From positions 78,179-142,178 of the forward strand of contig NZ_JAFREN010000001.1 in NCBI RefSeq assembly GCF_017377505.1: 64,000 bases of DNA, written 5' to 3'. The DNA comes from Enterococcus sp. DIV0212c. Its GTDB lineage: Bacteria > Bacillota > Bacilli > Lactobacillales > Enterococcaceae. The translations under genes and the position numbers were made by a program. Shown piece by piece: positions 1 to 64,000 of the stretch (positions are counted from its first letter, which is position 1; the number at the start of each line of letters is the position of its first letter). The notes under the pieces are model-generated. The model was given only the letters and a program-made list of their open reading frames with translations. It had not been told where the DNA came from and ran no database searches.

Positions 1-502
1 CAGCTTTTGCACGAGCCAATGCTGAATAATATAAATTGTCATATTCTTTGGCCGGTCTTAATTTTTTAAAGCCATCTTTAATTGCTTTATCTGTTTGAGA
101 AGAGATCCATAAACGTTTGACTGGCTTATTAAAATGGACATATTCTAAGATCCAACGAGCAACTAGCTCTCCTTCACGTCCAGCATCTGTTGCGATGACC
201 GCTTCTGTAACATCTTTTCTATTTGCTAATTGTTTGATTGCTTTTAATTGATGACCAGTTTTTGGTAATGGTTTGATTCCTAGGTTTTTCGGTACCATCG
301 GCAAAGTTTCCATCTGCCATGATTGCCATTCTTTATTGATATCTTCTGGCATTTTTAATCCTAACAAGTGTCCTAATGCCCAAGTTACGATCACATTTGG
401 TCCTTCATAATAGCTTTTATTTTTTTGATTTGCGCCTAGCACTTTACTTAAATCTTTGGCAACACTAGGTTTTTCAGCAATAATCAGTTGTTTGTTTGCC
501 AT
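1..502 (-). CDS. topB: DNA topoisomerase III, N-terminal part (runs off the left edge)
   Basis: The first 167 codons of a type IA topoisomerase, read leftwards from an ATG at 502; the rest lies outside the window. Type IA enzymes cut one DNA strand through a tyrosine and help resolve linked or recombining DNA. The Toprim domain is visible: an early AEKPS motif (about residues 9-13) with its catalytic glutamate, and an acidic DAGREGE motif at about residues 106-112. The usual family form is DADREGE, so one Asp is Gly here. The active tyrosine would be in the missing part. Topoisomerase III is preferred over topoisomerase I because of the short N terminus that leads directly into Toprim. Confidence 0.85.
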   Translation of the reverse strand, partial: MANKQLIIAEKPSVAKDLSKVLGANQKNKSYYEGPNVIVTWALGHLLGLKMPEDINKEWQSWQMETLPMVPKNLGIKPLPKTGHQLKAIKQLANRKDVTEAVIATDAGREGELVARWILEYVHFNKPVKRLWISSQTDKAIKDGFKKLRPAKEYDNLYYSALARAKA

Positions 503-640
503 TTATTCCACTCGCTTTCTATGTTTCCTTATGTAAATTGAATTGTTTTAAAAAATGTCAATAAGTTGATTTTACCACATTCTCACCATTCTTCACCTCT
601 TTTATTTGAAGCATTTTTATTGAAATGTAAAAGAAAGAGC

Positions 641-667
641 TTTATACTTACTATTTGTAAGTATAAA
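641..667. promoter_or_regulatory. Perfect 11-bp inverted repeat before the DsbA-like gene
   Basis: Arms TTTATACTTAC and GTAAGTATAAA are separated by TATTT, ending 23 bases before the ATG at 691. The position fits a repressor operator or promoter overlap. The core resembles operators of HxlR/DUF24 redox regulators, but the regulator is not encoded next to it, so that link is a guess. Confidence 0.5.
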
Positions 668-690
668 ATACTACCTAGCAAGGAGAAACT

Positions 691-1404
691 ATGATTACTA
701 TTGAATTTTTTCACGATGTTATCTGCAGTTTTTGTTTTCCAATGTCTTATCGAATGAGACAAGTTCAAAAAGAATTGCCTGAAATAAACATTATTCACCG
801 CTCTTTCGCGTTAGCTAGAGATGAAGAGGATCATATTCAAATGTTTGGTTCTAGAGAAAATGCGAAAAATGAAATCTTATCTCATTGGGTTCATGCGAAT
901 CAAAATGACGATCTTCACCGTTTTAACATTGAAGGAATGAAAAAAGCCGACTTTCCTTTTCCAACATCAATGAATGGCTTACTTGCAGCAAAAGCCGCTA
1001 GTGTAGTTGCAGGTGAAGCTGGTTATTGGGACATCTTTGATGCTTTACAAGAAGCATTATTCGTTCATAGTCAAAATATTGATGAGCCCTCTGTCGTTGA
1101 ATCAGTTGTCAAAAACAGCTCTATTGATTTTCAAGAATGGCAACAAGCCTTCAATAATCCGGCAACTTTAGCATTGGTAGAAGATGATTTTCGAGTAGCA
1201 AATGCTTATCAACTTAGTGGAGTACCAGCATTAATCGTAAATGGAAAATATCTGATCAATGGCGCACAGCCTTTGGAACAAATCCTCCAAGCACTTCAAA
1301 CAATCAAAGAAAAAGAAGAACCCATTATTGAAGTGATTGAAAATAGCGATTCAGAAAATGGCTCTTGCAATATGGAAGATGGTAAATGGGTTTGTAAGGA
1401 CTAA
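691..1404 (+). CDS. DsbA-family (FrnE-like) thiol oxidoreductase
   Basis: A 237-residue cytosolic protein with no signal peptide. The N-terminal strand MITIEFFHDVICSFC carries a CXXC-type active site, Cys12-Ser-Phe-Cys15, where the DsbA/FrnE/2-hydroxychromene isomerase superfamily has its redox centre. A GVPALIVNGKY segment near residue 180 supplies the cis-proline loop of the thioredoxin fold. The C terminus adds two more cysteines (SCNMEDGKWVCKD), as in some FrnE proteins that use a second pair. A good AAGGAG site precedes the ATG. It stands alone between an inverted-repeat promoter region and a strong terminator. The likely role is a disulfide or polyphenol/stress-related oxidoreductase; the substrate is unknown. 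Confidence 0.8.
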   Translation: MITIEFFHDVICSFCFPMSYRMRQVQKELPEINIIHRSFALARDEEDHIQMFGSRENAKNEILSHWVHANQNDDLHRFNIEGMKKADFPFPTSMNGLLAAKAASVVAGEAGYWDIFDALQEALFVHSQNIDEPSVVESVVKNSSIDFQEWQQAFNNPATLALVEDDFRVANAYQLSGVPALIVNGKYLINGAQPLEQILQALQTIKEKEEPIIEVIENSDSENGSCNMEDGKWVCKD

Positions 1405-1415
1405 TACAGCTAGGC

Positions 1416-1460
1416 AAAAAAAAGCGAGTGAACATTAAAAAATGTTTGCTTGCTTTTTTC
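1416..1460 (+). terminator. Intrinsic terminator of the DsbA-like gene
   Basis: Stem AAGCGAGTGAACATT pairs with AATGTTTGCTTGCTT and is followed by a T run, just after the stop codon at 1404. Confidence 0.8.
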
Positions 1461-1467
1461 AAAAAAA

Positions 1468-1528
1468 CGTAAAGATATCTTTACGAAAAAAAGTTAGTTA
1501 TGCTAAAATAAAGTAAAGATATCTTTAC
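1468..1528. promoter_or_regulatory. Twin palindromic operators around the XRE promoter
   Basis: The perfect palindrome GTAAAGATATCTTTAC occurs twice, at 1469-1484 and 1513-1528, with centres 44 bp apart. A plausible -10 (TAAAAT, 1504-1509) lies between them, and the first copy overlaps the likely -35 (TTTACG, 1480-1485). The next gene encodes an XRE regulator, so autoregulation is likely. Confidence 0.7.
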
Positions 1529-1548
1529 CTAAATAGGAGATTATCATT

Positions 1549-1752
1549 ATGACAGTCCATAATAAGATCAAAGAAATACGTGAAAGTAAAAAGATTCCCC
1601 AAATTCAAATGGCCACTGAATTAGGTGTTTCTAGACAAACAATGAATGCGATTGAGAAAACGAAGTATAATCCAAGCTTAGAATTATCTTTAAAAATAGC
1701 AAAATATTTTGATATGCATGTAGAAGAAATTTTTAAATTAGAGGAGGAATAA
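1549..1752 (+). CDS. Small XRE/Cro-type DNA-binding regulator
   Basis: A 67-residue protein that is almost only a helix-turn-helix domain. The region IPQIQMATELGVSRQTMNAI is a typical XRE recognition segment, followed by KYNPSLELSLKIAKYFD and a short acidic tail. This matches the small YozG/Cro-like class that is often paired with a membrane protein. RBS TAGGAGA lies upstream. Twin 16-bp palindromes flank its promoter and are the obvious binding sites. The next gene starts three bases after its stop, so the two form an operon in which the regulator probably controls the membrane partner. Confidence 0.85.
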   Translation: MTVHNKIKEIRESKKIPQIQMATELGVSRQTMNAIEKTKYNPSLELSLKIAKYFDMHVEEIFKLEEE

Positions 1753-1755
1753 CGA

Positions 1756-2121
1756 ATGATGTTTTTGCAAATCATCCCATTATTATTAATAGCGGTCTTT
1801 ACGTTTAGCTCTATTTTCAACGCTGTTAAAGTGATTGTTCAAGTAAAAAAAGGAAATTTAGATGAACTGGAGAAAAAAATCATTTTAGATTCTTTGGTTT
1901 ATACCATGATTACCATTTTGATTTTACACCTAATTCAGTTGGTGTTAGGAATCGTAGCTAATCTTAGCCCGTATAAATTTCATTACCGACCAATCATTTC
2001 CAGTGGTATTCCCTTCAATAGTGTGATAAGTAACTCACCTGTACATTTTGAAGCTATCATTTTCGATTGTCTTGTTTTTTCATTTATTTACTTTCTTAAA
2101 AAAAGAAAATATAGGGATTAA
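1756..2121 (+). CDS. Small membrane protein paired with the XRE regulator
   Basis: A 121-residue protein with three predicted membrane spans (about residues 3-25, 49-71 and 100-115) and a basic C terminus KKRKYRD. The RBS GAGGAGG lies at the end of the upstream regulator gene. The first codons are ATG ATG, so the start may be one codon later. No catalytic motif is visible. Regulator plus membrane protein pairs of this type are common in Firmicutes and usually of unknown function. It ends inside a bidirectional terminator. Confidence 0.7.
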   Translation: MMFLQIIPLLLIAVFTFSSIFNAVKVIVQVKKGNLDELEKKIILDSLVYTMITILILHLIQLVLGIVANLSPYKFHYRPIISSGIPFNSVISNSPVHFEAIIFDCLVFSFIYFLKKRKYRD

Positions 2122-2155
2122 GGAATAAGCATTTTATTCCTTAGTCTCTATATTT
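2107..2155. terminator. Bidirectional terminator between convergent genes
   Basis: Arms of about 22 bases (2107-2128 and 2134-2155) pair almost throughout, with AAGGAATAA/TTATTCCTT at the centre and A/T runs at both ends. It serves the plus-strand membrane gene and the minus-strand DUF1033 gene. Confidence 0.75.
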
Positions 2156-2520
2156 TATACAAGACTACTCTTACAACATTTTGGTTTCACACAATCATTA
2201 TGGCGTTCATGAAAATCATCGCCGCTTTCAAAGGTAACTGCTTGAAGATCTTTCAGCAACGCTAGTCCTTTATATTGTTGCAGATCCTCATCACATTCGT
2301 CACACCAACGTTCATCACCGTCAGTCCAAAAAGCAGCTAGATAATTGACTTTTGTATTTATGTATTCATAGGTTGAAGAGAGTTCTTGCCATTTTTTTAT
2401 GTAGTAACGTTCTGCGTCTTCCAAACAATCAAATGTTTTATTTTCTTCGATATCTTCTTGCCAGTCTTCAAAAAACCACCAAGGCTCATTATCGCCGTAC
2501 ATGGTAACAACTTGGTACAT
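2155..2520 (-). CDS. DUF1033 family protein
   Basis: A 121-residue acidic, tryptophan-rich soluble protein beginning MYQVVTMYGDNEPWWFFEDW, the hallmark start of the DUF1033 family of lactic acid bacteria. It has two CXXC-like spots (WCDECDED near residue 78 and KPKCCKS near the C terminus), so metal or thiol chemistry is possible. The family has no firmly established role. It is monocistronic and ends in the shared bidirectional terminator. Confidence 0.75.
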   Translation of the reverse strand: MYQVVTMYGDNEPWWFFEDWQEDIEENKTFDCLEDAERYYIKKWQELSSTYEYINTKVNYLAAFWTDGDERWCDECDEDLQQYKGLALLKDLQAVTFESGDDFHERHNDCVKPKCCKSSLV

Positions 2521-2684
2521 CGATCGATCACTCCAATTCTTTATACAAGAGCTATTCTAGTCACTTAGTATAAAACTTTCAACTTAACTGCTTGTGAAAT
2601 AGTTTTTGTTTAAACGTTCATTATTTTTATTTTACCATAACTCTTATGTAACAAAAGAAGAAAATTGATTTTCTATTTATTTCA

Positions 2685-2713
2685 TTGCGTATAGAAAAGG
2701 CATTTGCTAAAAT
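2685..2713 (+). promoter_or_regulatory. Promoter of the 130-residue membrane protein
   Basis: -35 TTGCGT (2685-2690), 17-bp spacer, extended -10 TGC-TAAAAT (2705-2713). It places transcription start near 2720 and rules out translation from the in-frame TTG at 2685. Confidence 0.65.
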
Positions 2714-2744
2714 ATGGAAAGAACAGAAAGGAACGTTTGTTAAT

Positions 2745-3137
2745 ATGAAAAAACCTGTATTTTGGAACTCAATTGCTATTTATTTACTCTTATATAATAA
2801 TATTTTACTCATTATTTCATTAATCATGGCGTTAAAAGCTGTGGTTGAAGGAAACGGAACGTTTGGATCGGATGTTTGGTATCAGATTTTTGTTTTCCTT
2901 ATTTATATCATTGTGATTGCTGGATTAATGACAGGTGGAAAAAAAGGTTATCTATTATCCATACTCTTCATTCCATTTATTTTTATCATGTACTTTTATC
3001 CGCCGATGATTGTTAGCATGTTTCCTAAAATGATTATGTTAGCCTTTCGTGTGGTTGAATTGGTTTCAATGGTTTATCTCGTTGTTTCACCAGAATCAAG
3101 AGCTTATTTCCGTAACTGTAATCAAAAAAGCGAGTAG
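2745..3137 (+). CDS. Hypothetical four-span membrane protein
   Basis: About 130 residues with four predicted membrane segments (roughly residues 8-30, 45-64, 68-88 and 95-116 from the chosen start) and a charged C terminus. The reading frame stays open upstream to a TTG at 2685. That TTG lies in the -35 box of the promoter, while ATG 2745 has an AGAAAGGA site 13 bases upstream, so 2745 is preferred. No family motif recognised. It is followed directly by a terminator that includes its stop codon. Confidence 0.65.
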   Translation: MKKPVFWNSIAIYLLLYNNILLIISLIMALKAVVEGNGTFGSDVWYQIFVFLIYIIVIAGLMTGGKKGYLLSILFIPFIFIMYFYPPMIVSMFPKMIMLAFRVVELVSMVYLVVSPESRAYFRNCNQKSE

Positions 3138-3158
3138 GAAAAAATCCTACTCGTTTTT
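3124..3158 (+). terminator. Intrinsic terminator
   Basis: CGAGTAGGA (3131-3139) pairs with TCCTACTCG (3145-3153), followed by TTTTTA. The stop codon of the upstream gene lies in the 5' arm. Confidence 0.85.
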
Positions 3159-3203
3159 ATTTTAGAATTTTTGAACTAAAACTAACTCCTAGCTCAAGTT
3201 TTT

Positions 3204-4343
<1,140 letters not shown>

Positions 4344-4483
4344 TCAATTTAGATTCTGAACTCATCTACGATTTGAAGGTCGTAACTTTTCAGTGATACT
4401 TATTATACTAGTATTTTGGAAGAAGTAAAGGTATTAAGAGGAAACAACGGGAACCTTAGTAAATTTTTCTACAGTTTAACATT

Positions 4484-4523
4484 AAAAAAATAAGACTAGA
4501 CCTTTTCGATCTTGTCTTATTTT
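4484..4523 (-). terminator. Terminator of the desulfurase/DUF1831 unit
   Basis: AAAATAAGAC pairs with GTCTTATTTT around a short loop. On the minus strand it is followed by a T run, so it would separate the DUF1831/desulfurase transcript from mnmA. Confidence 0.7.
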
Positions 4524-4535
4524 AAGATTTACAAA

Positions 4536-4877
4536 CTAAACTTTCTCCAACACACCACGACTAATCATCCCATCCATCAAGAAATAGAACTTTTCTTGAC
4601 TCATTGCATGAGACTCATTTTTGAAAATATTCATCGATTTTAAACCATTAGCAGTTGTTACTGACATTTTCAACGTTTTCAAATCTTCAGCGATCGTGAT
4701 TTTTAATTTAAAGCCTTCTTTACTTTGGGGTGTTGCATCCAACGGACGGATCAATTGAAAGTTACCTGAATTTGTTTCAGTGAAGCCGTTATCTTTTAAT
4801 GTGTATTTTTTTGCTTGCTCATTTACTTTATAAAATACTGTACAACCTTCTACTGTTGCTTTTTCTTTAAATGCCAT
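4536..4877 (-). CDS. DUF1831 family protein
   Basis: A 113-residue soluble protein (MAFKEKATVEGCTVFYKVNE...). It matches the small DUF1831 family found beside cysteine desulfurase and mnmA genes in lactobacilli and enterococci. There is a clear RBS (AGAGGTGG) upstream. No catalytic motif is visible. The context suggests a link to tRNA thiolation or sulfur transfer, but its action is unknown. Confidence 0.8.
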   Translation of the reverse strand: MAFKEKATVEGCTVFYKVNEQAKKYTLKDNGFTETNSGNFQLIRPLDATPQSKEGFKLKITIAEDLKTLKMSVTTANGLKSMNIFKNESHAMSQEKFYFLMDGMISRGVLEKV

Positions 4878-4959
4878 TTTTCCACCTCTTTATTTATTGT
4901 CTCTTTTATTATAGTAGTTACGCTTTCTTTTTGCTAGTTCTAATTGTTTTTTCTTTCGC

Positions 4960-6123
4960 TTATTGCTTTATCTTTTGAATTGTTTCAATCAAGATCGTCA
5001 CAAATCGTTGGATTTGTTCTTCATCATTGCCTAAGCCAAAACTGATTCTGACTGATTCTTTAATAGCTGGATGATTCTTGTCATACATTGCTTCTAACAC
5101 ATGAGACGGTTCTACCGTTCCTGCCGTACAAGCTGAGCCTGTTGAAATTGCAATACCTTGAAGATCTAAATGCATTAATAATAAATCACTTGATACATCT
5201 GGAAACCATATATTTAAAATATGAGCCAGTTTATTTTCAGGATTGCCGTTGATTTGATACTCAACTTCTGCTTGATCCAATTGAGCTAAGATCATTTGTT
5301 GGAAATTATTGTACTTTTCATGTCTCTTTTCTTTTTCAGCATTAGTCAAAAGTTCAACTGCTTTACCCATTCCAGCAATACCAGCTAGATTTTCAGTTCC
5401 TGCTCGACGTTTTTCTTCCTGTTCTCCCCCATGCAAAAATGCAGGCAAAGAAATCCCATCATTTTTATATAAAAAGCCAACGCCCTTTGGTCCATTGATT
5501 TTATGAGCCGAAATACTTAATAAATCAATTCCAACTTCATGAGGTAAAATCTGTTCAGAACCATACGCTTGGACAGCATCTGTATGAAAAACTGCTTGAT
5601 GATTTTTTAACAAGGCACCTATTTCTTTGATCGGCAACAGATTTCCAATTTCATTATTGCCATACATCACAGAAACTAATATTGTATCTTCACGCAATGA
5701 TTTCTCAACATCGCCAACATCAAGCGTCCCTTTTTCATTAACTGGTAAGTAAGTTACTTCAAATCCCATACCTTCCAGATATTTCATCGTCTCCAAAACA
5801 GCCGGATGTTCGATTGCGGTTGTAATTAAATGCATTCCTTGATCTTTTTTGGAAAGAGCCGTTGCAATGATTGCTGTATTATCGCCTTCTGTACCGCCGC
5901 TATTGAATATGATTTCATGTGGATTAACGTGCAAACTTGCTGCAATCACTTGTCTAATATCTTCCAACTTTCGATGGGCTTGTCTACCGAATGTATGGAT
6001 ACTGGAAGGATTGCCAAAAGTATTCGCCATTTCATCTGCCATTATCTCAATAACCGCTGGATGCGTTGGCGTTGTTGCTGCATGATCTAAATAAATGGAT
6101 TCCACTAAACTCGTCCTTTCCAA
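4960..6123 (-). CDS. Cysteine desulfurase (NifS/IscS-like)
   Basis: A 387-residue PLP enzyme that takes sulfur from cysteine as a persulfide. It starts with the typical YLDHAATTPTHPAV segment. The PLP lysine is in SISAHKINGPKG (about residue 208) and the active cysteine in STGSACTAG (about residue 332). The RRAGTENLAGI motif is also present. The neighbouring mnmA on the same strand suggests a dedicated role in tRNA 2-thiouridine synthesis, as for the B. subtilis YrvO-MnmA pair; no IscU- or SUF-like gene is close by. Confidence 0.92.
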   Translation of the reverse strand: MERTSLVESIYLDHAATTPTHPAVIEIMADEMANTFGNPSSIHTFGRQAHRKLEDIRQVIAASLHVNPHEIIFNSGGTEGDNTAIIATALSKKDQGMHLITTAIEHPAVLETMKYLEGMGFEVTYLPVNEKGTLDVGDVEKSLREDTILVSVMYGNNEIGNLLPIKEIGALLKNHQAVFHTDAVQAYGSEQILPHEVGIDLLSISAHKINGPKGVGFLYKNDGISLPAFLHGGEQEEKRRAGTENLAGIAGMGKAVELLTNAEKEKRHEKYNNFQQMILAQLDQAEVEYQINGNPENKLAHILNIWFPDVSSDLLLMHLDLQGIAISTGSACTAGTVEPSHVLEAMYDKNHPAIKESVRISFGLGNDEEQIQRFVTILIETIQKIKQ

Positions 6124-6178
6124 ATCATTTATATTGGAACTAGTTTACCATAACTAGAAGTGTTCCTCAAAGAATGAC

Positions 6179-7078
6179 TTATTTATTTACAAAACGTTTT
6201 TCTTTTCGATAAGTATAAATATTTCCATATGTGAAAACTGCGATCGCCAACCAAATAAAGCCAAATGCAATAAATTGATCCATCGAGTAAGGCTCGTGAA
6301 ATAAGAAAATAGCACACAATAACATTAATGTCGGATTGATGTATTGGATAAAGCCGAGAATAATATACGAAATCCGTTTCGCTGCCTCAGCAAATAGCAA
6401 CAGTGGAATAGCTGTCACGATTCCAGCACCCATCAATAAAAGATTCGTTGATACTTCATAAGTCATAAAGCCTTGTTTTGAAAAACCAAACAGATAAATC
6501 AATGCAACAGGCAAAATAACCAATGTTTCAATCGTCAAACCTGTATGTGAGCTGACTGAAACACCTTTTTTGATTAAACCATAAATACTAAACGAAAATG
6601 CCATAATTAAAGAAGCCACAGGAATGACGCCTGTTTGAATAGTCAGAAGAATTACACCTGTTAACGCCAATCCACAAGCAATCATCCCAAAACGACTTAA
6701 TCGCTCTTTTAAAACAAGTGTTGCCAGTAAAACATTTACCAAAGGATTCATATAATAACCTAAACTAGCTTCCGTCACATGACCTTGGCTAACTGTATAA
6801 ATAAAGGTAAACCAATTAATAGAAATTAAGATAGATGCACAAATAATAGCAGTTAATTTTCTTTTATTTTTAAAGACACTCTTTACTTCAGTTAAAAACG
6901 CTGACCATTTCCCAGTCACTAAAATATAAATAATCATAAATAAAAATGACCAAACGATTCGGTAACACAAGATATCTAAAGGATCGACTGTTGGCAATAA
7001 TTTCCAATATAAAGGAATGATCCCCCAAAATATATATGCTATAAAACCTAAGATAATACCTTTTTTCTGTTCTTCCAT
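6179..7078 (-). CDS. rarD: EamA-family transporter RarD
   Basis: A 299-residue permease with ten predicted membrane spans, arranged as two EamA halves. The start GIILGFIAYIFWGIIPLYWK is typical of RarD. RBS GGAGGGA lies five bases before the ATG. RarD is placed in the drug/metabolite transporter superfamily; substrates are not well defined. Monocistronic between the desulfurase and prs genes, on the same strand as both. Confidence 0.85.
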   Translation of the reverse strand: MEEQKKGIILGFIAYIFWGIIPLYWKLLPTVDPLDILCYRIVWSFLFMIIYILVTGKWSAFLTEVKSVFKNKRKLTAIICASILISINWFTFIYTVSQGHVTEASLGYYMNPLVNVLLATLVLKERLSRFGMIACGLALTGVILLTIQTGVIPVASLIMAFSFSIYGLIKKGVSVSSHTGLTIETLVILPVALIYLFGFSKQGFMTYEVSTNLLLMGAGIVTAIPLLLFAEAAKRISYIILGFIQYINPTLMLLCAIFLFHEPYSMDQFIAFGFIWLAIAVFTYGNIYTYRKEKRFVNK

Positions 7079-7218
7079 AAGTCCCTCCTAAATATAAACG
7101 CACAATGGGCTCGTTCAGTTCCTTTAAAAACAGGAAAACTGCAGATGATATGCTTTATCTCAGCACAGTTCCAGTTTTTTTCAAGAACTTACCCGTGAAG
7201 CTAAACAACTAGTTAAAA

Positions 7219-7252
7219 AAGAAGTCCAGCCGATTCGGCTGCTGGACTTCCT
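7219..7252 (-). terminator. Terminator of the PRPP synthase gene
   Basis: GAAGTCCAGC (7221-7230) pairs with GCTGGACTTC (7241-7250), extended inward by AGCCGA/TTCGGCT. The minus strand continues with TTTTTT. Confidence 0.85.
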
Positions 7253-7276
7253 TACTTAACAATACATAAAATTAAA

Positions 7277-8242
7277 TTATTTTTCTTCTAAACGAAACAA
7301 AGGACTCATCGGTGTGTTTTCATGGATTCGTTTCACTGCTTCACCCATCAACTCAGCACAAGAAACGATATTTAGCGCTTCTGGTTTGCGATCGTCAGAA
7401 ATAAAGACTGAATCAGTTACACAAATTTGTTCGATCGGAGATTCATCTAAAGTCGCCTTAGCTCCTTTTGAAAGTAAACCGTGAGACGCACAAGCATAAA
7501 TACTTTTTGCACCATTTTCTTTTAAAATTTCTGCAGCTGTAGCCAGTGTTCCACCTGTATTTAAAATATCATCTACTAAAATGCAAGTCTTCCCTTTGAC
7601 TTCCCCAATAACATAACCTGAACGTACACCATCAACCTCATCTTGATCAACGATTGCTAATGTTGCATCTAGATATTCAGACAAGCTTCTTGCTCGCTGC
7701 ACACCACTATTTTTAGGTGAGACTACAACGATATCTTCTCCAACTAATTGTTGCTGACGATAATTATGAGCAAATAGCGGCATCGTGAATAAATTATCTA
7801 CAGGAATATCAAAGAAGCCTTGAACTTGAACTGTGTGTAAATCAAGTGTTAATACGCGTGTTGCACCTGCTTCTTCTAATAAATTAGCAACTAATTTTGC
7901 AGTGATCGGTTCTCTTGGTTTGGCTGTTCGATCTTGTCTGGCATACCCATAGTAAGGCAATACCACATTGATTGTTTTGGCGCTTGCTCGTTTTAATGCA
8001 TCAATCATGATCAACAATTCCATTAAATTATCATTCACTGGAAGGTTGGTCGATTGAACAAGAAAAACATGGTCCCCGCGAATACTCTCTTCAATATTGA
8101 TTTGAATCTCTCCATCACTAAATTGGCGCACCGTACTTTTTCCCAGTTCAGTCCCGACAACTTTAGCAATTTTCTCTGCTAAAGGGCGATTGGCATTCAA
8201 ACTAAAGATTCGTAATGTTTTATCCTGGTATTTTTGGGTCAT
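7277..8242 (-). CDS. prs2: Ribose-phosphate pyrophosphokinase, divergent paralogue type
   Basis: A 321-residue protein of the class I PRPP synthase family (ribose 5-phosphate + ATP to PRPP + AMP). The ATP-binding start ([16 protein letters not shown]), the catalytic YGYARQDR loop and the [18 protein letters not shown] segment are present. Two normally strict loops differ. The usual SPDxGGVxRA is [10 protein letters not shown] (about residues 170-179), and the ribose-phosphate loop DDxIDTAGT is DDILNTGGT (about residues 219-227). Enterococci and lactobacilli often carry such a second Prs next to a canonical one elsewhere, so prs2 is a tentative symbol. Activity or regulation may differ from the housekeeping enzyme. 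Confidence 0.85.
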
Positions 8243-8485
8243 GATTTCCTCCGTGATCTAGATATTTTCTTTTCTTATACTTGAAAACTTCATTTTCTAT
8301 TTTAACATTGATTCATTAAAAAATCATGGATCTTTTTCTTTCTTGTGACAAATGTTTGAAATTCTAACGACTTTTAATAGAAAAAAATGTGTGCTTACAA
8401 AATTGTTCGTGAAATCCATTAGGATCAGCTTGCTTTTAGATAGGTAGTGAGTAAAAATAGAAATTAAATAGGAGGTGATCGACTC

Positions 8486-9658
8486 ATGCATCACAAAAAA
8501 CACCATAAAAAAAGTAATCCTTGGGTACCTGCAGTAGTTATTTTGCTTTTAATCGTTCTTGTCGGATTGGAATCCTATCTGTTATTTTTTTACGATCATG
8601 CAAATCCTGCTACTAAAGAAACGGTTCAGACAAAGATCGAAACGCCAGCTCTTACACATGATGCACAACAAGCAGATAATTTTAATCAAGAAGTCCCTCC
8701 TTCTTCTGATTTTGCTAAACAAATAAACCAAAAACTAGAGGATAAACGGTTTATCGGAACTGCTTTAGTGATTCAAAATGGACAAATCATTCTCCAAAAA
8801 GGCTTTGGTTATGCAAATTTTGCTAAAAGTCAGCCAAATACTTATCAGTCACTTTTTCAAATTGGCTCCATTCAAAAAGCTTTGACAGCCGCGCTTGTGT
8901 TACAGCAAGTTCAAGCTCAAAAGCTTTCACTAGATGATACATTGAATCGGTTTTACCCAAGTGTCCAAGACAGTCAAAAAATAACGATCCGGCAATTACT
9001 TTCAATGAATTCAGGATTATATCAAAAAATTAAACCTAATATTATGATGTCTGACGATGCTTTTCTTCAATTTGCGATCTCTAATGCAACAATGAGTACT
9101 TATGGTCAATATAAATATGATGCAATCAACTACTATCTTTTAGTTGGGATTTTAGAACAATTAACAGGAACATCTTATTGCACCTTATTTAATCAGACCT
9201 TTATTCAAAAACTACATTTAAATCACACTTTATTTTATAGTGATTTCTTAAACTCAAATGAAAGAACATACGCATATGAAAGAGTCGAAGGTAAAGATTA
9301 CGGTTCAGAAATTGCCGATAAACCATTACTTTTCAAACAAGAAATTGGTACTGGCAGCGTTGGCATGACTGTTGGTGATCTATATATATTTTTCTCAACA
9401 CTTTTGTCAGGAAACATCGTTGACAAAGACACACTCAATTCACTATGGACACCTGAAACACAAGAAAATTATACTGGTGGTATTTATAATTATAAAAACT
9501 ATATTCGCGGTCACGGAGTCGAAGAAGGTTTTGAACCAAATGCTTATATTTCAAAAGATAAACAAAATGCAGTGCTCCTATTTACAAATCAAAATCCTAA
9601 AAATCAAACCTATACGGCGCTTGGTAAAGAAATATTTGATTTGTTAGGTTCCTATTAA
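8486..9658 (+). CDS. Membrane-anchored serine hydrolase (class C beta-lactamase / PBPX fold)
   Basis: A 390-residue protein with a His/Lys-rich cytosolic start (MHHKKHHKK), one membrane span (about residues 14-36), a linker, then a beta-lactamase-like domain outside the cell. The SXXK nucleophile motif is SIQK (Ser128/Lys131). The third motif appears as RGHGVEEGF near residue 345. The YXN motif expected before NYYLL reads YDA (Tyr211-Ala213), lacking the usual Asn. Family members act on D-Ala or D-Ala esters in the cell wall. RBS AGGAGGTGATC gives a confident start. Monocistronic. Confidence 0.8.
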   Translation: MHHKKHHKKSNPWVPAVVILLLIVLVGLESYLLFFYDHANPATKETVQTKIETPALTHDAQQADNFNQEVPPSSDFAKQINQKLEDKRFIGTALVIQNGQIILQKGFGYANFAKSQPNTYQSLFQIGSIQKALTAALVLQQVQAQKLSLDDTLNRFYPSVQDSQKITIRQLLSMNSGLYQKIKPNIMMSDDAFLQFAISNATMSTYGQYKYDAINYYLLVGILEQLTGTSYCTLFNQTFIQKLHLNHTLFYSDFLNSNERTYAYERVEGKDYGSEIADKPLLFKQEIGTGSVGMTVGDLYIFFSTLLSGNIVDKDTLNSLWTPETQENYTGGIYNYKNYIRGHGVEEGFEPNAYISKDKQNAVLLFTNQNPKNQTYTALGKEIFDLLGSY

Positions 9659-9676
9659 AAATAAATAATTACAACA

Positions 9677-9722
9677 CAAAAGGCTAAGATATAACTCTGA
9701 TAGTTGTATCTTAGCCTTTTTT
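9677..9722 (+). terminator. Intrinsic terminator of the serine hydrolase gene
   Basis: AAAAGGCTAAGATA pairs with TATCTTAGCCTTTT, followed by a T run. It ends seven bases before the first efa operator. Confidence 0.85.
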
Positions 9723-9728
9723 CACGTA

Positions 9729-9804
9729 TTTTTAGGCAAACCTAAAAAATGGATTGATTTTAATTTTGTTTTATCATATACTAATTTTAAGGCAAACCTA
9801 AAAA
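9729..9804 (+). promoter_or_regulatory. efa promoter flanked by two metalloregulator boxes
   Basis: Promoter -35 TTGATT (9754-9759), 17-bp spacer, -10 TATACT (9777-9782). Box 1 (9729-9748) has arms TTTTTAGG and CCTAAAAA around CAAA, upstream of -35. Box 2 (9785-9804) has arms TTTTAAGG and CCTAAAAA around CAAA, over the transcription start and touching the RBS. In E. faecalis the efa operon is repressed by the manganese-responsive DtxR-family protein EfaR, so these are likely EfaR sites. Confidence 0.8.
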
Positions 9805-9816
9805 GGAGGTTTTTTC

Positions 9817-10572
9817 ATGTCTATAAATAATAATAATCTTACAATCAAACATTTAACTGTTAGTTATCAAGGCCACAAAGCCTTAAACGATATTTCTCTA
9901 CAAATACCTGCAGGAAAAATCACTGGTATCATCGGTCCTAACGGTGCAGGAAAATCCACATTTCTAAAAGGACTTCTAGGATTAATCAAAACAGATTCCA
10001 GAACTGTTTTGGCTGGTGAACAATCGATCGATACTCAAAAGAAACGCATCGCTTATGTAGAACAACGCAGTGCATTAGACCTTTCTTTTCCGATTAATGT
10101 TATGGAAGTCGTTCTTTTAGGGACCTACCCCAAATTAGGACTTATGAAACGCCCTAAAAAAGAGGAAAAAGAACAAGCATTAACAGCACTTAAAACGGTT
10201 CAGCTAGAAGAATTTGCCAAACGTCAAATTGGTGAATTATCTGGTGGACAACTGCAACGGGTATTTATCGCTCGGGTCCTTGCCCAAGAAGCGGATATTA
10301 TCATTTTGGATGAACCTTTCGTAGGCATCGACATGACCAGTGAAAAAGTGATTATGGATATTCTAAAACAACTAAAAGAAGCTGGAAAAACAATTTTGAT
10401 CGTTCATCATGATCTGCACAAGGTTGCTCATTACTTTGATGATGTGATCATCCTAAAGAAACAATTGATTGCTTGTGGTCCTGTTGCAACAACATTTACG
10501 AACAAAAATATTCAATTAGCTTATGGTGAAACAATGGGTGACATCATTATTAAAGGAGTGGCTGACGCATGA
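9817..10572 (+). CDS. efaC: Manganese/zinc ABC transporter, ATP-binding protein
   Basis: A 251-residue ABC ATPase, first gene of an efaCBA-type operon. Walker A GPNGAGKST (about residues 38-46), signature LSGGQLQR and Walker B IIILDEPFVGID are intact, with a downstream switch histidine in IVHHDL. It would power metal import through EfaB, fed by EfaA. It overlaps the permease gene by four bases (ATGA), showing translational coupling. Control is expected through the two metal-box repeats upstream. Confidence 0.92.
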   Translation: MSINNNNLTIKHLTVSYQGHKALNDISLQIPAGKITGIIGPNGAGKSTFLKGLLGLIKTDSRTVLAGEQSIDTQKKRIAYVEQRSALDLSFPINVMEVVLLGTYPKLGLMKRPKKEEKEQALTALKTVQLEEFAKRQIGELSGGQLQRVFIARVLAQEADIIILDEPFVGIDMTSEKVIMDILKQLKEAGKTILIVHHDLHKVAHYFDDVIILKKQLIACGPVATTFTNKNIQLAYGETMGDIIIKGVADA

Positions 10573-11426
10573 TTGCAAATTTTATTGATGGTTTGATTCG
10601 GTACCAGTTTTTACAAAACGCTTTGATTACTTCGATCATTGTTGGTTTGGTTTCAGGAATCATTGGCTCATTTATCGTTTTACGGGGAATGTCTTTGATG
10701 GGAGATGCGATTTCACATGCAGTCTTGCCTGGCGTGGCAGCTTCTTATATGTTTGGTGTCAATTATATCTTTGGTGCTTCGATATTTGGTATCTTGGCGG
10801 CCTTATTGATCGGCTTTATTACACAAAAAAGTCAGTTAAAAAATGATACTGCGATTGGTGTGGTTTTTAGTTCATTTTTCGCTTTAGGAATCATTATGAT
10901 CTCTTTCGCAAAAAGCTCGACCGATCTTTATCACATTCTCTTTGGAAATGTTTTAGCTGTTCGTGACTCTGATATTTTGATTACTGCAATTGTTGGAATC
11001 ATTGTTTTGATCTTTGTTGGTCTTTTTTATAAAGAATTACAAATTACCTCTTTTGATCCAACAATGGCGCAAGCTTATGGGCTTAATGTTCAGTTTTTCC
11101 ATTATGCTTTGATGTTCTTACTAACTTTAGTTGCTGTTTCATCTTTACAAACCGTTGGAACGATTTTAGTGATTGCTATGTTGATCACCCCAGCAGCTAC
11201 TGCTTATCTATTAACAAATCACTTACCTACCATGATCACTTTAGCTTCCCTTTTTGGAATATTAAGTTCGATCATCGGTTTATTCTTTAGCTATTCTTAT
11301 AACTTAGCGTCAGGCGCTACTATTGTTTTAACTGCTGCAGCCTTTTTCATTTTAGCATTTCTATTTTCACCTAAAAAAGGACTATTTTTTGTCAATAAAC
11401 AGAAAACGGAGGAACCGACATTATGA
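10569..11426 (+). CDS. efaB: Manganese/zinc ABC transporter, permease
   Basis: A 285-residue membrane protein of the ABC-3 (ZnuB/MntB/PsaC) family with eight or nine hydrophobic spans. The segment [20 protein letters not shown] is the typical cytoplasmic-loop signature. It overlaps the ATPase gene upstream and the lipoprotein gene downstream by four bases each, so all three are co-translated. Confidence 0.92.
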
Positions 11427-12352
11427 GAAAAAAAATACTTATTATCACAGCTTTAGCTAGTTTATTTCTGCTAGCTGCCTGCCAATCAAAATCAGAAAAC
11501 AATGCAGATAAAGATAAAATCAATGTCGTTGCTACCAACTCGATTCTTGCCGATATGGTCGATAATGTTGGGAAAGATTTAGTCAACTTACACAGCATTG
11601 TCCCAGTTGGCACCGATCCACATGAGTATGAACCTTTACCAGAAGATGTTGCCAAAGCGTCAGAAGCAGATGTTTTATTCTTCAATGGATTGAATTTAGA
11701 AACTGGCGGAAACGGCTGGTTCAGTAAGTTGATGGAAACTGCCAAGAAAAAAGAAGATCAAGATTACTTCTCCGTAAGTAAAAAAGTTGAACCAATGTAC
11801 TTAACAAGTGCCGGTCAAGAAAATGAACAAGATCCTCACGCATGGCTAGACATTCAAAATGGGATCATGTATGTAGAATCTATCAGAGATACTTTAAGTG
11901 AAAAAGATCCAAAAAACAAAGAAACTTATGAAAAAAATGCAAAAGAATATATCGAAAAGCTTGCTGCTTTAGACAAAGAAGCCAAAGAAAAATTTGCAGA
12001 TATTCCAGAAAACAAAAAACTCTTAGTTACTAGTGAAGGTGCCTTTAAATATTTCTCTAAAGCTTATGGATTAACCGCTGCTTACATCTGGGAAATCAAT
12101 ACAGAAAGTCAAGGAACACCTGATCAAATGAAACAAATTATTGATCAGATTCACAAAACAAAAGTTCCAGCACTATTCGTTGAAACAAGTGTAGATAAAC
12201 GTAGCATGGAAAGAGTCTCAAAAGAAACTAATTTACCAATTTATAGCACAATTTTTACTGATTCTATTGCTAAAAAAGGTGAAGATGGCGATAGTTATTA
12301 TGCCATGATGAAATGGAATTTAGATAAGATCCACGATGGATTGATGAAATAA
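11423..12352 (+). CDS. efaA: Manganese-binding lipoprotein EfaA
   Basis: A 309-residue solute-binding protein with a signal peptide and lipobox LLAAC (Cys about residue 20). It belongs to cluster A-I (PsaA/MntC/EfaA). Metal ligands are visible: His in [11 protein letters not shown] (about residue 68), His in DPHAWLD (about residue 139), Glu in [13 protein letters not shown] and Asp in the C-terminal [10 protein letters not shown]. EfaA is the endocarditis-associated antigen of E. faecalis and delivers Mn2+ to EfaBC. Last gene of the operon, followed by a terminator. Confidence 0.93.
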
Positions 12353-12356
12353 ATAA

Positions 12357-12396
12357 AAACAGCTTCTGACATTTCAAAAAATGCCAGAAGCTGTTT
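12357..12396. terminator. Bidirectional terminator between efaA and the ABC-F gene
   Basis: AAAACAGCTTCTG pairs with CAGAAGCTGTTTT and extends inward through CATT/ATG. T runs occur in both directions. Confidence 0.85.
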
Positions 12397-12397
12397 T

Positions 12398-13936
12398 TTA
12401 TTTTATCATTTCTTCAATATTGATCACACGATCTGTAATATCTACATAAAATTCTTCTTCATGAGAAACGATCACGATCGTCCCTTGAAATTGTTGAATC
12501 GCTTGACGTAAACTCTCTTTTGCCGCTACATCGATATGATTCGTTGGTTCATCTAAGAAAATAATATTACTAGAATCCATTGTTAGTTCACAAAGCTTCA
12601 CCTTCGTCTGCTCTCCTCCACTCAATAAACGTAACTGTTGATTCACTAATTTATCAGGTAATCCGCATTTTGCCAAATAAGTTCGAATTTCTTTAACTGT
12701 TTTTTTCGGGAAACAGTCGCTTAAATAGGCTAATGGCGTCAAATAATCATTTTCCCAAGTTAAGTCTTGAGAAAAATAGGCTATTTTAGTGTTTGCTGGA
12801 TATTGATATTCACCACTGATTGGTTTGATTTTACCTGTTAACGTTTTGATCAATGTAGATTTTCCGATTCCATTAAAGCCTTTGATTGCGACTTTTTCGC
12901 CACTATGAACGGATAAATTGATCGGTGCTAATAATGGTTCAGTGTAACCAATCACTAATTCATCTGTGATCAACGCCAAACTTGCAACAATTGGTTGATA
13001 CGGAAATTGAATCTGTGGTTTCATCAAGCTACCTGGCGGCGCCATGCGTTCCACTCGGTCTAATTGCTTTTGACGACTTTTTGCCATCGTTGCGCGATTT
13101 CCTGCTTTGTACTTACGGATATATGCTTCGGCCTTTTCGATTTTTGCTTGTTGGGCGTGGTATTGTTTTAAGTAACTTTCTTTGTTTTGTTCCTTTTGAG
13201 CGAAAGATTTTTCCACATTTCCTGTATAACGTGTCAATTTCCCAAATTCAATATCACAAATACAGTTGGTTACTGCGTTTAAGAAGTGGTAATCGTGAGA
13301 AACTAAAATAAACGTCCCGCTAAAACTGTTCAAATAATTGATCAACCACTGAATATGCGTATCATCTAAATAGTTTGTTGGTTCATCTAGTAGTAAAACG
13401 TCAGGTTCTTCTAAAAGAAGTTTGGCTAAAATCACTTTAGATCGTTGGCCGCCACTCAATTCATTCATTGGTCGATCTAATCCAATTGCTTCAATTCCTA
13501 AACCATTGGCAAGATCATTAATGATCGTATCAATTTGATAAAAATCACTTTCATCTAGCTGCGTTTGTAAGTTTCCTGCTCGTTCTAATAATTTTTCTTC
13601 ACCAGTCTCACCAAATTCCGTGTATAAATCATTGATTTTTTCTTCGATTTCATAAAGTGGTTTGTAGGCTTGATGTAAGAACTCGCTGATCGTACTGTTA
13701 CCAATCACTTCCACATATTGATCTAGATAACCAATTTTCGTATTGTTTTGCCAAGTGATCGTCCCATCATCTGCTAATATTTCTCCTGTCAAAATCTTGA
13801 CTAAGGTTGATTTTCCTACGCCGTTTTGACCTGTTAATCCCATATGATCTCCCTTATTGACCCGAAGAGATGCATCTTCATAAAGAATTTTTTCACCAAA
13901 ACGCTGGGTTAGGTGCTCGATTGTTAGTAAACTCAT
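12398..13936 (-). CDS. ABC-F family ATPase (ribosome-associated type)
   Basis: A 512-residue soluble protein with two ABC domains and no membrane segment. First domain: Walker A GQNGVGKST (about residues 36-44), signature LSGGQRSK, Walker B VLLLDEPTNYLD. Second domain: Walker A GFNGIGKST, signature LSGGEQTK, Walker B IIFLDEPTNHID. A charged linker rich in Lys/Gln/Arg (about residues 240-300) joins them. ABC-F proteins bind the ribosomal E site and either aid translation or displace antibiotics. It does not look like Lsa(A), Vga, OptrA or VmlR by eye. The long structured leader (14070-14337) argues for induction by ribosome stress. Confidence 0.85.
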   Translation of the reverse strand: MSLLTIEHLTQRFGEKILYEDASLRVNKGDHMGLTGQNGVGKSTLVKILTGEILADDGTITWQNNTKIGYLDQYVEVIGNSTISEFLHQAYKPLYEIEEKINDLYTEFGETGEEKLLERAGNLQTQLDESDFYQIDTIINDLANGLGIEAIGLDRPMNELSGGQRSKVILAKLLLEEPDVLLLDEPTNYLDDTHIQWLINYLNSFSGTFILVSHDYHFLNAVTNCICDIEFGKLTRYTGNVEKSFAQKEQNKESYLKQYHAQQAKIEKAEAYIRKYKAGNRATMAKSRQKQLDRVERMAPPGSLMKPQIQFPYQPIVASLALITDELVIGYTEPLLAPINLSVHSGEKVAIKGFNGIGKSTLIKTLTGKIKPISGEYQYPANTKIAYFSQDLTWENDYLTPLAYLSDCFPKKTVKEIRTYLAKCGLPDKLVNQQLRLLSGGEQTKVKLCELTMDSSNIIFLDEPTNHIDVAAKESLRQAIQQFQGTIVIVSHEEEFYVDITDRVINIEEMIK

Positions 13937-14069
13937 ATTTCTTCCTCTTTTCTATTCGCTTCATTGTTTGTAAATTGTATTAAGTACTTGTTTGTCTGTT
14001 CAGTAACTTAAGTTGCTTTAGACAACGATTCCGTACGTTTTATTAGAAAGGCTTTCTTTTTCAAAATAA

Positions 14070-14113
14070 AAAACAAGTGATCAAATAGGCTCTCCTATCT
14101 TATCCCTTGTTTT
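14070..14113 (-). terminator. Leader terminator (attenuator) of the ABC-F gene
   Basis: On the minus strand AAAACAAGGGAT...GATAGG pairs with CCTATT...ATCACTTGTTTT, then TTTATTTT. It lies 134 bases before the ABC-F start and downstream of a leader ORF, with no full-length gene in between, so it most likely controls read-through. Confidence 0.7.
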
Positions 14114-14256
14114 ATCAACAAAGGACAACGCACGAAACACGTTGTCCTTTAATCAGCGTTATAAAATCATGATCATCGTCAAAAGCAACACTAAATAAGA
14201 CTATCGCTTAGTCTCAAAAATTCAGTATTTATTTAGACGATGAAGCATTCATTTTA

Positions 14257-14337
14257 TTAGGCTCCACAACAATGCTTCATCACATTCATTTGTCGGGAGC
14301 TGCTTCTTTTCACAAATTTATCTGAAAGAAAAAACAT
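14257..14337 (-). CDS. 26-codon leader peptide upstream of the ABC-F gene
   Basis: An ATG at 14337 preceded by AAAGGTG opens a 26-codon ORF ending in NVMKHCCGA. Its last codons form the 5' arm (14271-14281) of a perfect 11-bp hairpin with 14239-14249. Further hairpins follow (14191-14236, 14120-14150) before the terminator at 14070-14113. This is the layout of ribosome-mediated attenuation: a ribosome stalled near codons 20-24 would melt the first hairpin and could favour an antiterminator. The fold switch itself was not computed. Confidence 0.6.
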   Translation of the reverse strand: MFFLSDKFVKRSSSRQMNVMKHCCGA

Positions 14338-14399
14338 TCTTAATCACCTTTCTTTACAAAAATAGTTTAACATAATTGTTTTGAAAAGCAAGAATATTG

Positions 14400-14480
14400 A
14401 GGATGGGACAGAAGTGTTTATTCGTAGTTAGTGTGTGAAAAAAAAGTGCTTTTTACTTTTGTCTCACACACTTTTTTCAA
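14400..14480 (+). repeat. Dispersed intergenic repeat, copy 1 (short form)
   Basis: Contains GGGACAGAAGTGTTTATTCG, a short link, and a terminal hairpin (GTGTGTGA...TCACACAC). It is related to longer copies at 35388-35510 and 55098-55215; the middle hairpin module is missing here. The end hairpin also serves as terminator for the minus-strand NUDIX gene. Confidence 0.65.
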
Positions 14481-14931
14481 CGATATGTTGTATTGTTTTA
14501 CTTGTATCTTTGGTCAGTTCTTTTAAAAATGCTGGTCTTATATCCGCTTGAGGAAGTTTTTCAAAAGATAACCAATGCAATTGTTCCTGCTCGTCAAATT
14601 CATTATGCGAATGGCACAAAACTGTGTTGTTTTGAAGTTCTACATAATAATAAAATGAAATTTCGTGATAGACTTCTCCGGTTAACTCAGATGTAAAAAA
14701 ATTTTCATGAATAAAACCTAACGTCTTCTCTCCAATCTGACTACCTGTTTCTTCTAAAACTTCTCTTTCAATAGCATCATCCAGCGCTTCATGCATTTTT
14801 ACTCGACCACCGACAAAATAAAAGTATGGTTCTTTTGAATTAGACACTACTAATAGCCCTAAGTCACTAATAATAATCGCACCTACACGATAATTGAATC
14901 TGCCTTTTTTTGTTTGAAATGTACAATCCAT
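14464..14931 (-). CDS. NUDIX hydrolase
   Basis: A 155-residue soluble protein with a complete Nudix box: GGRVKMHEALDDAIEREV then LEETG (about residues 41-63), matching GX5EX7REUXEEXGU. Such enzymes cleave nucleoside diphosphate derivatives with Mg2+. The substrate cannot be told from sequence. Monocistronic, ending in the hairpin of the dispersed repeat. Confidence 0.85.
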   Translation of the reverse strand: MDCTFQTKKGRFNYRVGAIIISDLGLLVVSNSKEPYFYFVGGRVKMHEALDDAIEREVLEETGSQIGEKTLGFIHENFFTSELTGEVYHEISFYYYVELQNNTVLCHSHNEFDEQEQLHWLSFEKLPQADIRPAFLKELTKDTSKTIQHIVEKSV

Positions 14932-15054
14932 TTTTCCAACTCCTTATCTGTATCCTTTTTTTTATTATAAATGACCTTTCTCCTCTTACCAAGTGGAAAT
15001 CAAAAAGCATAATTATTAAAGTCTACTACACTTCAATAATTATACTTTTATAAA

Positions 15055-16257
15055 TTACGATTCAATTGAATTCAAATACGTCAGTGCATAACGCACATGA
15101 AATTCTGTTGCCAACGCTAATCCAGCTTCATCAATATCAAATTTTTCATGGTGATGACCGTATTGCGTGTCTGGATTATCTAAATTTCTAGTGCCAACTC
15201 GACCATAAACACCAGGTGCTTTAAGTAAGAAATCTGCAAAATCATCTGCACCCAAACTCTTAGTATAATCTGTGACGACATTTTCACTTCCAACAATTTC
15301 TGCGGCTACTTTTTGAGCCAATTCTGTTGCCGTATCATCATTGATCAGCGGACCTGCCGCATCATGAATATGAAATGAGGCAATTTTAGTGCGATGAGCT
15401 TCAGCAATTTGCCGGGAAATTTCTTCTACACGCTTTAAAACAAAGGCTCGCGTTTCATGACTGAATGCTCGAACTGTTCCTTCGATTTTTGCATGGTTAG
15501 CTACGATATTATATCTGGTTCCAGCATCAAGTACACCGATTCCAACGACAACAGGATCTAGAGGACTGACTTCTCGTGCTGCTATTTTCTGCAACTCAAC
15601 CACAATACTTGCCGCCGCTAAAACCGCATCCCGTCCAACATTCGGCTGAGCTACATGACTGCTCAATCCTTCAACTTCAATTTTAAAGATATCACAAGAT
15701 GCATTTGTTGCGCCTTTCGTTGCTACTAACTTACCGATCGGTACATTTGAATCTAAATGAATGCCAAAAACCTGATCAATATTTTCTACAAAACCACCGT
15801 CTACAAATTGACAAGCTCCAGCTCCGATTTCTTCTGCAGGTTGAAATGCTAATTTGATCGTACCAGCAAAATCAGCTTCGTGATTTTTTAAAACTTTAGC
15901 GGCTCCTAACAATGCTGCTGCATGTCCATCGTGTCCGCAAGCATGATTTAAACCTGGATGTTTAGATTGGTACTCTTTTCCCGTTGCATCTTCTAATTCC
16001 AAAGCATCGATATCTGCTCTTAAAATAATATTTTTCCCCGATCCTTTTTTACCTTCGATAGTTGCTAAAACACCCGTTTCACCGACTTCTTCAAATGGGA
16101 TCGCTAACTTATTCAACTCTTCTTTGATTCGTTTGATCGTTTCAAATTCTTTTAAACTAGCTTCGGGATATTGATGAAAATGACGTCTTAATGCAATCAC
16201 GTCATTTGAATTTTGCTGAATTTCTTCTTGAATCGATTGTTTTGTTAATGTAGTCAT
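15055..16257 (-). CDS. M20 family amidohydrolase, last gene of the methionine operon
   Basis: A 400-residue metallo-hydrolase of the M20D aminoacylase/carboxypeptidase group. Metal-site motifs: NHACGHDGHAAALLGAAKVL (about residues 104-123), AEEIGAGA with the catalytic Glu, and a late GHHHEKFDID segment. The RBS lies in AGGAGGCT upstream. It starts 15 bases after metQ, so it is probably co-transcribed. It may release methionine or methionine derivatives (N-acyl or dipeptide) imported by MetNIQ; this substrate assignment is inference. Confidence 0.85.
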   Translation of the reverse strand: MTTLTKQSIQEEIQQNSNDVIALRRHFHQYPEASLKEFETIKRIKEELNKLAIPFEEVGETGVLATIEGKKGSGKNIILRADIDALELEDATGKEYQSKHPGLNHACGHDGHAAALLGAAKVLKNHEADFAGTIKLAFQPAEEIGAGACQFVDGGFVENIDQVFGIHLDSNVPIGKLVATKGATNASCDIFKIEVEGLSSHVAQPNVGRDAVLAAASIVVELQKIAAREVSPLDPVVVGIGVLDAGTRYNIVANHAKIEGTVRAFSHETRAFVLKRVEEISRQIAEAHRTKIASFHIHDAAGPLINDDTATELAQKVAAEIVGSENVVTDYTKSLGADDFADFLLKAPGVYGRVGTRNLDNPDTQYGHHHEKFDIDEAGLALATEFHVRYALTYLNSIES

Positions 16258-16272
16258 TTTAGTAGCCTCCTT

Positions 16273-17106
16273 TTATTTTCTGCCAAATGTTTCCCACGCT
16301 GGAACGCTTGAACCTTTTGATGTCTCTTCGATAACCTTTTTCGTTGCTTCTTGTTGATACGTGTCGACTACTTTATTGTATGTTTTATTCTCTTCATCAG
16401 CCTTACGAGCAACAATGATATTAACATAAGGTTTAGATGTTTCGTCCACTGGTTCTAAGAAAATCGCATCTTTGGCTGGGACAAAACCAGCATCTACAGC
16501 CATTCCACTATTGATCACAGAGGCATCGATATCTTGAAGTGCTCTGGCTGTTTGGGAAGCGTCTAATTCTGTGATTTTTAAGTTTAATTTATTTTCTTTA
16601 ACATCACTTACTGTTGGTGTTTGCTTCTTAGCTGGATCTACTTTGATCAGCCCAGCACTTTGTAAGAGTAACAACGCGCGTCCACCATTTGTTGCATCAT
16701 TCGGTATTGCGATTTCAGCACCATTCTTCAGTTCTTTAACATCTTTGATTTTAGATGAATAAATCCCTAATGGCGCACTGACCGTATTACCGATCGAAAC
16801 AAGATCCGTTTTGTGTTCTTCATTATAGTTATCTAAAAAAATCTGATGCTGGAATGAATTTAAATCGATTTCTTTTTCAGCTAAAGCTGCATTTGGTTGT
16901 GTATAATCGGAAAATTCAACTAGTTGAAGATCAATTCCATCATCTTTCAAACGTTCTTTAACCGATTCTAATACTTCATTATTGGCGCCAACTACTCCTA
17001 ATTTTACGACTTCATTCTTTTCACTTTTAGCACTTCCAGCAGAACATCCAGCTAATACAAACCCAATTGTTAAGGCTAATCCGATAATTTTGATTGTTTT
17101 TTTCAT
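16273..17106 (-). CDS. metQ: Methionine-binding lipoprotein (MetQ family), second copy in the operon
   Basis: A 277-residue NlpA/MetQ-type solute-binding lipoprotein. The signal peptide ends in lipobox VLAGC (Cys about residue 21). Conserved MetQ parts include YTQPNAALAEKEIDLNSFQH and the IPNDATNGGRALLLLQSAGL segment. It binds D/L-methionine or a derivative outside the membrane for MetI/MetN. The operon encodes a second, sequence-distinct MetQ at 18904-19752, which may widen substrate range. Confidence 0.9.
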   Translation of the reverse strand: MKKTIKIIGLALTIGFVLAGCSAGSAKSEKNEVVKLGVVGANNEVLESVKERLKDDGIDLQLVEFSDYTQPNAALAEKEIDLNSFQHQIFLDNYNEEHKTDLVSIGNTVSAPLGIYSSKIKDVKELKNGAEIAIPNDATNGGRALLLLQSAGLIKVDPAKKQTPTVSDVKENKLNLKITELDASQTARALQDIDASVINSGMAVDAGFVPAKDAIFLEPVDETSKPYVNIIVARKADEENKTYNKVVDTYQQEATKKVIEETSKGSSVPAWETFGRK

Positions 17107-17129
17107 TTATATTTCCTCTTTTCGTTTTT

Positions 17130-17810
17130 TTAATGTGATGTTTTTTTGATCAATGTGTTACTAATAAACTGGCTAGCAAAAACTAAAACTAAGATAATCA
17201 AGGTTGCAACGATCGTTACATCTGTCTGAAATCGATTATAGCCTCTTGTAATCGCTAAGTTCCCTAAACCACCAGCACCAATTGCACCAGCCATTGCGGT
17301 TAAACCAATTAAGTTGATGATCGTAACAGATGAAACACGAATAATACTTGGCAATCCTTCAACTAAATATACTCTAAAAATAATTCCTAAAGGACTTGTT
17401 CCCATTGATTCCGCTGCCTCGATCACACCTGGATCAACTTCTAATAAGGCGTTCTCGATTTGGCGTGCAAAAAATGGAATTACTCCTATCACCAGCGGCA
17501 CTAAAGCAGCCGTTGTGCCAATCGTTGTTCCTGTTAAAAAACGAGTGATCGGCTGAATCAGCGCCAGCATGATGATAAAAGGAATGGATCTACAAACATT
17601 AATGATTTTTTCTAAAATATTGTAAATAATACTATTTTTTAAAATCCCTTCTGGTCCTATAGCAACCATAATAACGCCAAGCAATGTTCCAAGAATTCCA
17701 GCGATGATCGCTGTCCAAAAAACCATATAAAGTGTTTCAATCGTGCTATTGAAAAATTCCTGTTTTAATTGTAGAACATTTGGAAAATAATTTTGTAAAA
17801 ATCCCTGCAT
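17130..17810 (-). CDS. metI: Methionine ABC transporter permease
   Basis: A 226-residue MetI-type permease with five predicted spans. The EAA-type loop reads EAAESMGTSPLGIIFRVYLV (about residues 131-150) and would contact MetN. Between metN (26-base gap) and metQ (23-base gap) on the same strand. Confidence 0.92.
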   Translation of the reverse strand: MQGFLQNYFPNVLQLKQEFFNSTIETLYMVFWTAIIAGILGTLLGVIMVAIGPEGILKNSIIYNILEKIINVCRSIPFIIMLALIQPITRFLTGTTIGTTAALVPLVIGVIPFFARQIENALLEVDPGVIEAAESMGTSPLGIIFRVYLVEGLPSIIRVSSVTIINLIGLTAMAGAIGAGGLGNLAITRGYNRFQTDVTIVATLIILVLVFASQFISNTLIKKTSH

Positions 17811-17836
17811 TTATTCCACTCCTCTTCTTATTTTGT

Positions 17837-18907
17837 TTAGATAACATGTAATGGTACGACCGTCTTATCTGGTTTACTTATTTTTAAAACGTTTATTTTT
17901 ACTCCTTGTTTTTGCAAAAAGTCTAAGGCTTTTTCTCGTTGATGTTCTTCTCCTGAAAGAATCACGATTAAATTACCGATTGGTACTTGCTGTAAAATTT
18001 CAACATTTCCATATAAGATATTCGTAACAACGTGATATTTGCTGTATAACTGAGCAATCAGAGGCTCACTTGTTTGCTCCCCTACATAAGAGATTTCTAC
18101 TAACACTTCATTTCCACCTAAATCAGACAAACTAGGATGTTGAATAATTGTCTCTAACGCTTGATCAATATGTGTTGCCGTCCGAATAAAGTCCTTCGTC
18201 AAGGCTTCTTGCGGCTGACTGAAAATCGAAACAATATCATTTTGTTCGATTACCTGTCCATCTTCCATCACGGCTACTTTATTACAAATTTCTTTAACGA
18301 CCTGCATTTCATGAGTAATCAAGACAATAGTTAATCCTAGTTCTTTATTTAATTTTTTTAGTAAATCCAAAATTTGGATGGTTGTTTTCGGATCTAATGC
18401 ACTAGTTGCTTCATCACACAATAATATTTCTGGATCATTTGCTAACGCTCTGGCAATTGCAACACGTTGCTTTTGACCACCTGATAATTGGCTTGGATAG
18501 GCATCTTTTTTATCTGAAAGGCCTACAAGATCAAGCAGCTTTTCAATTTTTTCTCTTCTCTGCTCTTTTTTTAATCCAGAATATTTTAGTGAAAAATCGA
18601 CATTCTCGAAAATTGAGCGTTCTTTCATTAAATTGAAGTGCTGGAAAATCATTCCGATTTTTTTACGCTGTGCTCTTAGTTCTTTTGAAGAAAAACCAAG
18701 AATATTTTTGTTGTTGATAATGACTTCACCTGATGTTGGTCGCTGTAGTAAATTAATGACTCTAACTAAAGTACTTTTTCCAGCGCCAGAATAACCCACG
18801 ATGCCAAATACATCTTCTTTTTCAATTGTTATAGAAACATCCTTTACTGCATCGATTTGTTGTTTTTTTTGAAAAAAGGTGACATCTATATTTTTTAATT
18901 CAATCAT
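17837..18907 (-). CDS. metN: Methionine ABC transporter ATP-binding protein
   Basis: A 356-residue ABC ATPase: Walker [10 protein letters not shown] (about residues 38-46), signature LSGGQKQR, Walker [13 protein letters not shown]. The extra C-terminal domain of about 100 residues (ACT-like C2/NIL domain) is typical of MetN and binds methionine to trans-inhibit uptake. It overlaps the end of the upstream metQ by four bases, so the two are translationally coupled. Confidence 0.93.
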
Positions 18908-19752
18908 TTTGGTTCCTCCTGTAATTCTTTTGGTATAAACCAGTAATTTCCTTGGTTATGTTCTTCCAGATATTTTTTGAATTCAACTGAGCGATAGGCT
19001 TTAACGACATCTTGCGCCCATTTGCTGTCTTTATTTTTTTCATCTACCGTGGCAACCAATTCATATTCTTTTAAGACATCTTCAGAAAGTAAACTGTCTT
19101 TAGGTTCGAGTTTTGCGCTGTAAACAATACTTCCTGGGATCACTGCATAATCCAAATCAGCTAGACTTCTAGGAATTTGAGCCGATGACATTTGTATAAG
19201 TTCTAAATTTTTTGGATTACTCTCAATATCTTCTTTGGTTGCTTTTATGGGATCGATTCCTGTTTTCAATTTGATCCAACCAGCCTTTTGCAAAAGGTTG
19301 AAGGCTCGCGCCGTATTTGAAGCATCGTCTGGAATACCGATTTTATCTCCAGCTTTCACCTCAGCCAATTTACTTCTTTTTCCAGGAAATAGCCCTGCTG
19401 GAACAGTTGGAATCGGAGTGATACCAATTAAGTAAGTGCCTTTATTTTCATTAAAGTTAGTTAGATATGCTGTGTGTTGATCAACATTTAAATCAATGGC
19501 ACCTTCAGTTAATGCTACATCTGCTTGGATCAATTCTGTAAATTCAGTTTGCTTTATTTGATAACCATCTTTTTCCAAAATGGGTTTGACTGCTTCTATA
19601 AATAATTCGCTATAAGGACCAGGCGATGTCCCAACTCGAATGACTTTCGTCTCTTTTTCTTTATCTGAGGCAGCCTTGTCATTGTTAGCACAAGCTGTAA
19701 TTCCAATAACTCCTGCTACTATCAACGTTATACCTAATAACTTTTTCTTCAT
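18904..19752 (-). CDS. metQ: Methionine-binding lipoprotein (MetQ family), first gene of the operon
   Basis: A 282-residue NlpA/MetQ lipoprotein with lipobox ITAC (Cys about residue 20). An in-frame ATG exists seven codons upstream, but GGAGGG lies six bases before ATG 19752, so that start is chosen. MetQ-like motifs include [20 protein letters not shown] and [20 protein letters not shown]. It follows directly after two tandem T-box leaders with methionine specifiers. Confidence 0.9.
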
Positions 19753-19782
19753 AAACCATCCCTCCATTATCATTATTTATAA

Positions 19783-20100
19783 AAAGAAAAAAGCATCCTC
19801 AAATGCATAAAATTATACATTTGAGGACGCTTTTGCGTGCTACCACCTCTATTTGGCATCTATTCACATAGATACCCTCGTCAAGTACGTCGATCAATTA
19901 TCGATTATACTCTAGCACTATAACGGGTGCATCCGTCGCTGTCTTATGAATTACTCACTCGAAGCGCTGCTCAATGGCCATTTTCCAGATTTCGTTTACC
20001 GCTTGTTTTCAGCTACCCAAGCTCTCTGTTAGATATCGTTTCATCCGTACTTTCCATCTCATTGCTTTATTTATTTAATTGTTTGAAGAATCAATGCTTC
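19783..20100 (-). promoter_or_regulatory. T-box riboswitch B (proximal), methionine specifier
   Basis: The T-box core GAGGTGGTAGCACGC is at 19835-19849 (minus strand), followed by a terminator (19789-19805 pairing with 19819-19834, then T run). Stem I has AG-rich elements and a specifier region GAAAATGGCC; the ATG at 19979-19981 is a methionine codon. The upstream limit is approximate. Confidence 0.88.
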
Positions 20101-20141
20101 CTTCGCTCGTCTCATACTGTTCACTATTTCATTATGAATAT

Positions 20142-20420
20142 AAAAATAGCCCTCTACCAGCTTATGCTAGTAAAGGGCGAATAATCGCGGTACCACCTTT
20201 GTTTTAAAGTAATTCATGATTACTTTTCTTAGACCAAGTCTTATAACTTGTCGCTTTGATAACGGGTGCTTTCCCGAAGCTGCTTACTTATCAACAGCTT
20301 ATCCTCGTGAGGCCATCTTCAACTCTTATGCGCTTATCTCTTTTCACCAACCGAGACTCTCTTGTAAAGCACGTCCAAATTTACTCTTCTCTTCAACGGA
20401 CTGTTATTCTTTTGTTGTTA
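20142..20420 (-). promoter_or_regulatory. T-box riboswitch A (distal), methionine specifier
   Basis: T-box core AAGGTGGTACCGCG at 20186-20199, and terminator GCCCTTTACTAG/CTGGTAGAGGGC with TATTTTT (20142-20178). The specifier region GAAGATGGCC places ATG at 20314-20316. It is the first leader transcribed from the promoter at 20427-20455 and lies in series with T-box B. Confidence 0.9.
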
Positions 20421-20426
20421 CGTTGT

Positions 20427-20455
20427 ATATTACTAGAAAATAAATTCCCTGTCAA
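20427..20455 (-). promoter_or_regulatory. Promoter of the met operon
   Basis: -35 TTGACA (20455-20450), 17-bp spacer, -10 TAATAT (20432-20427) on the minus strand, immediately before T-box A. Confidence 0.85.
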
Positions 20456-20542
20456 ACTTTTTTTTAATTTTATTTTAATCAGTGATTTTTTTAGCGGAAC
20501 TTATTAGGTATTACCTTAACTTATTATCACCTCGAAAAATTA

Positions 20543-20571
20543 TTGACAAACCTTACCATCTACGGTAATCT
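20543..20571 (+). promoter_or_regulatory. Promoter of tRNA-Thr
   Basis: -35 TTGACA (20543-20548), 17-bp spacer, -10 TAATCT (20566-20571), 22 bases before the tRNA. Confidence 0.8.
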
Positions 20572-20592
20572 GTTATCTGTATTACTAATCTT

Positions 20593-20665
20593 GCCGCCTT
20601 AGCTCAGCTGGTAGAGCACCACCATGGTAAGGTGGGGGTCGACGGTTCGAATCCGTCAGGTGGCT
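20593..20665 (+). tRNA. tRNA-Thr (anticodon GGT)
   Basis: A 73-nt cloverleaf: acceptor GCCGCCT/AGGTGGC (one G-U pair), D arm GCTC/GAGC, anticodon stem CCACC/GGTGG with loop ATGGTAA giving anticodon GGT, T arm GACGG/CCGTC around TTCGAAT. CCA is not encoded. It is a single tRNA gene with its own promoter and a strong terminator at 20737. Confidence 0.95.
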
Positions 20666-20736
20666 TACTAGATAATAGGCTGAACAGAAGCTTATTATCA
20701 AAGAATTGTTTCTGATTTTACCATTTATTCATTCCT

Positions 20737-20786
20737 AGTGTTTGAGATAAAAGTGATGTTTACTTTTATCTCAAACACTTTTTTTA
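20737..20786 (+). terminator. Intrinsic terminator after tRNA-Thr
   Basis: Perfect 18-bp stem AGTGTTTGAGATAAAAGT / ACTTTTATCTCAAACACT followed by T7. The hairpin resembles the end modules of the dispersed repeats. Confidence 0.85.
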
Positions 20787-20876
20787 CTTAAGATAGTAAT
20801 TTGGATTAACTTGTCAGACTTTCTTTTTAAAATATCCGAAAACAAGTATACTAATAATCAAGGAGGTTAACAATAC

Positions 20877-21371
20877 ATGTCTAATCATAAAAATCTGACT
20901 CTAACGTTTTATAACAAAGCTGATTTTCAACTTTACTATGAATTAACCAAAGATATTAGAGTCATGCGTTATATCACTGAAAAACAAGAATCTGAAACGG
21001 AAGCTGTTGAAAATTTCAAAAAAATTCTAACCTACAATTCAGAATACAGTGATCAAACTGGCTACTACAAAATCTTTGATAAAAAAACATATATCGGCTT
21101 TGGAAAACTATCTTGGGATGAAGAAGATAAAATCGAAATCGGTTACATGATAGCGCCCGAACATTGGGGAAAAGGATATGCAAATCAAGTTATTGCTGAT
21201 CTAATGGACTTGATAAAACATTCAAAAATATTATCTCGATCCACCATTTATGCAATTATCGACCCGAATAATGGTGCCTCCAAACACCTATTAGAAAAAT
21301 ATGATTTTGTTTCCGTTTGGCAAGGAATCGAAGATGGTTTGCCTTCTGAACATTTAGTTTGGCAGCCTTAA
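20877..21371 (+). CDS. GNAT acetyltransferase (RimJ/RimL-like)
   Basis: A 164-residue GNAT-fold protein. The acetyl-CoA loop appears as APEHWGKGYANQVI (about residues 92-105), and the C-terminal NNGASKHLLEKYDF is the typical Asn-containing alpha4 motif. The substrate is unknown; RimJ/L-type enzymes modify protein N termini or small amines. RBS AAGGAGG precedes the ATG. Monocistronic. Confidence 0.85.
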   Translation: MSNHKNLTLTFYNKADFQLYYELTKDIRVMRYITEKQESETEAVENFKKILTYNSEYSDQTGYYKIFDKKTYIGFGKLSWDEEDKIEIGYMIAPEHWGKGYANQVIADLMDLIKHSKILSRSTIYAIIDPNNGASKHLLEKYDFVSVWQGIEDGLPSEHLVWQP

Positions 21372-21409
21372 TTTTTTCTGATTATTTCTTGATTCTCTAA
21401 AATAAAAAA

Positions 21410-21454
21410 GATGAGGTTATGATGCAACTACTTAAGTCGCGTCTCAACCTCATC
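21410..21454 (-). terminator. Terminator of the DUF1002 gene
   Basis: GATGAGGTT pairs with AACCTCATC around a 26-base loop; the minus strand continues with TTTTTTA. Confidence 0.65.
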
Positions 21455-21479
21455 CATTTATTGGGTCAACTTGATTGGA

Positions 21480-22451
21480 TTATTTTCCTGTAATCGAATC
21501 CCAAAGTCCACTGAAAAATCCTTTAATATTCTCCCATAGACCTTTAGACTTTTCTTGAATTTGCTCCTTCGTTTTAGACAAATCTAATTGTCCAACGAAG
21601 TCTTCAAAAATATTTTTATCCTTCATATCACTCATTAATGTCGTTAATTCCTTAACTTGATCTGACGTCATCACATCTTTGATTCCTTGGCTTTGTAGCG
21701 CACTTTCAACGGTTTGTTGGATGTCTTCTTGAGTCAATTTTTGCCCATCTGCAGTCTTTACAGCTAATTCTTTTTTCGCTTGTTCTTGGGCTGCATTTAA
21801 AGCTTTATCGGAATAACCATTTTTTTCTTTGTTTTCTTCTGTGATTTTAGATAGTACGTCCATTTCGTCTTGAGCAACGCCTACACGATCTCGATTGATG
21901 ATTCCACCAGATTCTTCGACGATTTTATAAACGCCTGCTAACGCTCCTGAACCATCGATTGGCACAGCTGAAGCAACAGTCAGCTTAGCATCTGAAATTC
22001 CGGCTGTTAGGGCTGCATTTTGATATTGGGCTTCTGTAATTTTCGTGATATTTTTAGGCGTGGCAATATCTACGGAAATCCCTGAACCTTTTTTCTGCGT
22101 TTCCATTCGAACAGAGCTATAAACCGCCCATTCTGGTGTAAAGCCACCATCAGGAATAAAACTCATCAAATCTTTTCCTGTCGTTGTGTATTGGGGTGTT
22201 TCACCTTTAATTCCTAATTCTTTTAACGTAAAGTCCTTTTGCTCTTGAGTTAGTGCATTTCCTAACGCAACTGCATTGATTTGTAGATTTTGCTCAGAGC
22301 TTTGAGTTGTTTCTGTATTACTAGAACTTATTGAAGTACTTGACGCTGTGCTACCTTGCGTTGTTGCTAATGCTGTTTTTCCAGTGTATAAACTAGTAGA
22401 GATCAACAGTAATGCCATCGCTACAGTGAGTTTTTTTTGTTTGTTTTTCAT
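21480..22451 (-). CDS. DUF1002 family secreted protein
   Basis: A 323-residue protein with a signal peptide (about residues 1-30), a Ser/Thr-rich linker (about 31-55) and a DUF1002/YpuA-like domain. The segment NAVALGNALTQEQKDFTLKE begins that domain. The C-terminal 45 residues (KSKGLWENIKGFFSGLWDSI) form an amphipathic helix that may touch the membrane or wall. The family is exported and widespread in Firmicutes, with no known biochemical role. Monocistronic, RBS AGGAGGC. Confidence 0.8.
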   Translation of the reverse strand: MKNKQKKLTVAMALLLISTSLYTGKTALATTQGSTASSTSISSSNTETTQSSEQNLQINAVALGNALTQEQKDFTLKELGIKGETPQYTTTGKDLMSFIPDGGFTPEWAVYSSVRMETQKKGSGISVDIATPKNITKITEAQYQNAALTAGISDAKLTVASAVPIDGSGALAGVYKIVEESGGIINRDRVGVAQDEMDVLSKITEENKEKNGYSDKALNAAQEQAKKELAVKTADGQKLTQEDIQQTVESALQSQGIKDVMTSDQVKELTTLMSDMKDKNIFEDFVGQLDLSKTKEQIQEKSKGLWENIKGFFSGLWDSITGK

Positions 22452-22606
22452 AGAAGCCTCCTAAAAGATTTACTAGTTCCTTACTATACAACAATAGTTT
22501 TAGTTATTTCTTAAGATGAATCAGGTTTAAGAAATTTTTATTGATTTCTTTTAACACTATCATTCTACCACCTTCTTAAGATTTGCATCTTCTAAAAAGC
22601 ATTAAC

Positions 22607-23971
22607 TTATTTTTTCAAAAAGTATCTCAAACAACTTACTCCGCTCAACAATAGAAAAATCAATAAAATCCCTAAAGCAAATTGTGAGCCAATAACCGTG
22701 CTTGCTTCATAAGTTCGACCTTCGACGTTTTGAGCAACTCCAATGATAACAGCAACTAAAGATGTTGCCAGTGCTCCTGAAAACTGTTGTAGTGTATTAA
22801 AAACAGCATTAGCATCTCCTTGCAATTTATCTGGCACGGCATTCATTCCAGTAGTCATCATATTGCTATAGGAAATACCGATCCCAATCATATAAAATAC
22901 ATGACAAGCAATCAAACCTGCTACTGGGCTTATACCTAGCATTAACAACAACAATGTCCATCCAATTGTCGTTATTGCTAAACCAATCAAAATCGGCTTT
23001 TTCGCACCGACTTTATCGAGTAATTTACCTGACAATGGGGAAAGAACTGCACCAACAATCGCGCCTGGCAACATTGCTAGACCTGAAACAAAAGCACTTT
23101 GACCCTTGACGATTTGGATAAAGTTCGGCAATACAAATGATGCACCTAAAAGTAAAAACTGATAGATCAAAAAACTAAATAAAAATAACCGAAAACTTGG
23201 ATTTTTCAATACCGATAATTGGATCAATGGCTGTGCAGAAGTGACTGACCGTTTATAAAATAAGATGAACCCACAAATACCAACCAGTAAATATAACCAG
23301 CTTAACGGTTTGCCTAACATACTTAAAAAAATCAAAAATCCACTAAACAACAAAACTAAACCTAAAACACTAAGCACATCTAACGAACCTGTTTTCTTTA
23401 TTTTTTGATTCGGAATTGCATATAGTCCAATTCCTAATGTGACAATTAAGATCGGAATCAAAAATAAAAAGATATAATGCCAAGAAAAACTAGTTGTCAG
23501 CAAACCGCCATACGTTGGACCAATGGCTGGTGCAATTGATGTCGTCAACGTTCCAAGTCCCATCATCGTTCCTCTTTTAGCTAAAGGTGCATAGGTCAAA
23601 ATGATGTGAAACATCAACGGCAAAGCAATTCCCGTTGCCACACCTTGGAAAACTCGTCCGACTAATAAAATCGCAAATGAAGGTGCCACAAAATCAATAA
23701 CGATTCCTAACAGAAAAATTATATTCGAAAAAACAAACAGATTACGCAAGCTAAAATTTTTATGCAAATACGTTGATAAAGGAACAACAATCGAAATCAT
23801 CAAGAGATAAATGGTCGTCACCCATTGTACACTTGCAGTCGATACCTGATATTGATCGATCAAAACGGGAAACGTCACGTTCATTGCCGTTTCTATCAGT
23901 ACCCCTGTGAACGACATCACTCCAGTTGCTAAAACGGCTAATAATAAATGCATTTCTTTCTTTTTTTCCAT
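22607..23971 (-). CDS. MFS drug transporter (DHA2 / EmrB-QacA type)
   Basis: A 454-residue permease from the chosen start, with about 14 hydrophobic spans. The motif TGIALPLMFHI follows the MFS signature region, and the MMGLGTLTTSIAPAIGPTYGG stretch is the antiporter motif C region. ATG 23971 is favoured because AGAGGTGA lies just before it; an in-frame GTG 13 codons upstream lies in the attenuator hairpin region. DHA2 pumps export drugs or lipophilic cations using proton motive force. The leader has a promoter and an intrinsic terminator before the gene, so expression is probably induced. Confidence 0.88.
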   Translation of the reverse strand: MEKKKEMHLLLAVLATGVMSFTGVLIETAMNVTFPVLIDQYQVSTASVQWVTTIYLLMISIVVPLSTYLHKNFSLRNLFVFSNIIFLLGIVIDFVAPSFAILLVGRVFQGVATGIALPLMFHIILTYAPLAKRGTMMGLGTLTTSIAPAIGPTYGGLLTTSFSWHYIFLFLIPILIVTLGIGLYAIPNQKIKKTGSLDVLSVLGLVLLFSGFLIFLSMLGKPLSWLYLLVGICGFILFYKRSVTSAQPLIQLSVLKNPSFRLFLFSFLIYQFLLLGASFVLPNFIQIVKGQSAFVSGLAMLPGAIVGAVLSPLSGKLLDKVGAKKPILIGLAITTIGWTLLLLMLGISPVAGLIACHVFYMIGIGISYSNMMTTGMNAVPDKLQGDANAVFNTLQQFSGALATSLVAVIIGVAQNVEGRTYEASTVIGSQFALGILLIFLLLSGVSCLRYFLKK

Positions 23972-23998
23972 GAAATCACCTCTTGTTAGTTTACACAA

Positions 23999-24036
23999 AA
24001 AAAGAGACACCTTCTAAATAGAAGTCGCCTCTTTTT
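23999..24036 (-). terminator. Attenuator-like hairpin in the MFS leader
   Basis: On the minus strand AAAAAGAGGCGACTTCT pairs with AGAAGGTGTCTCTTTTT, followed by TTG. It sits between the promoter (24085-24113) and the ATG at 23971. A four-codon ORF (24059-24045) precedes it with only a weak RBS. Confidence 0.6.
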
Positions 24037-24084
24037 CGACATATCTAAAATAAAGACATGCTTCTGTACGATTTTATGTTTTGT

Positions 24085-24113
24085 ATATTAACATTAGTTT
24101 TCCTTATAGTCAA
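24085..24113 (-). promoter_or_regulatory. Promoter of the MFS gene
   Basis: -35 TTGACT (24113-24108), 17-bp spacer, -10 TAATAT (24090-24085) on the minus strand. Confidence 0.75.
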
Positions 24114-24235
24114 GAATTAGCTCATTCTTTTTCTATTCAACGTTAAAAAAATTCTAGAATAATAACATAAAATCTATATTTATTCCGTCTTGATCATTTT
24201 AGACACGATCTAAAATCGAAGCAAATTCATCCCCT

Positions 24236-24733
24236 TTAGTTTTCCACTATTTTTTTTACCTCTTGGATTGTCAGTGGTTTATCTGGCGTCCATTGGGCTT
24301 TTCTTTTTTGTTTTCCATCAATATAAAGTGCAATTGTCGGTGTGTATTTAACCTCATACTTTTCCTTAAACATTGCCCATTCTTTGTCTGATTTTCGTAA
24401 AGCTGCCACATTCAAATAAACTAATTTATTTTTTATCTCCTTGTTTTGGTTTAAATAATTTAAAAGTAACAAATCAAATAAATTACAATCAATACAGTCT
24501 GGTCTTCCTATATATACGAGCACTTCATCTTTTGCTGCTACTTTATTTTCAAAATGCTCAGGTGTGATAGAATCTAATTGTCCAAATATGTCAACTGACT
24601 GTTCTAACTCGTTTAATTGCTCTTCGTTCTTTTGACTTGTCAGCATTGCTTGATTGTATTTGTAATATGTAAAAGCCCAGCACAAGGATATGAAAACTAT
24701 GATTGCTCCCGCTATCAGTTTATTTTTTTTCAT
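24236..24733 (-). CDS. Membrane-anchored thioredoxin-fold protein 2 of the peptide operon
   Basis: A 165-residue protein with one N-terminal membrane anchor (about residues 5-24), a coiled charged linker, and a thioredoxin-like domain outside the cell. The redox motif is RPDCIDC (Cys80/Cys83) and the cis-proline is in KYTPTIALY. It resembles bacteriocin transport accessory proteins (PedC/BrcD type) in fold and size. Its ATG overlaps the stop of the preceding thioredoxin gene by four bases. Last gene of the operon. The probable role is making or isomerising a disulfide in the exported 82-residue peptide. Confidence 0.75.
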   Translation of the reverse strand: MKKNKLIAGAIIVFISLCWAFTYYKYNQAMLTSQKNEEQLNELEQSVDIFGQLDSITPEHFENKVAAKDEVLVYIGRPDCIDCNLFDLLLLNYLNQNKEIKNKLVYLNVAALRKSDKEWAMFKEKYEVKYTPTIALYIDGKQKRKAQWTPDKPLTIQEVKKIVEN

Positions 24734-25137
24734 TCGTCACTCTCCATGAACTGTTTGAAATCTTTTAACTCCTTGATTCCATCTGTTTTTTCAGTCATCT
24801 TTCCATCAACTATTTTAAAAAAAGTTGGTACTGTCACAATATCATATTTTGTAAGAAAATTTTCATCTACATTTTCTGGTTCACTTAAATCAATGCCTTT
24901 TACATTATACTTTTTTAAGTTATTATCTTGAAGTTTTCGAGCAAGCTTTTTACAAGAAATACAGTCTGTCTTATAAAAATAAACAACTGTATCTTCCTTT
25001 TTATCCATTATTTGTTTTAAATCTTTCATTGAAATCTCTTCATAAAAAGTTTCTAGCTGACTCAATTTTTGTTTTAAGGTAAATAACAAGCCAATCGTAC
25101 AAGAGATAAACAATAATACAACTATCTTTTTTTTCAT
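24730..25137 (-). CDS. Membrane-anchored thioredoxin-fold protein 1 of the peptide operon
   Basis: A 135-residue protein with an N-terminal membrane anchor (about residues 4-20) and a short thioredoxin domain. The active site is KTDCISC (Cys59/Cys62) and the cis-proline lies in IVTVPTFF (about residue 104). It differs clearly from its neighbour, so the pair may act as oxidant and isomerase, or as a relay. It starts 63 bases after the peptide gene and is coupled to the next gene by an ATGA overlap. Confidence 0.75.
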   Translation of the reverse strand: MKKKIVVLLFISCTIGLLFTLKQKLSQLETFYEEISMKDLKQIMDKKEDTVVYFYKTDCISCKKLARKLQDNNLKKYNVKGIDLSEPENVDENFLTKYDIVTVPTFFKIVDGKMTEKTDGIKELKDFKQFMESDE

Positions 25138-25200
25138 CTTCTATAATTGGCAAAGCAGTTAAATCACCACTGCTCTGCCACCTTTCTTTTTAAGTTTAAA

Positions 25201-25449
25201 TTAATTACACTCTACGTTAATGCTAAACCCTGTTTCTGCCCAACCCCAGTTTCCTGTAAATTTTTTTCCTTGATATAGTAAACACCAAATGGCTAGAGCG
25301 GTTCCAATCGCAAAAGCTAAGCTTAGTAAAACTGCTACAAACACCAAAAACCATGCATCGTACTGTACAATTTTTTCATCTAATTTCCGAACTACATTCT
25401 CTTTCAACGACAAAACTACACTTGCTGACTGCATTACAACATTATTCAT
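25201..25449 (-). CDS. 82-residue one-span peptide, candidate bacteriocin/signal precursor
   Basis: Not recognised as a known family. The N-terminal 31 residues are polar and amphipathic (SVVLSLKENVVRKLDEK), followed by a membrane span at about 32-59 (FLVFVAVLLSLAFAIGTALA core) and a 23-residue exposed tail containing GKKFTGNWGWAETG and ending NVECN. There are only two cysteines: Cys56 at the outer end of the span and Cys81 next to the C terminus, so one disulfide could close a 26-residue loop. It sits between an M50-like protease gene and two thioredoxin-fold genes. RBS TAGGA lies eight to nine bases before the ATG. This is the likely product of the operon. Confidence 0.6.
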   Translation of the reverse strand: MNNVVMQSASVVLSLKENVVRKLDEKIVQYDAWFLVFVAVLLSLAFAIGTALAIWCLLYQGKKFTGNWGWAETGFSINVECN

Positions 25450-25457
25450 TCTTTTTC

Positions 25458-25979
25458 CTACTTTCTTTTTATTTTTTTTATCAACACTTTGAAAATGACC
25501 TTGCCATCTCCAAAGATTGGTAACAGGTTTATAATGTGAAATCCGTACAAGAAACTCAAACTTCTTAGCAATACATTATTGTCAAATAAAGATAAACTAT
25601 AGAAAATAAAACTAACTACCAAACACGAACCAGGACCAAGGAACGCCACCCATAATTGATTATTGTCAGAAAGTTGACTACTATCAATTTTTAATGAAAA
25701 TCGAAAGCATGTTACTTGAATTTCCATGCATTTAGCTCCCGCTTTTCGTGCTCCTAAGACATGCATATATTCATGCAAGAAAGTCGAAAAAATCACTCCT
25801 ATAAAGAATAATGTAAAACAACTACTTGTGAACTTAATCAACTCTATATCCCAATAATATAGCCCTATTCCTATCATAATTAACGAGTTTACAGTTACAA
25901 AAGCTATTAATAAACGAAAATATTTAATCACTATCAATCCAAAGGTCAGTGGCTTTAATTCATCAATTTTAAAAATCAT
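25458..25979 (-). CDS. M50/DUF3267-like intramembrane metalloprotease
   Basis: A 173-residue protein with four predicted membrane spans. A zinc motif HEYMH (His69-Glu70...His73, from FLHEYMHVLGARKAG) lies at the end of span two to three, and a second motif NLLPIFGDGKVI near residue 160 matches the N-P-DG motif of site-2 proteases. This is the minimal M50 core. In related peptide systems (for example B. subtilis YydH, or Eep for enterococcal pheromones) such proteases cut a peptide in the membrane. It overlaps the gene before it and precedes the candidate precursor by eight bases. Confidence 0.75.
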   Translation of the reverse strand: MIFKIDELKPLTFGLIVIKYFRLLIAFVTVNSLIMIGIGLYYWDIELIKFTSSCFTLFFIGVIFSTFLHEYMHVLGARKAGAKCMEIQVTCFRFSLKIDSSQLSDNNQLWVAFLGPGSCLVVSFIFYSLSLFDNNVLLRSLSFLYGFHIINLLPIFGDGKVIFKVLIKKIKRK

Positions 25980-26280
25980 TCGTCAATCTTTTTTTTCGTT
26001 CAAGTAAAACTTTGTAGGTAACCTGACTAAAATATAAGATTGCAAACAGTGCTAAAATAACTATGATTAAGGGCTGATAATTTTGTGTTAAGCCAAAACT
26101 CATTATTGTTTTTCCAAAAGAATCAGTCACACTTTTAAAAAATAACGTATTGAAAAATATTTTTCTTGTTCCATCATTAGAACTGCTAAATAAAACAATC
26201 AAGAAATTCACTGTCATTAAAACAGCCGTGAGAATTATCGAACCCATCAAGCTATTTATTGCTATTTTAATTTTTTCCAT
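25969..26280 (-). CDS. Small two- to three-span membrane protein of the peptide operon
   Basis: A 103-residue protein with hydrophobic segments at about residues 8-33 and 69-88 and a basic C terminus (LLERKKRL). No family recognised. It overlaps the permease gene upstream by 14 bases and the protease gene downstream by 11 bases, so it is clearly part of the operon. It could be a transporter subunit or an immunity factor. Confidence 0.65.
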   Translation of the reverse strand: MEKIKIAINSLMGSIILTAVLMTVNFLIVLFSSSNDGTRKIFFNTLFFKSVTDSFGKTIMSFGLTQNYQPLIIVILALFAILYFSQVTYKVLLERKKRLTNDF

Positions 26281-27697
26281 GTCTAATATCCTCCTGCAAT
26301 TTTTTTAATCCGTTTAAACTATAGTAAATTGTTATTATGATTAGCAGTAACATTATCAATCCGTTGACAATCGCTGACCAATTAAAGATCAGCAAAATCA
26401 CTGCCAAAACAAAGGTTATCGTTATTACGACAACAAAACCTACAAATACACTAAATGGATTTTCCCTTTTTGGCGGAAATAAAATTCCTATTAGCGTAAA
26501 AAGGAGAATCGATAAAAATAGAACAAAACAAAACGAAAATATTTCTTTTACATTCTTTTTAAACAACAGTTCAACTAGAACAAATGGACTACTCACGATA
26601 CTCAGGAACAGATACTGGCTAAAAATCAAGTTAAAATAGTCCCAAAAAACATTGTATTCTTTTTTTGAATAATACCAGCGTATATTTTCTGTTTGAATAA
26701 ACAAGTAAATTCCAACTATTGTAGGAATTAAGAAAGCTAAACTTGCTTGAATGTTGGTAAATAAAAGTAAATATAAATAGATGGTCAAACTAATCATCAT
26801 ATAAGAGTAATTTTCAATATTTCGATAAAGACAAAGGAAATACAACTTAAACATATTTACTTTGTTTATTTTGATTTTTAAAGGTAAGTTCTTATTGTCC
26901 GTAATATACTCATTGTTTGGTATAAATAATATGCCAACAGCCAAACAAAAGCTTATCAGTAAAAATACCAGCGACGTAACAAAAAAATTCGTCTGTTTCA
27001 GAATAAAACTATACCCTAATAAAACGTTCTCATTTCTTATTTTATCTAAATAGTTGATCAGCATATTATCAATAACGATCGGATAACAAACAAAAAATAT
27101 AGCTACAATACTTAATAAACTAAAAAATTGAATCAATGTTTTAAACTTTTGCAGATGTAAAACAATCACGCACCAAGATAATAATGAGAAAATCAACTGC
27201 AAGATCAAATATATCGTGATACTTGTAAAGAATACATTTGCAAATATCTTAGCAATGTAGATCCATTGATATTTCATAATAAATGCAATCACAACACCTG
27301 AAGAAACAAGCAATATACAAATCATAGATAAAACTAGTTCAAATAATAATAATGCAGTATTTCTTTCTTGATTTTTGACTGGTAACTGAAAGGTCATTTG
27401 TAAAAATTGATTTGATTTCATAAATAGAACTTTTAAAAATATAAATATTATTGATGTCCACATCAGTATATTTCCCGTATATACATCTAAAATTAATTCA
27501 GCTTGTAGCTTTTGATTGCCAATTTCATTTAAAAAAAGATAGATCCCAATTGTAACTACACTAACAAGAGAGACAATAATAAACAGTAGCAATACACGAA
27601 ACATTTTTTTCTTTAACAATCCAATATTGGTCACTTTTCTGACAAAGAACAAGTAGAATAATTTGAATAGGCTAATAACTTTGGTTAATCTCATCAT
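26267..27697 (-). CDS. ABC-type permease of the peptide operon
   Basis: A 476-residue protein with about 12 hydrophobic spans and short basic loops, similar in layout to ABC-2 exporter permeases that work with a separate ATPase. It overlaps the ATPase gene by 26 bases. No peptidase C39 domain is present, so leader removal must come from elsewhere, such as the M50-like protease. Strong A/T bias (many Ile, Phe, Lys, Asn) sets it apart from flanking core genes and suggests transfer. Confidence 0.75.
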   Translation of the reverse strand: MMRLTKVISLFKLFYLFFVRKVTNIGLLKKKMFRVLLLFIIVSLVSVVTIGIYLFLNEIGNQKLQAELILDVYTGNILMWTSIIFIFLKVLFMKSNQFLQMTFQLPVKNQERNTALLLFELVLSMICILLVSSGVVIAFIMKYQWIYIAKIFANVFFTSITIYLILQLIFSLLSWCVIVLHLQKFKTLIQFFSLLSIVAIFFVCYPIVIDNMLINYLDKIRNENVLLGYSFILKQTNFFVTSLVFLLISFCLAVGILFIPNNEYITDNKNLPLKIKINKVNMFKLYFLCLYRNIENYSYMMISLTIYLYLLLFTNIQASLAFLIPTIVGIYLFIQTENIRWYYSKKEYNVFWDYFNLIFSQYLFLSIVSSPFVLVELLFKKNVKEIFSFCFVLFLSILLFTLIGILFPPKRENPFSVFVGFVVVITITFVLAVILLIFNWSAIVNGLIMLLLIIITIYYSLNGLKKLQEDIRHGKN

Positions 27698-28421
27698 ACA
27701 ATTGCTCGTAATCTATTAGATTTTTAAAAATGGTAACTAATCGTTCATTCTTTTCAAGATATTCTTTTGAATCATATTTAATTACTCCCTCATTTAGAAG
27801 AAGGACTCGACTTTCAATTTCTTCTACTAGTTCTAAATCATGTGTGCATAAAATTGTAGCACCACCGTTTTTTTGATGGTTTTTCAGTAATAATTTACTA
27901 ACTTCTTTGGCTTCAATATCTATTCCATTGAGCGTTTCATCAATTATTATTAATTTAGGAGCAATTAAAAACGCAGAAATCAATTGAATTTTTTTCTTCA
28001 TCCCATGAGAATAGTTTTCTATCAATTGATGCACCCTGTTTTCCATAGCATAATAACTAGCGAGTATTTGTACCTTCTCTTGATCAATTTCCTTATCATA
28101 TAATTCTCCTAGCATCAAAAGATATTCGTATCCTGTTAAAAATTCTGGTAAATAGTCATCACTAGGTAAATAGATTAAATTTACCTTTGTTTGAATGTCT
28201 TTGTTTTCATAACCATCAAAACGTATACTTCCACTTTGGAGCTCTAATAAATCGGTTACAAGTTTTATTAATGTTGTTTTCCCACTACCATTCGGACCAG
28301 CTATAGATAAAAAATCGTTTGAAGTCATTTCAAAATTAATATCAAAAAGAACTTGTTGATCGCCATAAGTATACGATACATTTTTAACCGAAAAGAAATC
28401 ATCACTATCGATATCCGTCAC
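27672..28421 (-). CDS. ABC transporter ATP-binding protein, first gene of the peptide operon
   Basis: A 249-residue ATPase: Walker A GPNGSGKTT (about residues 42-50), signature YSHGMKKK, Walker B LIIIDETLNGID and the switch His in LCTHDLE. The signature SHGMKKK is the variant seen in bacteriocin-immunity and ABC-2 exporters (CcmA group). It starts with GTG at 28421 behind GGAGGA. Together with the overlapping permease it forms one exporter, for the peptide product or for self-protection. Confidence 0.85.
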   Translation of the reverse strand: MTDIDSDDFFSVKNVSYTYGDQQVLFDINFEMTSNDFLSIAGPNGSGKTTLIKLVTDLLELQSGSIRFDGYENKDIQTKVNLIYLPSDDYLPEFLTGYEYLLMLGELYDKEIDQEKVQILASYYAMENRVHQLIENYSHGMKKKIQLISAFLIAPKLIIIDETLNGIDIEAKEVSKLLLKNHQKNGGATILCTHDLELVEEIESRVLLLNEGVIKYDSKEYLEKNERLVTIFKNLIDYEQLYDEINQSY

Positions 28422-28448
28422 GCTTATTCCTCCACTCTTTCATACATT

Positions 28449-28464
28449 GTAGTATATTTACTAC
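28449..28464. promoter_or_regulatory. Palindrome upstream of the peptide operon
   Basis: GTAGTATATTTACTAC: 6-bp arms GTAGTA/TACTAC around TATT, 28 bases before the GTG start of the ATPase. It resembles a dimeric repressor site (GntR/YtrA class is one possibility). No regulator gene is adjacent. The promoter could not be fixed with confidence. Confidence 0.45.
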
Positions 28465-28801
28465 TCCTATAATCGCATATACCAATTACATAAAAGAAAA
28501 AATACTACGGTTAAAAAGTAACATTTATTTTAATATATGTAAAACAAAAACTTTAAAAAACAATATATAACATATATTATAAAAATAAAATACGACCATA
28601 CCTTTATTCTTTTTAATTAATAACGATAATTTTTTAATCTTATTATTCCTACATTACGCGAATCGTTCTGAATCTACTCATTGTTTTATAATTTAAATAA
28701 TAATTTTATAATTTTAAAATATTATCATTATTTTACTTGAATTTCCAATGTAAAATAACTCCTATATCTTTCATAATTCGATCTTTTTTCACAGCAAAAA
28801 A

Positions 28802-28826
28802 GATGCTGGTGTAATTCACCAACATC
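28802..28826 (-). terminator. Hairpin terminator downstream of the decayed small ORF
   Basis: GATGCTGGTG pairs with CACCAACATC; the minus strand continues with TTTTTTGC. The AT-rich stretch between here and 28465 shows nothing else I can support. Confidence 0.6.
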
Positions 28827-28870
28827 CGAAATTAACGTTTAAATTTTTTGTTTCACTTATAAAATCAGTT

Positions 28871-29020
28871 TTAATCTGTTGAATAATAATAGATTGAAAT
28901 AATACTTGTAAACGATATTCTATCACGTTTCGTCAGTTTTCCCTTGAAATCTAAATACATAAAACGAGCGGAAAACAAAGATATAACTATTGAAAATAAT
29001 ATAAAGAATACATTTTACAT
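28871..29020 (-). pseudogene. Decayed copy of the 58-residue two-span protein
   Basis: The minus-strand frame encodes ISLFSARFMYLDFKGKLTKR before stopping at 28871. This aligns with VSALFLYLDLKKKLTAKHR of the intact ORF at 29410-29586. The start region reads ATG followed at once by TAA, so translation would fail, and the last span is altered. DNA similarity extends past the stop (TATAAAATCAGTTTTA in both). Confidence 0.6.
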
Positions 29021-29060
29021 ACTTATTCTCCAACACTCAAACCATTTTTAAACTGACACC

Positions 29061-29251
29061 TCTAAAAAAGTTCAAACTGACATTAAAAATACGTTGGATT
29101 TACCTTATTCCAACGGACCGTTAGAATACTTGAATAAGCATATAAAAGTACTAAAAAAAATACCTATAGCTTCCGTAACTTCCACAATTTTAAATTGAGA
29201 ATTACTTTATTCTTTGGTACTGTTCTTTTTCAACCAAATAAAAAGTCCTAG
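29061..29251 (+). pseudogene. ISL3-family transposase, C-terminal remnant with frameshift
   Basis: The plus-strand frame from 29061 encodes TLDLPYSNGPLEYLNKHIKV, the signature C-terminal region of ISL3 transposases. A frameshift near 29161 moves the rest (YSFRNFHNFKLRITLFFGTV) to another frame ending at TAG 29251. Only about 60 codons remain. It marks past insertion beside the peptide operon. Confidence 0.75.
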
Positions 29252-29320
29252 AAGATATTTCCTCTAGGACCCATACTAATTGATTTCATTCTTTGGATTT
29301 TCTTCATCAACATTAGCTGA

Positions 29321-29352
29321 AAAAGAGCCCTTTTTTCTAATAAGGTTCTTTT
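29321..29352 (-). terminator. Terminator of the 58-residue ORF
   Basis: AAAAGAGCC (29321-29329) pairs with GGTTCTTTT (29344-29352) with one G-U pair; the minus strand ends in TTTTTC. A second hairpin, GTCCTAGA/TCTAGGAC, lies at 29245-29270. Confidence 0.55.
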
Positions 29353-29409
29353 CTATTCTATAAGACTGAATAAATCAAAAATGAACTTATTACTGCGCTA
29401 ATGCTCTTT

Positions 29410-29586
29410 TTATAAAATCAGTTTTACTACAATCGATAAAGAATATACTAACACTAAAACTATGAAAATTATTCTATGTTTTGCTGTCAACTTTTTCTTG
29501 AGATCTAAATAAAGAAAAAGAGCTGACACAAAAAGCATAAGCATTGAAAATAATGTAAACAATAAATTTAGCATAACTGTTCTCAT
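29410..29586 (-). CDS. 58-residue two-span membrane protein (immunity candidate)
   Basis: An ATG at 29586 opens a 58-codon ORF. It has two hydrophobic segments (about residues 5-25 and 39-57) separated by a basic turn YLDLKKKLTAKHR. An extended -10 promoter (TGCTATAAT) lies about 100 bases upstream on the same strand, and terminators follow. The RBS is weak (GAGAAAG), and a strong GAGGAGGAGG further upstream precedes a six-codon ORF, so translation may be coupled. A decayed paralogue lies at 28871-29020. Size and topology suit a bacteriocin immunity protein, but no family was recognised. Confidence 0.55.
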   Translation of the reverse strand: MRTVMLNLLFTLFSMLMLFVSALFLYLDLKKKLTAKHRIIFIVLVLVYSLSIVVKLIL

Positions 29587-29846
29587 ACTTTCTCATTTTA
29601 ACGAGACTTAACATCTTAAACTAGCGCCCAAGTCATGTTTAAAACAATGCCTCCTCCTCTATTATTTTCCCATCGCGAATGAGTTAATCAAATTATAGCA
29701 TTTACAACAAACATAAACAGCGTTTTTCGTTACATTTAGTCGGAATATTTTTAAAACGAAATAAAGATCACACTACGCAGTCTCTGATAAAATTAAAGCG
29801 ACAGTTAGATCAATATATTTCAAAAAAGCACCATTATTTTTGCTAC

Positions 29847-29894
29847 AAAAAAGCTTTCGCAATTCAAAATAAATTCTGAATTGCGAAAGCTTTT
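29847..29894 (-). terminator. Terminator of ptsHI
   Basis: AAAAGCTTTCGCAATTCA pairs perfectly with TGAATTGCGAAAGCTTTT around a 10-base loop. Confidence 0.9.
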
Positions 29895-29903
29895 AATTAC
29901 TAT

Positions 29904-31631
29904 TTATTTCGTGTAGTCCTTAACTAACTCAATAACTTCTTCCATTGTATCGCAGTCATTCAACGCACGATCCGCAAGTTCAGCCATTTTCTTAGTATCT
30001 AGACGTTTCATCAAGCTACGAGTTTGAAGAATAGATGTCGCACTCATTGAGAACTCATCTAAGCCCATTCCTACCAATAATGGAACAGCCATTTGATCGC
30101 CACCCATTTCTCCACACATACCAGTCCATTTACCTTCAGCATGTGAAGCATCAATAACGTTCTTGATCAAACGTAGAATTGATGGGTTATATGGTTGGTA
30201 TAAGTAAGAAACGCGTTCGTTCATACGGTCTGCTGCCATTGTGTATTGAATCAAATCATTTGTTCCAATACTGAAGAAATCAACTTCTTTGGCGAATTTA
30301 TCAGCAATTACAGCTGCTGCAGGAATTTCGATCATGATACCGACTTGAATCGTATCAGATACTTTTGTTCCTTCAGAAACTAATTTAGCTTTTTCTTCTT
30401 CAAAGATTTTCTTCGCTGCTCTGAATTCTTTTAACGTTGCAACCATTGGGAACATGATACGTAAGTTACCATGAACAGACGCACGTAATAATGCACGCAT
30501 TTGTGTACGGAACATTTCGTCGCCACGTTCAGATAAGCTGATACGTAAAGCACGGTAACCTAAGAATGGGTTCATTTCATGCGGTAATTGCAGATAAGGT
30601 AATTCTTTATCTCCACCGATATCCATTGTACGAACCACGACAGGTTTGCCGTTCATGCCTTCAAGTACTGCAGTATAAGCTGTATATTGTTCATCTTCTG
30701 TTGGGAAGTCTGGAGAATCCATGTAAAGGAATTCTGTACGATATAAACCAACAGCTTCAGCACCATTATTGTGTACGCCTTCTAAATCTTTAGGTGTACC
30801 AATGTTAGCAGCTAATTCGATGTGTTTACCATCAGCAGTAACTGTTTCAGCATTTTTTAGTTTTTCCCATTCAACTTTAAGGTCAGCGTAAGCTTTTCCT
30901 TTTGCTTCAAAATCAGATTTTTCAGCGTCAGTTGGGTGGATGATGACATCGCCATCGATTCCGTTAACAGCTAAGATGTCGCCTTCTTTCACTTTAGCAG
31001 TGATTTCTTTTGTTCCTACGATTGCAGGAATTTCAAGCGAGCGAGCCATAATAGCTGAATGTGATGTACGTCCGCCAATATCTGTTACGAATGCTTTCAC
31101 ATACGTACGGTCTAATTGAGCAGTATCACTTGGTGTTAAGTCATGGGCAACCACAACTACTTCTTCGTTAATCATTGAAGGATTTGGAAGAGTAACACCT
31201 AATAAATGAGCTAAAATACGTTTAGCAACGTCACGGATATCCGCAGCACGTTCTTGCATGTAGGCATTATCGTCCATTGCTTCAAACATACCGATATACA
31301 TATCAGTCACTTCTTTTAATGCTGATTCAGCATTAACTTTGTTATCTTGAATGTTTTGTTTGATTTGACCAATCATTTCAGGGTCAGACAAAACCATTAA
31401 ATGAGCATCAAATACTTGAGCTTCTTCTTCACCAAGGCTTTGCGCTGCTTTTTCTCTGATTGCTTGCAACTCAGTCGTAGATTTTGCTAAAGCATCATCT
31501 AAACGACTTTCTTCTGCTGATGTATTATCAACAGATTTTTTGTCGAAAGATAAATCAGGTTGAACTAACAGGTAAGCTTTAGCGATAGCAACACCATCAC
31601 TTGCGGCAATTCCTTTTAGCATTTCTGACAT
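29904..31631 (-). CDS. ptsI: PTS enzyme I (phosphoenolpyruvate-protein phosphotransferase)
   Basis: A 575-residue cytosolic enzyme that moves phosphate from PEP to HPr, the entry step for all PTS sugars. The phospho-histidine lies in [18 protein letters not shown] (about residue 191), and the PEP-binding barrel has TEFLYMD and MCGEMGGD with the catalytic Cys. Full family length. The stop of ptsH overlaps its ATG by one base, giving the classic ptsHI operon. Confidence 0.97.
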
Positions 31632-31897
31632 TATTCTGACAATCCTTCTTTTTGCATTGTGTCTACGATTGCTGCTAATGCATCAGCTTCGTCAACACCG
31701 TCAACTGAGATAGTTACGTCTGAACCTTGGCCAACGCCTAAAGACATAACGCCCATGATTGATTTAAGATTAACAGATTTACCTTTGTATTCTAAGTTAA
31801 TATCTGAGTTAAATTTACTTGCAGTTTGTACTAATAATGTAGCTGGACGAGCGTGAATCCCTGTTTCTGCTACGATGTGAAATTCTTTCTTTTCCAT
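31631..31897 (-). CDS. ptsH: Phosphocarrier protein HPr
   Basis: An 88-residue carrier with active His15 in [12 protein letters not shown] and the regulatory Ser46 in [12 protein letters not shown], the HPr-kinase target used in CcpA catabolite control of Firmicutes. RBS GAAGGAG precedes the ATG. First gene of ptsHI. Confidence 0.97.
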
Positions 31898-32004
31898 ATG
31901 AATCGGTCTCCTTCGTAAGTAAAATAATTTTTTATGTTAGGGTTTTCCTTTCTTAACACGTTTCAAATGAAACTAGAATCTGGATAATACCCTTTCAATT
32001 TTTA

Positions 32005-32033
32005 AGATTACCATTTTTTGTGAGCAGTTACAA
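32005..32033 (-). promoter_or_regulatory. Promoter of ptsHI
   Basis: -35 TTGTAA (32033-32028), 17-bp spacer, -10 TAATCT (32010-32005) on the minus strand, leaving an untranslated leader of about 100 bases. Confidence 0.6.
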
Positions 32034-32070
32034 CACTTTTCATCTATTTTTTATCGAATCAAAAGATCAA

Positions 32071-32262
32071 TTAACTCTCTTCTTTTATATAATGATATAT
32101 AATTCGTCCATTTAATCCAGCTTCGCCAACAATCGACATCCGATCTGGCAAATTTTTCCAAACTTCCCTAAAGGTAGTAAAATCTTTTGGCTCTACGATA
32201 AGTTCAGAAATAGTCCCTTCTTGCAGGGCTTTGATTTGTTCTTCAAATGGATTTTCATACAT
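32071..32262 (-). CDS. Conserved-looking small protein (63 residues)
   Basis: A short acidic soluble protein: MYENPFEEQIKALQEGTISE then LIVEPKDFTTFREVWKNLPD and a C-terminal GRIIYHYIKEES. It has regular protein-like composition and lies alone between ptsH and clpE on the minus strand. No catalytic motif and no confident family. The RBS is poor (GATAAATAG region), so the start is uncertain. Confidence 0.55.
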   Translation of the reverse strand: MYENPFEEQIKALQEGTISELIVEPKDFTTFREVWKNLPDRMSIVGEAGLNGRIIYHYIKEES

Positions 32263-32468
32263 CTATTTATCACAGCTTTCACTTTTATTTTTTACCTGTA
32301 GATATTGTATGACAAAAATAGATAATTGTCTAAATTATACTCATTAATCCTATAATTAAAAATTAATAATTTTAAAAAATAAGATTCTTTTAGAATAGTA
32401 AGTAAATTAAATTTATAATATCAAATTTTTTTAGCCTACATATTCCCTGTCATTTAGAGTTCAATTGC

Positions 32469-32522
32469 TTGATTCTTGTTAAAAAGATGCTATAATATTC
32501 TCAAAGGTCAAAAATGGTCAGC
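32469..32522 (+). promoter_or_regulatory. clpE promoter with CtsR box
   Basis: -35 TTGATT (32469-32474), 16-bp spacer, extended -10 TGC-TATAAT (32488-32496). The heptad repeat GGTCAAAAATGGTCAGC (32506-32522) matches the CtsR operator (GGTCAAA NAN GGTCAAA) apart from its last two bases, over the transcription start. This indicates heat/stress induction. Confidence 0.85.
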
Positions 32523-32593
32523 AGACTATTTGACTTTATTCAAATGACTTTGATACACGATTTGTCTTATTATGAAAGGACGTGTTTTATCCT

Positions 32594-34849
32594 ATGATCT
32601 GTCAAAATTGTCAACAAAATCCAGCAACGATCCATTTATATGCAAATGTTAATGGCCAAAGAAAACAATTGGACTATTGCCAAAGTTGCTATCAAAAATT
32701 AAAAGCACAAGCAAATGATACTCAACCAACGATGTCTCAACAAGATCCATTTGGTTTTGGAAGTTTAGATGATCTATACCGCTCATTATCTCGTCAAATG
32801 CAAGAACAACAAGGGAATCCTAATGGTCAAACACCCCCCACTCAATTTGGGGATGGTAACGGCTTTAATGGCGGACAACCACCAAGAGGTAACTCAGGAC
32901 AAGGCAATGGCTTATTAGGGGAATATGGTATCAATATTACAGAAGCTGCCCGAAATGGTGATATCGATCCAGTCGTGGGACGTGATGAAGAAATCAAACG
33001 TGTCATCGAAATCTTAAACCGTCGAACAAAAAACAACCCTGTTTTAATTGGTGAACCTGGTGTGGGTAAAACTGCTGTTGTCGAAGGTCTTGCTCAAAAA
33101 ATCGTTGATGGAGATGTACCGCAAAAATTATTGGATAAAGAAGTTATTCGTTTAGATGTGGTTTCACTCGTTCAAGGTACAGGAATTCGCGGTCAGTTTG
33201 AAGAACGAATGCAAAAATTGATTGAAGAAATCAAACAAGCTGAAAATGTGATTCTCTTCATTGATGAAGTTCATGAAATCGTCGGAGCTGGTTCAGCTGG
33301 TGACGGCAATATGGACGCTGGCAATATTTTGAAACCTGCTTTAGCTCGTGGTGAGCTACAAATGGTTGGTGCAACAACTCTGAATGAATACCGTATCATT
33401 GAAAAAGATGCTGCTTTAGAGCGTCGGATGCAGCCAGTTCGTGTTGACGAACCCACTGTAGATGAAACAATTGCTATTCTAAAAGGCTTGCAAAAACGTT
33501 ATGAAGATTATCATCATGTAAAATATACGGATGAAGCAATCAAAGCGGCTGCAACTTTATCAAATCGTTACATTCAAGATCGTTTCTTACCAGATAAAGC
33601 TATCGATCTGTTAGATGAATCTGGTTCTAAAATGAATTTAACGATCCAAATCGTTGATCCAAAAACAATCGAAAAGAAATTGGTAGATGCTGAACAACAA
33701 AAGCAACAAGCTTCTGCAGAAGAAGATTTTGAAAAAGCGGCTTACTACCGTGATCAAATCAATAAACTTCAAGCAATGAAGGAAAAACAAATCAGTGATG
33801 AAGAAACACCAGTGATTGATGAAAAAAATATTGAAGCGATCGTAGAACAAAAGACAGGCATCCCTGTCGGTGATTTGAAAGAAAAAGAACAAACACAATT
33901 GAAAAACTTAGCTATCGACTTAAAAAATCATGTGGTTGGACAAGACGATGCAGTTGATAAAGTATCAAAAGCCATTCGCCGCAACCGCGTAGGCTTAGGC
34001 AAACAAAATCGCCCAATTGGCTCCTTCCTATTTGTAGGACCAACTGGTGTCGGCAAGACCGAATTGGCTAAACAATTAGCCTTCGAATTATTTGGCTCAG
34101 AAGATTCAATGATTCGTTTTGATATGAGTGAATACATGGAAAAACACAGTGTATCTAAATTAATCGGTTCACCTCCAGGTTATGTTGGGTACGATGAAGC
34201 TGGACAATTAACTGAGAAAGTTCGTCGTAATCCATACAGCTTGATTTTATTAGATGAAATCGAAAAAGCACATCCAGATGTTTTACACATGTTCTTACAA
34301 ATTCTTGATGACGGTCGTTTAACAGATGCCCAAGGTAGAACAGTCAGCTTTAAAGATACCATCATTATCATGACAAGTAACGCTGGTACTGGCAATGTAG
34401 AAGCAAACGTTGGTTTCGGCGCGGCTCGTGAAGGAATCACTAAATCCGTTTTAGGACAATTAAACAATTTCTTTACACCTGAATTCTTGAACCGTTTTGA
34501 TGGAATCATTGAATTCAAAGCATTGAGTAAAGAAAACTTGATGAACATTGTTAGCTTGATGTTAGATGAAGTTAATGACTTACTTGCTCATCAAAAAATC
34601 CATATCGAAGTACCAACAGAAGTCAAAGAAAAACTAGTTGATTTAGGCTACGATCCTGCAATGGGAGCTCGACCATTACGTCGGACCATTCAAGAACAAA
34701 TCGAAGATGGGATTGCTGAATATTTCCTAGATCATCCAGAAGAACATCAATTGATTGCTAAATTAGATGATGGCGGAAAAATTATTGTTACTGGAGAAAC
34801 AGCTTTAGATCCTAGTGATATCAGCGAATCAACTTTAGAAGAAGAATAA
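32594..34849 (+). CDS. clpE: Clp protease ATPase subunit ClpE
   Basis: A 751-residue AAA+ unfoldase working with ClpP. The N-terminal zinc finger MICQNCQQN...YCQSCY (two CXXC pairs) identifies ClpE. There are two AAA modules with Walker A GEPGVGKT and GPTGVGKT, a UVR motif in the middle ([18 protein letters not shown]), and the C-terminal D2-small domain. An in-frame GTG at 32582 lies one base after the GAAAGGA site; ATG 32594 gives the usual ClpE start and a workable spacing, so it is chosen. CtsR control is expected from the promoter box. Confidence 0.95.
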
Positions 34850-34855
34850 AAAGTG

Positions 34856-34887
34856 AAGTCAATCAGGCAAACTGATTGACTTTTTTG
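34856..34887 (+). terminator. Intrinsic terminator of clpE
   Basis: AAGTCAATCAG pairs with CTGATTGACTT around GCAAA, followed by TTTT. Confidence 0.9.
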
Positions 34888-35058
34888 TGTTTTCCAAGAC
34901 AAATTTCTTTTTATTTAAGCTAAAAAAATTTATAATTAAAATGTATAGATTTTATATCAACGTCTAAAAAAGACTATTCCAGCTTTTTGAATCTGTGAAT
35001 AATCTGTTTTTTATTATCAATGTAAAAAAAAATAATGAATTAAACCGAGGTGAAAAAA

Positions 35059-35373
35059 ATGAAATTAGTCAATGTAACCAACAGCTACAAACAGTTAGTC
35101 AATAAACAACTAGAAAATACCGATGCATACTTTGTCAAAGTTTATTCAGCGGGTAACACGACCGTCGTTTATACAGAAGCTGCTCAACATGCTGAAATAG
35201 TGGTTGTAAATAAAAAACGTGCCATTCGCAAAACAGAAATCAATGAAATCCTCACATATTTCTTGAAGCGTATTCCAAAAGAAAAATATGACCGCGATCA
35301 AATCTCGATTATTGAATTGAAAGATGTCATAGAAATTTCGATTCCAATCTTATCAGCACTTGTTGAAAATTGA
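35059..35373 (+). CDS. DUF1827 family protein
   Basis: A 104-residue cytosolic protein starting MKLVNVTNSYKQLVNKQLEN, recognisable as the DUF1827 family found next to clpE in enterococci and streptococci. An in-frame GTG three codons upstream overlaps the RBS GAGGTGA, so ATG 35059 is preferred. No catalytic motif. Function unknown. Confidence 0.8.
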   Translation: MKLVNVTNSYKQLVNKQLENTDAYFVKVYSAGNTTVVYTEAAQHAEIVVVNKKRAIRKTEINEILTYFLKRIPKEKYDRDQISIIELKDVIEISIPILSALVEN

Positions 35374-35387
35374 GCAATCGTACCAAA

Positions 35388-35510
35388 AGAGGTTGGGACG
35401 GAAGTGTTTATTTCCGAAGGAGTTGCTTTTGCTCCCACCGTTTATTCGCATCTAGAGCCCGAAACAAAACTGATTTTTTAGTTTTGTCCCGGGCTCTTTT
35501 TCAATATAGC
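35388..35510 (+). repeat. Dispersed intergenic repeat, copy 2 (full form)
   Basis: Order of modules: GGTTGGGACGGAAGTGTTTA, a small hairpin (CGAAGGAGTTGC...GCTCCC), CCGTTTATTCG, and a terminal hairpin GAGCCCG...CGGGCTC with T5. It shares these modules and their order with the copy at 55098-55215 (inverted) and partly with 14400-14480. It also terminates the DUF1827 gene. Confidence 0.75.
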
Positions 35511-36172
35511 TATTTTAAAATATATTTTTTATAGTACTCATACAGCTCATCAACCGATGCACTCATCAAAATATCTTTAGCATCTTCAACCTGTTCTTCG
35601 GTCCAATCAAACCATCTTAGTTCTAGCAGCATGTTGATTTCATCATCTGTGAACCTTTTTTTTATAACTTTGGCAGGATTGCCCCCAACAACAGTATAAG
35701 GCTCAACATCCTTTACAATCATTGATCCGGCTGCAATAATTGCTCCTTCTCCAACAGTAACTCCAGGCATGATCATCGCATTCATTCCGATCCAAGCATC
35801 ACTTTTAATGATCGTATCACCTTTGGGCTCATAAGATTTCTCCACATGACTGGCAAAAGGATATACTGTGATCCAATCTGGATGATGGTTATGATTACCA
35901 CCCATCAAAATCGTAGCGCCTCCTGCAATACAAACATAATTTCCAATAATTAATTTATCCAACTTCCAACCAAAATCCGCTACTGGATCGAAGGCCGCCC
36001 TGGTCAACGGATCGCCCCACAGATAACGTACGCATCCATCTTCAAACGACTGATTACCATAGTACCCAGAGTAATAAGAAAATGCACCGACCTCTATCAA
36101 TGGATTCGTCACCAAATCCTTTAAATATAATGTATCTGACCATTTTTCAAAATTATTATTGTTCTTCATCAT
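35510..36172 (-). CDS. Xenobiotic acetyltransferase, left-handed beta-helix (Vat/CatB type)
   Basis: A 220-residue hexapeptide-repeat acetyltransferase. Repeats run from about residue 70 to 175 (for example VCIAGGATILMGGNHNH and AWIGMNAMIMPGVTVGEGAI). The catalytic His is in GGNHNHHPDWITVYPF (about residue 93), as in Vat streptogramin and type B chloramphenicol acetyltransferases. The C-terminal part (FDWTEEQVEDAKDIL) closes the trimer. Which drug, if any, it acts on cannot be told. A consensus promoter, a 17-codon leader ORF and an RBS-proximal hairpin suggest translational induction. Confidence 0.85.
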   Translation of the reverse strand: MMKNNNNFEKWSDTLYLKDLVTNPLIEVGAFSYYSGYYGNQSFEDGCVRYLWGDPLTRAAFDPVADFGWKLDKLIIGNYVCIAGGATILMGGNHNHHPDWITVYPFASHVEKSYEPKGDTIIKSDAWIGMNAMIMPGVTVGEGAIIAAGSMIVKDVEPYTVVGGNPAKVIKKRFTDDEINMLLELRWFDWTEEQVEDAKDILMSASVDELYEYYKKYILK

Positions 36173-36180
36173 TATTCCTC

Positions 36181-36214
36181 GCTTCTAAGTTAGTTTTTTT
36201 TTTGACTTAGAAGC
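36181..36214 (-). promoter_or_regulatory. Hairpin between leader peptide and acetyltransferase RBS
   Basis: Perfect 10-bp arms GCTTCTAAGT (36181-36190) and ACTTAGAAGC (36205-36214) with a 14-base loop. On the minus strand the RBS GAGGA follows the 3' arm directly; the 5' arm includes the last leader codons and stop. This is a translational attenuator layout as known for cat and erm genes. Confidence 0.7.
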
Positions 36215-36260
36215 TTACTACCACTGAAACATTTTTAAATTGCCTTAAACGACGACTCAT
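36207..36260 (-). CDS. 17-codon leader peptide of the acetyltransferase gene
   Basis: ATG at 36260 behind GGAGTG encodes MSRRLRQFKNVSVVVSF and stops at 36207. The final codons (Ser-Phe-stop) lie in the 5' arm of the hairpin that faces the acetyltransferase RBS, so a ribosome stalled there would open the hairpin. Transcription starts about 19 bases upstream of the ATG. Confidence 0.65.
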   Translation of the reverse strand: MSRRLRQFKNVSVVVSF

Positions 36261-36285
36261 ATTTATCACTCCAATAATGTTGTTG

Positions 36286-36314
36286 ATTATACGTATATAT
36301 TTCTTTAATGTCAA
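36286..36314 (-). promoter_or_regulatory. Consensus promoter of the acetyltransferase gene
   Basis: TTGACA (36314-36309), 17-bp spacer, TATAAT (36291-36286): both hexamers match the sigma-A consensus exactly. It begins 11 bases after the prfC terminator. Strong constitutive transcription fits control at the translation level. Confidence 0.9.
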
Positions 36315-36324
36315 ATAAGAAAAA

Positions 36325-36359
36325 ACCGTTCTTATCAGCTAAAAATTGATAAGAACGGT
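36325..36359 (-). terminator. Terminator of prfC
   Basis: ACCGTTCTTATCA pairs perfectly with TGATAAGAACGGT; the minus strand continues with TTTTTTC. Confidence 0.9.
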
Positions 36360-36372
36360 CAATAAAATACTC

Positions 36373-37950
36373 TTACATCAAACTCTTCAATTCAACATCC
36401 GGATACTTATCCGCAAACCAACGCATAGCAAATTGATTTTCAAATAAGAATAATGGTTGATCGAAACGATCTCTCGCTAAGATATTACGACTAGAACTCA
36501 TTCGTTCATCTAAATCAGCTGGATCGATCCAACGAGCGATTTTTGATCCCATTGGTGTCATAACGACTTCAGCATTATATTCATTCAACATACGATGTTG
36601 GAACACTTCAAATTGCAATTGTCCAACCGCACCAAGGATATATTCTTCTGTTAAATACGTTTTATACAGCTGAATAGCTCCTTCTTGAACGAGCTGATTG
36701 ATACCTTTATGGAAGGATTTTTGTTTCATCACATTTTTAGCATTGACTTTCATAAAGAGCTCAGGTGTAAATGAAGGTAGCTCTTCGTATTGTACTTTTA
36801 ATTTGCCTTCAAACAACGTGTCACCGATTTGGTAATTCCCTGTATCATAGATCCCGATGATATCACCTGCCACAGCCTCTTCCACATTTTCTCTGGAATC
36901 TGCCATAAACTGTGTTACATTGCTTAACTTGATCTTCTTGCCTGTTCTGCCTAAAACTACATCCATGCCGCGTTCAAATGTTCCCGAACAAATCCGGACA
37001 AATGCAATTCGATCTCGGTGAGCAGGATTCATATTTGCTTGGATTTTAAAAACAAATCCAGAAAATTCTTCTTCGTAAGGGCTAACTTCTTGTCCATCTT
37101 CTGTCTTATGACTATATGGAGATGGAGCGAATTGTAGAAATGTTTCTAACATCGTCTGTACACCAAAGTTTGTTAAAGCTGAACCAAAGAAGACCGGTGT
37201 TTGATCACCACGAGCAATTTTCTCTGTATCAAACTCGTCGCCTGCTTCAACTAATAATTCAACTTCTTCTAATACTTGTTGGTAGACACTATCCTTATGA
37301 AGTGGCAAATCACTCGGAATATCGCCATCCACTAATGGAATGAAACGTTCACCATTATTGTTTTCAGGTCTGTAGACTTCTACACGCTTGTTGTAAATAT
37401 CATATAACCCTTCTAAACCTTTCCCCATACCGATCGGCCAGTTCATTGGGTAAGATTCGATGTCTAGCAACTCTTCTAATTCTTCAAGTAATTCTAAAGG
37501 TTCACGGCCATCTCTATCTAATTTATTGATAAACGTAAAAATCGGAATACCCCGTTTTTTAACAACTTGGAATAATTTCTTTGTTTGCGCTTCGATCCCT
37601 TTTGCGCTGTCAATCACCATGACCGCACTATCTACGGCCATCAAAGTCCGATACGTATCTTCTGAAAAGTCTTCGTGTCCTGGTGTGTCCAAGATATTTA
37701 CACGTTTTCCATCATAGTCAAATTGCATCACTGAACTAGTTACAGAAATCCCTCTTTGTTTTTCGATTTCCATCCAATCGGATTTTGCAAAGTTTCCAGT
37801 TTTCTTTCCTTTTACTGTTCCTGCTTGGCGAATTGCTCCACCAAAGAGTAAAAGCTGTTCTGTGATCGTTGTTTTCCCAGCATCCGGATGGGAAATAATA
37901 GCAAACGTACGGCGGCTGTCTACCTGTTTTTTTAAATTTGGATTATTCAT
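36373..37950 (-). CDS. prfC: Peptide chain release factor 3
   Basis: A 525-residue translational GTPase that recycles RF1/RF2 after termination. G motifs: HPDAGKTT (G1), RGISVTSS (G2), DTPGHEDF (G3) and NKLDR (G4). The C-terminal RF3 domain ([18 protein letters not shown]) is present. ATG 37950 follows TTGGAGC, so the TTG four codons upstream is not used. Confidence 0.95.
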
Positions 37951-38129
37951 TTGTTGCTCCAATCTATTATTATTTTCACTCGAAAAAAATTCATTTAACT
38001 TTATAATTTATTTAAACAATTATCTACATCGGAAAATTCTCCCTATTCTTTATTCTTCAACTAGTGTAGTATATCATGGAATTACCTTGACTTTCAAAGG
38101 CTTTAGCTAAGTTTCACAAAAAAATAAAA

Positions 38130-38170
38130 GAGACCAAAACAAAACTCAATGAATTTTGTCTTGATCTCTA
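38130..38170 (-). other. Hairpin with T run upstream of prfC (38.0-38.47 kb gap)
   Basis: On the minus strand AGATCAAGACAAAAT...TTTTGTTTTGGTCTCT folds and is followed by TTTATTTTTTT, as in a terminator. No minus-strand gene lies upstream of it before the divergent Mga-like gene, so it may attenuate a prfC leader transcript. The rest of the gap is AT-rich with no supported gene; CGTTATTTAAT occurs twice near 38331 and 38388. Confidence 0.35.
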
Positions 38171-38474
38171 TAATTGGGGAAGAAATAGATCTTATATTTT
38201 ATTTGCTAAAAAACTAGCATTGTTACTAAGAATTGTTTTACACTTAACTAAATCAAGTATAAAGTTAGTTGTTTAATTGTGCAAATGTCTAAAATTTATG
38301 TCTAATTTCTTTAGCAATACTACTAATTCGTTATTTAATCGTCATAAACATATTGTATTTAATATTATCCAAAATACGATATCGTTATTTAATAACTGCT
38401 TTCCTTATGAATTATTCAAAAAAGTCTCATGTTTTTTCTTATATTGAGAAATAAACTATTACGGAGGTTAAACG

Positions 38475-39968
38475 ATGCTCGAAGCAATGATGTTGGAAGA
38501 CACTTCAAAACGTAAATTAACGTTATTTAAATCATTAATTAGATTTTCTGATAAACAACATAGTATCAATTTTTTTGAAAACAGATTGGACTATTCATAT
38601 AGCCGGGTTGTTTATCTGCTAGAACAGATTCAGCAAGATCTAACTAAAATGACCGGAATAAAAACAGAGATCCTTCAAACAAATGGTGTCCATTATAAAC
38701 AAGATAGTACATATGATATGTACTATCAATATCTAATTACTCAAAGTGTTCCTTATCAATTATTAGTGTCTATCCTATTTTATCCAGATGACACTTTGAA
38801 TAAATTTTGCGAAAAAAATTATCATAGTAGAACAACAGTTGTCCGTAAATCAGCTTTACTGAGCAACTACTTTAAACAATTTGGCATTAAAATGAATACT
38901 TCCCAACTAAAGCTTTATGGTGATGAACGAATGATAAGAGTCACTCTTTATACGTTGATTTGGCTGGCCTCTCAGGGAACTAATCTCCCTAAACTTTCTC
39001 ATGGTCTGGTCGATTATGAAGAAGTCACTGACATTATCAGCCCTTATTTTCCTGATAGCCATAGTTACTCCGCTCATAAACAAATTACGCTTATGCTGGA
39101 TATCGTTTATCTACGAATAACCTCGGGAAACATTCTGACTGAAAACGCAAAAATTGATCCTTATATTCCAACTAATGAAACTTACGCACAATCGTTTTTT
39201 GGTGATTTAATCAAGGACACACACGTATTAGCAGCAGAAACTCAATTTGCTTCCTATTTATTGATTTCTACGCCTAACTTTTTCAGAGAAGATGATCATC
39301 GTCTGTCATTGTTGCACAATTATTTAGACACCCACACGAATTCAGCTACTAAATTAATGAATGAATTTTGCGATTTTTTTAGTAAGCAGTTTGTACCCGA
39401 TGACTTTTCATGGGAAGCGCAACCGATCCTCTTTGGAAATATTGGGAATATTATTTTCTCTTCGGTAATTATGGAAAAACCATTTCCAACATTGTTTCGT
39501 TCAATTGATCACTCGCTCTATTCAAAAAATGAATACTATTACCTGTTATTTACACACTTCAAAACCTTCTTTCGAAAAATCTCGAAAAGAAAACATTTTG
39601 ATTGGCTTAAAGATATTATCAATCAATTATCAGATACATTGGCAGCACTTTTAGTTCCGCTTTATAGTTCTTTTCAAGTAGATAATGTTGTCCGTATTGC
39701 CATGATCGCTGAATCTAATTACTTACTTGTTCAGCCTTTGACTCAATTTATTAACGAATTGCCTTTTGTGGAGTTAGTAGCCTATAATGCTGGCGAGTTT
39801 TCTTCATTTGATTTTATTTTGACTACATCTGCCTATTTAATACCAGACGAATGTCATCTGCCGTCTTTTGTGTTTCGCTTTTCTTCTGATAATGACGAAC
39901 AATACATTGGTCTTTATCAAGCAATCAAAGCACTTTACAATAAAAAATCTAGTAATCATTTTAAATAA
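38475..39968 (+). CDS. Mga-like transcriptional regulator
   Basis: A 497-residue protein with the layout of Mga/AtxA virulence regulators. N-terminal winged HTH domains (about residues 15-70 and 95-150; FCEKNYHSRTTVVRKSALLSNY is the second HTH) are followed by a long helical middle that may be PRD-like, and an EIIB-like C terminus. RBS ACGGAGG precedes the ATG. No surface-protein gene is adjacent, so its targets are unknown. It ends at a terminator shared with the convergent gene. Confidence 0.75.
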   Translation: MLEAMMLEDTSKRKLTLFKSLIRFSDKQHSINFFENRLDYSYSRVVYLLEQIQQDLTKMTGIKTEILQTNGVHYKQDSTYDMYYQYLITQSVPYQLLVSILFYPDDTLNKFCEKNYHSRTTVVRKSALLSNYFKQFGIKMNTSQLKLYGDERMIRVTLYTLIWLASQGTNLPKLSHGLVDYEEVTDIISPYFPDSHSYSAHKQITLMLDIVYLRITSGNILTENAKIDPYIPTNETYAQSFFGDLIKDTHVLAAETQFASYLLISTPNFFREDDHRLSLLHNYLDTHTNSATKLMNEFCDFFSKQFVPDDFSWEAQPILFGNIGNIIFSSVIMEKPFPTLFRSIDHSLYSKNEYYYLLFTHFKTFFRKISKRKHFDWLKDIINQLSDTLAALLVPLYSSFQVDNVVRIAMIAESNYLLVQPLTQFINELPFVELVAYNAGEFSSFDFILTTSAYLIPDECHLPSFVFRFSSDNDEQYIGLYQAIKALYNKKSSNHFK

Positions 39969-39971
39969 AAA

Positions 39972-40008
39972 GGGAAGAGATAAAAAGCCGCTTGGCTCAT
40001 CTCTTCCC
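39972..40008. terminator. Terminator between convergent genes
   Basis: GGGAAGAGAT pairs with ATCTCTTCCC, with an inner AGCCG/TGGCT pairing. Confidence 0.75.
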
Positions 40009-40015
40009 ATCTTTA

Positions 40016-41392
40016 TTATCTTCTTGGTTCATCGTCTTCCATTTCTTTACGGAAAAAGCGACGATATTCTTCTGGTTCTTCATCAACTATCTCTTCATCA
40101 TGGAAAACAACTTTTAACGCTAAAACCCTTGTTCCTTCCATTTCTTCAGAGGTCAGTGTGATATTGCCAACATCAAATGACAATTTCTCTCCTTCATCAG
40201 GAATCGTTCCTAATGCCGTGATCAAGTAACCTGCCATGGTGTCAACATCACTCATATGCAAATCTGTTCCGAAAGCTTCATTAAATTCATCAATCAGCAT
40301 TCTTCCTTGAACTAAATACTCATGATCATTGATTTTAGAATATAAATTTTCTACCTCATCTGTCTCATCATCGATTTCTCCAACGATTTCCTCTAACAAG
40401 TCTTCCAAAGTAGCCAAACCAACTACACCGCCATATTCATCAAGTAAAATGGCCATTTGATTTTGCGTTCTTTTTAGCTCGTATAATAAATCATCAATAA
40501 AAATCGTTTCTGGTACAAATAATGGTTCTTGGATGATATTCTTTAATTGAATCTTGTCAAAACCTAATTTATGAGCTGCTTTTAGTAAATTTTTAGTGTG
40601 CAGCACGCCGACAATTTTATCTTTATCTTCATTGTATACTGGAATTCTTGAAAAGTTTTCTGATAAAACGGCATCAATATTATCTTGGATATCATCTTCA
40701 ATATCGATCATAAAGGCATCCGTACGCGGAACCATTACTTCACGAGCTACTTTGGTGTCTAATGAAAATACACCTTGCAACATCTCTAATTCATCATTAT
40801 CTAAAACACCTTCTGATTCTAGCATATAACGCATTTCGTCACGCGTCATTTTTGAATCAGCATCATCAAATTTCATTGGTGTAAGTTTTGAAAGTAAGTC
40901 TGTAGAAGCGGATAACAACCATACAAATGGTCGAGCGATCACTCCTAATATACGTACAAATCCTGAAGTTGCTTGTGCTACTTCTTCTGATTTGTTCATT
41001 GCAATTCGTTTTGGATACAATTCACCAAAAACAATGGAAACATACGTCAACATAGCTAAAATAATAATATTTGCTATACTTTTTGCGGCAGCTCCGCCAC
41101 CAAGAACGGGTGCTAGTCTTGCTGATAAGGTATCAGCTAAGGAAGCTCCGGACAAGATATTAACTAAAGTAATCCCAACTTGAATCGTTGATAAAAAGCT
41201 AGTTGGATCTTGCAGAATCTTTAATAACTTCTTAGCTTTCGCGTCTCCTTCTTCTGCTTTTTGTTCGACACGATTCTTATTTACTGAAACAACTGCTATC
41301 TCCGCTGCAGCAAGAAACGCATTGATCAAGGTTAATACGATCAATAATAAAATTTGCGCGATAAGCGACTGACTCTCGGGGTCAGCATTCAT
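40016..41392 (-). CDS. CNNM/CorC-family membrane protein with CBS domains
   Basis: About 458 residues: an N-terminal DUF21/CNNM transmembrane domain with three to four spans (about residues 5-175), a CBS pair (about 200-330; motifs VPRTDAFMIDIEDD and LLDEYGGVVGLATLEDLLEE), and a C-terminal CorC/HlyC domain. Family members are linked to Mg2+ or Co2+ efflux; older labels call them haemolysins. The frame also opens at GTG three codons upstream, but the RBS AGGAGAG suits ATG 41392. Confidence 0.85.
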   Translation of the reverse strand: MNADPESQSLIAQILLLIVLTLINAFLAAAEIAVVSVNKNRVEQKAEEGDAKAKKLLKILQDPTSFLSTIQVGITLVNILSGASLADTLSARLAPVLGGGAAAKSIANIIILAMLTYVSIVFGELYPKRIAMNKSEEVAQATSGFVRILGVIARPFVWLLSASTDLLSKLTPMKFDDADSKMTRDEMRYMLESEGVLDNDELEMLQGVFSLDTKVAREVMVPRTDAFMIDIEDDIQDNIDAVLSENFSRIPVYNEDKDKIVGVLHTKNLLKAAHKLGFDKIQLKNIIQEPLFVPETIFIDDLLYELKRTQNQMAILLDEYGGVVGLATLEDLLEEIVGEIDDETDEVENLYSKINDHEYLVQGRMLIDEFNEAFGTDLHMSDVDTMAGYLITALGTIPDEGEKLSFDVGNITLTSEEMEGTRVLALKVVFHDEEIVDEEPEEYRRFFRKEMEDDEPRR

Positions 41393-41490
41393 AATGTGCA
41401 CTCTCTCCTCTTAAAATTATTCAGAAAACGCTGTACTTCGTTTTCCAATTTCATTTAGTAACAAACTGTTTACTAGTCAATTTGATAAAA

Positions 41491-41517
41491 AACGTGACCA
41501 CTTTTAGTAGTCACGTT
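41491..41517 (-). terminator. Terminator of the AI-2E-family gene
   Basis: AACGTGAC-ACT pairs with AGT-GTCACGTT; minus-strand TTTTTTATC follows. Confidence 0.85.
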
Positions 41518-41558
41518 AAAATCCTATCACAAACAGCGATTAATTTCAATATTCGATG

Positions 41559-42695
41559 TCATTTTTCTTTCATCGACATCTCATTTCCTTCACCAGTCAA
41601 CACAATTTTTTCGCTTCTACTTTCTCGAATCATTCCCATCACATGAATAGCAATAGTTTTAGCAATTGCATAGAATGGAACACCTAAGAAAATACCTAAA
41701 AGCCCAGCAATATTTCCGGCAACCAGTAACACAATAATGATCGTCAATGGATGAATCTGTAATGATTTTCCAATTACATTTGGATAAATGATATTGCCAT
41801 CGATTTGTTGAACGACTAAAACAATGATACAACAAAATACGGCTTTGATTGGTTCGTCAAAAACAGTTACAAAAACAGCTGGTGCAAGTCCTAAATAAGG
41901 ACCCAGATATGGAATCAGATTTGTGAAACCTGCAATCACACCGAATAAAAAGGCATAGCGAACGCCGATTACTGAGTACCCAATTGCTGTAAAGGTACCG
42001 ACGAATAAACACTCAATTGCTTGTCCACTAATATAGTTTGCCAACGTTTTGTTGATTTTTTCCAGCAATTCAGCAATACTCTCCTGACGTTTCTCTGGTA
42101 AAAAACGCTCAATTCCAGGAACTAATCGATCTCCATCTTTTAACATATAAAATAGGATGAATGGTGCTGTAAAAATGACGATTGTTGTTGAGGCAACTGT
42201 CGAAACAACTGATCCTAAACTATTTGACAAGCCACTTAAAAATTGCTGAATAATATTTCCATAAGATATGTCCAATTTCTCTATATATCCTGTTAGATCA
42301 ACATCTTTAAACAAAGGCAATTCAGCCATTCTATAAACCCAAGCTTCCACATTACTGAAAACCGTCGGCATATTTGAAGCCAAACTGGCTAACTGAGAAG
42401 CCAACTTAGGAATAACACTGACTAGAATCAACACAATAGCCACGACTAGAATTAGTAAAACGAGTATTACGGCATATGTTCGCTTTATCTTGGCTTTCAT
42501 CAATAAATTAACGATTGGATTTAAAATATAATAAAGAAAACCTGCCACTAAAACTGGAGCAAATAACGTTGAGAAAAATGTTCCGATCGGTGCAAACAGA
42601 AAATTGATTTTCGTTGAGACAAAAATCAACGTCGCAATAACTAGTAATTCTGCTGACCAAAAAAATAATTTTGATTGTCTTAATTTTTCAAACAA
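41559..42695 (-). CDS. AI-2E (PerM/YdbI) family transporter
   Basis: A 378-residue membrane protein with about eight spans. The large loop and the FTNLIPYLGPYLGLAPA motif (about residues 255-271) are typical of the AI-2E/PerM family, whose members include autoinducer exporters and Na+/H+ antiporters. Which activity this one has cannot be told. Monocistronic. Confidence 0.85.
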   Translation of the reverse strand: MFEKLRQSKLFFWSAELLVIATLIFVSTKINFLFAPIGTFFSTLFAPVLVAGFLYYILNPIVNLLMKAKIKRTYAVILVLLILVVAIVLILVSVIPKLASQLASLASNMPTVFSNVEAWVYRMAELPLFKDVDLTGYIEKLDISYGNIIQQFLSGLSNSLGSVVSTVASTTIVIFTAPFILFYMLKDGDRLVPGIERFLPEKRQESIAELLEKINKTLANYISGQAIECLFVGTFTAIGYSVIGVRYAFLFGVIAGFTNLIPYLGPYLGLAPAVFVTVFDEPIKAVFCCIIVLVVQQIDGNIIYPNVIGKSLQIHPLTIIIVLLVAGNIAGLLGIFLGVPFYAIAKTIAIHVMGMIRESRSEKIVLTGEGNEMSMKEK

Positions 42696-42859
42696 AGATG
42701 ATCCTCCTTTATCACTAATAATATTACCTTTTATTCCTTTAATAATTAGAAAAACAATTGCTTGTTAGTAGATTTTAGCATACCTTTTCTTAAATTGGAT
42801 AGCAATACTTCTTTGTACCTATTTTTACTGTTCATATTTTTACACTTAGACAATAAATA

Positions 42860-42890
42860 AACATCCGTCAACATTACAGTAACGGATGTT
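42860..42890 (-). terminator. Terminator of the 62-residue helical protein gene
   Basis: AACATCCGT pairs with ACGGATGTT around a 13-base loop. Confidence 0.7.
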
Positions 42891-42908
42891 TAAATTAGTT
42901 ATTTTAGT

Positions 42909-43097
42909 TTATTTTTTGAAAAAGCCTTTGACTTTGTCAGCTAATCCGCCTGCATCAATATCAGGAATCATGCCTTTTAATTTTTCGTATTGTTCACCAA
43001 TCTCATCTTTGTGCTCTTCAAGGAACTGTTTTGCTTTTTCAAAATTTCCTTCACCGATCAATTCTTTCACTTTTTGTACAATTTCATCTGTATTCAT
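42909..43097 (-). CDS. Small helical protein (62 residues)
   Basis: A highly charged helix-rich protein: VQKVKELIGEGNFEKAKQFL then a GLADKVKGFFKK end. Leu/Lys/Glu spacing suggests two amphipathic helices. It has a clear RBS (AAGGAGT) and its own terminator, so it is probably real. No assigned family; CsbD-like or stress-induced small proteins have similar composition. Confidence 0.65.
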   Translation of the reverse strand: MNTDEIVQKVKELIGEGNFEKAKQFLEEHKDEIGEQYEKLKGMIPDIDAGGLADKVKGFFKK

Positions 43098-43239
43098 CTT
43101 CTACCCACTCCTTCTTTTTTATTTATAATGTACACTGTTCATACTGTTTTTACAAAAGATAGACTTCAAATTGTTTCAAAGTTCTAATGTCTGATTTTTT
43201 GATGTATAATAAATTAAATAATTATTTCAGAGGTGCCAA

Positions 43240-43674
43240 ATGAAAATCGTCCATACAAAAGATACTATGAGTGATATTTACCTAGATGCTGTTAAAATCC
43301 GTCATGAAGTTTTCATGCAAGAACAAGGTGTTCCAAGCGAAATTGAAATCGATAAATACGAAGCGGCTTGTATTCACTTTGTTTTATATGGTAATGACAA
43401 TGAAGCGATCGCTACTTGTCGACTATTACCTCTTGAAGATGGTGTGATGAAATTACAGCGCATGGCTGTTCAAAAAGAGTATAGAGGAAAAGACCATGGT
43501 CGACTGATCGTGGAAAGTGCTGAACAATTTTCTAAAGAACAAGGATATAATACTATGACTTTAGGTGCTCAGGTAACAGCTCTTGGCTTTTATGAAAGAA
43601 TGGGTTATGTCAAAGAAGGCGACATGTTCTTTGACGCACATATTGAGCATTACCAAATGAACAAACAATTCTAG
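43240..43674 (+). CDS. GNAT acetyltransferase (YjcF/ElaA-like)
   Basis: A 144-residue GNAT protein. The start contains the VRHEVFMQEQGVP-like segment IRHEVFMQEQGVPSEIEID of the ElaA/YjcF group. The acetyl-CoA motif is RMAVQKEYRGKDHGRLIVES (about residues 73-92; core KEYRGKDHG), and GFYERMGYVKEG closes the fold. Substrate unknown. Monocistronic, facing the DUF402 gene across a bidirectional terminator. Confidence 0.85.
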   Translation: MKIVHTKDTMSDIYLDAVKIRHEVFMQEQGVPSEIEIDKYEAACIHFVLYGNDNEAIATCRLLPLEDGVMKLQRMAVQKEYRGKDHGRLIVESAEQFSKEQGYNTMTLGAQVTALGFYERMGYVKEGDMFFDAHIEHYQMNKQF

Positions 43675-43690
43675 GATTTTTCCAGCGATA

Positions 43691-43738
43691 AAAAGAAACT
43701 GAAACCAGACTTGATCAAGTTTGGCTTCAGTTTCTTTT
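43691..43738. terminator. Bidirectional terminator
   Basis: AAAAGAAACTGAA pairs with TTCAGTTTCTTTT, with an inner CCA/TGG and ACTTGATCAAGT palindrome. Confidence 0.85.
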
Positions 43739-43760
43739 TTCACTTAACATCTTACATTGG

Positions 43761-44294
43761 CTATTTCTTCGATAGCTCTAGATAACGTTGATACCAGATA
43801 TCTACATAGGCATCAGAGAATGGGCCTTTTTCGTTATTAATCCAATCTACTAACGTTTTAACATTTTCTTTTAGAATAAAATCGATATCTTCTGGATAAT
43901 CCATTATCTTGCTGTGGAACTCGTATTCATCCACATCAAGCAAGCGTTTTTCCCCATCAGGAAAAACTTTGATATCCAGATCATAATCAATATACTTTAG
44001 TGCCTCATCATCTAAAAGATAAGGTGACGCTAGATTGCAGTAATAAGAAACCCCCTTTTCTCTAATCATCGCTATTATGTTGAACCAGTATTTTTTATGG
44101 AAATAAACGATAGCTGGTTCCCGAGTAACCCAACGTCGACCATCAGACTCTGTCACCAAAGTATGATCGTTAACGCCAATTAAAGAATACTCACTTGTTT
44201 TTAGTACCATAGTATCTCGCCATGTTCGATGCAAATGACCATCGTGTTTGTAACTTTGAATCGTTACAAATTCACCTTCTTTTGGAATTGCCAT
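43761..44294 (-). CDS. ntdP: DUF402 protein, nucleoside tri-/diphosphate phosphatase type
   Basis: A 177-residue soluble protein starting [20 protein letters not shown], nearly identical in its opening to staphylococcal/streptococcal DUF402 proteins (Sa1684/NtdP) that hydrolyse NTP/NDP with metal. Acidic metal-ligand stretches ([20 protein letters not shown]) are present. The frame extends to ATG 44363, but ATG 44294 has a GGGGGA site and gives the family's usual start. Its 3' end faces the GNAT gene; its 5' end faces the CRISPR array. Confidence 0.85.
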
Positions 44295-44564
44295 AGTCCC
44301 CCAACTTTCCCTAGTACGAAAAATCGCTTCTAAAAGCTGATTGCTCTTCGTTTGGGTGTTCATTACACCGATATCAATTCAATTATATCATAATTTTCAA
44401 CTTTGCATACTAAGGAGTTTGGTTTCTTATTACAATGAGAATATCTATTAAAATAAATGGTTTGATTTTCGTTTATTTGATGTTGAAATTGGGATGGATT
44501 TGTTTTGATTTAGTGGCTTTATACAGGGTTAGATCATTCAGTTGTTTGGTATTATTTGCTTATG

Positions 44565-45810
44565 ATTTTATTTACTGGCTCTAAACAGAGCTAGACATTA
44601 TGGCAAGGCAAGAGAGATTTAATTGAGCCATTTCAATCCACTAGCTCTAAACAGAGCTAGACACTAATAGTGGGTATTTTCCTAACGATCGCAAAATTTC
44701 AATCCACTAGCTCTAAACAGAGCTAGACTGAGCTAGAGATTTCTATTGAGCTAAACAAAAGAATTTCAATCCACTAGCTCTAAACAGAGCTAGACCCAGA
44801 TATAGTTACTATCTTTGATGCCGTCAGAATATTTCAATCCACTAGCTCTAAACAGAGCTAGACGAGCTACATTTCGGGGTGTTACAAGTCCACAGTAATT
44901 TCAATCCACTAGCTCTAAACAGAGCTAGACAGGTACTAACTGGATGGGCTTCCCATGCACTCAAGATTTCAATCCACTAGCTCTAAACAGAGCTAGACCC
45001 TGATTCGGGTTGGGTACCAGATACTATTAGGTATATTTCAATCCACTAGCTCTAAACAGAGCTAGACTAGCGATTGCTTTTTCGTCCGACGCCTTCACGA
45101 CATTTCAATCCACTAGCTCTAAACAGAGCTAGACCAAAATTTCAAAGATGGAGTTGCAAAAGGTTGGGATTTCAATCCACTAGCTCTAAACAGAGCTAGA
45201 CGGGAAATGGAGAACGAGCAACAATGGATTGCGACATTTCAATCCACTAGCTCTAAACAGAGCTAGACAACGATTCAATTATCGATCGAGTAAAAAGAAA
45301 AAATTTCAATCCACTAGCTCTAAACAGAGCTAGACTAAAGAAACTCGACTCAAGTGGAATGATACGAAATATTTCAATCCACTAGCTCTAAACAGAGCTA
45401 GACGTGGCCGCCGATTATCCTATGCTCGTGCCAGATTAATTTCAATCCACTAGCTCTAAACAGAGCTAGACATTTTCCACACTCCGCGGTTAATATGATG
45501 TTATTTATTTCAATCCACTAGCTCTAAACAGAGCTAGACATCTAAAGTTTTAGGAATAGCCTTAAACTCAGACTATTTCAATCCACTAGCTCTAAACAGA
45601 GCTAGACGATGGACCAGGATTGAGGAATTACCAAGCGTACGACATTTCAATCCACTAGCTCTAAACAGAGCTAGACGCACAATGGGGAATTAAGCTCAAT
45701 GTTACTGAAATTTCAATCCACTAGCTCTAAACAGAGCTAGACTATCTCATCTTGCAGCCAGTCGAATAGCCACAACGATTTCAATCCACTAGCTCTAAAC
45801 AGAGCTAGAC
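44565..45810 (-). CRISPR. CRISPR array, type I-C repeat class, 18 intact repeats plus one degenerate
   Basis: Eighteen identical 33-bp repeats start at 44630, 44696, 44763, 44831, 44898, 44966, 45035, 45102, 45169, 45236, 45303, 45371, 45439, 45507, 45575, 45644, 45710 and 45778. Spacers are 33-36 nt, all different by eye. Read on the minus strand the repeat begins GTCTAGCTCTGTTT, has stem CTAGCTCT/AGAGCTAG, and ends TGGATTGAAAT; this end and the GTC start match type I-C repeats (for example of S. pyogenes). The leftmost repeat (44565-44596) has lost its 3'-handle half, marking the trailer end, so the leader should be at the right. No cas gene is in the window. Confidence 0.97.
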
Positions 45811-45970
45811 TGTGAAATTGATAAAAATACACGACATATTTTCACAATTCCAACACTAAATCTAGCATAACATTAAATTAAAATGAGAAAAAGAGCTATT
45901 TCGCCTCTAATTTCATCAAAATTCTGGTGCGGATCGCCTAGGGATTTTATGTGCACTTGGGGTCCGCACC
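45811..45970 (-). promoter_or_regulatory. Putative CRISPR leader with a long-range inverted repeat
   Basis: AT-rich stretch adjoining the newest-looking repeat. A possible minus-strand -10 is TATGCT near 45866. At its outer edge GGTGCGGATC (45926-45935) can pair with GGTCCGCACC (45961-45970) across 25 bases, next to the mutY stop; this may be the mutY terminator or a leader-boundary element. Confidence 0.5.
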
Positions 45971-45975
45971 AAAGA

Positions 45976-47151
45976 TTATTCTTTTGTTTTAAATTCTTTA
46001 TTGTACAGGTCTAACATTTTTTGCTGAGGTTTTGGAAAAACGTAACTTGAGAATGCTTCTTTTGTTGCCCACTCTTGATTTTCCTCCAAAGCTGTTAATC
46101 CTGTTTGTCGTCCGTAAAAAACAAGAATATGCCATTTTAGATGGCTGAAAATATGGGTTACTTCTCCTAAAGTTCGTTTTTGCCAAACTACTTGAGAGTA
46201 TTTTTCAAAAATTGCTGGATTTTCTTCAGCAACCAATAATGGTTCTTCAAAATCAAACGATAATTGTTGATCTTCTTTTACCCACATTTTTTGTAGAAAC
46301 TCAAAACGTTCTTTACTGACTTCTTCTATTGGAAACAACCACATATTTGCTAACAAGCCTTTGCTCTCACGTTGCTCTAATAGGAATTCTTGTTGCTTAT
46401 TCTCAATAATTCCGCCAATGTAATAAACATCTTTTGGTTTTAGTTTTTTAGATTTAACTGGAAAATTCGTCATTGTATTATTTTTATAACTTAAACAGTA
46501 AGCCTGAATTGGACACTCTTCACACTTTGGTGATGTTGGTGTACAAATTGCTGATCCAAGATCCATCATCGCCTGATTAAAATCACCTGGTCGTTCTTTA
46601 TCAATAATTTTGTACATAGCTTCTTCAAAAACCTTACGACTGCTGGCTTTAGCAATATCATCACTAATCTCAAACAAACGGCTGACCACTCGCATAACAT
46701 TTCCATCGATGGCAGGTTCTGGAAGTTGAAAAGCAATACTGCCGATTGCTCCAGCTGTGTATGGCCCAATCCCTTTTAATTGACGAATCTCTTCAATTGT
46801 TTTGGGCATCTGACCATTAAATTCTGTGACGATCTGTTGAGCGGCAACTTTTAAATTTCTAGCTCTAGAATAATAGCCTAACCCTTCCCAAGCCTTTAAA
46901 AGTTTGTCATCTGGCGCTTCAGCTAAATCCTGAATTGTCGGAAACCATTCCATAAAACGATAATAATAATCGATCACCGTATCCACACGGGTTTGCTGCA
47001 ACATGATTTCTGAGATCCAAATACGGTATGGATCTAGATTGACTCTCCAAGGTAAATTTCTTTTTTCTTTTTCATACCAAGCGATAAACTCTTTCTGAAA
47101 TGAATGAAGCTGCTCATCACTCCAAGTCTCCCAATATTTTTCACTCTTCAT
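45976..47151 (-). CDS. mutY: A/G-specific adenine glycosylase
   Basis: A 391-residue base-excision enzyme that removes adenine opposite 8-oxoguanine. Helix-hairpin-helix LKGIGPYTAGAIGSIAF with catalytic Asp in AIDGNVMRVVSRLFE (about residues 138-152); [4Fe-4S] cluster cysteines in CTPTSPKCEECPIQAYC; C-terminal NUDIX-like domain for 8-oxoG recognition. It overlaps recX by 11 bases, so the two are co-transcribed. Confidence 0.95.
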   Translation of the reverse strand: MKSEKYWETWSDEQLHSFQKEFIAWYEKEKRNLPWRVNLDPYRIWISEIMLQQTRVDTVIDYYYRFMEWFPTIQDLAEAPDDKLLKAWEGLGYYSRARNLKVAAQQIVTEFNGQMPKTIEEIRQLKGIGPYTAGAIGSIAFQLPEPAIDGNVMRVVSRLFEISDDIAKASSRKVFEEAMYKIIDKERPGDFNQAMMDLGSAICTPTSPKCEECPIQAYCLSYKNNTMTNFPVKSKKLKPKDVYYIGGIIENKQQEFLLEQRESKGLLANMWLFPIEEVSKERFEFLQKMWVKEDQQLSFDFEEPLLVAEENPAIFEKYSQVVWQKRTLGEVTHIFSHLKWHILVFYGRQTGLTALEENQEWATKEAFSSYVFPKPQQKMLDLYNKEFKTKE

Positions 47152-47941
47152 TTTCTAATTCCTTTTCATCAAAATATTGCTGAATTAAATCTGAATCAAA
47201 TCGTTTTTGAAACAGTCCTTGTTTGACTTTCATCAAGCGTTTGTATGGGTCTAATTTACGATGTTTTTCCCATAATTTATCGCCTTCTTTTCGGATAACA
47301 TCTAATTCTTGATCTTCGTCTTTTTCAAATGATAATTCTTCAAGGGCTAAATCAATCACTTCTCGATTAAACCCTTTTTGCATCAAATGCATTTGAACTT
47401 TTTGCAAGGCATCTTTGAAACTCTTTGTCCGGTACCGTCTCATAGCCTTTTCAGCTGTTGCTTTTGCTACTTCTACTTGTTCATCCATAGTATAAAAAGT
47501 TAACCCATGTTGAATGTCTTCATCATTCAAGCCTTTTCGTTTTAGTTGTTGTTCAATCATTTTGGGTCCTTTATCACTTGTTCGCATCAAGGTACGGACA
47601 TAACTTTCACTAAATATTTTATCGTCTAAAAGGTTCATTTCTTCCAAACGGATCACGATGCTTTTTCGATCTTCCGGTAAAATTTCCTTCTCTTTCAAAT
47701 AATCTAAAATTTCTTTTTTTGAACGTAACTGATAACTTAAATAATTTAAGGACACTTGCAAGCCCACATCATAAGAACCAGCTTTTTTTATTTTTTCGAC
47801 CATTTCATCTGATAATTCTTGCCCTTTTAACAACCGTTGTCGGACTAAAGTATCCTCAGATACACGTAATTTTTCTCCTGAAGACAGCCAGATAAGATAA
47901 AACTGACCTTTGTCTTTTGTAATTTTCGTGATTGTTTCCAT
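47141..47941 (-). CDS. recX: RecX regulatory protein
   Basis: A 266-residue RecX, long form typical of Firmicutes, made of helical repeats (LSYQLRSKKEILDYLKEKEI; GPKMIEQQLKRKGLNDEDI; KVQMHLMQKGFNREVIDLAL). RecX modulates RecA filaments. The frame is open nine codons upstream, but ATG 47941 follows GGCGGAG and gives the normal start. Overlaps mutY. Confidence 0.92.
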   Translation of the reverse strand: METITKITKDKGQFYLIWLSSGEKLRVSEDTLVRQRLLKGQELSDEMVEKIKKAGSYDVGLQVSLNYLSYQLRSKKEILDYLKEKEILPEDRKSIVIRLEEMNLLDDKIFSESYVRTLMRTSDKGPKMIEQQLKRKGLNDEDIQHGLTFYTMDEQVEVAKATAEKAMRRYRTKSFKDALQKVQMHLMQKGFNREVIDLALEELSFEKDEDQELDVIRKEGDKLWEKHRKLDPYKRLMKVKQGLFQKRFDSDLIQQYFDEKELENEE

Positions 47942-48078
47942 CTTTCTCCGCCTTTCTAGTGAGAACATATATTCTACTATAACATATATTTGACAGAAGC
48001 TAAACTAGGTAAATTGTGCTAAAATAAGAACTATCGATATATTTGATTAATAGATCTACGGATCAAAAGGATGGAATT

Positions 48079-49449
48079 ATGACCACACAACTATTAAAAG
48101 AAGGACAAACGATTCCTTTAAAAATAAAACGTTTAGGTATCAACGGAGAAGGCATCGGCTATTACAAAAAGACGATCGTATTCGTACCTGGTGCTTTACC
48201 AAAAGAAGAAATCTCTGTAGAAATCACAAAAATAGCCCCTCGTTTTGTTGAAGGACAATTGAAAAAAATCGTAAAAGCAGCACCTGAACGTGTCGTGCCG
48301 CCTTGTCCCGTTTACGAAGCCTGCGGTGGCTGTCAGCTGCAACATTTAGCTTACCCGGCACAACTACTCTTTAAAAAAGATCTATTAAAGCAGTCGCTAA
48401 ATAAGTTCAGACCAAGAAACTATGAAAACTATCAACTACCCAAAACAATTGGAATGAAAAATCCTTGGAATTATCGTAATAAAGCGCAATTTCAATTACG
48501 TAAAATCGAGGGAGAAGTTGAGGCTGGTCTTTATCAAGCAGATTCTCATCGTTTAGTTCCTATTGATGATTGCCTCGTTCAACAACCAGCGACAACTAAA
48601 GTCATGAACGCTTTAGTAGAGTTATTGAACAAATATCAATTACCAATTTATAATGAACGAAAGAACAGCGGTATCTTCCGAACGTTAATGGTTCGTGTTG
48701 GTGTCAAAACCAATGAAGTCCAAGTTGTTTTTATTACCCAATCCGTAAAATTCCCTCAGAAAAAAGCGTTGATCGAAGAAATCACGCAACATCTTCCAGA
48801 GGTTGTTTCGATTATGCAAAACGTTCAAAATAAACGAACATCCATCGTTATGGGTGATGAAACGATTCACGTTTGGGGTAAAGAAAGTATTGAAGAGCGA
48901 ATCAACGAAGTGACGTTTGATTTATCTCCTAGAGCCTTTTTCCAGCTAAATCCAGAACAAACGGAAGTTCTATATAATGAAGCCTTGAAAGCTTTAGACT
49001 TACAACCAAATGAAACAGTTGTTGACGCCTATTGTGGTGTTGGAACGATTGGTTTAAGCATTGCTAAACAAGCCAAAGAAGTTCGGGGAATGGATATTAT
49101 TCCTGCTGCGATTGAAGATGCTAAGTTGAATGCTGAACGCTTAGGTGTGACTAATACCCATTATGAAGTGGGAACAGCTGAAGAATTGCTGCCTAAATGG
49201 CTTCAGAACGGTTTTAAACCCGATTCAATCATCGTTGACCCACCTAGAACCGGATTAGACCAAAAACTACTGAGGGCTATTTTAAAGCAGCCTCCTAAAA
49301 AGATGGTTTATATTTCGTGTAATGTTTCCACACTTGCAAAAGATTTGGTTGATTTGGCTAAAGTCTTTGATGTGAAATATATGCAGTCAGTTGATATGTT
49401 TCCACAAACAGCGCGATGTGAAGTTGTCGTGAAATTGACTAAGAGATAA
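48079..49449 (+). CDS. rlmD: 23S rRNA (uracil-C5)-methyltransferase
   Basis: A 456-residue RumA/TrmA-type SAM enzyme. TRAM domain at the N terminus (KIKRLGINGEGIGYYKKTIV), iron-sulfur cysteines in CPVYEACGGCQLQHL, SAM motif VVDAYCGVGTIGLSIA and the catalytic Cys in YISCNVSTLAKDL. The specific uridine (747 or 1939) is not decided by sequence alone; the rlmD symbol is provisional. ATG 48079 follows AAAAGGATGG; the ATG 12 codons upstream lacks an RBS. Confidence 0.9.
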   Translation: MTTQLLKEGQTIPLKIKRLGINGEGIGYYKKTIVFVPGALPKEEISVEITKIAPRFVEGQLKKIVKAAPERVVPPCPVYEACGGCQLQHLAYPAQLLFKKDLLKQSLNKFRPRNYENYQLPKTIGMKNPWNYRNKAQFQLRKIEGEVEAGLYQADSHRLVPIDDCLVQQPATTKVMNALVELLNKYQLPIYNERKNSGIFRTLMVRVGVKTNEVQVVFITQSVKFPQKKALIEEITQHLPEVVSIMQNVQNKRTSIVMGDETIHVWGKESIEERINEVTFDLSPRAFFQLNPEQTEVLYNEALKALDLQPNETVVDAYCGVGTIGLSIAKQAKEVRGMDIIPAAIEDAKLNAERLGVTNTHYEVGTAEELLPKWLQNGFKPDSIIVDPPRTGLDQKLLRAILKQPPKKMVYISCNVSTLAKDLVDLAKVFDVKYMQSVDMFPQTARCEVVVKLTKR

Positions 49450-49458
49450 TTTGCTAAG

Positions 49459-49507
49459 AAAAAGATCCAATAACCAGATTTTATCTTGGTTGTTGGATCT
49501 TTTTTTA
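49459..49507 (+). terminator. Terminator of rlmD (also serves the convergent GH1 gene)
   Basis: AAAAAGATCCAA-AACCA pairs with TGGTTGTTGGATCTTTTT. Confidence 0.9.
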
Positions 49508-49513
49508 GTATTG

Positions 49514-50956
<1,443 letters not shown>

Positions 50957-51301
50957 TTAATTTTTTTCAAGTGATATTAAGCGATCATTAAGTTGCTTGG
51001 CTATTTTGATTAAGTGATTAGCCATATTGATCTCACTGTAGATCGTCATCAACGTATCTTGCGCATGCGTGAATAACAAAGAATGCTCATGTTGGTTTGT
51101 CTCTTCGCCCATTTCACTTTGGATAGCGTGCGTTTGAATTTTATGTGCTTCAGTGATATTCGTTTTCGCAACCTTCATTTCTTCTGTAGCTGTTTCAAAA
51201 TCGTTCTTTTCAGTTGCAACCAGGGCATTTTTACAATTAACTCTGGCATCTCCAGCAAATAAAATAATTTTCATCGCTTGCTCTGATAATATATCGTCCA
51301 T
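50957..51301 (-). CDS. PTS lactose/cellobiose-type EIIA
   Basis: A 114-residue all-helical EIIA. The active histidine lies in TEAHKIQTHAIQSEM (about residues 51-65; the phospho-His is probably the one before AIQSE), and LLFTHAQDTLMTIYSE supplies the conserved trimer helix with Asp. Four bases separate it from the EIIC gene. It takes phosphate from HPr and passes it to EIIB. Confidence 0.92.
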   Translation of the reverse strand: MDDILSEQAMKIILFAGDARVNCKNALVATEKNDFETATEEMKVAKTNITEAHKIQTHAIQSEMGEETNQHEHSLLFTHAQDTLMTIYSEINMANHLIKIAKQLNDRLISLEKN

Positions 51302-51305
51302 ATAA

Positions 51306-52559
51306 TTAAGCCTCCTTCATCGTTTGATTTTCAGCTTTTGTTTCTTGATCATCATATGCTTTAAAAAATGGATACCAAATAGCTGTCGATATCGCAAAAA
51401 TAACTAGCATCAAGATAATCCCAGTAATCGTCCCAGTCGTAAACCAAGTTGCAAACGGAAACGGACAATACCACAATTCAAACTGAACTTTAGGAATCGG
51501 TGCAAATGGAATTACCTTTGTAAAAATATAAATCACGATCGGTAAAATAATTCCTTGCAGCCACATTGGAATCATCAACAACGGATTCCACGCAACAGCA
51601 CCGAAAATCACCGGCTCATTGATATTAAAAATCGATGGTACGATACATGCTTTGCCTAGTGCACTGATTTTCTTAGATCGCGCTCGCATCATCATTAAAA
51701 CCAATGGCATCGTACAACCAATTCCACCAATCCATAGATAAGCTGAATATAAGGTACTGCTGGTAACTAAATTTAACGTCTCAACAGATGCTGTACCATT
51801 TTGAACTAGTGCAATATTTTCAGCAATTGCTTTTAGCAAAACTGGCTGAACCACTGGTGTCAAAACCCAAGTAGAAATCCCCATTGAATAAAGAAAACAA
51901 ATTAAAAACATCATCCCTACAAAACCTCCAGGAGATTCCATAAAGCTTGATAATGGCATAAAAATACTTAAAACAATGTTGTATAAATCCACTTTCATGA
52001 TCAAAACAACGACCCAGCCAAAAATGATAATAATTCCTATCGGCAACATAGAATCAAACCAAGCTCTGACAAAATCAGGAATCACTGATTCTTCTTTAAA
52101 GAATGTAAATTTTCCTAAGGTAACCAAGACAAATCCAGCAATCAATCCGGCAACGATTGCAACAAACATCCCGCCAGCTCCCAATGCGTCATGACCAAAA
52201 CCGACCACACCATCTTTCTCAATTTGAGGCGAAATAATCATTAAAAACAAAACTAACCCGCTCATTCCAGCGACGATTCGTTGTTTACGCAATCGTTTTT
52301 TCTCCATTAAGTTAAACGGAATCAAGAAAGCAACGAACAGCGAAATTTTTCCCATCGTCCAGCCGAAAGGTACCCAAAAACTTGGCAAAGCCGGAAAATA
52401 CTCATTTAAAATAGCCAACATCGAAAAAATAGAACCTAAGAAAATAAAAGGCAACGTCTGCATGATTGAATCTTTAATGCTGACGATCCAAGGATTATTA
52501 TTCACCTTATTCATTTTAGGTGAGAAACTATTTTCCAACCAAAAGATCAACTTATTCAT
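51306..52559 (-). CDS. PTS cellobiose-type EIIC permease
   Basis: A 417-residue membrane protein of the lactose/cellobiose EIIC family with about ten spans. Conserved substrate-site parts include the FNINEPVIFGAVAWNPLLMI region (about residues 305-324). It translocates and phosphorylates a beta-glucoside; the exact sugar is unknown. Confidence 0.93.
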   Translation of the reverse strand: MNKLIFWLENSFSPKMNKVNNNPWIVSIKDSIMQTLPFIFLGSIFSMLAILNEYFPALPSFWVPFGWTMGKISLFVAFLIPFNLMEKKRLRKQRIVAGMSGLVLFLMIISPQIEKDGVVGFGHDALGAGGMFVAIVAGLIAGFVLVTLGKFTFFKEESVIPDFVRAWFDSMLPIGIIIIFGWVVVLIMKVDLYNIVLSIFMPLSSFMESPGGFVGMMFLICFLYSMGISTWVLTPVVQPVLLKAIAENIALVQNGTASVETLNLVTSSTLYSAYLWIGGIGCTMPLVLMMMRARSKKISALGKACIVPSIFNINEPVIFGAVAWNPLLMIPMWLQGIILPIVIYIFTKVIPFAPIPKVQFELWYCPFPFATWFTTGTITGIILMLVIFAISTAIWYPFFKAYDDQETKAENQTMKEA

Positions 52560-52580
52560 ATTTACGTCTCCTTTTTTACA

Positions 52581-52901
52581 TTATTCGTCTTCTTTTAATG
52601 AACTTAACAAGTGTTCAACAGCCGCATCTCCATCTAACGTCGCATAATACTCTTTTTTCATCAGAATAACTTTTACTGGGAATCCGTGGATAATTTCATC
52701 GATTTCATCAATGATATATTCAAGATGTGGCCCTACCATCAACGCATCGATTTCCTCAATATAGTTTTCGATTTCCGATTCACTTCTCGCAACAATACTC
52801 ATGTCTAAATTTTTTACCTTGGCCGCCTTACGCATATTCGCAGCCATAAATCCACTGCTAGCACCTGATCCGCAGACTAATAATACATTTAATTCACTCA
52901 T
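52581..52901 (-). CDS. PTS cellobiose-type EIIB
   Basis: A 106-residue EIIB with the phospho-cysteine in LLVCGSGASSGFMA (Cys10) at the start of the first helix, as in the cellobiose family. First gene of the operon; divergent from the PRD regulator. Confidence 0.93.
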   Translation of the reverse strand: MSELNVLLVCGSGASSGFMAANMRKAAKVKNLDMSIVARSESEIENYIEEIDALMVGPHLEYIIDEIDEIIHGFPVKVILMKKEYYATLDGDAAVEHLLSSLKEDE

Positions 52902-53071
52902 GTTTTTGCTCCTCCTTAAATTATTTTAAAAGCTGAACAAGCTTGCTCTGTCTCAAATCGAAATAGCAAAAATTACAGATAGCGCTTTTTGCCGCACCCA
53001 GCTTTTATCTTTTTCTTGAGAGACTAGCTTATTTATTACACTCTTATCATCTATCTTTCACTCCCAACTAG

Positions 53072-53123
53072 CAAATACACTTCTTTCCACATTCAAGTAT
53101 CTTGACGGAAAAAAGTGTATTTG
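53072..53123. promoter_or_regulatory. Divergent control region with an 11-bp inverted repeat
   Basis: Perfect arms CAAATACACTT (53072-53082) and AAGTGTATTTG (53113-53123), 30 bases apart, between the PTS operon and its regulator. A plus-strand promoter TTGATT-16-TAATAA follows at 53121-53148. The dyad is a candidate site for the PRD regulator. Confidence 0.55.
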
Positions 53124-53183
53124 ATTTGCTATTTAAAAACGCTAATAATAGAAGTTATACAAAGATTATAAGGAGTGAATATT

Positions 53184-55082
53184 GTGCCCTTAAATAAGAA
53201 AGAAACTAGCTTGGTAAAATTATTACTTCAGCAACATGATTGGGTAGCTGCGGCTTTTTTAGCCGAAACGCTGTCTACCTCAACAAGAACTATTCGCAAC
53301 TATGTCACTCGAATCAATCAATACGCTCAAAGTGAAGTGATCCAATCATCCCGATATGGATATAAGATCAATAGTAGTACCCAAATTAAAGCCTTCATTT
53401 ATCCTAATAAACAGGAACTAAATACCTCAAAAGAACGGATAAATTATTTGATAAATTTGCTGATTCAGCATAAAAATATCGATTATTTTGATGTGGCAGA
53501 ATCATTATTTATCAGCATTCCGACAATTGAAAAAGACATCATTCAATTACGAAAAAAAATGAATCGTTATTATTTGAACATTGTCAAACATGGTCCTTTT
53601 TTAAGTATGACAGGTGAAGAATCAAATTTTAGAAAACTTGCCAGTGATATGCTACAGGATGAAATTGTCCAGAATTTTCAATCTACCGATTATATTCAAA
53701 CAATCTTTCCAGCAATTCCCATCGAAACAATCCAAAAAATCGTGATCGACCGATTAAGTAGCCAACATCTTTATATAAATGGATATGCTATCAATAGCTT
53801 GCTACTACATATTGCGATAGCCATTAACCGTCTCCTCCATCATCAACGCTTAGATACAGATTTTCTTTCCGAATTATTCACAAAAGATCACCTTGAATAT
53901 CAATTAGCCACACAAATTGGAAAAGATATCGATCGGGCCTTTTCAGTAAAAATGGATCTTTATGAAATCAACAATCTCGCACTTTTGCTAATGACCAAAA
54001 TTTCACCTGCAAATGATGATTTTCTAAAAAATTACATGGAAACGTCTGTCTATCATTTTATTACAACCATAATGGAAACTGTCGCAGAAAAGTACTTTAT
54101 CAATCATATTTCCACTGAGTTAATGCTGAATTTAGCCTTGCATGTTTCTAATTTAATAACACGAGCAGAAAGCGGCAAACAAGTTCATAATCCCTTGTCT
54201 GATGAGATCAAGCAGTCCTACGCCTTTATTTATGAGGTTGCCGTCTTTATTGCTAAACAGATTCAAAAACAAATCAACATTCCTATTTCAGATGACGAAA
54301 TCACTTTTATTGCACTCCACATTGGTTCTTATTTTGAAGAAAAATTTGAACTAGAAAATAAATTAAAATGCGTAATTTACACACCAGAATACTACGATAT
54401 GCACAAGGATTTAGTTTATAAAATAGGGGCTAGATTTAAAGCTAGCTTAACTATTTCAAACATCTTTTATCGATTAAATAATGATAGCTTGGCCAAAATG
54501 AAACAAGCTGATCTGGTTTTAGCAACTATCCAAACACCAGAGTTAGAGCAGCTCGTTCAAATTTCACCCTTTTTATCAGAAAAAGACGTAGAAATAATTC
54601 AGACATCGATCCAACTAACTAAGCAAAAGAAATTGCTACAGAATTTGAAAAAGAGCATTCAGTCCTATTTAATGCCAGATCGTTTCGAGCGAAATGTCTA
54701 TCTGGACTCACCAAACTTATATATTGAGCACTTGGGTAACCAGTTAGTGGAAAATAAGTATATAGATACTCATTTTATTGACTTGATAAAAGAACGCGAA
54801 AAAATGTCTGCTACGTCTTTCAACAACTCAGTAGCCTTGCCTCATGCTATTGAAATGAGTGCCAAAAAAACTGGAATCTCGATTATTTTAAACGATCGAT
54901 CCGTAGAATGGGGAAAAAATTACGTTCAGGTCATCATTATGATCGTGATGAACCAAGAAGACATGAAAAAATTTCGACAATTATTTGATTTTATGATTGA
55001 TACTTTTTCAGATCAGAAGAAGCTAAAACAACTTTTAAAAGCAAAAAACTATGAGGATTTTATTGAAGAGCTATTTAGATAA
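53184..55082 (+). CDS. PRD-domain transcriptional activator (LicR/BglG-like, with EIIA domain)
   Basis: A 632-residue regulator: N-terminal HTH domains (SLVKLLLQQHDWVAAAFLAE then TSTRTIRNYV), two PRD domains with conserved histidines (about residues 190-400; for example LMLNLALHVSNLITRAES and ITFIALHIGSYFEEKFE), an EIIB-like part and a C-terminal EIIA domain with His in NNSVALPHAIEM. Activity is set by phosphorylation from HPr and EIIB, so it should activate the divergent PTS operon. Two GTG codons are possible; the one at 53184 has AAGGAG at eight bases. Confidence 0.88.
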   Translation: MPLNKKETSLVKLLLQQHDWVAAAFLAETLSTSTRTIRNYVTRINQYAQSEVIQSSRYGYKINSSTQIKAFIYPNKQELNTSKERINYLINLLIQHKNIDYFDVAESLFISIPTIEKDIIQLRKKMNRYYLNIVKHGPFLSMTGEESNFRKLASDMLQDEIVQNFQSTDYIQTIFPAIPIETIQKIVIDRLSSQHLYINGYAINSLLLHIAIAINRLLHHQRLDTDFLSELFTKDHLEYQLATQIGKDIDRAFSVKMDLYEINNLALLLMTKISPANDDFLKNYMETSVYHFITTIMETVAEKYFINHISTELMLNLALHVSNLITRAESGKQVHNPLSDEIKQSYAFIYEVAVFIAKQIQKQINIPISDDEITFIALHIGSYFEEKFELENKLKCVIYTPEYYDMHKDLVYKIGARFKASLTISNIFYRLNNDSLAKMKQADLVLATIQTPELEQLVQISPFLSEKDVEIIQTSIQLTKQKKLLQNLKKSIQSYLMPDRFERNVYLDSPNLYIEHLGNQLVENKYIDTHFIDLIKEREKMSATSFNNSVALPHAIEMSAKKTGISIILNDRSVEWGKNYVQVIIMIVMNQEDMKKFRQLFDFMIDTFSDQKKLKQLLKAKNYEDFIEELFR

Positions 55083-55097
55083 ACGCAATAAATTAAG

Positions 55098-55215
55098 ACA
55101 AAAAGGGTGTGGGACAAAAGTAAAAATCACTTTTGTTTCACACCCTAAGTACGAATAAACGGTGGGAGCACAAGCAACCCCTTTCTCGGGGTTAAACACT
55201 TCTGTCCCAGCCTCG
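55098..55215 (-). repeat. Dispersed intergenic repeat, copy 3 (full form, inverted)
   Basis: On the minus strand: GCTGGGACAGAAGTGTTTA, a hairpin with CCCCGAGAAAGGGG, TGCTCCCACCGTTTATTCG, and a terminal hairpin around GGGTGTG...CACACCC with TTTTTG. Same module order as 35388-35510. The terminal hairpin also lies just after the PRD regulator gene. Confidence 0.75.
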
Positions 55216-55228
55216 TTCCTACGATTAG

Positions 55229-55412
55229 TCAAGTAGAAAATAAAGAAATAATGAAAGATATTTTAATAGTTGTAAACGGTTGAATTTCTTGAAGCAAGTT
55301 ATCAAAGTCAACCCTTGTATGAAGAATCTCTCCCTCGGAGAGACAACAATCATCCTCATAAAGAACCTTATATTTTCCCCATAGAAACATCCAATGCAAG
55401 TACATAAGCCAT
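55229..55412 (-). pseudogene. IS110-family transposase, N-terminal remnant with frameshift
   Basis: An ATG at 55412 opens MAYVLALDVSMGK, the RuvC-like DEDD start of IS110 transposases with its first catalytic Asp. After about 13 codons the frame shifts, and KVLYEDDCCLSEGEILHTRV continues in another frame, then FDNLLQEIQPF, ending at TCT/stop near 55229. Only about 60 codons survive. The open frame at 55229-55450 is therefore a shadow of a broken gene. The region 55413-55600 is probably what is left of the element's non-coding end. Confidence 0.7.
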
Positions 55413-55620
55413 TTTTTCATCTTCTTTCTTTTTTTTGAAAGGTTCTTCACTGTTTCATTTCGTTCCTAATTTCCTAAACACGAGCTCGAAGCCCCAACAT
55501 ACTTAAACCAGATTTTAAAATGACAGTGAAGGAGACCGTTTTTTTGTAGGGACTCGAAGTCCATGAGGCTATGTTCGATCTTCCTTTCACTTCTTACTAT
55601 ATACCTAAAAATATGAAAAT

Positions 55621-55656
55621 AGAGGGGAAACTCATCCGTCGATAAGTTTCCCCTCT
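55621..55656 (-). terminator. Terminator of the WxL-like protein gene
   Basis: AGAGGGGAAACT pairs perfectly with AGTTTCCCCTCT around a 12-base loop. Confidence 0.9.
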
Positions 55657-55687
55657 AATCTTAGTATGTTTTAATTTACTAGTTACT

Positions 55688-58537
55688 TTATGGCGCATCA
55701 ACCAATACCCATGTTAGACTTGCGGAATAAGTATCCTTTTTCATATCTGGAGACAAATTCACTAAGACACCGCTATTTTTATCATACTCATAAGTAACTT
55801 CAGTCTCTTTATTTTCATTTCCCGTATCGCCTGAAGCAACAATTATCGAACTATCTTTCACTAATTTATTGGTTATTCCCTTTTCGTCAGTATAAACAAT
55901 TCCTTGCTTCATTACTTGATGGTAATCTTTACCTGTCAAGTATTCATTTAATTTTAACTCTAACTTAAATTTTTTATTTGGCCCTCTTAAATCACTAATT
56001 TTAATTTTATAAGAATTGGCTCTATCCACAACTTGTTGTTTAGTAGGTATCGTTTGCTGTTCATAGTCAATACTTGTTGGTACCTCGGTAAGTTCTAAAA
56101 ATCCTTCGACATAGATTCTAAATGTAATTTTATTTGATATATTTGAAAATTCATCCTTTGCATAAACTTCCGCTTCATAATTTTTTCCAGCTGTTAAACC
56201 AGTCATTCGATAATCAGGATCAATCTTCCAAGCGTTGTTACCCTTCTCTCCGATTTTGGAAGATTGAATGATTTCGTCTTTTCCATTATAAGTTAAATGA
56301 ACCTCATAATTAGACATGCTATCTAATTTAGTTATCCCATTTAAATCTAAAACATTATTTTTTATATTTACATAATGGATTTTTTCGGCGTCATTCATGC
56401 TAATAATCGGCGCTAGGATTTTCTCATAAGTAATGACCTCAGTACTATTTGTATTTCTATATTGGTAATCTATTAAATTCATTGATGTTTCTTTATACTT
56501 ATAAGCAGAAATTTTTTCTTGTACTAGATTTTCTAAATTATCAGCTTTTAAGGTAAGAAAAGAACGTAAAGTGGTATGTTTCAATTCCTCACCTTCTGTA
56601 TTTTGATACTTGATTTCTGTATTACTATTAAAATTAACTCCTGTAATATCCTTATTTGTTCTTACTGGCGTTTGATCAACATGTAGTTCTGTCAAACTAA
56701 CCAAATTTAAGTAGCCTTGCTTATTTAATAAGTTTACATCAATCGGATCATTGTAATTTATTTGCCAATTTATCCGAAACTCGTATAAATGATTATAAAA
56801 TTTCTTATCTTTTAAATCCTTGACCTGTATTGTAAGTTCATCATTCTCATTATTAATATTAAATAAATCAGATTTATCCTCACCTGCTTCGTTAAATACG
56901 TTAACTGTATTACTTTTTTGAATATAGTCTGGAATTTTTATTTTCCAAGTCAGTATATCTTTTCTCCCACGGTCTGGCTCATAAGGAACCATTTGATAAA
57001 ATGAAGTAAAGAACTTTTCATCCTCTGTAACCGTATCATATACTTTATTTTCTGGTATAAAATCTGGAATTTCAACAGGAACTAATGAACTTGAATCATA
57101 ATTAACAGCCGATTCATCTGGATCGTTATTCCTAATAGAAAAATTGAAAGAAGAAACATCATCAAATGTAATGGTCATCTCTTTTGCTACATCTGATCCA
57201 GCAATTTTCGAACTAAATTCAGTATTATCACCAAATACTCCATAGCGAATATCAGTTTCTTTTGGCGAATAGATAGCTTTTATAAAAGAATTAGAAAGAG
57301 AAAGGTTTTTTGCTTTATTCATGTTTTTAAATGTCCAATAACCTGAAATTGATATAGGTTCTCCCTTTTGATTTAAAAACTGATACTCTGTGTTTAGCAT
57401 CACGTTTCCTTGAAGTGCCCACCTTAAAAAGCTACTGTTAGTTACTGATAGTCGGGATAACACTGAACTAGATCCAGAACTTTTCCCTGATACTTTAACG
57501 GAAAGGGATATCCACTGTCCTTCATAAAAGCTAACATTTTCAATTAAAATAGAACTTGGATTAGAACTATTGAACTCAACTATTTTCCCATTTGTCGCAT
57601 CGTTAATAGTTACTTCGCCAGATTTTTTACTGACTTTTATTTTATTATTATAATACATTGTAAAATAATTTTTTTTAGGAATACTCTCTTTTTCTGAATT
57701 TTTCCATTCTGGATGTGTTGAAATAAGCGGCGAATCTAAAAATTTTATTGGAGCTTCTGCAGAATACAAAACTTGTGAGGTGTCTGGATCATTATTCGTT
57801 ATCCCTATTTCAAGAGATTTTCTATTTTCATAGGCAACCCCCATTACTTGACCTGCACCAAAGCCAGATAGTTTAGAAGAGTAACTTGTAAAACCAGCTA
57901 TATCAGATGGTTCATATAAAATATTTGTATCAGAAATTGAAAATATTTTACTTATTTCATCATCTTTAAAATCAATATTCTTTGCTTTATTGACTCCTTC
58001 AAAATAATTGATACCTGAAACAGTCATGGGCTGGTCTAAAACATTGAAATACTCATAAGAAATTTTTACTGATTCATCCCCATTCAGCAACCATGTCATA
58101 AAGCTATCTTTTGACAAAGATACATTAGCACCTTTCCCCTTAAGTGATTCCACTGTAATTTTCATATTTACGATAGAAACACCATATTCTCCAACATTTG
58201 TTATATATGCTTCAGCTTTATCGCCAATTTTTGAAGGATTAAACGTAAGAAGTTTGCCACTAACTTTAAAATTTTTATTGTTTTTTATACTTATTTGTTC
58301 TGAATATTTCAATACAAAGGAGCTATCCTCAGTCAATTCTACTTTGGATATTTCTTGCCATTTAGGATTCGTTTTTATGGAATTGCCAACTCTAGTTTCC
58401 TTACTAGCTATAGTAGAAACTTCACCTAAATTTTGTTCTGTTTCTTTGCCCAAAACAACACTAGTACCAGCTATTTTTATTATCAAAACGGTCATGATAC
58501 AAATAATTACACTTGTAAACAGTAACTTCTTTTTCAC
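55688..58537 (-). CDS. Large secreted WxL-like surface protein with internal duplication
   Basis: A 949-residue exported protein. GTG start at 58537, signal/anchor segment about residues 3-30. Residues about 45-275 and 278-490 are two copies of one unit (FMTWLLNGDESVKISYEYF matches FLRWALQGNVMLNTEYQF; both end with NNDPD). A middle region of beta-rich, Ig-like domains follows (about 500-810). The last residues, SASLTWVLVDAP, match the end of WxL domains (LTWTLxxAP), which bind peptidoglycan in enterococci, but the full two-motif WxL domain is not clear. No LPXTG. It probably acts at the cell surface in adhesion or complex formation. Alone in its transcript. Confidence 0.7.
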   Translation of the reverse strand: MKKKLLFTSVIICIMTVLIIKIAGTSVVLGKETEQNLGEVSTIASKETRVGNSIKTNPKWQEISKVELTEDSSFVLKYSEQISIKNNKNFKVSGKLLTFNPSKIGDKAEAYITNVGEYGVSIVNMKITVESLKGKGANVSLSKDSFMTWLLNGDESVKISYEYFNVLDQPMTVSGINYFEGVNKAKNIDFKDDEISKIFSISDTNILYEPSDIAGFTSYSSKLSGFGAGQVMGVAYENRKSLEIGITNNDPDTSQVLYSAEAPIKFLDSPLISTHPEWKNSEKESIPKKNYFTMYYNNKIKVSKKSGEVTINDATNGKIVEFNSSNPSSILIENVSFYEGQWISLSVKVSGKSSGSSSVLSRLSVTNSSFLRWALQGNVMLNTEYQFLNQKGEPISISGYWTFKNMNKAKNLSLSNSFIKAIYSPKETDIRYGVFGDNTEFSSKIAGSDVAKEMTITFDDVSSFNFSIRNNDPDESAVNYDSSSLVPVEIPDFIPENKVYDTVTEDEKFFTSFYQMVPYEPDRGRKDILTWKIKIPDYIQKSNTVNVFNEAGEDKSDLFNINNENDELTIQVKDLKDKKFYNHLYEFRINWQINYNDPIDVNLLNKQGYLNLVSLTELHVDQTPVRTNKDITGVNFNSNTEIKYQNTEGEELKHTTLRSFLTLKADNLENLVQEKISAYKYKETSMNLIDYQYRNTNSTEVITYEKILAPIISMNDAEKIHYVNIKNNVLDLNGITKLDSMSNYEVHLTYNGKDEIIQSSKIGEKGNNAWKIDPDYRMTGLTAGKNYEAEVYAKDEFSNISNKITFRIYVEGFLELTEVPTSIDYEQQTIPTKQQVVDRANSYKIKISDLRGPNKKFKLELKLNEYLTGKDYHQVMKQGIVYTDEKGITNKLVKDSSIIVASGDTGNENKETEVTYEYDKNSGVLVNLSPDMKKDTYSASLTWVLVDAP

Positions 58538-58575
58538 TAATGCACACCTACACTTTGCCTAAATTCTATACAGTG

Positions 58576-58604
58576 AGTATATAATATTTTTTTATTAATG
58601 TTAA
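58576..58604 (-). promoter_or_regulatory. Promoter of the WxL-like gene; rest of the gap to 58.87 kb
   Basis: -35 TTAACA (58604-58599), 17-bp spacer, -10 TATACT (58581-58576). Upstream, CTAAAAAAGAG occurs twice (about 58619 and 58641), perhaps activator sites. The remaining AT-rich sequence to 58868 holds no gene I can support. Confidence 0.55.
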
Positions 58605-58868
58605 TAAAAGATATTATCTAAAAAAGAGTTCTTTCATCCTAAAAAAGAGAATTATTTGATAAACTTTATTCATAATAAGAATAATTAAAATACTTTGTGA
58701 CGTTTATACCACTACAAACAATTAGCTTTAAGTAGTAATAGTTATGGATATATTTTTATACAATAGATTATTTTCTCTCATATTTAGTGGTATTTTCTAA
58801 GTTTCAAACTCTCTTTAAATATGAAATTACACTAAGATTTTTGAATTAAACTAATTATAAACATAAAA

Positions 58869-58903
58869 AAACTATATCCTATGTCATGCAGAGGATATAG
58901 TTT
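58869..58903 (-). terminator. Terminator of the GlsB-like gene
   Basis: AAACTATATCCT pairs with AGGATATAGTTT; minus-strand TTTTATG follows. Confidence 0.85.
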
Positions 58904-58923
58904 CGTACTATAAAAAGTATCTA

Positions 58924-59166
58924 TTAATTTTTACCTACAAAAAATGACACAACTGCAACTAAAATCACAGCTCCAATAATTGAAGGAAACAATGCCATAC
59001 CGGCAACTTGAGGTCCCCAACTTCCTAGAAGTGCTTGACCAATCGATGAGCCTACAAGACCTGCAATAATGTTGAAGATCCAGCCCATTGATTTTCCTTT
59101 ACTTGTGATTGCTCCGGCAATTGCTCCGATAACGCCACCTACGATTAAAACCCATAACCAATGCAT
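58924..59166 (-). CDS. GlsB/YeaQ/YmgE-family stress membrane protein
   Basis: An 80-residue glycine-rich protein with three short spans. GGVIGAIAGAITSKGKSMGW and NIIAGLVGSSIGQALLG are the family's signature glycine-zipper segments. In E. faecalis GlsB is linked to general and bile stress together with Gls24; no gls24 gene is adjacent here. RBS AAGGGAGG. Confidence 0.88.
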   Translation of the reverse strand: MHWLWVLIVGGVIGAIAGAITSKGKSMGWIFNIIAGLVGSSIGQALLGSWGPQVAGMALFPSIIGAVILVAVVSFFVGKN

Positions 59167-59290
59167 ATATATGACCTCCCTTACAAATAGAATAAATGTA
59201 ATAATGATTACTTAATTATGCTAACAGATTATTTATTTTCTTGCGAAAGAAATGCTCTAAAACTATATTTATATCATTTTTTTATCATTT

Positions 59291-59554
59291 TTATTTCATC
59301 ACATCTGTCACCAAAATCGTTACAAAGTTTTTTATCCCACAATTTTTACAATCATAATGAAGATTTATTTCGTCATCTACTATAATATCATCACAAACTA
59401 GTTCAATTTCATTATCTGAAAGATTCAATTCTCCTAAAGGAATGTTTACTCTTTGATGATCTGATTTATCCGTTCTTGTATTTAATAAAAATTTGCCAGT
59501 CATTTCTTTTTCGCAATTTTTACATGTTACTTCAACACTGATTTCTCTTTCCAT
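59291..59554 (-). CDS. Small protein with two CXXC pairs
   Basis: An 87-residue soluble protein. CKNC at residues 11-14 and CKNC at about residues 70-73 could bind one zinc across a beta-rich middle (NIPLGELNLSDNEIELVCDD). RBS AGGAGAG precedes the ATG. No family recognised; the layout recalls small zinc-ribbon or antidote-like proteins. Confidence 0.6.
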   Translation of the reverse strand: MEREISVEVTCKNCEKEMTGKFLLNTRTDKSDHQRVNIPLGELNLSDNEIELVCDDIIVDDEINLHYDCKNCGIKNFVTILVTDVMK

Positions 59555-59662
59555 CGTAAGCTCTCCTTCTTATCTTTATCAATAAGTGTATGTATATAAG
59601 TTTAAACGCTTTTGTAAAAAAATTCGATTGATATGCTTTACAGAGCTAGTTTGGTAAACAAA

Positions 59663-59692
59663 AAAGCTAGAACCCAAATGGATTCTAGCTTC
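59663..59692 (-). terminator. Terminator of rplJL
   Basis: AAGCTAGAA pairs with TTCTAGCTT; minus-strand TTTTTTG follows. Confidence 0.85.
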
Positions 59693-59712
59693 AAAATTCA
59701 ATCTTAAAAAGA

Positions 59713-60078
59713 TTATTTTACTGTTACTGAAGCGCCAACTTCTTCTAAAGCAGCTTTTAAAGCTTCTGCTTCATCTTTAGAAACGCCTTCTTTAACTGGT
59801 GCAGGTGCGCCATCAACTACTGCTTTAGCTTCTTTCAAGCCAAGACCAGTTGCTTCACGAACTGCTTTGATAACTTTAACTTTTTGGTCTCCAGCTGCAG
59901 TTAATTCTACAGTGAATTCAGTTTGTTCTTCGCCAGCTGCTGCTGGTCCTGCTGCTGCTGCTACAGGAGCTGCTGCAGATACGTCAAATTTTTCTTCAAT
60001 AGCTTTTACTAAGTCGTTTAATTCTAAAATAGTTGCGCCTTCTAATTCTGCAACAATGTTTTCAATGTTCAATGCCAT
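59713..60078 (-). CDS. rplL: Ribosomal protein L7/L12
   Basis: A 121-residue stalk protein: N-terminal dimer domain ([20 protein letters not shown]), Ala/Gly-rich hinge ([18 protein letters not shown]) and the C-terminal factor-binding domain ([16 protein letters not shown]). Second gene of rplJL. Confidence 0.98.
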
Positions 60079-60139
60079 TATGGTTTCCTCCGTTTTAATA
60101 ATTCATTATTTTTTAATTTAGGTTGTTACTAGGCTGCAA

Positions 60140-60640
60140 TTATGCAACTTCTTCTTCTTTTTCTGCCACTGCTTTGACGGCGTAAGCCACTTGTCTGACT
60201 GGCGCTTGTAATACAGATAATAGCATAGAAAGTAGTCCATCGCGACTTGGAAGTTTTGCTAAAGATGTCATTTCTTCTACTGAAGATACTTTACCTTCAA
60301 TAACGCCACCTTTGATTTCCAATGCTTTTGCAGTGCTTGCAAATTCGTCGATGATTTTAGCAGGTGCTACTACATCGTCGTTACTGAAAGCGACTGCTGT
60401 AGGTCCTGTAAATACTTCGTCCAAGCCTTCTAGTCCAGCTTTTTTAGCTGCACGTGAAAGGATAGAGTTTTTGATAACTTTCATTTCAACATTTGCATCA
60501 CGCAATTGTTTACGTAAGTTAGTCACTTCTTCTACAGTTAAACCACGGTAGTCAACGATGACTACAGAAGCTGCTGCTTGAAACTTAGCTGTTGCTTCTT
60601 CGACTAGGGTTTCTTTTTTAGCGATTGCTGCTTCACTCAT
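60140..60640 (-). CDS. rplJ: Ribosomal protein L10
   Basis: A 166-residue protein that anchors L7/L12 dimers to the ribosome. Conserved start [20 protein letters not shown] and [20 protein letters not shown]. Preceded by an L10 leader for autoregulation. Confidence 0.97.
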
Positions 60641-60664
60641 TTATTTTCACCTCCTGATTATTGA

Positions 60665-60845
60665 TGGAGAAGCTTATTTGTAATTAAAACAAAATAAACT
60701 CCATGCCACCGTTGACATAGAGGGACGTAATTGTATGTATCAACAATTGTCCTCGGTAGGAAATTAAGACTTGCGTCACCTACTGTCTTCGGTACAGTTA
60801 ATTATTAACCTCAACTACCTTACCATGAGACAGGTAGTTGAGTCA
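60665..60845 (-). promoter_or_regulatory. L10 leader (autoregulatory RNA) and rplA-rplJ intergenic hairpin
   Basis: The 236-base gap between rplA and rplJ begins with hairpin CAACTACCT/AGGTAGTTG (60812-60840). It continues with a GC-richer structured stretch including GTACCGAAGACAGTAGGTGA and CCTACCGAGGACAATTGTTG, matching the position and character of Firmicute L10 leaders, where L10-L12 binds its own mRNA. Confidence 0.7.
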
Positions 60846-60876
60846 ATAATTTTTTTTACTTATTCAGCTTTTCTAA

Positions 60877-61566
60877 TTAGAAAGAAGCTTGGTCAACATG
60901 GATTCCAGGTCCAAATGTAGTTGTTACTGAAATGTTTTTGATATATTGACCTTTTGCTGCTGATGGTTTAGCTTTCAACAATACATCGTTGATTGTATTG
61001 AAGTTTTCTAGTAATTTTTCATTATCAAATGAAACTTTACCGATTGGTACATGGATGTTTCCAGCTTTGTCAACACGGTAAGTTACTTTACCAGCTTTTA
61101 CTTCGTTAACAGCTTTTGTTACGTCCATTGTTACAGTACCAGTTTTAGGGTTAGGCATAAGGCCTTTAGGACCTAAGACACGACCTAATTTACCAACTTC
61201 AGCCATCATGTCTGGAGTTGCTACAACTACGTCAAATCCAAACCATCCACCTTGGATTTTTTGAACCATGTCAGCGTCGCCTACGTAATCAGCACCAGCT
61301 GCTTCAGCTTCTTTTGCTTTTTCGCCTTTAGCAAAAACTAAAACGCTTTGTGTTTTACCAGTTCCGTTAGGTAATACTACTGCACCACGGATTTGTTGGT
61401 CTGCTTTTTTAGGGTCTACATTTAAACGGTAAGCAACTTCAACAGTTGCGTCGAATTTTGCAATATTTGTATCTTTAGCCAAAGCGATTGCTTCTGCTAC
61501 AGGGTAAACTTTTGTTGCTTCAACTTTTTTTAATGCATCTTGCATTTTTTTGCTTTTTTTAGCCAT
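60877..61566 (-). CDS. rplA: Ribosomal protein L1
   Basis: A 229-residue L1-stalk protein. Signature [15 protein letters not shown] near residues 133-147 and the C-terminal [10 protein letters not shown] are intact. It follows rplK after 111 bases. GTGGGAGG occurs in the leaders of both rplK and rplA and may be part of an L1 autoregulatory site. Confidence 0.97.
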
Positions 61567-61677
61567 TTTGTTTCCTCCTTGATTGTGGTTATAACGGTCG
61601 AACCTCCCACGTAATTCATATCTTTGAATATGAAATAAACTGAGAAGCTACTTCTTTAGGGTACTTAGAATAAAAAA

Positions 61678-62100
61678 TTATCCTACAGTGATTCCCATGC
61701 TTCTTGCAGTTCCTTCAACCATGCGCATAGCCGCTTCAACGTCTGCTGCGTTTAGGTCTGCCATTTTAAGTTCAGCGATTTCTTTAACTTGATCTTTAGA
61801 AACATTCGCTACTTTATTTTTGTTTGGCTCACCAGAACCTTTTTCGATTTTTGCAGCTTTTTTAAGTAATACTGCAGCTGGTGGTGTTTTAGTAATAAAT
61901 GTAAATGAACGGTCTTCATATACAGAGATTACTACTGGAATAATCAAACCAGCTTGATCAGCTGTACGAGCGTTGAATTCTTTAGTGAATCCCATAATGT
62001 TGATACCCGCTTGACCTAGTGCTGGACCTACTGGCGGAGCTGGTGTTGCTTTACCTGCAGGAATTTGCAATTTAACTAATTTTTCTACTTTTTTTGCCAC
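61678..62100 (-). CDS. rplK: Ribosomal protein L11
   Basis: A 140-residue protein at the GTPase centre. The start [20 protein letters not shown] and C-terminal [17 protein letters not shown] match the family. First gene of rplKA; RBS AAGGAGG. Confidence 0.98.
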
Positions 62101-62213
62101 GAGACATACCTCCTTGAGTCCGTGATGTGGTTAATTGGAGATGAAGATTTCTCCTCCCACGTCATTCTTTGACGAATCAAAGAAAACCTGTATGCAAAAA
62201 TGCACACTTAAAC

Positions 62214-62242
62214 AGTATACTCTGCTTTCATTTAAATTTCAA
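62214..62242 (-). promoter_or_regulatory. Promoter of rplKA
   Basis: -35 TTGAAA (62242-62237), 17-bp spacer, -10 TATACT (62219-62214) on the minus strand. The leader contains GGAGATGAAGA/TCTTCATCTCC-type pairing before the RBS. Confidence 0.75.
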
Positions 62243-62400
62243 TACTTTTCTGCTCTTTTTCCTCTCTAGCTTCAAAATTAGAAATGAGAAAAAGATAAGT
62301 TTTTCTCGCATTCTTATTACCATTCTAGTTTCTTCTGCTTAATTGTGATAGACTTTCGTTAGAAAAATCCTGATATTAAATATGAAATAGGTGAAAAAAC

Positions 62401-63069
62401 ATGGAAAATTTACGCTACAAAAGTGTTTTTGATATTATCGGTCCTGTCATGATCGGACCAAGCAGCTCACATACTGCTGGAGCTGCTCGAATCGGAAAAA
62501 TCGTCCGGAGTATTTTTGGTGAACAACCAGATACAGTTGATATTTACTTATATGAATCTTTTGCCAAAACTTACCGTGGCCATGGTACAGATATTGCCCT
62601 TGTCGGTGGTTTGTTAGGTATGGAGCCTGACGATGAACGCTTAGCGGATTCATTGAAAATTGCTCACGAAAAAGATATGGAAGTCTTATTTGTTCCGTTA
62701 AAAGAAAAAGCAGAGCATCCAAATTCAGTCAAATTACTTGTATCTAAAGGCGATCGTAAGCTTTCTGTAACGGGTATTTCAATCGGCGGCGGTAATATTC
62801 AAATTTCCGAGCTGAATGGTTTTAAAATTTCTCTAACGATGGGAACACCAACATTTATTATTGTGCATCAAGATACTCCTGGAATGATTGCACAAGTTAC
62901 AAATTTACTTTCTGAAACAAGTATCAATATCGGAACGATGACTGTGACTCGTGAATCAAAAGGAGAAAAAGCAATCATGATCATTGAGATCGATCATGCG
63001 GATATTGGGGATATTACAATGAAATTGGTTCAGATCCCTCATATTTTTAGTGTAAATTATTTCGATTAA
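62401..63069 (+). CDS. sdaAB: L-serine dehydratase, beta subunit
   Basis: A 222-residue subunit of the iron-sulfur serine dehydratase (serine to pyruvate + ammonia). SDH-beta part GPVMIGPSSSHTAGAARIGK (about residues 14-33), then a C-terminal ACT domain (FIIVHQDTPGMIAQVTNLLS) that may sense serine. The alpha subunit follows after 25 bases. Confidence 0.94.
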   Translation: MENLRYKSVFDIIGPVMIGPSSSHTAGAARIGKIVRSIFGEQPDTVDIYLYESFAKTYRGHGTDIALVGGLLGMEPDDERLADSLKIAHEKDMEVLFVPLKEKAEHPNSVKLLVSKGDRKLSVTGISIGGGNIQISELNGFKISLTMGTPTFIIVHQDTPGMIAQVTNLLSETSINIGTMTVTRESKGEKAIMIIEIDHADIGDITMKLVQIPHIFSVNYFD

Positions 63070-63094
63070 TTTAAATTAAAGGAGCAAAATTATT

Positions 63095-63982
63095 ATGTTT
63101 CTATCTATAGAAGAATTAGTAAAACAAGCAGCCGATTTTCCGTCTGTAGCTGAGTTGATGATCGCAACAGAAATAGAAAATCACGGACATAGTCGTGAAC
63201 GAATCATCGAAACGATGGAACGAAATCTTGCTGTTATGAAACAATCGATCGAAGAAGGCGTGGATGGTGTAACTTCTGTAACTGGTATTACTGGTGGCGA
63301 TGCTACTCGTTTAAATGATTATATTCAAGCTGGGAATTTTCTAAGCGGAGAAACCATTTTAACAGCTGTCAGAAATGCAGTTGCAGTTAACGAAGTCAAT
63401 GCAAATATGGGCTTGATTTGTGCAACGCCTACAGCAGGAAGTGCCGGAGTTGTACCTGGTGTTTTAATGGCTGCTATTGAACGTTTGCAGCTAACGCATG
63501 AACAACAAATAGACTTTTTATTTACCGCTGGTGCTTTTGGTCTTGTGATTGCCAATAATTCATCCATCAGCGGAGCAGAAGGCGGTTGTCAGGCAGAAAT
63601 TGGTTCAGCAAGCGCCATGGCAAGTGCAGCTTTAGTTTGTGCAGCTGGCGGTAATGCGGATCAAGCAGCTCAAGCAATTGCGATTACTTTAAAAAATATG
63701 ATGGGCTTGATTTGTGATCCTGTCGCAGGATTAGTTGAAGTGCCTTGTGTTAAACGAAACGCCTTAGGTTCCTCTCAAGCATTCATTTCTGCTGATATGG
63801 CTTTGGCTGGTATCCGCAGTGTGATTCCGCCGGATGAAGTTGTTGCCGCAATGTATCAAGTTGGCCGTCAAATGCCGCAGATTTTTAAAGAAACGGCTGA
63901 AGGTGGTTTGGCTGTTACACCAACTGCCCAACGATTGGCAAAAGAAATTTTAGATAATCAAACAGAAAATCCAGATAAATAA
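63095..63982 (+). CDS. sdaAA: L-serine dehydratase, alpha subunit
   Basis: A 295-residue catalytic subunit with cluster cysteines in GLICATPTAGSAGVVPG, AEGGCQAEIGSASAMA and MMGLICDPVAGLVEVPC. RBS AAAGGAGC. The coding part is complete; GAAAAGGAGC after the stop (63986-63995) looks like the RBS of a further gene beyond the window. Confidence 0.95.
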   Translation: MFLSIEELVKQAADFPSVAELMIATEIENHGHSRERIIETMERNLAVMKQSIEEGVDGVTSVTGITGGDATRLNDYIQAGNFLSGETILTAVRNAVAVNEVNANMGLICATPTAGSAGVVPGVLMAAIERLQLTHEQQIDFLFTAGAFGLVIANNSSISGAEGGCQAEIGSASAMASAALVCAAGGNADQAAQAIAITLKNMMGLICDPVAGLVEVPCVKRNALGSSQAFISADMALAGIRSVIPPDEVVAAMYQVGRQMPQIFKETAEGGLAVTPTAQRLAKEILDNQTENPDK

Positions 63983-64000
63983 TAGAAAAGGAGCAGTCAA

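Follow-up and report, generated by a model that had tools for sequence, protein, structure and literature searches.

The operon and its surroundings

The window, i.e. the whole stretch of 64,000 nt analysed here (Enterococcus sp. DIV0212c, GCF_017377505.1, NZ_JAFREN010000001.1 positions 78,179-142,178, forward strand), carries at 24236-28421 seven open reading frames (ORFs) that all lie on the minus strand and, from the ORF coordinates and translations, follow one another with overlaps (26, 14, 11 and 4 bases) or short gaps (8 and 63 bases). They begin with a tmcB-like ABC ATPase (27672..28421, 249 aa, GTG start), which matches PF00005 with 75.8 bits and resembles undivided ATPase ORFs adjoining tmcA in other loci (phmmer E-values of 2e-35 to 2e-61). 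The permease that follows (26267..27697, 476 aa, 11 predicted spans) matched no Pfam or NCBIfam family; it is tmcC-like according to a TmcC tree, and its kin adjoin tmcA elsewhere. A 103-aa protein with two spans (25969..26280), which matched no family of these databases above cut-off, has homologues in clusters of Bacillota and Actinomycetota. This small membrane protein, to which the earlier note had given no role, corresponds to the escort protein TmcE. Then come a tmcP-like DUF3267/M50 intramembrane metalloprotease (25458..25979, 173 aa, with HEYMH and GDG motifs) and the tmcA-like precursor (25201..25449, 82 aa), which has one transmembrane helix and cysteines at positions 56 and 81 and nowhere else. 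Two membrane-anchored thioredoxin-fold proteins close the operon, the first (24730..25137, 135 aa, motif CISC, one span) lying 63 bases after tmcA and the second (24236..24733, 165 aa, motif CIDC) last. Both the layout of the seven genes and the one-span, two-cysteine peptide are as the earlier note had described them.

The GC content is 27-31% in the three 2-kb bins spanning 24001-30000 and 33-39% in 25 of the 29 remaining bins; since three bins outside this region are equally low (30-31%), the composition is a weak hint. A search with the neighbouring MFS gene gave no empty-site comparison (nearest homologues 52-53% identical), and PADLOC gave no match for the seven proteins submitted, six of them from the window (all but the ATPase). 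A promoter and terminator scan returned 40 promoter-like sites for 31.0 expected and 3 terminator-like sites for 1.3 expected.

The precursor family and its relation to TMcins

TMcins are a class of bacteriocins published in 2025 (Dickey et al., PMC12328743), whose biosynthesis was worked out in a 2026 preprint (Nur et al., PMC13252029) and involves tmcB, tmcC, tmcE (escort), tmcP (DUF3267 protease) and tmcA. The cluster of TMcin-G1905 sits on the S. aureus plasmid pCT545 (PMC12328743; PMC13252029), and its mutants establish the roles of protease, escort, export and disulfide (PMC13252029). Secretion and killing by the G1905 peptide, its antimicrobial activity and its pore conductance were shown experimentally; the ring of the beta-barrel comes from AF2/MD modelling (PMC12328743; PMC13252029).

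Several observations lead us to identify the seven genes, with high confidence, as a cluster for TMcin biosynthesis, its redox module being a variant. First, the window has a core operon matching the tmcB, tmcC, tmcE, tmcP and tmcA of G1905. Second, the protease has the HExxH motif and distal aspartate of the DUF3267, S2P-type TmcP, with HEYMH at 69 and Asp158 in the window against H68EYMH and D158 in G1905 (PMC13252029); its scores fall just below the cut-offs of PF11667 (23.6 bits, E 7.1e-5, cut-off 27.1) and PF02163 (24.0 bits, cut-off 27.2). Third, the two peptides agree in key positions when likened by published residue numbers rather than by sequence alignment: counted from Ala32, the window peptide has C25 and C50, the numbers of the cysteines of mature G1905 TMcin (PMC13252029), and K32 and E49, the positions of its modelled Lys32-Glu49 salt bridge (PMC12328743; PMC13252029). 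The bond between the conserved cysteines of the window peptide is itself a prediction. Fourth, an AF2 model of modest confidence (pLDDT 70, pTM 0.40) gives the window peptide the helix (32-59) and hairpin (strands 64-71 and 74-81) that make up a TMcin. Foldseek of this model against the PDB found no match at E<=0.001, and a search of solved structures returned one chance-level match (E 0.35).

The family was opened by a profile of the peptide and not by the protease, for which a single-protein search of genome contigs found no relative and a search of 196 related genomes found two besides the window's own. The profile detected 177 proteins at E<=0.01, the named members being from Bacillota and Actinomycetota. 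Among 121 peptides examined (the 120 family matches listed and the window's own), the cysteine pair is present in 120 and its spacing is 25 in 117, and a tryptophan lies 23 residues ahead of the first cysteine in all 120 measured. G294, whose 87-aa protein is devoid of cysteine, was rejected as a false positive, and G599 and G1099 were two weak class hits. Because the cysteine pair is near-universal and the neighbours recur in two phyla, the operon is real and not a chance arrangement.

The conservation pattern bears on what the product would be. The earlier note had proposed a new kind of system in which the protease cuts loose a 23-27 residue C-terminal tail that would serve as a small looped bacteriocin or signal. 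Conservation does extend to this tail with its cysteines, and EpeP, another M50-type protease, has been linked to the release of a short peptide. However, the transmembrane stretch is as conserved as the tail, with Trp33, Ala39 and Trp55 invariant across 95 sequences and a variable N-terminal part, and we regard tail release as very improbable. The single helix of the window peptide lies between Trp33 and Trp55, i.e. between two conserved tryptophans as in TMcins, which retain the helix in the secreted peptide (PMC12328743; PMC13252029). The product should therefore be a peptide of about 51 residues starting near Ala32. The claim of novelty fails as well, since profile search, gene content and residue positions place the peptide in a characterised bacteriocin class, the very outcome that the earlier note had named as refuting it. 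What stands, in outline, is the proposal of a ribosomal antibacterial peptide with M50-like cleavage, ABC export and a Cys56-Cys81 disulfide, the corresponding roles having been assigned by mutation for the G1905 genes (PMC13252029).

For a TMcin made by the window cluster, we infer the activity, the membrane topology and the exact cleavage site as follows. TmcA would enter the producer membrane with its C-terminal tail outside, and the tail would fold into a two-stranded sheet that the Cys56-Cys81 disulfide fastens to the upper end of the transmembrane helix. TmcE would escort the precursor, and TmcP would remove the N-terminal leader near Asp31/Ala32. By carrying the G1905 numbering of C25/C50 to C56/C81, the predicted leader comprises residues 1-31 (25357..25449); the predicted mature TMcin, residues 32-82 (25204..25356, 51 aa), rests on the same numbering and on the helix start in the AF2 model, and has a calculated average mass of 5639.5 Da with the disulfide. 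TmcBC would extract this product, helix included, and secrete it, and it may then oligomerise in the membrane of a Gram-positive target into a beta-barrel pore ringed by helices. Formation of large pores and killing of Gram-positive bacteria, as known for TMcins, are putative for the window peptide.

An epipeptide-like (EPE/YydF) or daptide-like cluster would account for part of the gene content, because the epeXEPAB (yydFGHIJ) operon of B. subtilis also encodes a small peptide, an M50 intramembrane protease and an ABC pair. It differs from the window in having a radical SAM epimerase and a 17-residue product whose sole modification is two epimerised residues. No radical SAM family was found among the window's seven proteins in Pfam and NCBIfam, and the sole ORFs of at least 40 aa between the operon and 29904 are one of 58 aa and an overlapping one of 46 aa; the genome's one match to the YydG model scores 48.1 bits (cut-off 300) and lies on a different contig. 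As the epimerase is absent from the operon, epipeptide membership is refuted. One of two clade-B TmcP proteins does match the daptide protease model, but its 32.3 bits stay below the cut-off of 300, and the peptide falls in another family. The daptide identity was likewise rejected, and we give this whole group of readings almost no credence.

Distribution and variation of the clusters

The gene order of the window recurs in S. epidermidis, E. villorum and three Bacillota loci (L090-L092). Searching plasmids at the DNA level yielded a single match, 113 bases long, that led to plasmid pHOB2 of S. epidermidis 14.1.R1 (NZ_CP018844.1), where the five core genes lie in the order seen in the window; an HTH gene and a small membrane protein adjoin tmcA, and the cysteine spacing is 24. 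When plasmids were searched by tblastn with this S. epidermidis peptide, no record from S. aureus came up, and tblastn of phage and plasmid sets with the actinobacterial peptide P0084 yielded no match. The E. villorum locus (L007/L009) shares the order ATPase, permease, small protein, protease, peptide and thioredoxin, and its peptide is 48% identical to that of the window; unlike the window, it has one thioredoxin-fold gene (CAKC) and a divergent Rgg-type regulator. Beyond Bacillota, profiles iterated on 23 Actinomycetota loci recovered the full set of five core genes in 18 of them, and two of the other five end at a contig edge. In one Bacillota clade, a fusion of TmcP to a PqqD domain is a marker variant that suggests how this clade recognises its own short leader.

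The peptide is scattered across most groups sampled, which counts in favour of the TMcin identity. One genus has it in 24 of 44 genomes (the neighbourhood was read in 9 of the 24), which is commoner than a sporadic bacteriocin and counts against the TMcin identity. The strong conservation of the peptide, and its single copy in 21 of 21 genomes tested, would suit a structural subunit of the transporter and protease complex; yet one genome has two tandem copies, and the peptide of G1905 is a secreted, killing product. This transporter-subunit identity was considered and rejected, and we deem it extremely improbable. What the sequence of the window demonstrates is that its peptide belongs to the family, that the gene content agrees and that key residues are conserved.

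Thioredoxin-fold genes as a probable replacement for tmcD

G1905 has a DsbA-like tmcD (CPHC; PMC13252029) and an adjacent HTH regulatory pair, neither of which is seen in the window, whose operon instead ends with the two thioredoxin-fold CXXC proteins. That no DsbA-like gene is among the seven does not remove the cluster from the class, because the preprint finds tmcD in staphylococci only (PMC13252029). From the main texts of the two publications (PMC12328743; PMC13252029), a membrane-anchored thioredoxin-fold pair in this place looks unreported. The first protein scores above the PF00085 cut-off of 23.5 (35.9 bits), the second just above it (23.8 bits). The latter reaches 36.3 bits with TIGR01295 (PedC/BrcD), well under the cut-off of 120 and outside that family, whose disulfide isomerases are likewise thioredoxin-fold accessory proteins of bacteriocin operons and serve pediocin-like peptides.

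The pair probably replaces TmcD as the disulfide module, and would then form the bond as the earlier note had proposed. Thioredoxin-fold genes occur in all three TMcin loci found within the window's family, Enterococcaceae, and among the window's relatives the small membrane protein also occurs fused to a thioredoxin domain. The redox gene of pHOB2 encodes a divergent Thioredoxin_4 protein (CPDC, ORF cut by the record start), and a Roseburia plasmid encodes two thioredoxin-type domains fused to a membrane part that resembles DsbD weakly (22.0 bits, below the cut-off of 24.9). Against this reading, L090-L092, which belong to the window's own clade, showed no gene of thioredoxin type across the 5.5 kb examined.

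Alternatively, the pair may be a reductase or isomerase that repairs or removes disulfides formed wrongly or too early and perhaps keeps the TMcin inactive in the membrane of its producer, with the bond closed by a host DsbA-like protein or by air. Its motifs, and that of E. villorum, differ from the CPHC of TmcD, the second protein resembles PedC/BrcD below cut-off, and the weak DsbD-like part in Roseburia points to a reducing as much as to an oxidising role; another Thioredoxin_4 protein of the genome (129.5 bits) could make the bond, and a TMcin without its own cysteines is secreted yet inactive (PMC13252029). Against this, the CPDC of G094 and S. epidermidis has the proline of the DsbA motif, the DsbD-like match is under its cut-off, and in S. 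aureus the chromosomal DsbA is not enough and the cluster enzyme is needed (PMC13252029). We find this alternative rather unlikely, and replacement of TmcD remains our preferred reading. Still more speculative is the idea that some non-staphylococcal clusters recruited thioredoxin-type proteins more than once as a redox safety catch, which would keep the peptide reduced and inactive in the producer membrane until its exit; if true, these proteins would be part of the self-immunity left unexplained in published work.

For this recently described class of antibacterial pore formers, the preprint leaves two points unsettled, namely by what means producers other than staphylococci form the essential disulfide and what shields any producer from its own peptide (PMC13252029). 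The window and its relatives offer candidates for these functions: the thioredoxin-fold genes within the operon, the fusion of small membrane protein and thioredoxin, and the double-thioredoxin fusion of the Roseburia plasmid.

The window operon and the TMcin class

The seven genes at 24236-28421 all lie on the minus strand, as the earlier note had described, and their overlaps and short gaps make the layout operon-like. Judging from ORF coordinates, the ATPase and permease genes overlap by 26 bases, the permease and small-protein genes by 14, and the small-protein and protease genes by 11; gaps of 8 and 63 bases separate the peptide gene from the protease gene and the first CXXC gene, respectively, and the two CXXC genes overlap by 4. 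There is no ORF of at least 40 aa at 28421-29410. Across 24001-30000, three consecutive 2-kb bins have a GC content of 27-31%, against 33-39% in 25 of the 29 remaining bins; as three further bins also have 30-31%, this is a weak sign of foreign origin.

Pfam identifies the ATPase as ABC_tran. With 35.9 bits the first CXXC protein clears the thioredoxin cut-off of 23.5, and the second barely does so (23.8 bits); the latter also weakly matches PedC/BrcD in NCBIfam (36.3 bits, cut-off 120). The protease falls just below the Pfam cut-offs of M50 (24.0 vs 27.2 bits) and DUF3267 (23.6 vs 27.1). The permease has no Pfam match, the small protein none near the cut-off, and the peptide nothing above cut-off in Pfam or NCBIfam.

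The operon is nonetheless very probably a TMcin cluster, by comparison with Staphylococcus aureus G1905 through published positions rather than by alignment. As described in a 2025 Nature Communications paper (PMC12328743) and a 2026 preprint (PMC13252029), the class has genes tmcA, tmcB, tmcC, tmcE and tmcP, with tmcD in staphylococci, and occurs in two phyla and three arrangements. TmcA of G1905, encoded by a 297-bp gene, has a 45-residue leader and gives a 5.8-kDa mature peptide that includes a helix, carries cysteines C25 and C50, and forms large pores. Several agreements argue for the assignment. First, numbered from Ala32, the window peptide has its cysteines at 25 and 50. Second, in the same numbering its Lys 32 and Glu 49 fall at the positions of the salt bridge modelled in G1905 (PMC12328743). 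Third, the window protease has HEYMH at 69 and Asp158, compared with H68EYMH and D158 in TmcP (PMC13252029). Fourth, an AlphaFold2 model of modest confidence gives the peptide a helix (32-59) and two strands (64-71 and 74-81), in agreement with the description of G1905. The claim that this was a new kind of system therefore fails, as the kind has recently been described. The proposed mechanism, in which the protease frees a peptide tail, the redox pair closes its disulphide loop, and the ABC pair exports it or protects the host, holds in outline but not in its product.

Conservation and distribution of the peptide

One plasmid search gave three relatives of the peptide, and a profile built on an alignment of six peptides matched 177 proteins at E<=0.01, from 3334 candidates in 5.8 billion sequences. 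The family set consists of the 120 matches listed, including the window's own; among these, the closest other peptide is labelled Enterococcus sp. DIV0724b (89% identical), which points to an Enterococcus as the host, most are nameless, and those with an organism name are all from Bacillota or Actinomycetota. With the peptide of the S. epidermidis plasmid pHOB2 added (121 peptides), the cysteines are 25 residues apart in 117, 24 in two and 23 in one; P0006 alone lacks the second cysteine. A tryptophan stands 23 residues ahead of the first cysteine in all 120 peptides measured. The helix and tail are conserved and the N-terminal stretch is variable, with W33, A39, W55, C56, F64, W68 and C81 invariant across 95 chosen sequences, P0006 not being in that set. 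A TmcA relative, 43% identical in its best segment, is also encoded in a 53-kb viral_contigs record of IMG/VR (L057:2838-3083).

Counting the window's own genome where sampled, peptide matches were found in 3 of 105 genomes at the level of the family, 10 of 398 at that of the class (including two weak ones), and 4 of 398 at that of the phylum (one a false positive). They occur in 24 of 44 genomes in the genus of the relative G334, and so are not rare there; the genus of a Streptomyces seed has 3 in 150, seed counted. The gene is in single copy in 21/21 genomes, and genome G660 carries two in tandem. The genome containing the window (3.54 Mb, 41 contigs) also has a separate RiPP-like cluster on contig C27 (L056, 2926-7478), with a 69-aa hydrophobic candidate precursor, a radical SAM protein weakly similar to YydG, a thioredoxin-fold protein and an ABC protein.

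Gene orders and the permease tree

The five core genes were all detected in 18 of 23 actinobacterial loci (L010-L032), the same loci on which the gene profiles had been iterated. L022 and L032 are incomplete, both ending at a contig end; the protease was undetected in L015 and the small protein in L026; L029 looks degraded. In L029 (Kocuria sp. 36) the ATPase is in two ORFs and the permease ORF is short, and in L031 (Tessaracoccus bendigoensis) the genome has a TAG within the matched peptide stretch; both may reflect decay.

Actinobacterial loci have the order peptide, ATPase, permease, small protein, protease. One Bacillota order is ATPase, permease, small protein, protease, peptide (window, E. 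villorum, pHOB2, L090, L091 and L092). The other is peptide, ATPase, permease, protease, small two-span protein (L051, L052 and L093-L101), where the last protein matches its profile in L052 only and is elsewhere assigned from position and spans. L091 has a tandem pair of nearly identical tmcA-type genes (6405-7042) and a permease in two ORFs (387 and 92 aa). There are three exceptions: 1) in G094 the protease gene precedes that of the peptide, and the small protein is fused to a thioredoxin domain; 2) in Roseburia sp. 831b (L005, plasmid, 5721-14225) peptide, small protein, protease and redox protein are followed, past an insertion sequence, by the ABC genes; and 3) Peribacillus muralis plasmid pG25-68 (L006:6965-9678) has only tmcA, tmcB and tmcC, with protease and small protein undetected, and looks truncated. 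The Roseburia intervening genes encode an IS110 transposase and a cysteine desulfurase, and HTH genes lie upstream of the cluster.

A tree of 34 permeases, excluding the partial Roseburia one, has three groups matching the three gene orders, with G094 and Peribacillus in the second Bacillota group. The window permease groups with L090-L092 and S. epidermidis, not with E. villorum. This group is weakly supported (87/75); with long branches leading to E. villorum, G094 and L010, finer placements are unsure.

Redox genes and protease fusions

Whereas staphylococcal TMcin clusters have a DsbA-like tmcD, which according to PMC13252029 is missing from those of other bacteria, the window has two thioredoxin-fold genes (CISC and CIDC). 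Among 20 Bacillota loci with context (window, L001, L005-L008, L051, L052 and L090-L101), 15 are without a thioredoxin-fold gene in or adjoining the cluster. Besides the window, the five with one are E. villorum (one gene, CAKC), G094 (the fusion with the small membrane protein, CPDC, L008:10560-11279), Roseburia (two thioredoxin domains, CASC and CSSC, and a weak DsbD-like part) and S. epidermidis 14.1.R1 pHOB2 (L001, NZ_CP018844.1, cluster 1-4654; a divergent Thioredoxin_4 gene, CPDC). Redox genes are thus in 4/19 non-staphylococcal Bacillota loci, and all three loci located in the family of the window carry one. A redox profile built from six Bacillota proteins, which may miss other redox enzymes, matched nothing in the 23 actinobacterial loci, and the stretches inspected in L090-L092 contain no thioredoxin-type gene. 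Since the window permease falls apart from that of E. villorum and together with those of S. epidermidis and of L090-L092, the last three showing no such gene in the stretches inspected, thioredoxin-type genes were likely gained repeatedly, or gained and lost. The predicted redox proteins of the window, which may oxidise, reduce or isomerise, would make its operon a variant of the TMcin cluster; the word thioredoxin is absent from the main text, supplements aside, of PMC12328743 and PMC13252029. Elsewhere in the window, 691-1404 on the plus strand encodes a DsbA/FrnE-like protein of 237 aa that has a CSFC motif close to its N terminus (PF13462, 25.8 bits, cut-off 23.2) and is possibly a cytosolic SpxH-type adaptor.

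PqqD-type domains bind RiPP leaders. One precedes the metalloprotease part, above the Pfam cut-off, in 11 of 12 proteases (G094, L051, L052 and L093-L101); the twelfth, L094, scores 20.3 bits against 23.4. None was reported in the three proteases scanned outside the second Bacillota group and G094 (window, L013 and L090). PqqD-bearing TmcP-type proteases represent a second variant, in one Bacillota clade. Beside their clusters, both E. villorum and G094 have a divergently oriented Rgg-type regulator gene (L008:6005-6904 in G094). Neither PqqD nor Rgg appears as a word in the main text of PMC12328743 and PMC13252029, supplements aside.

The genome report of S. epidermidis 14.1.R1 proposes that a type VII secretion system is behind its broad activity against P. 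acnes (PMC5347227); the TMcin-type cluster of pHOB2 is an alternative candidate for this activity.
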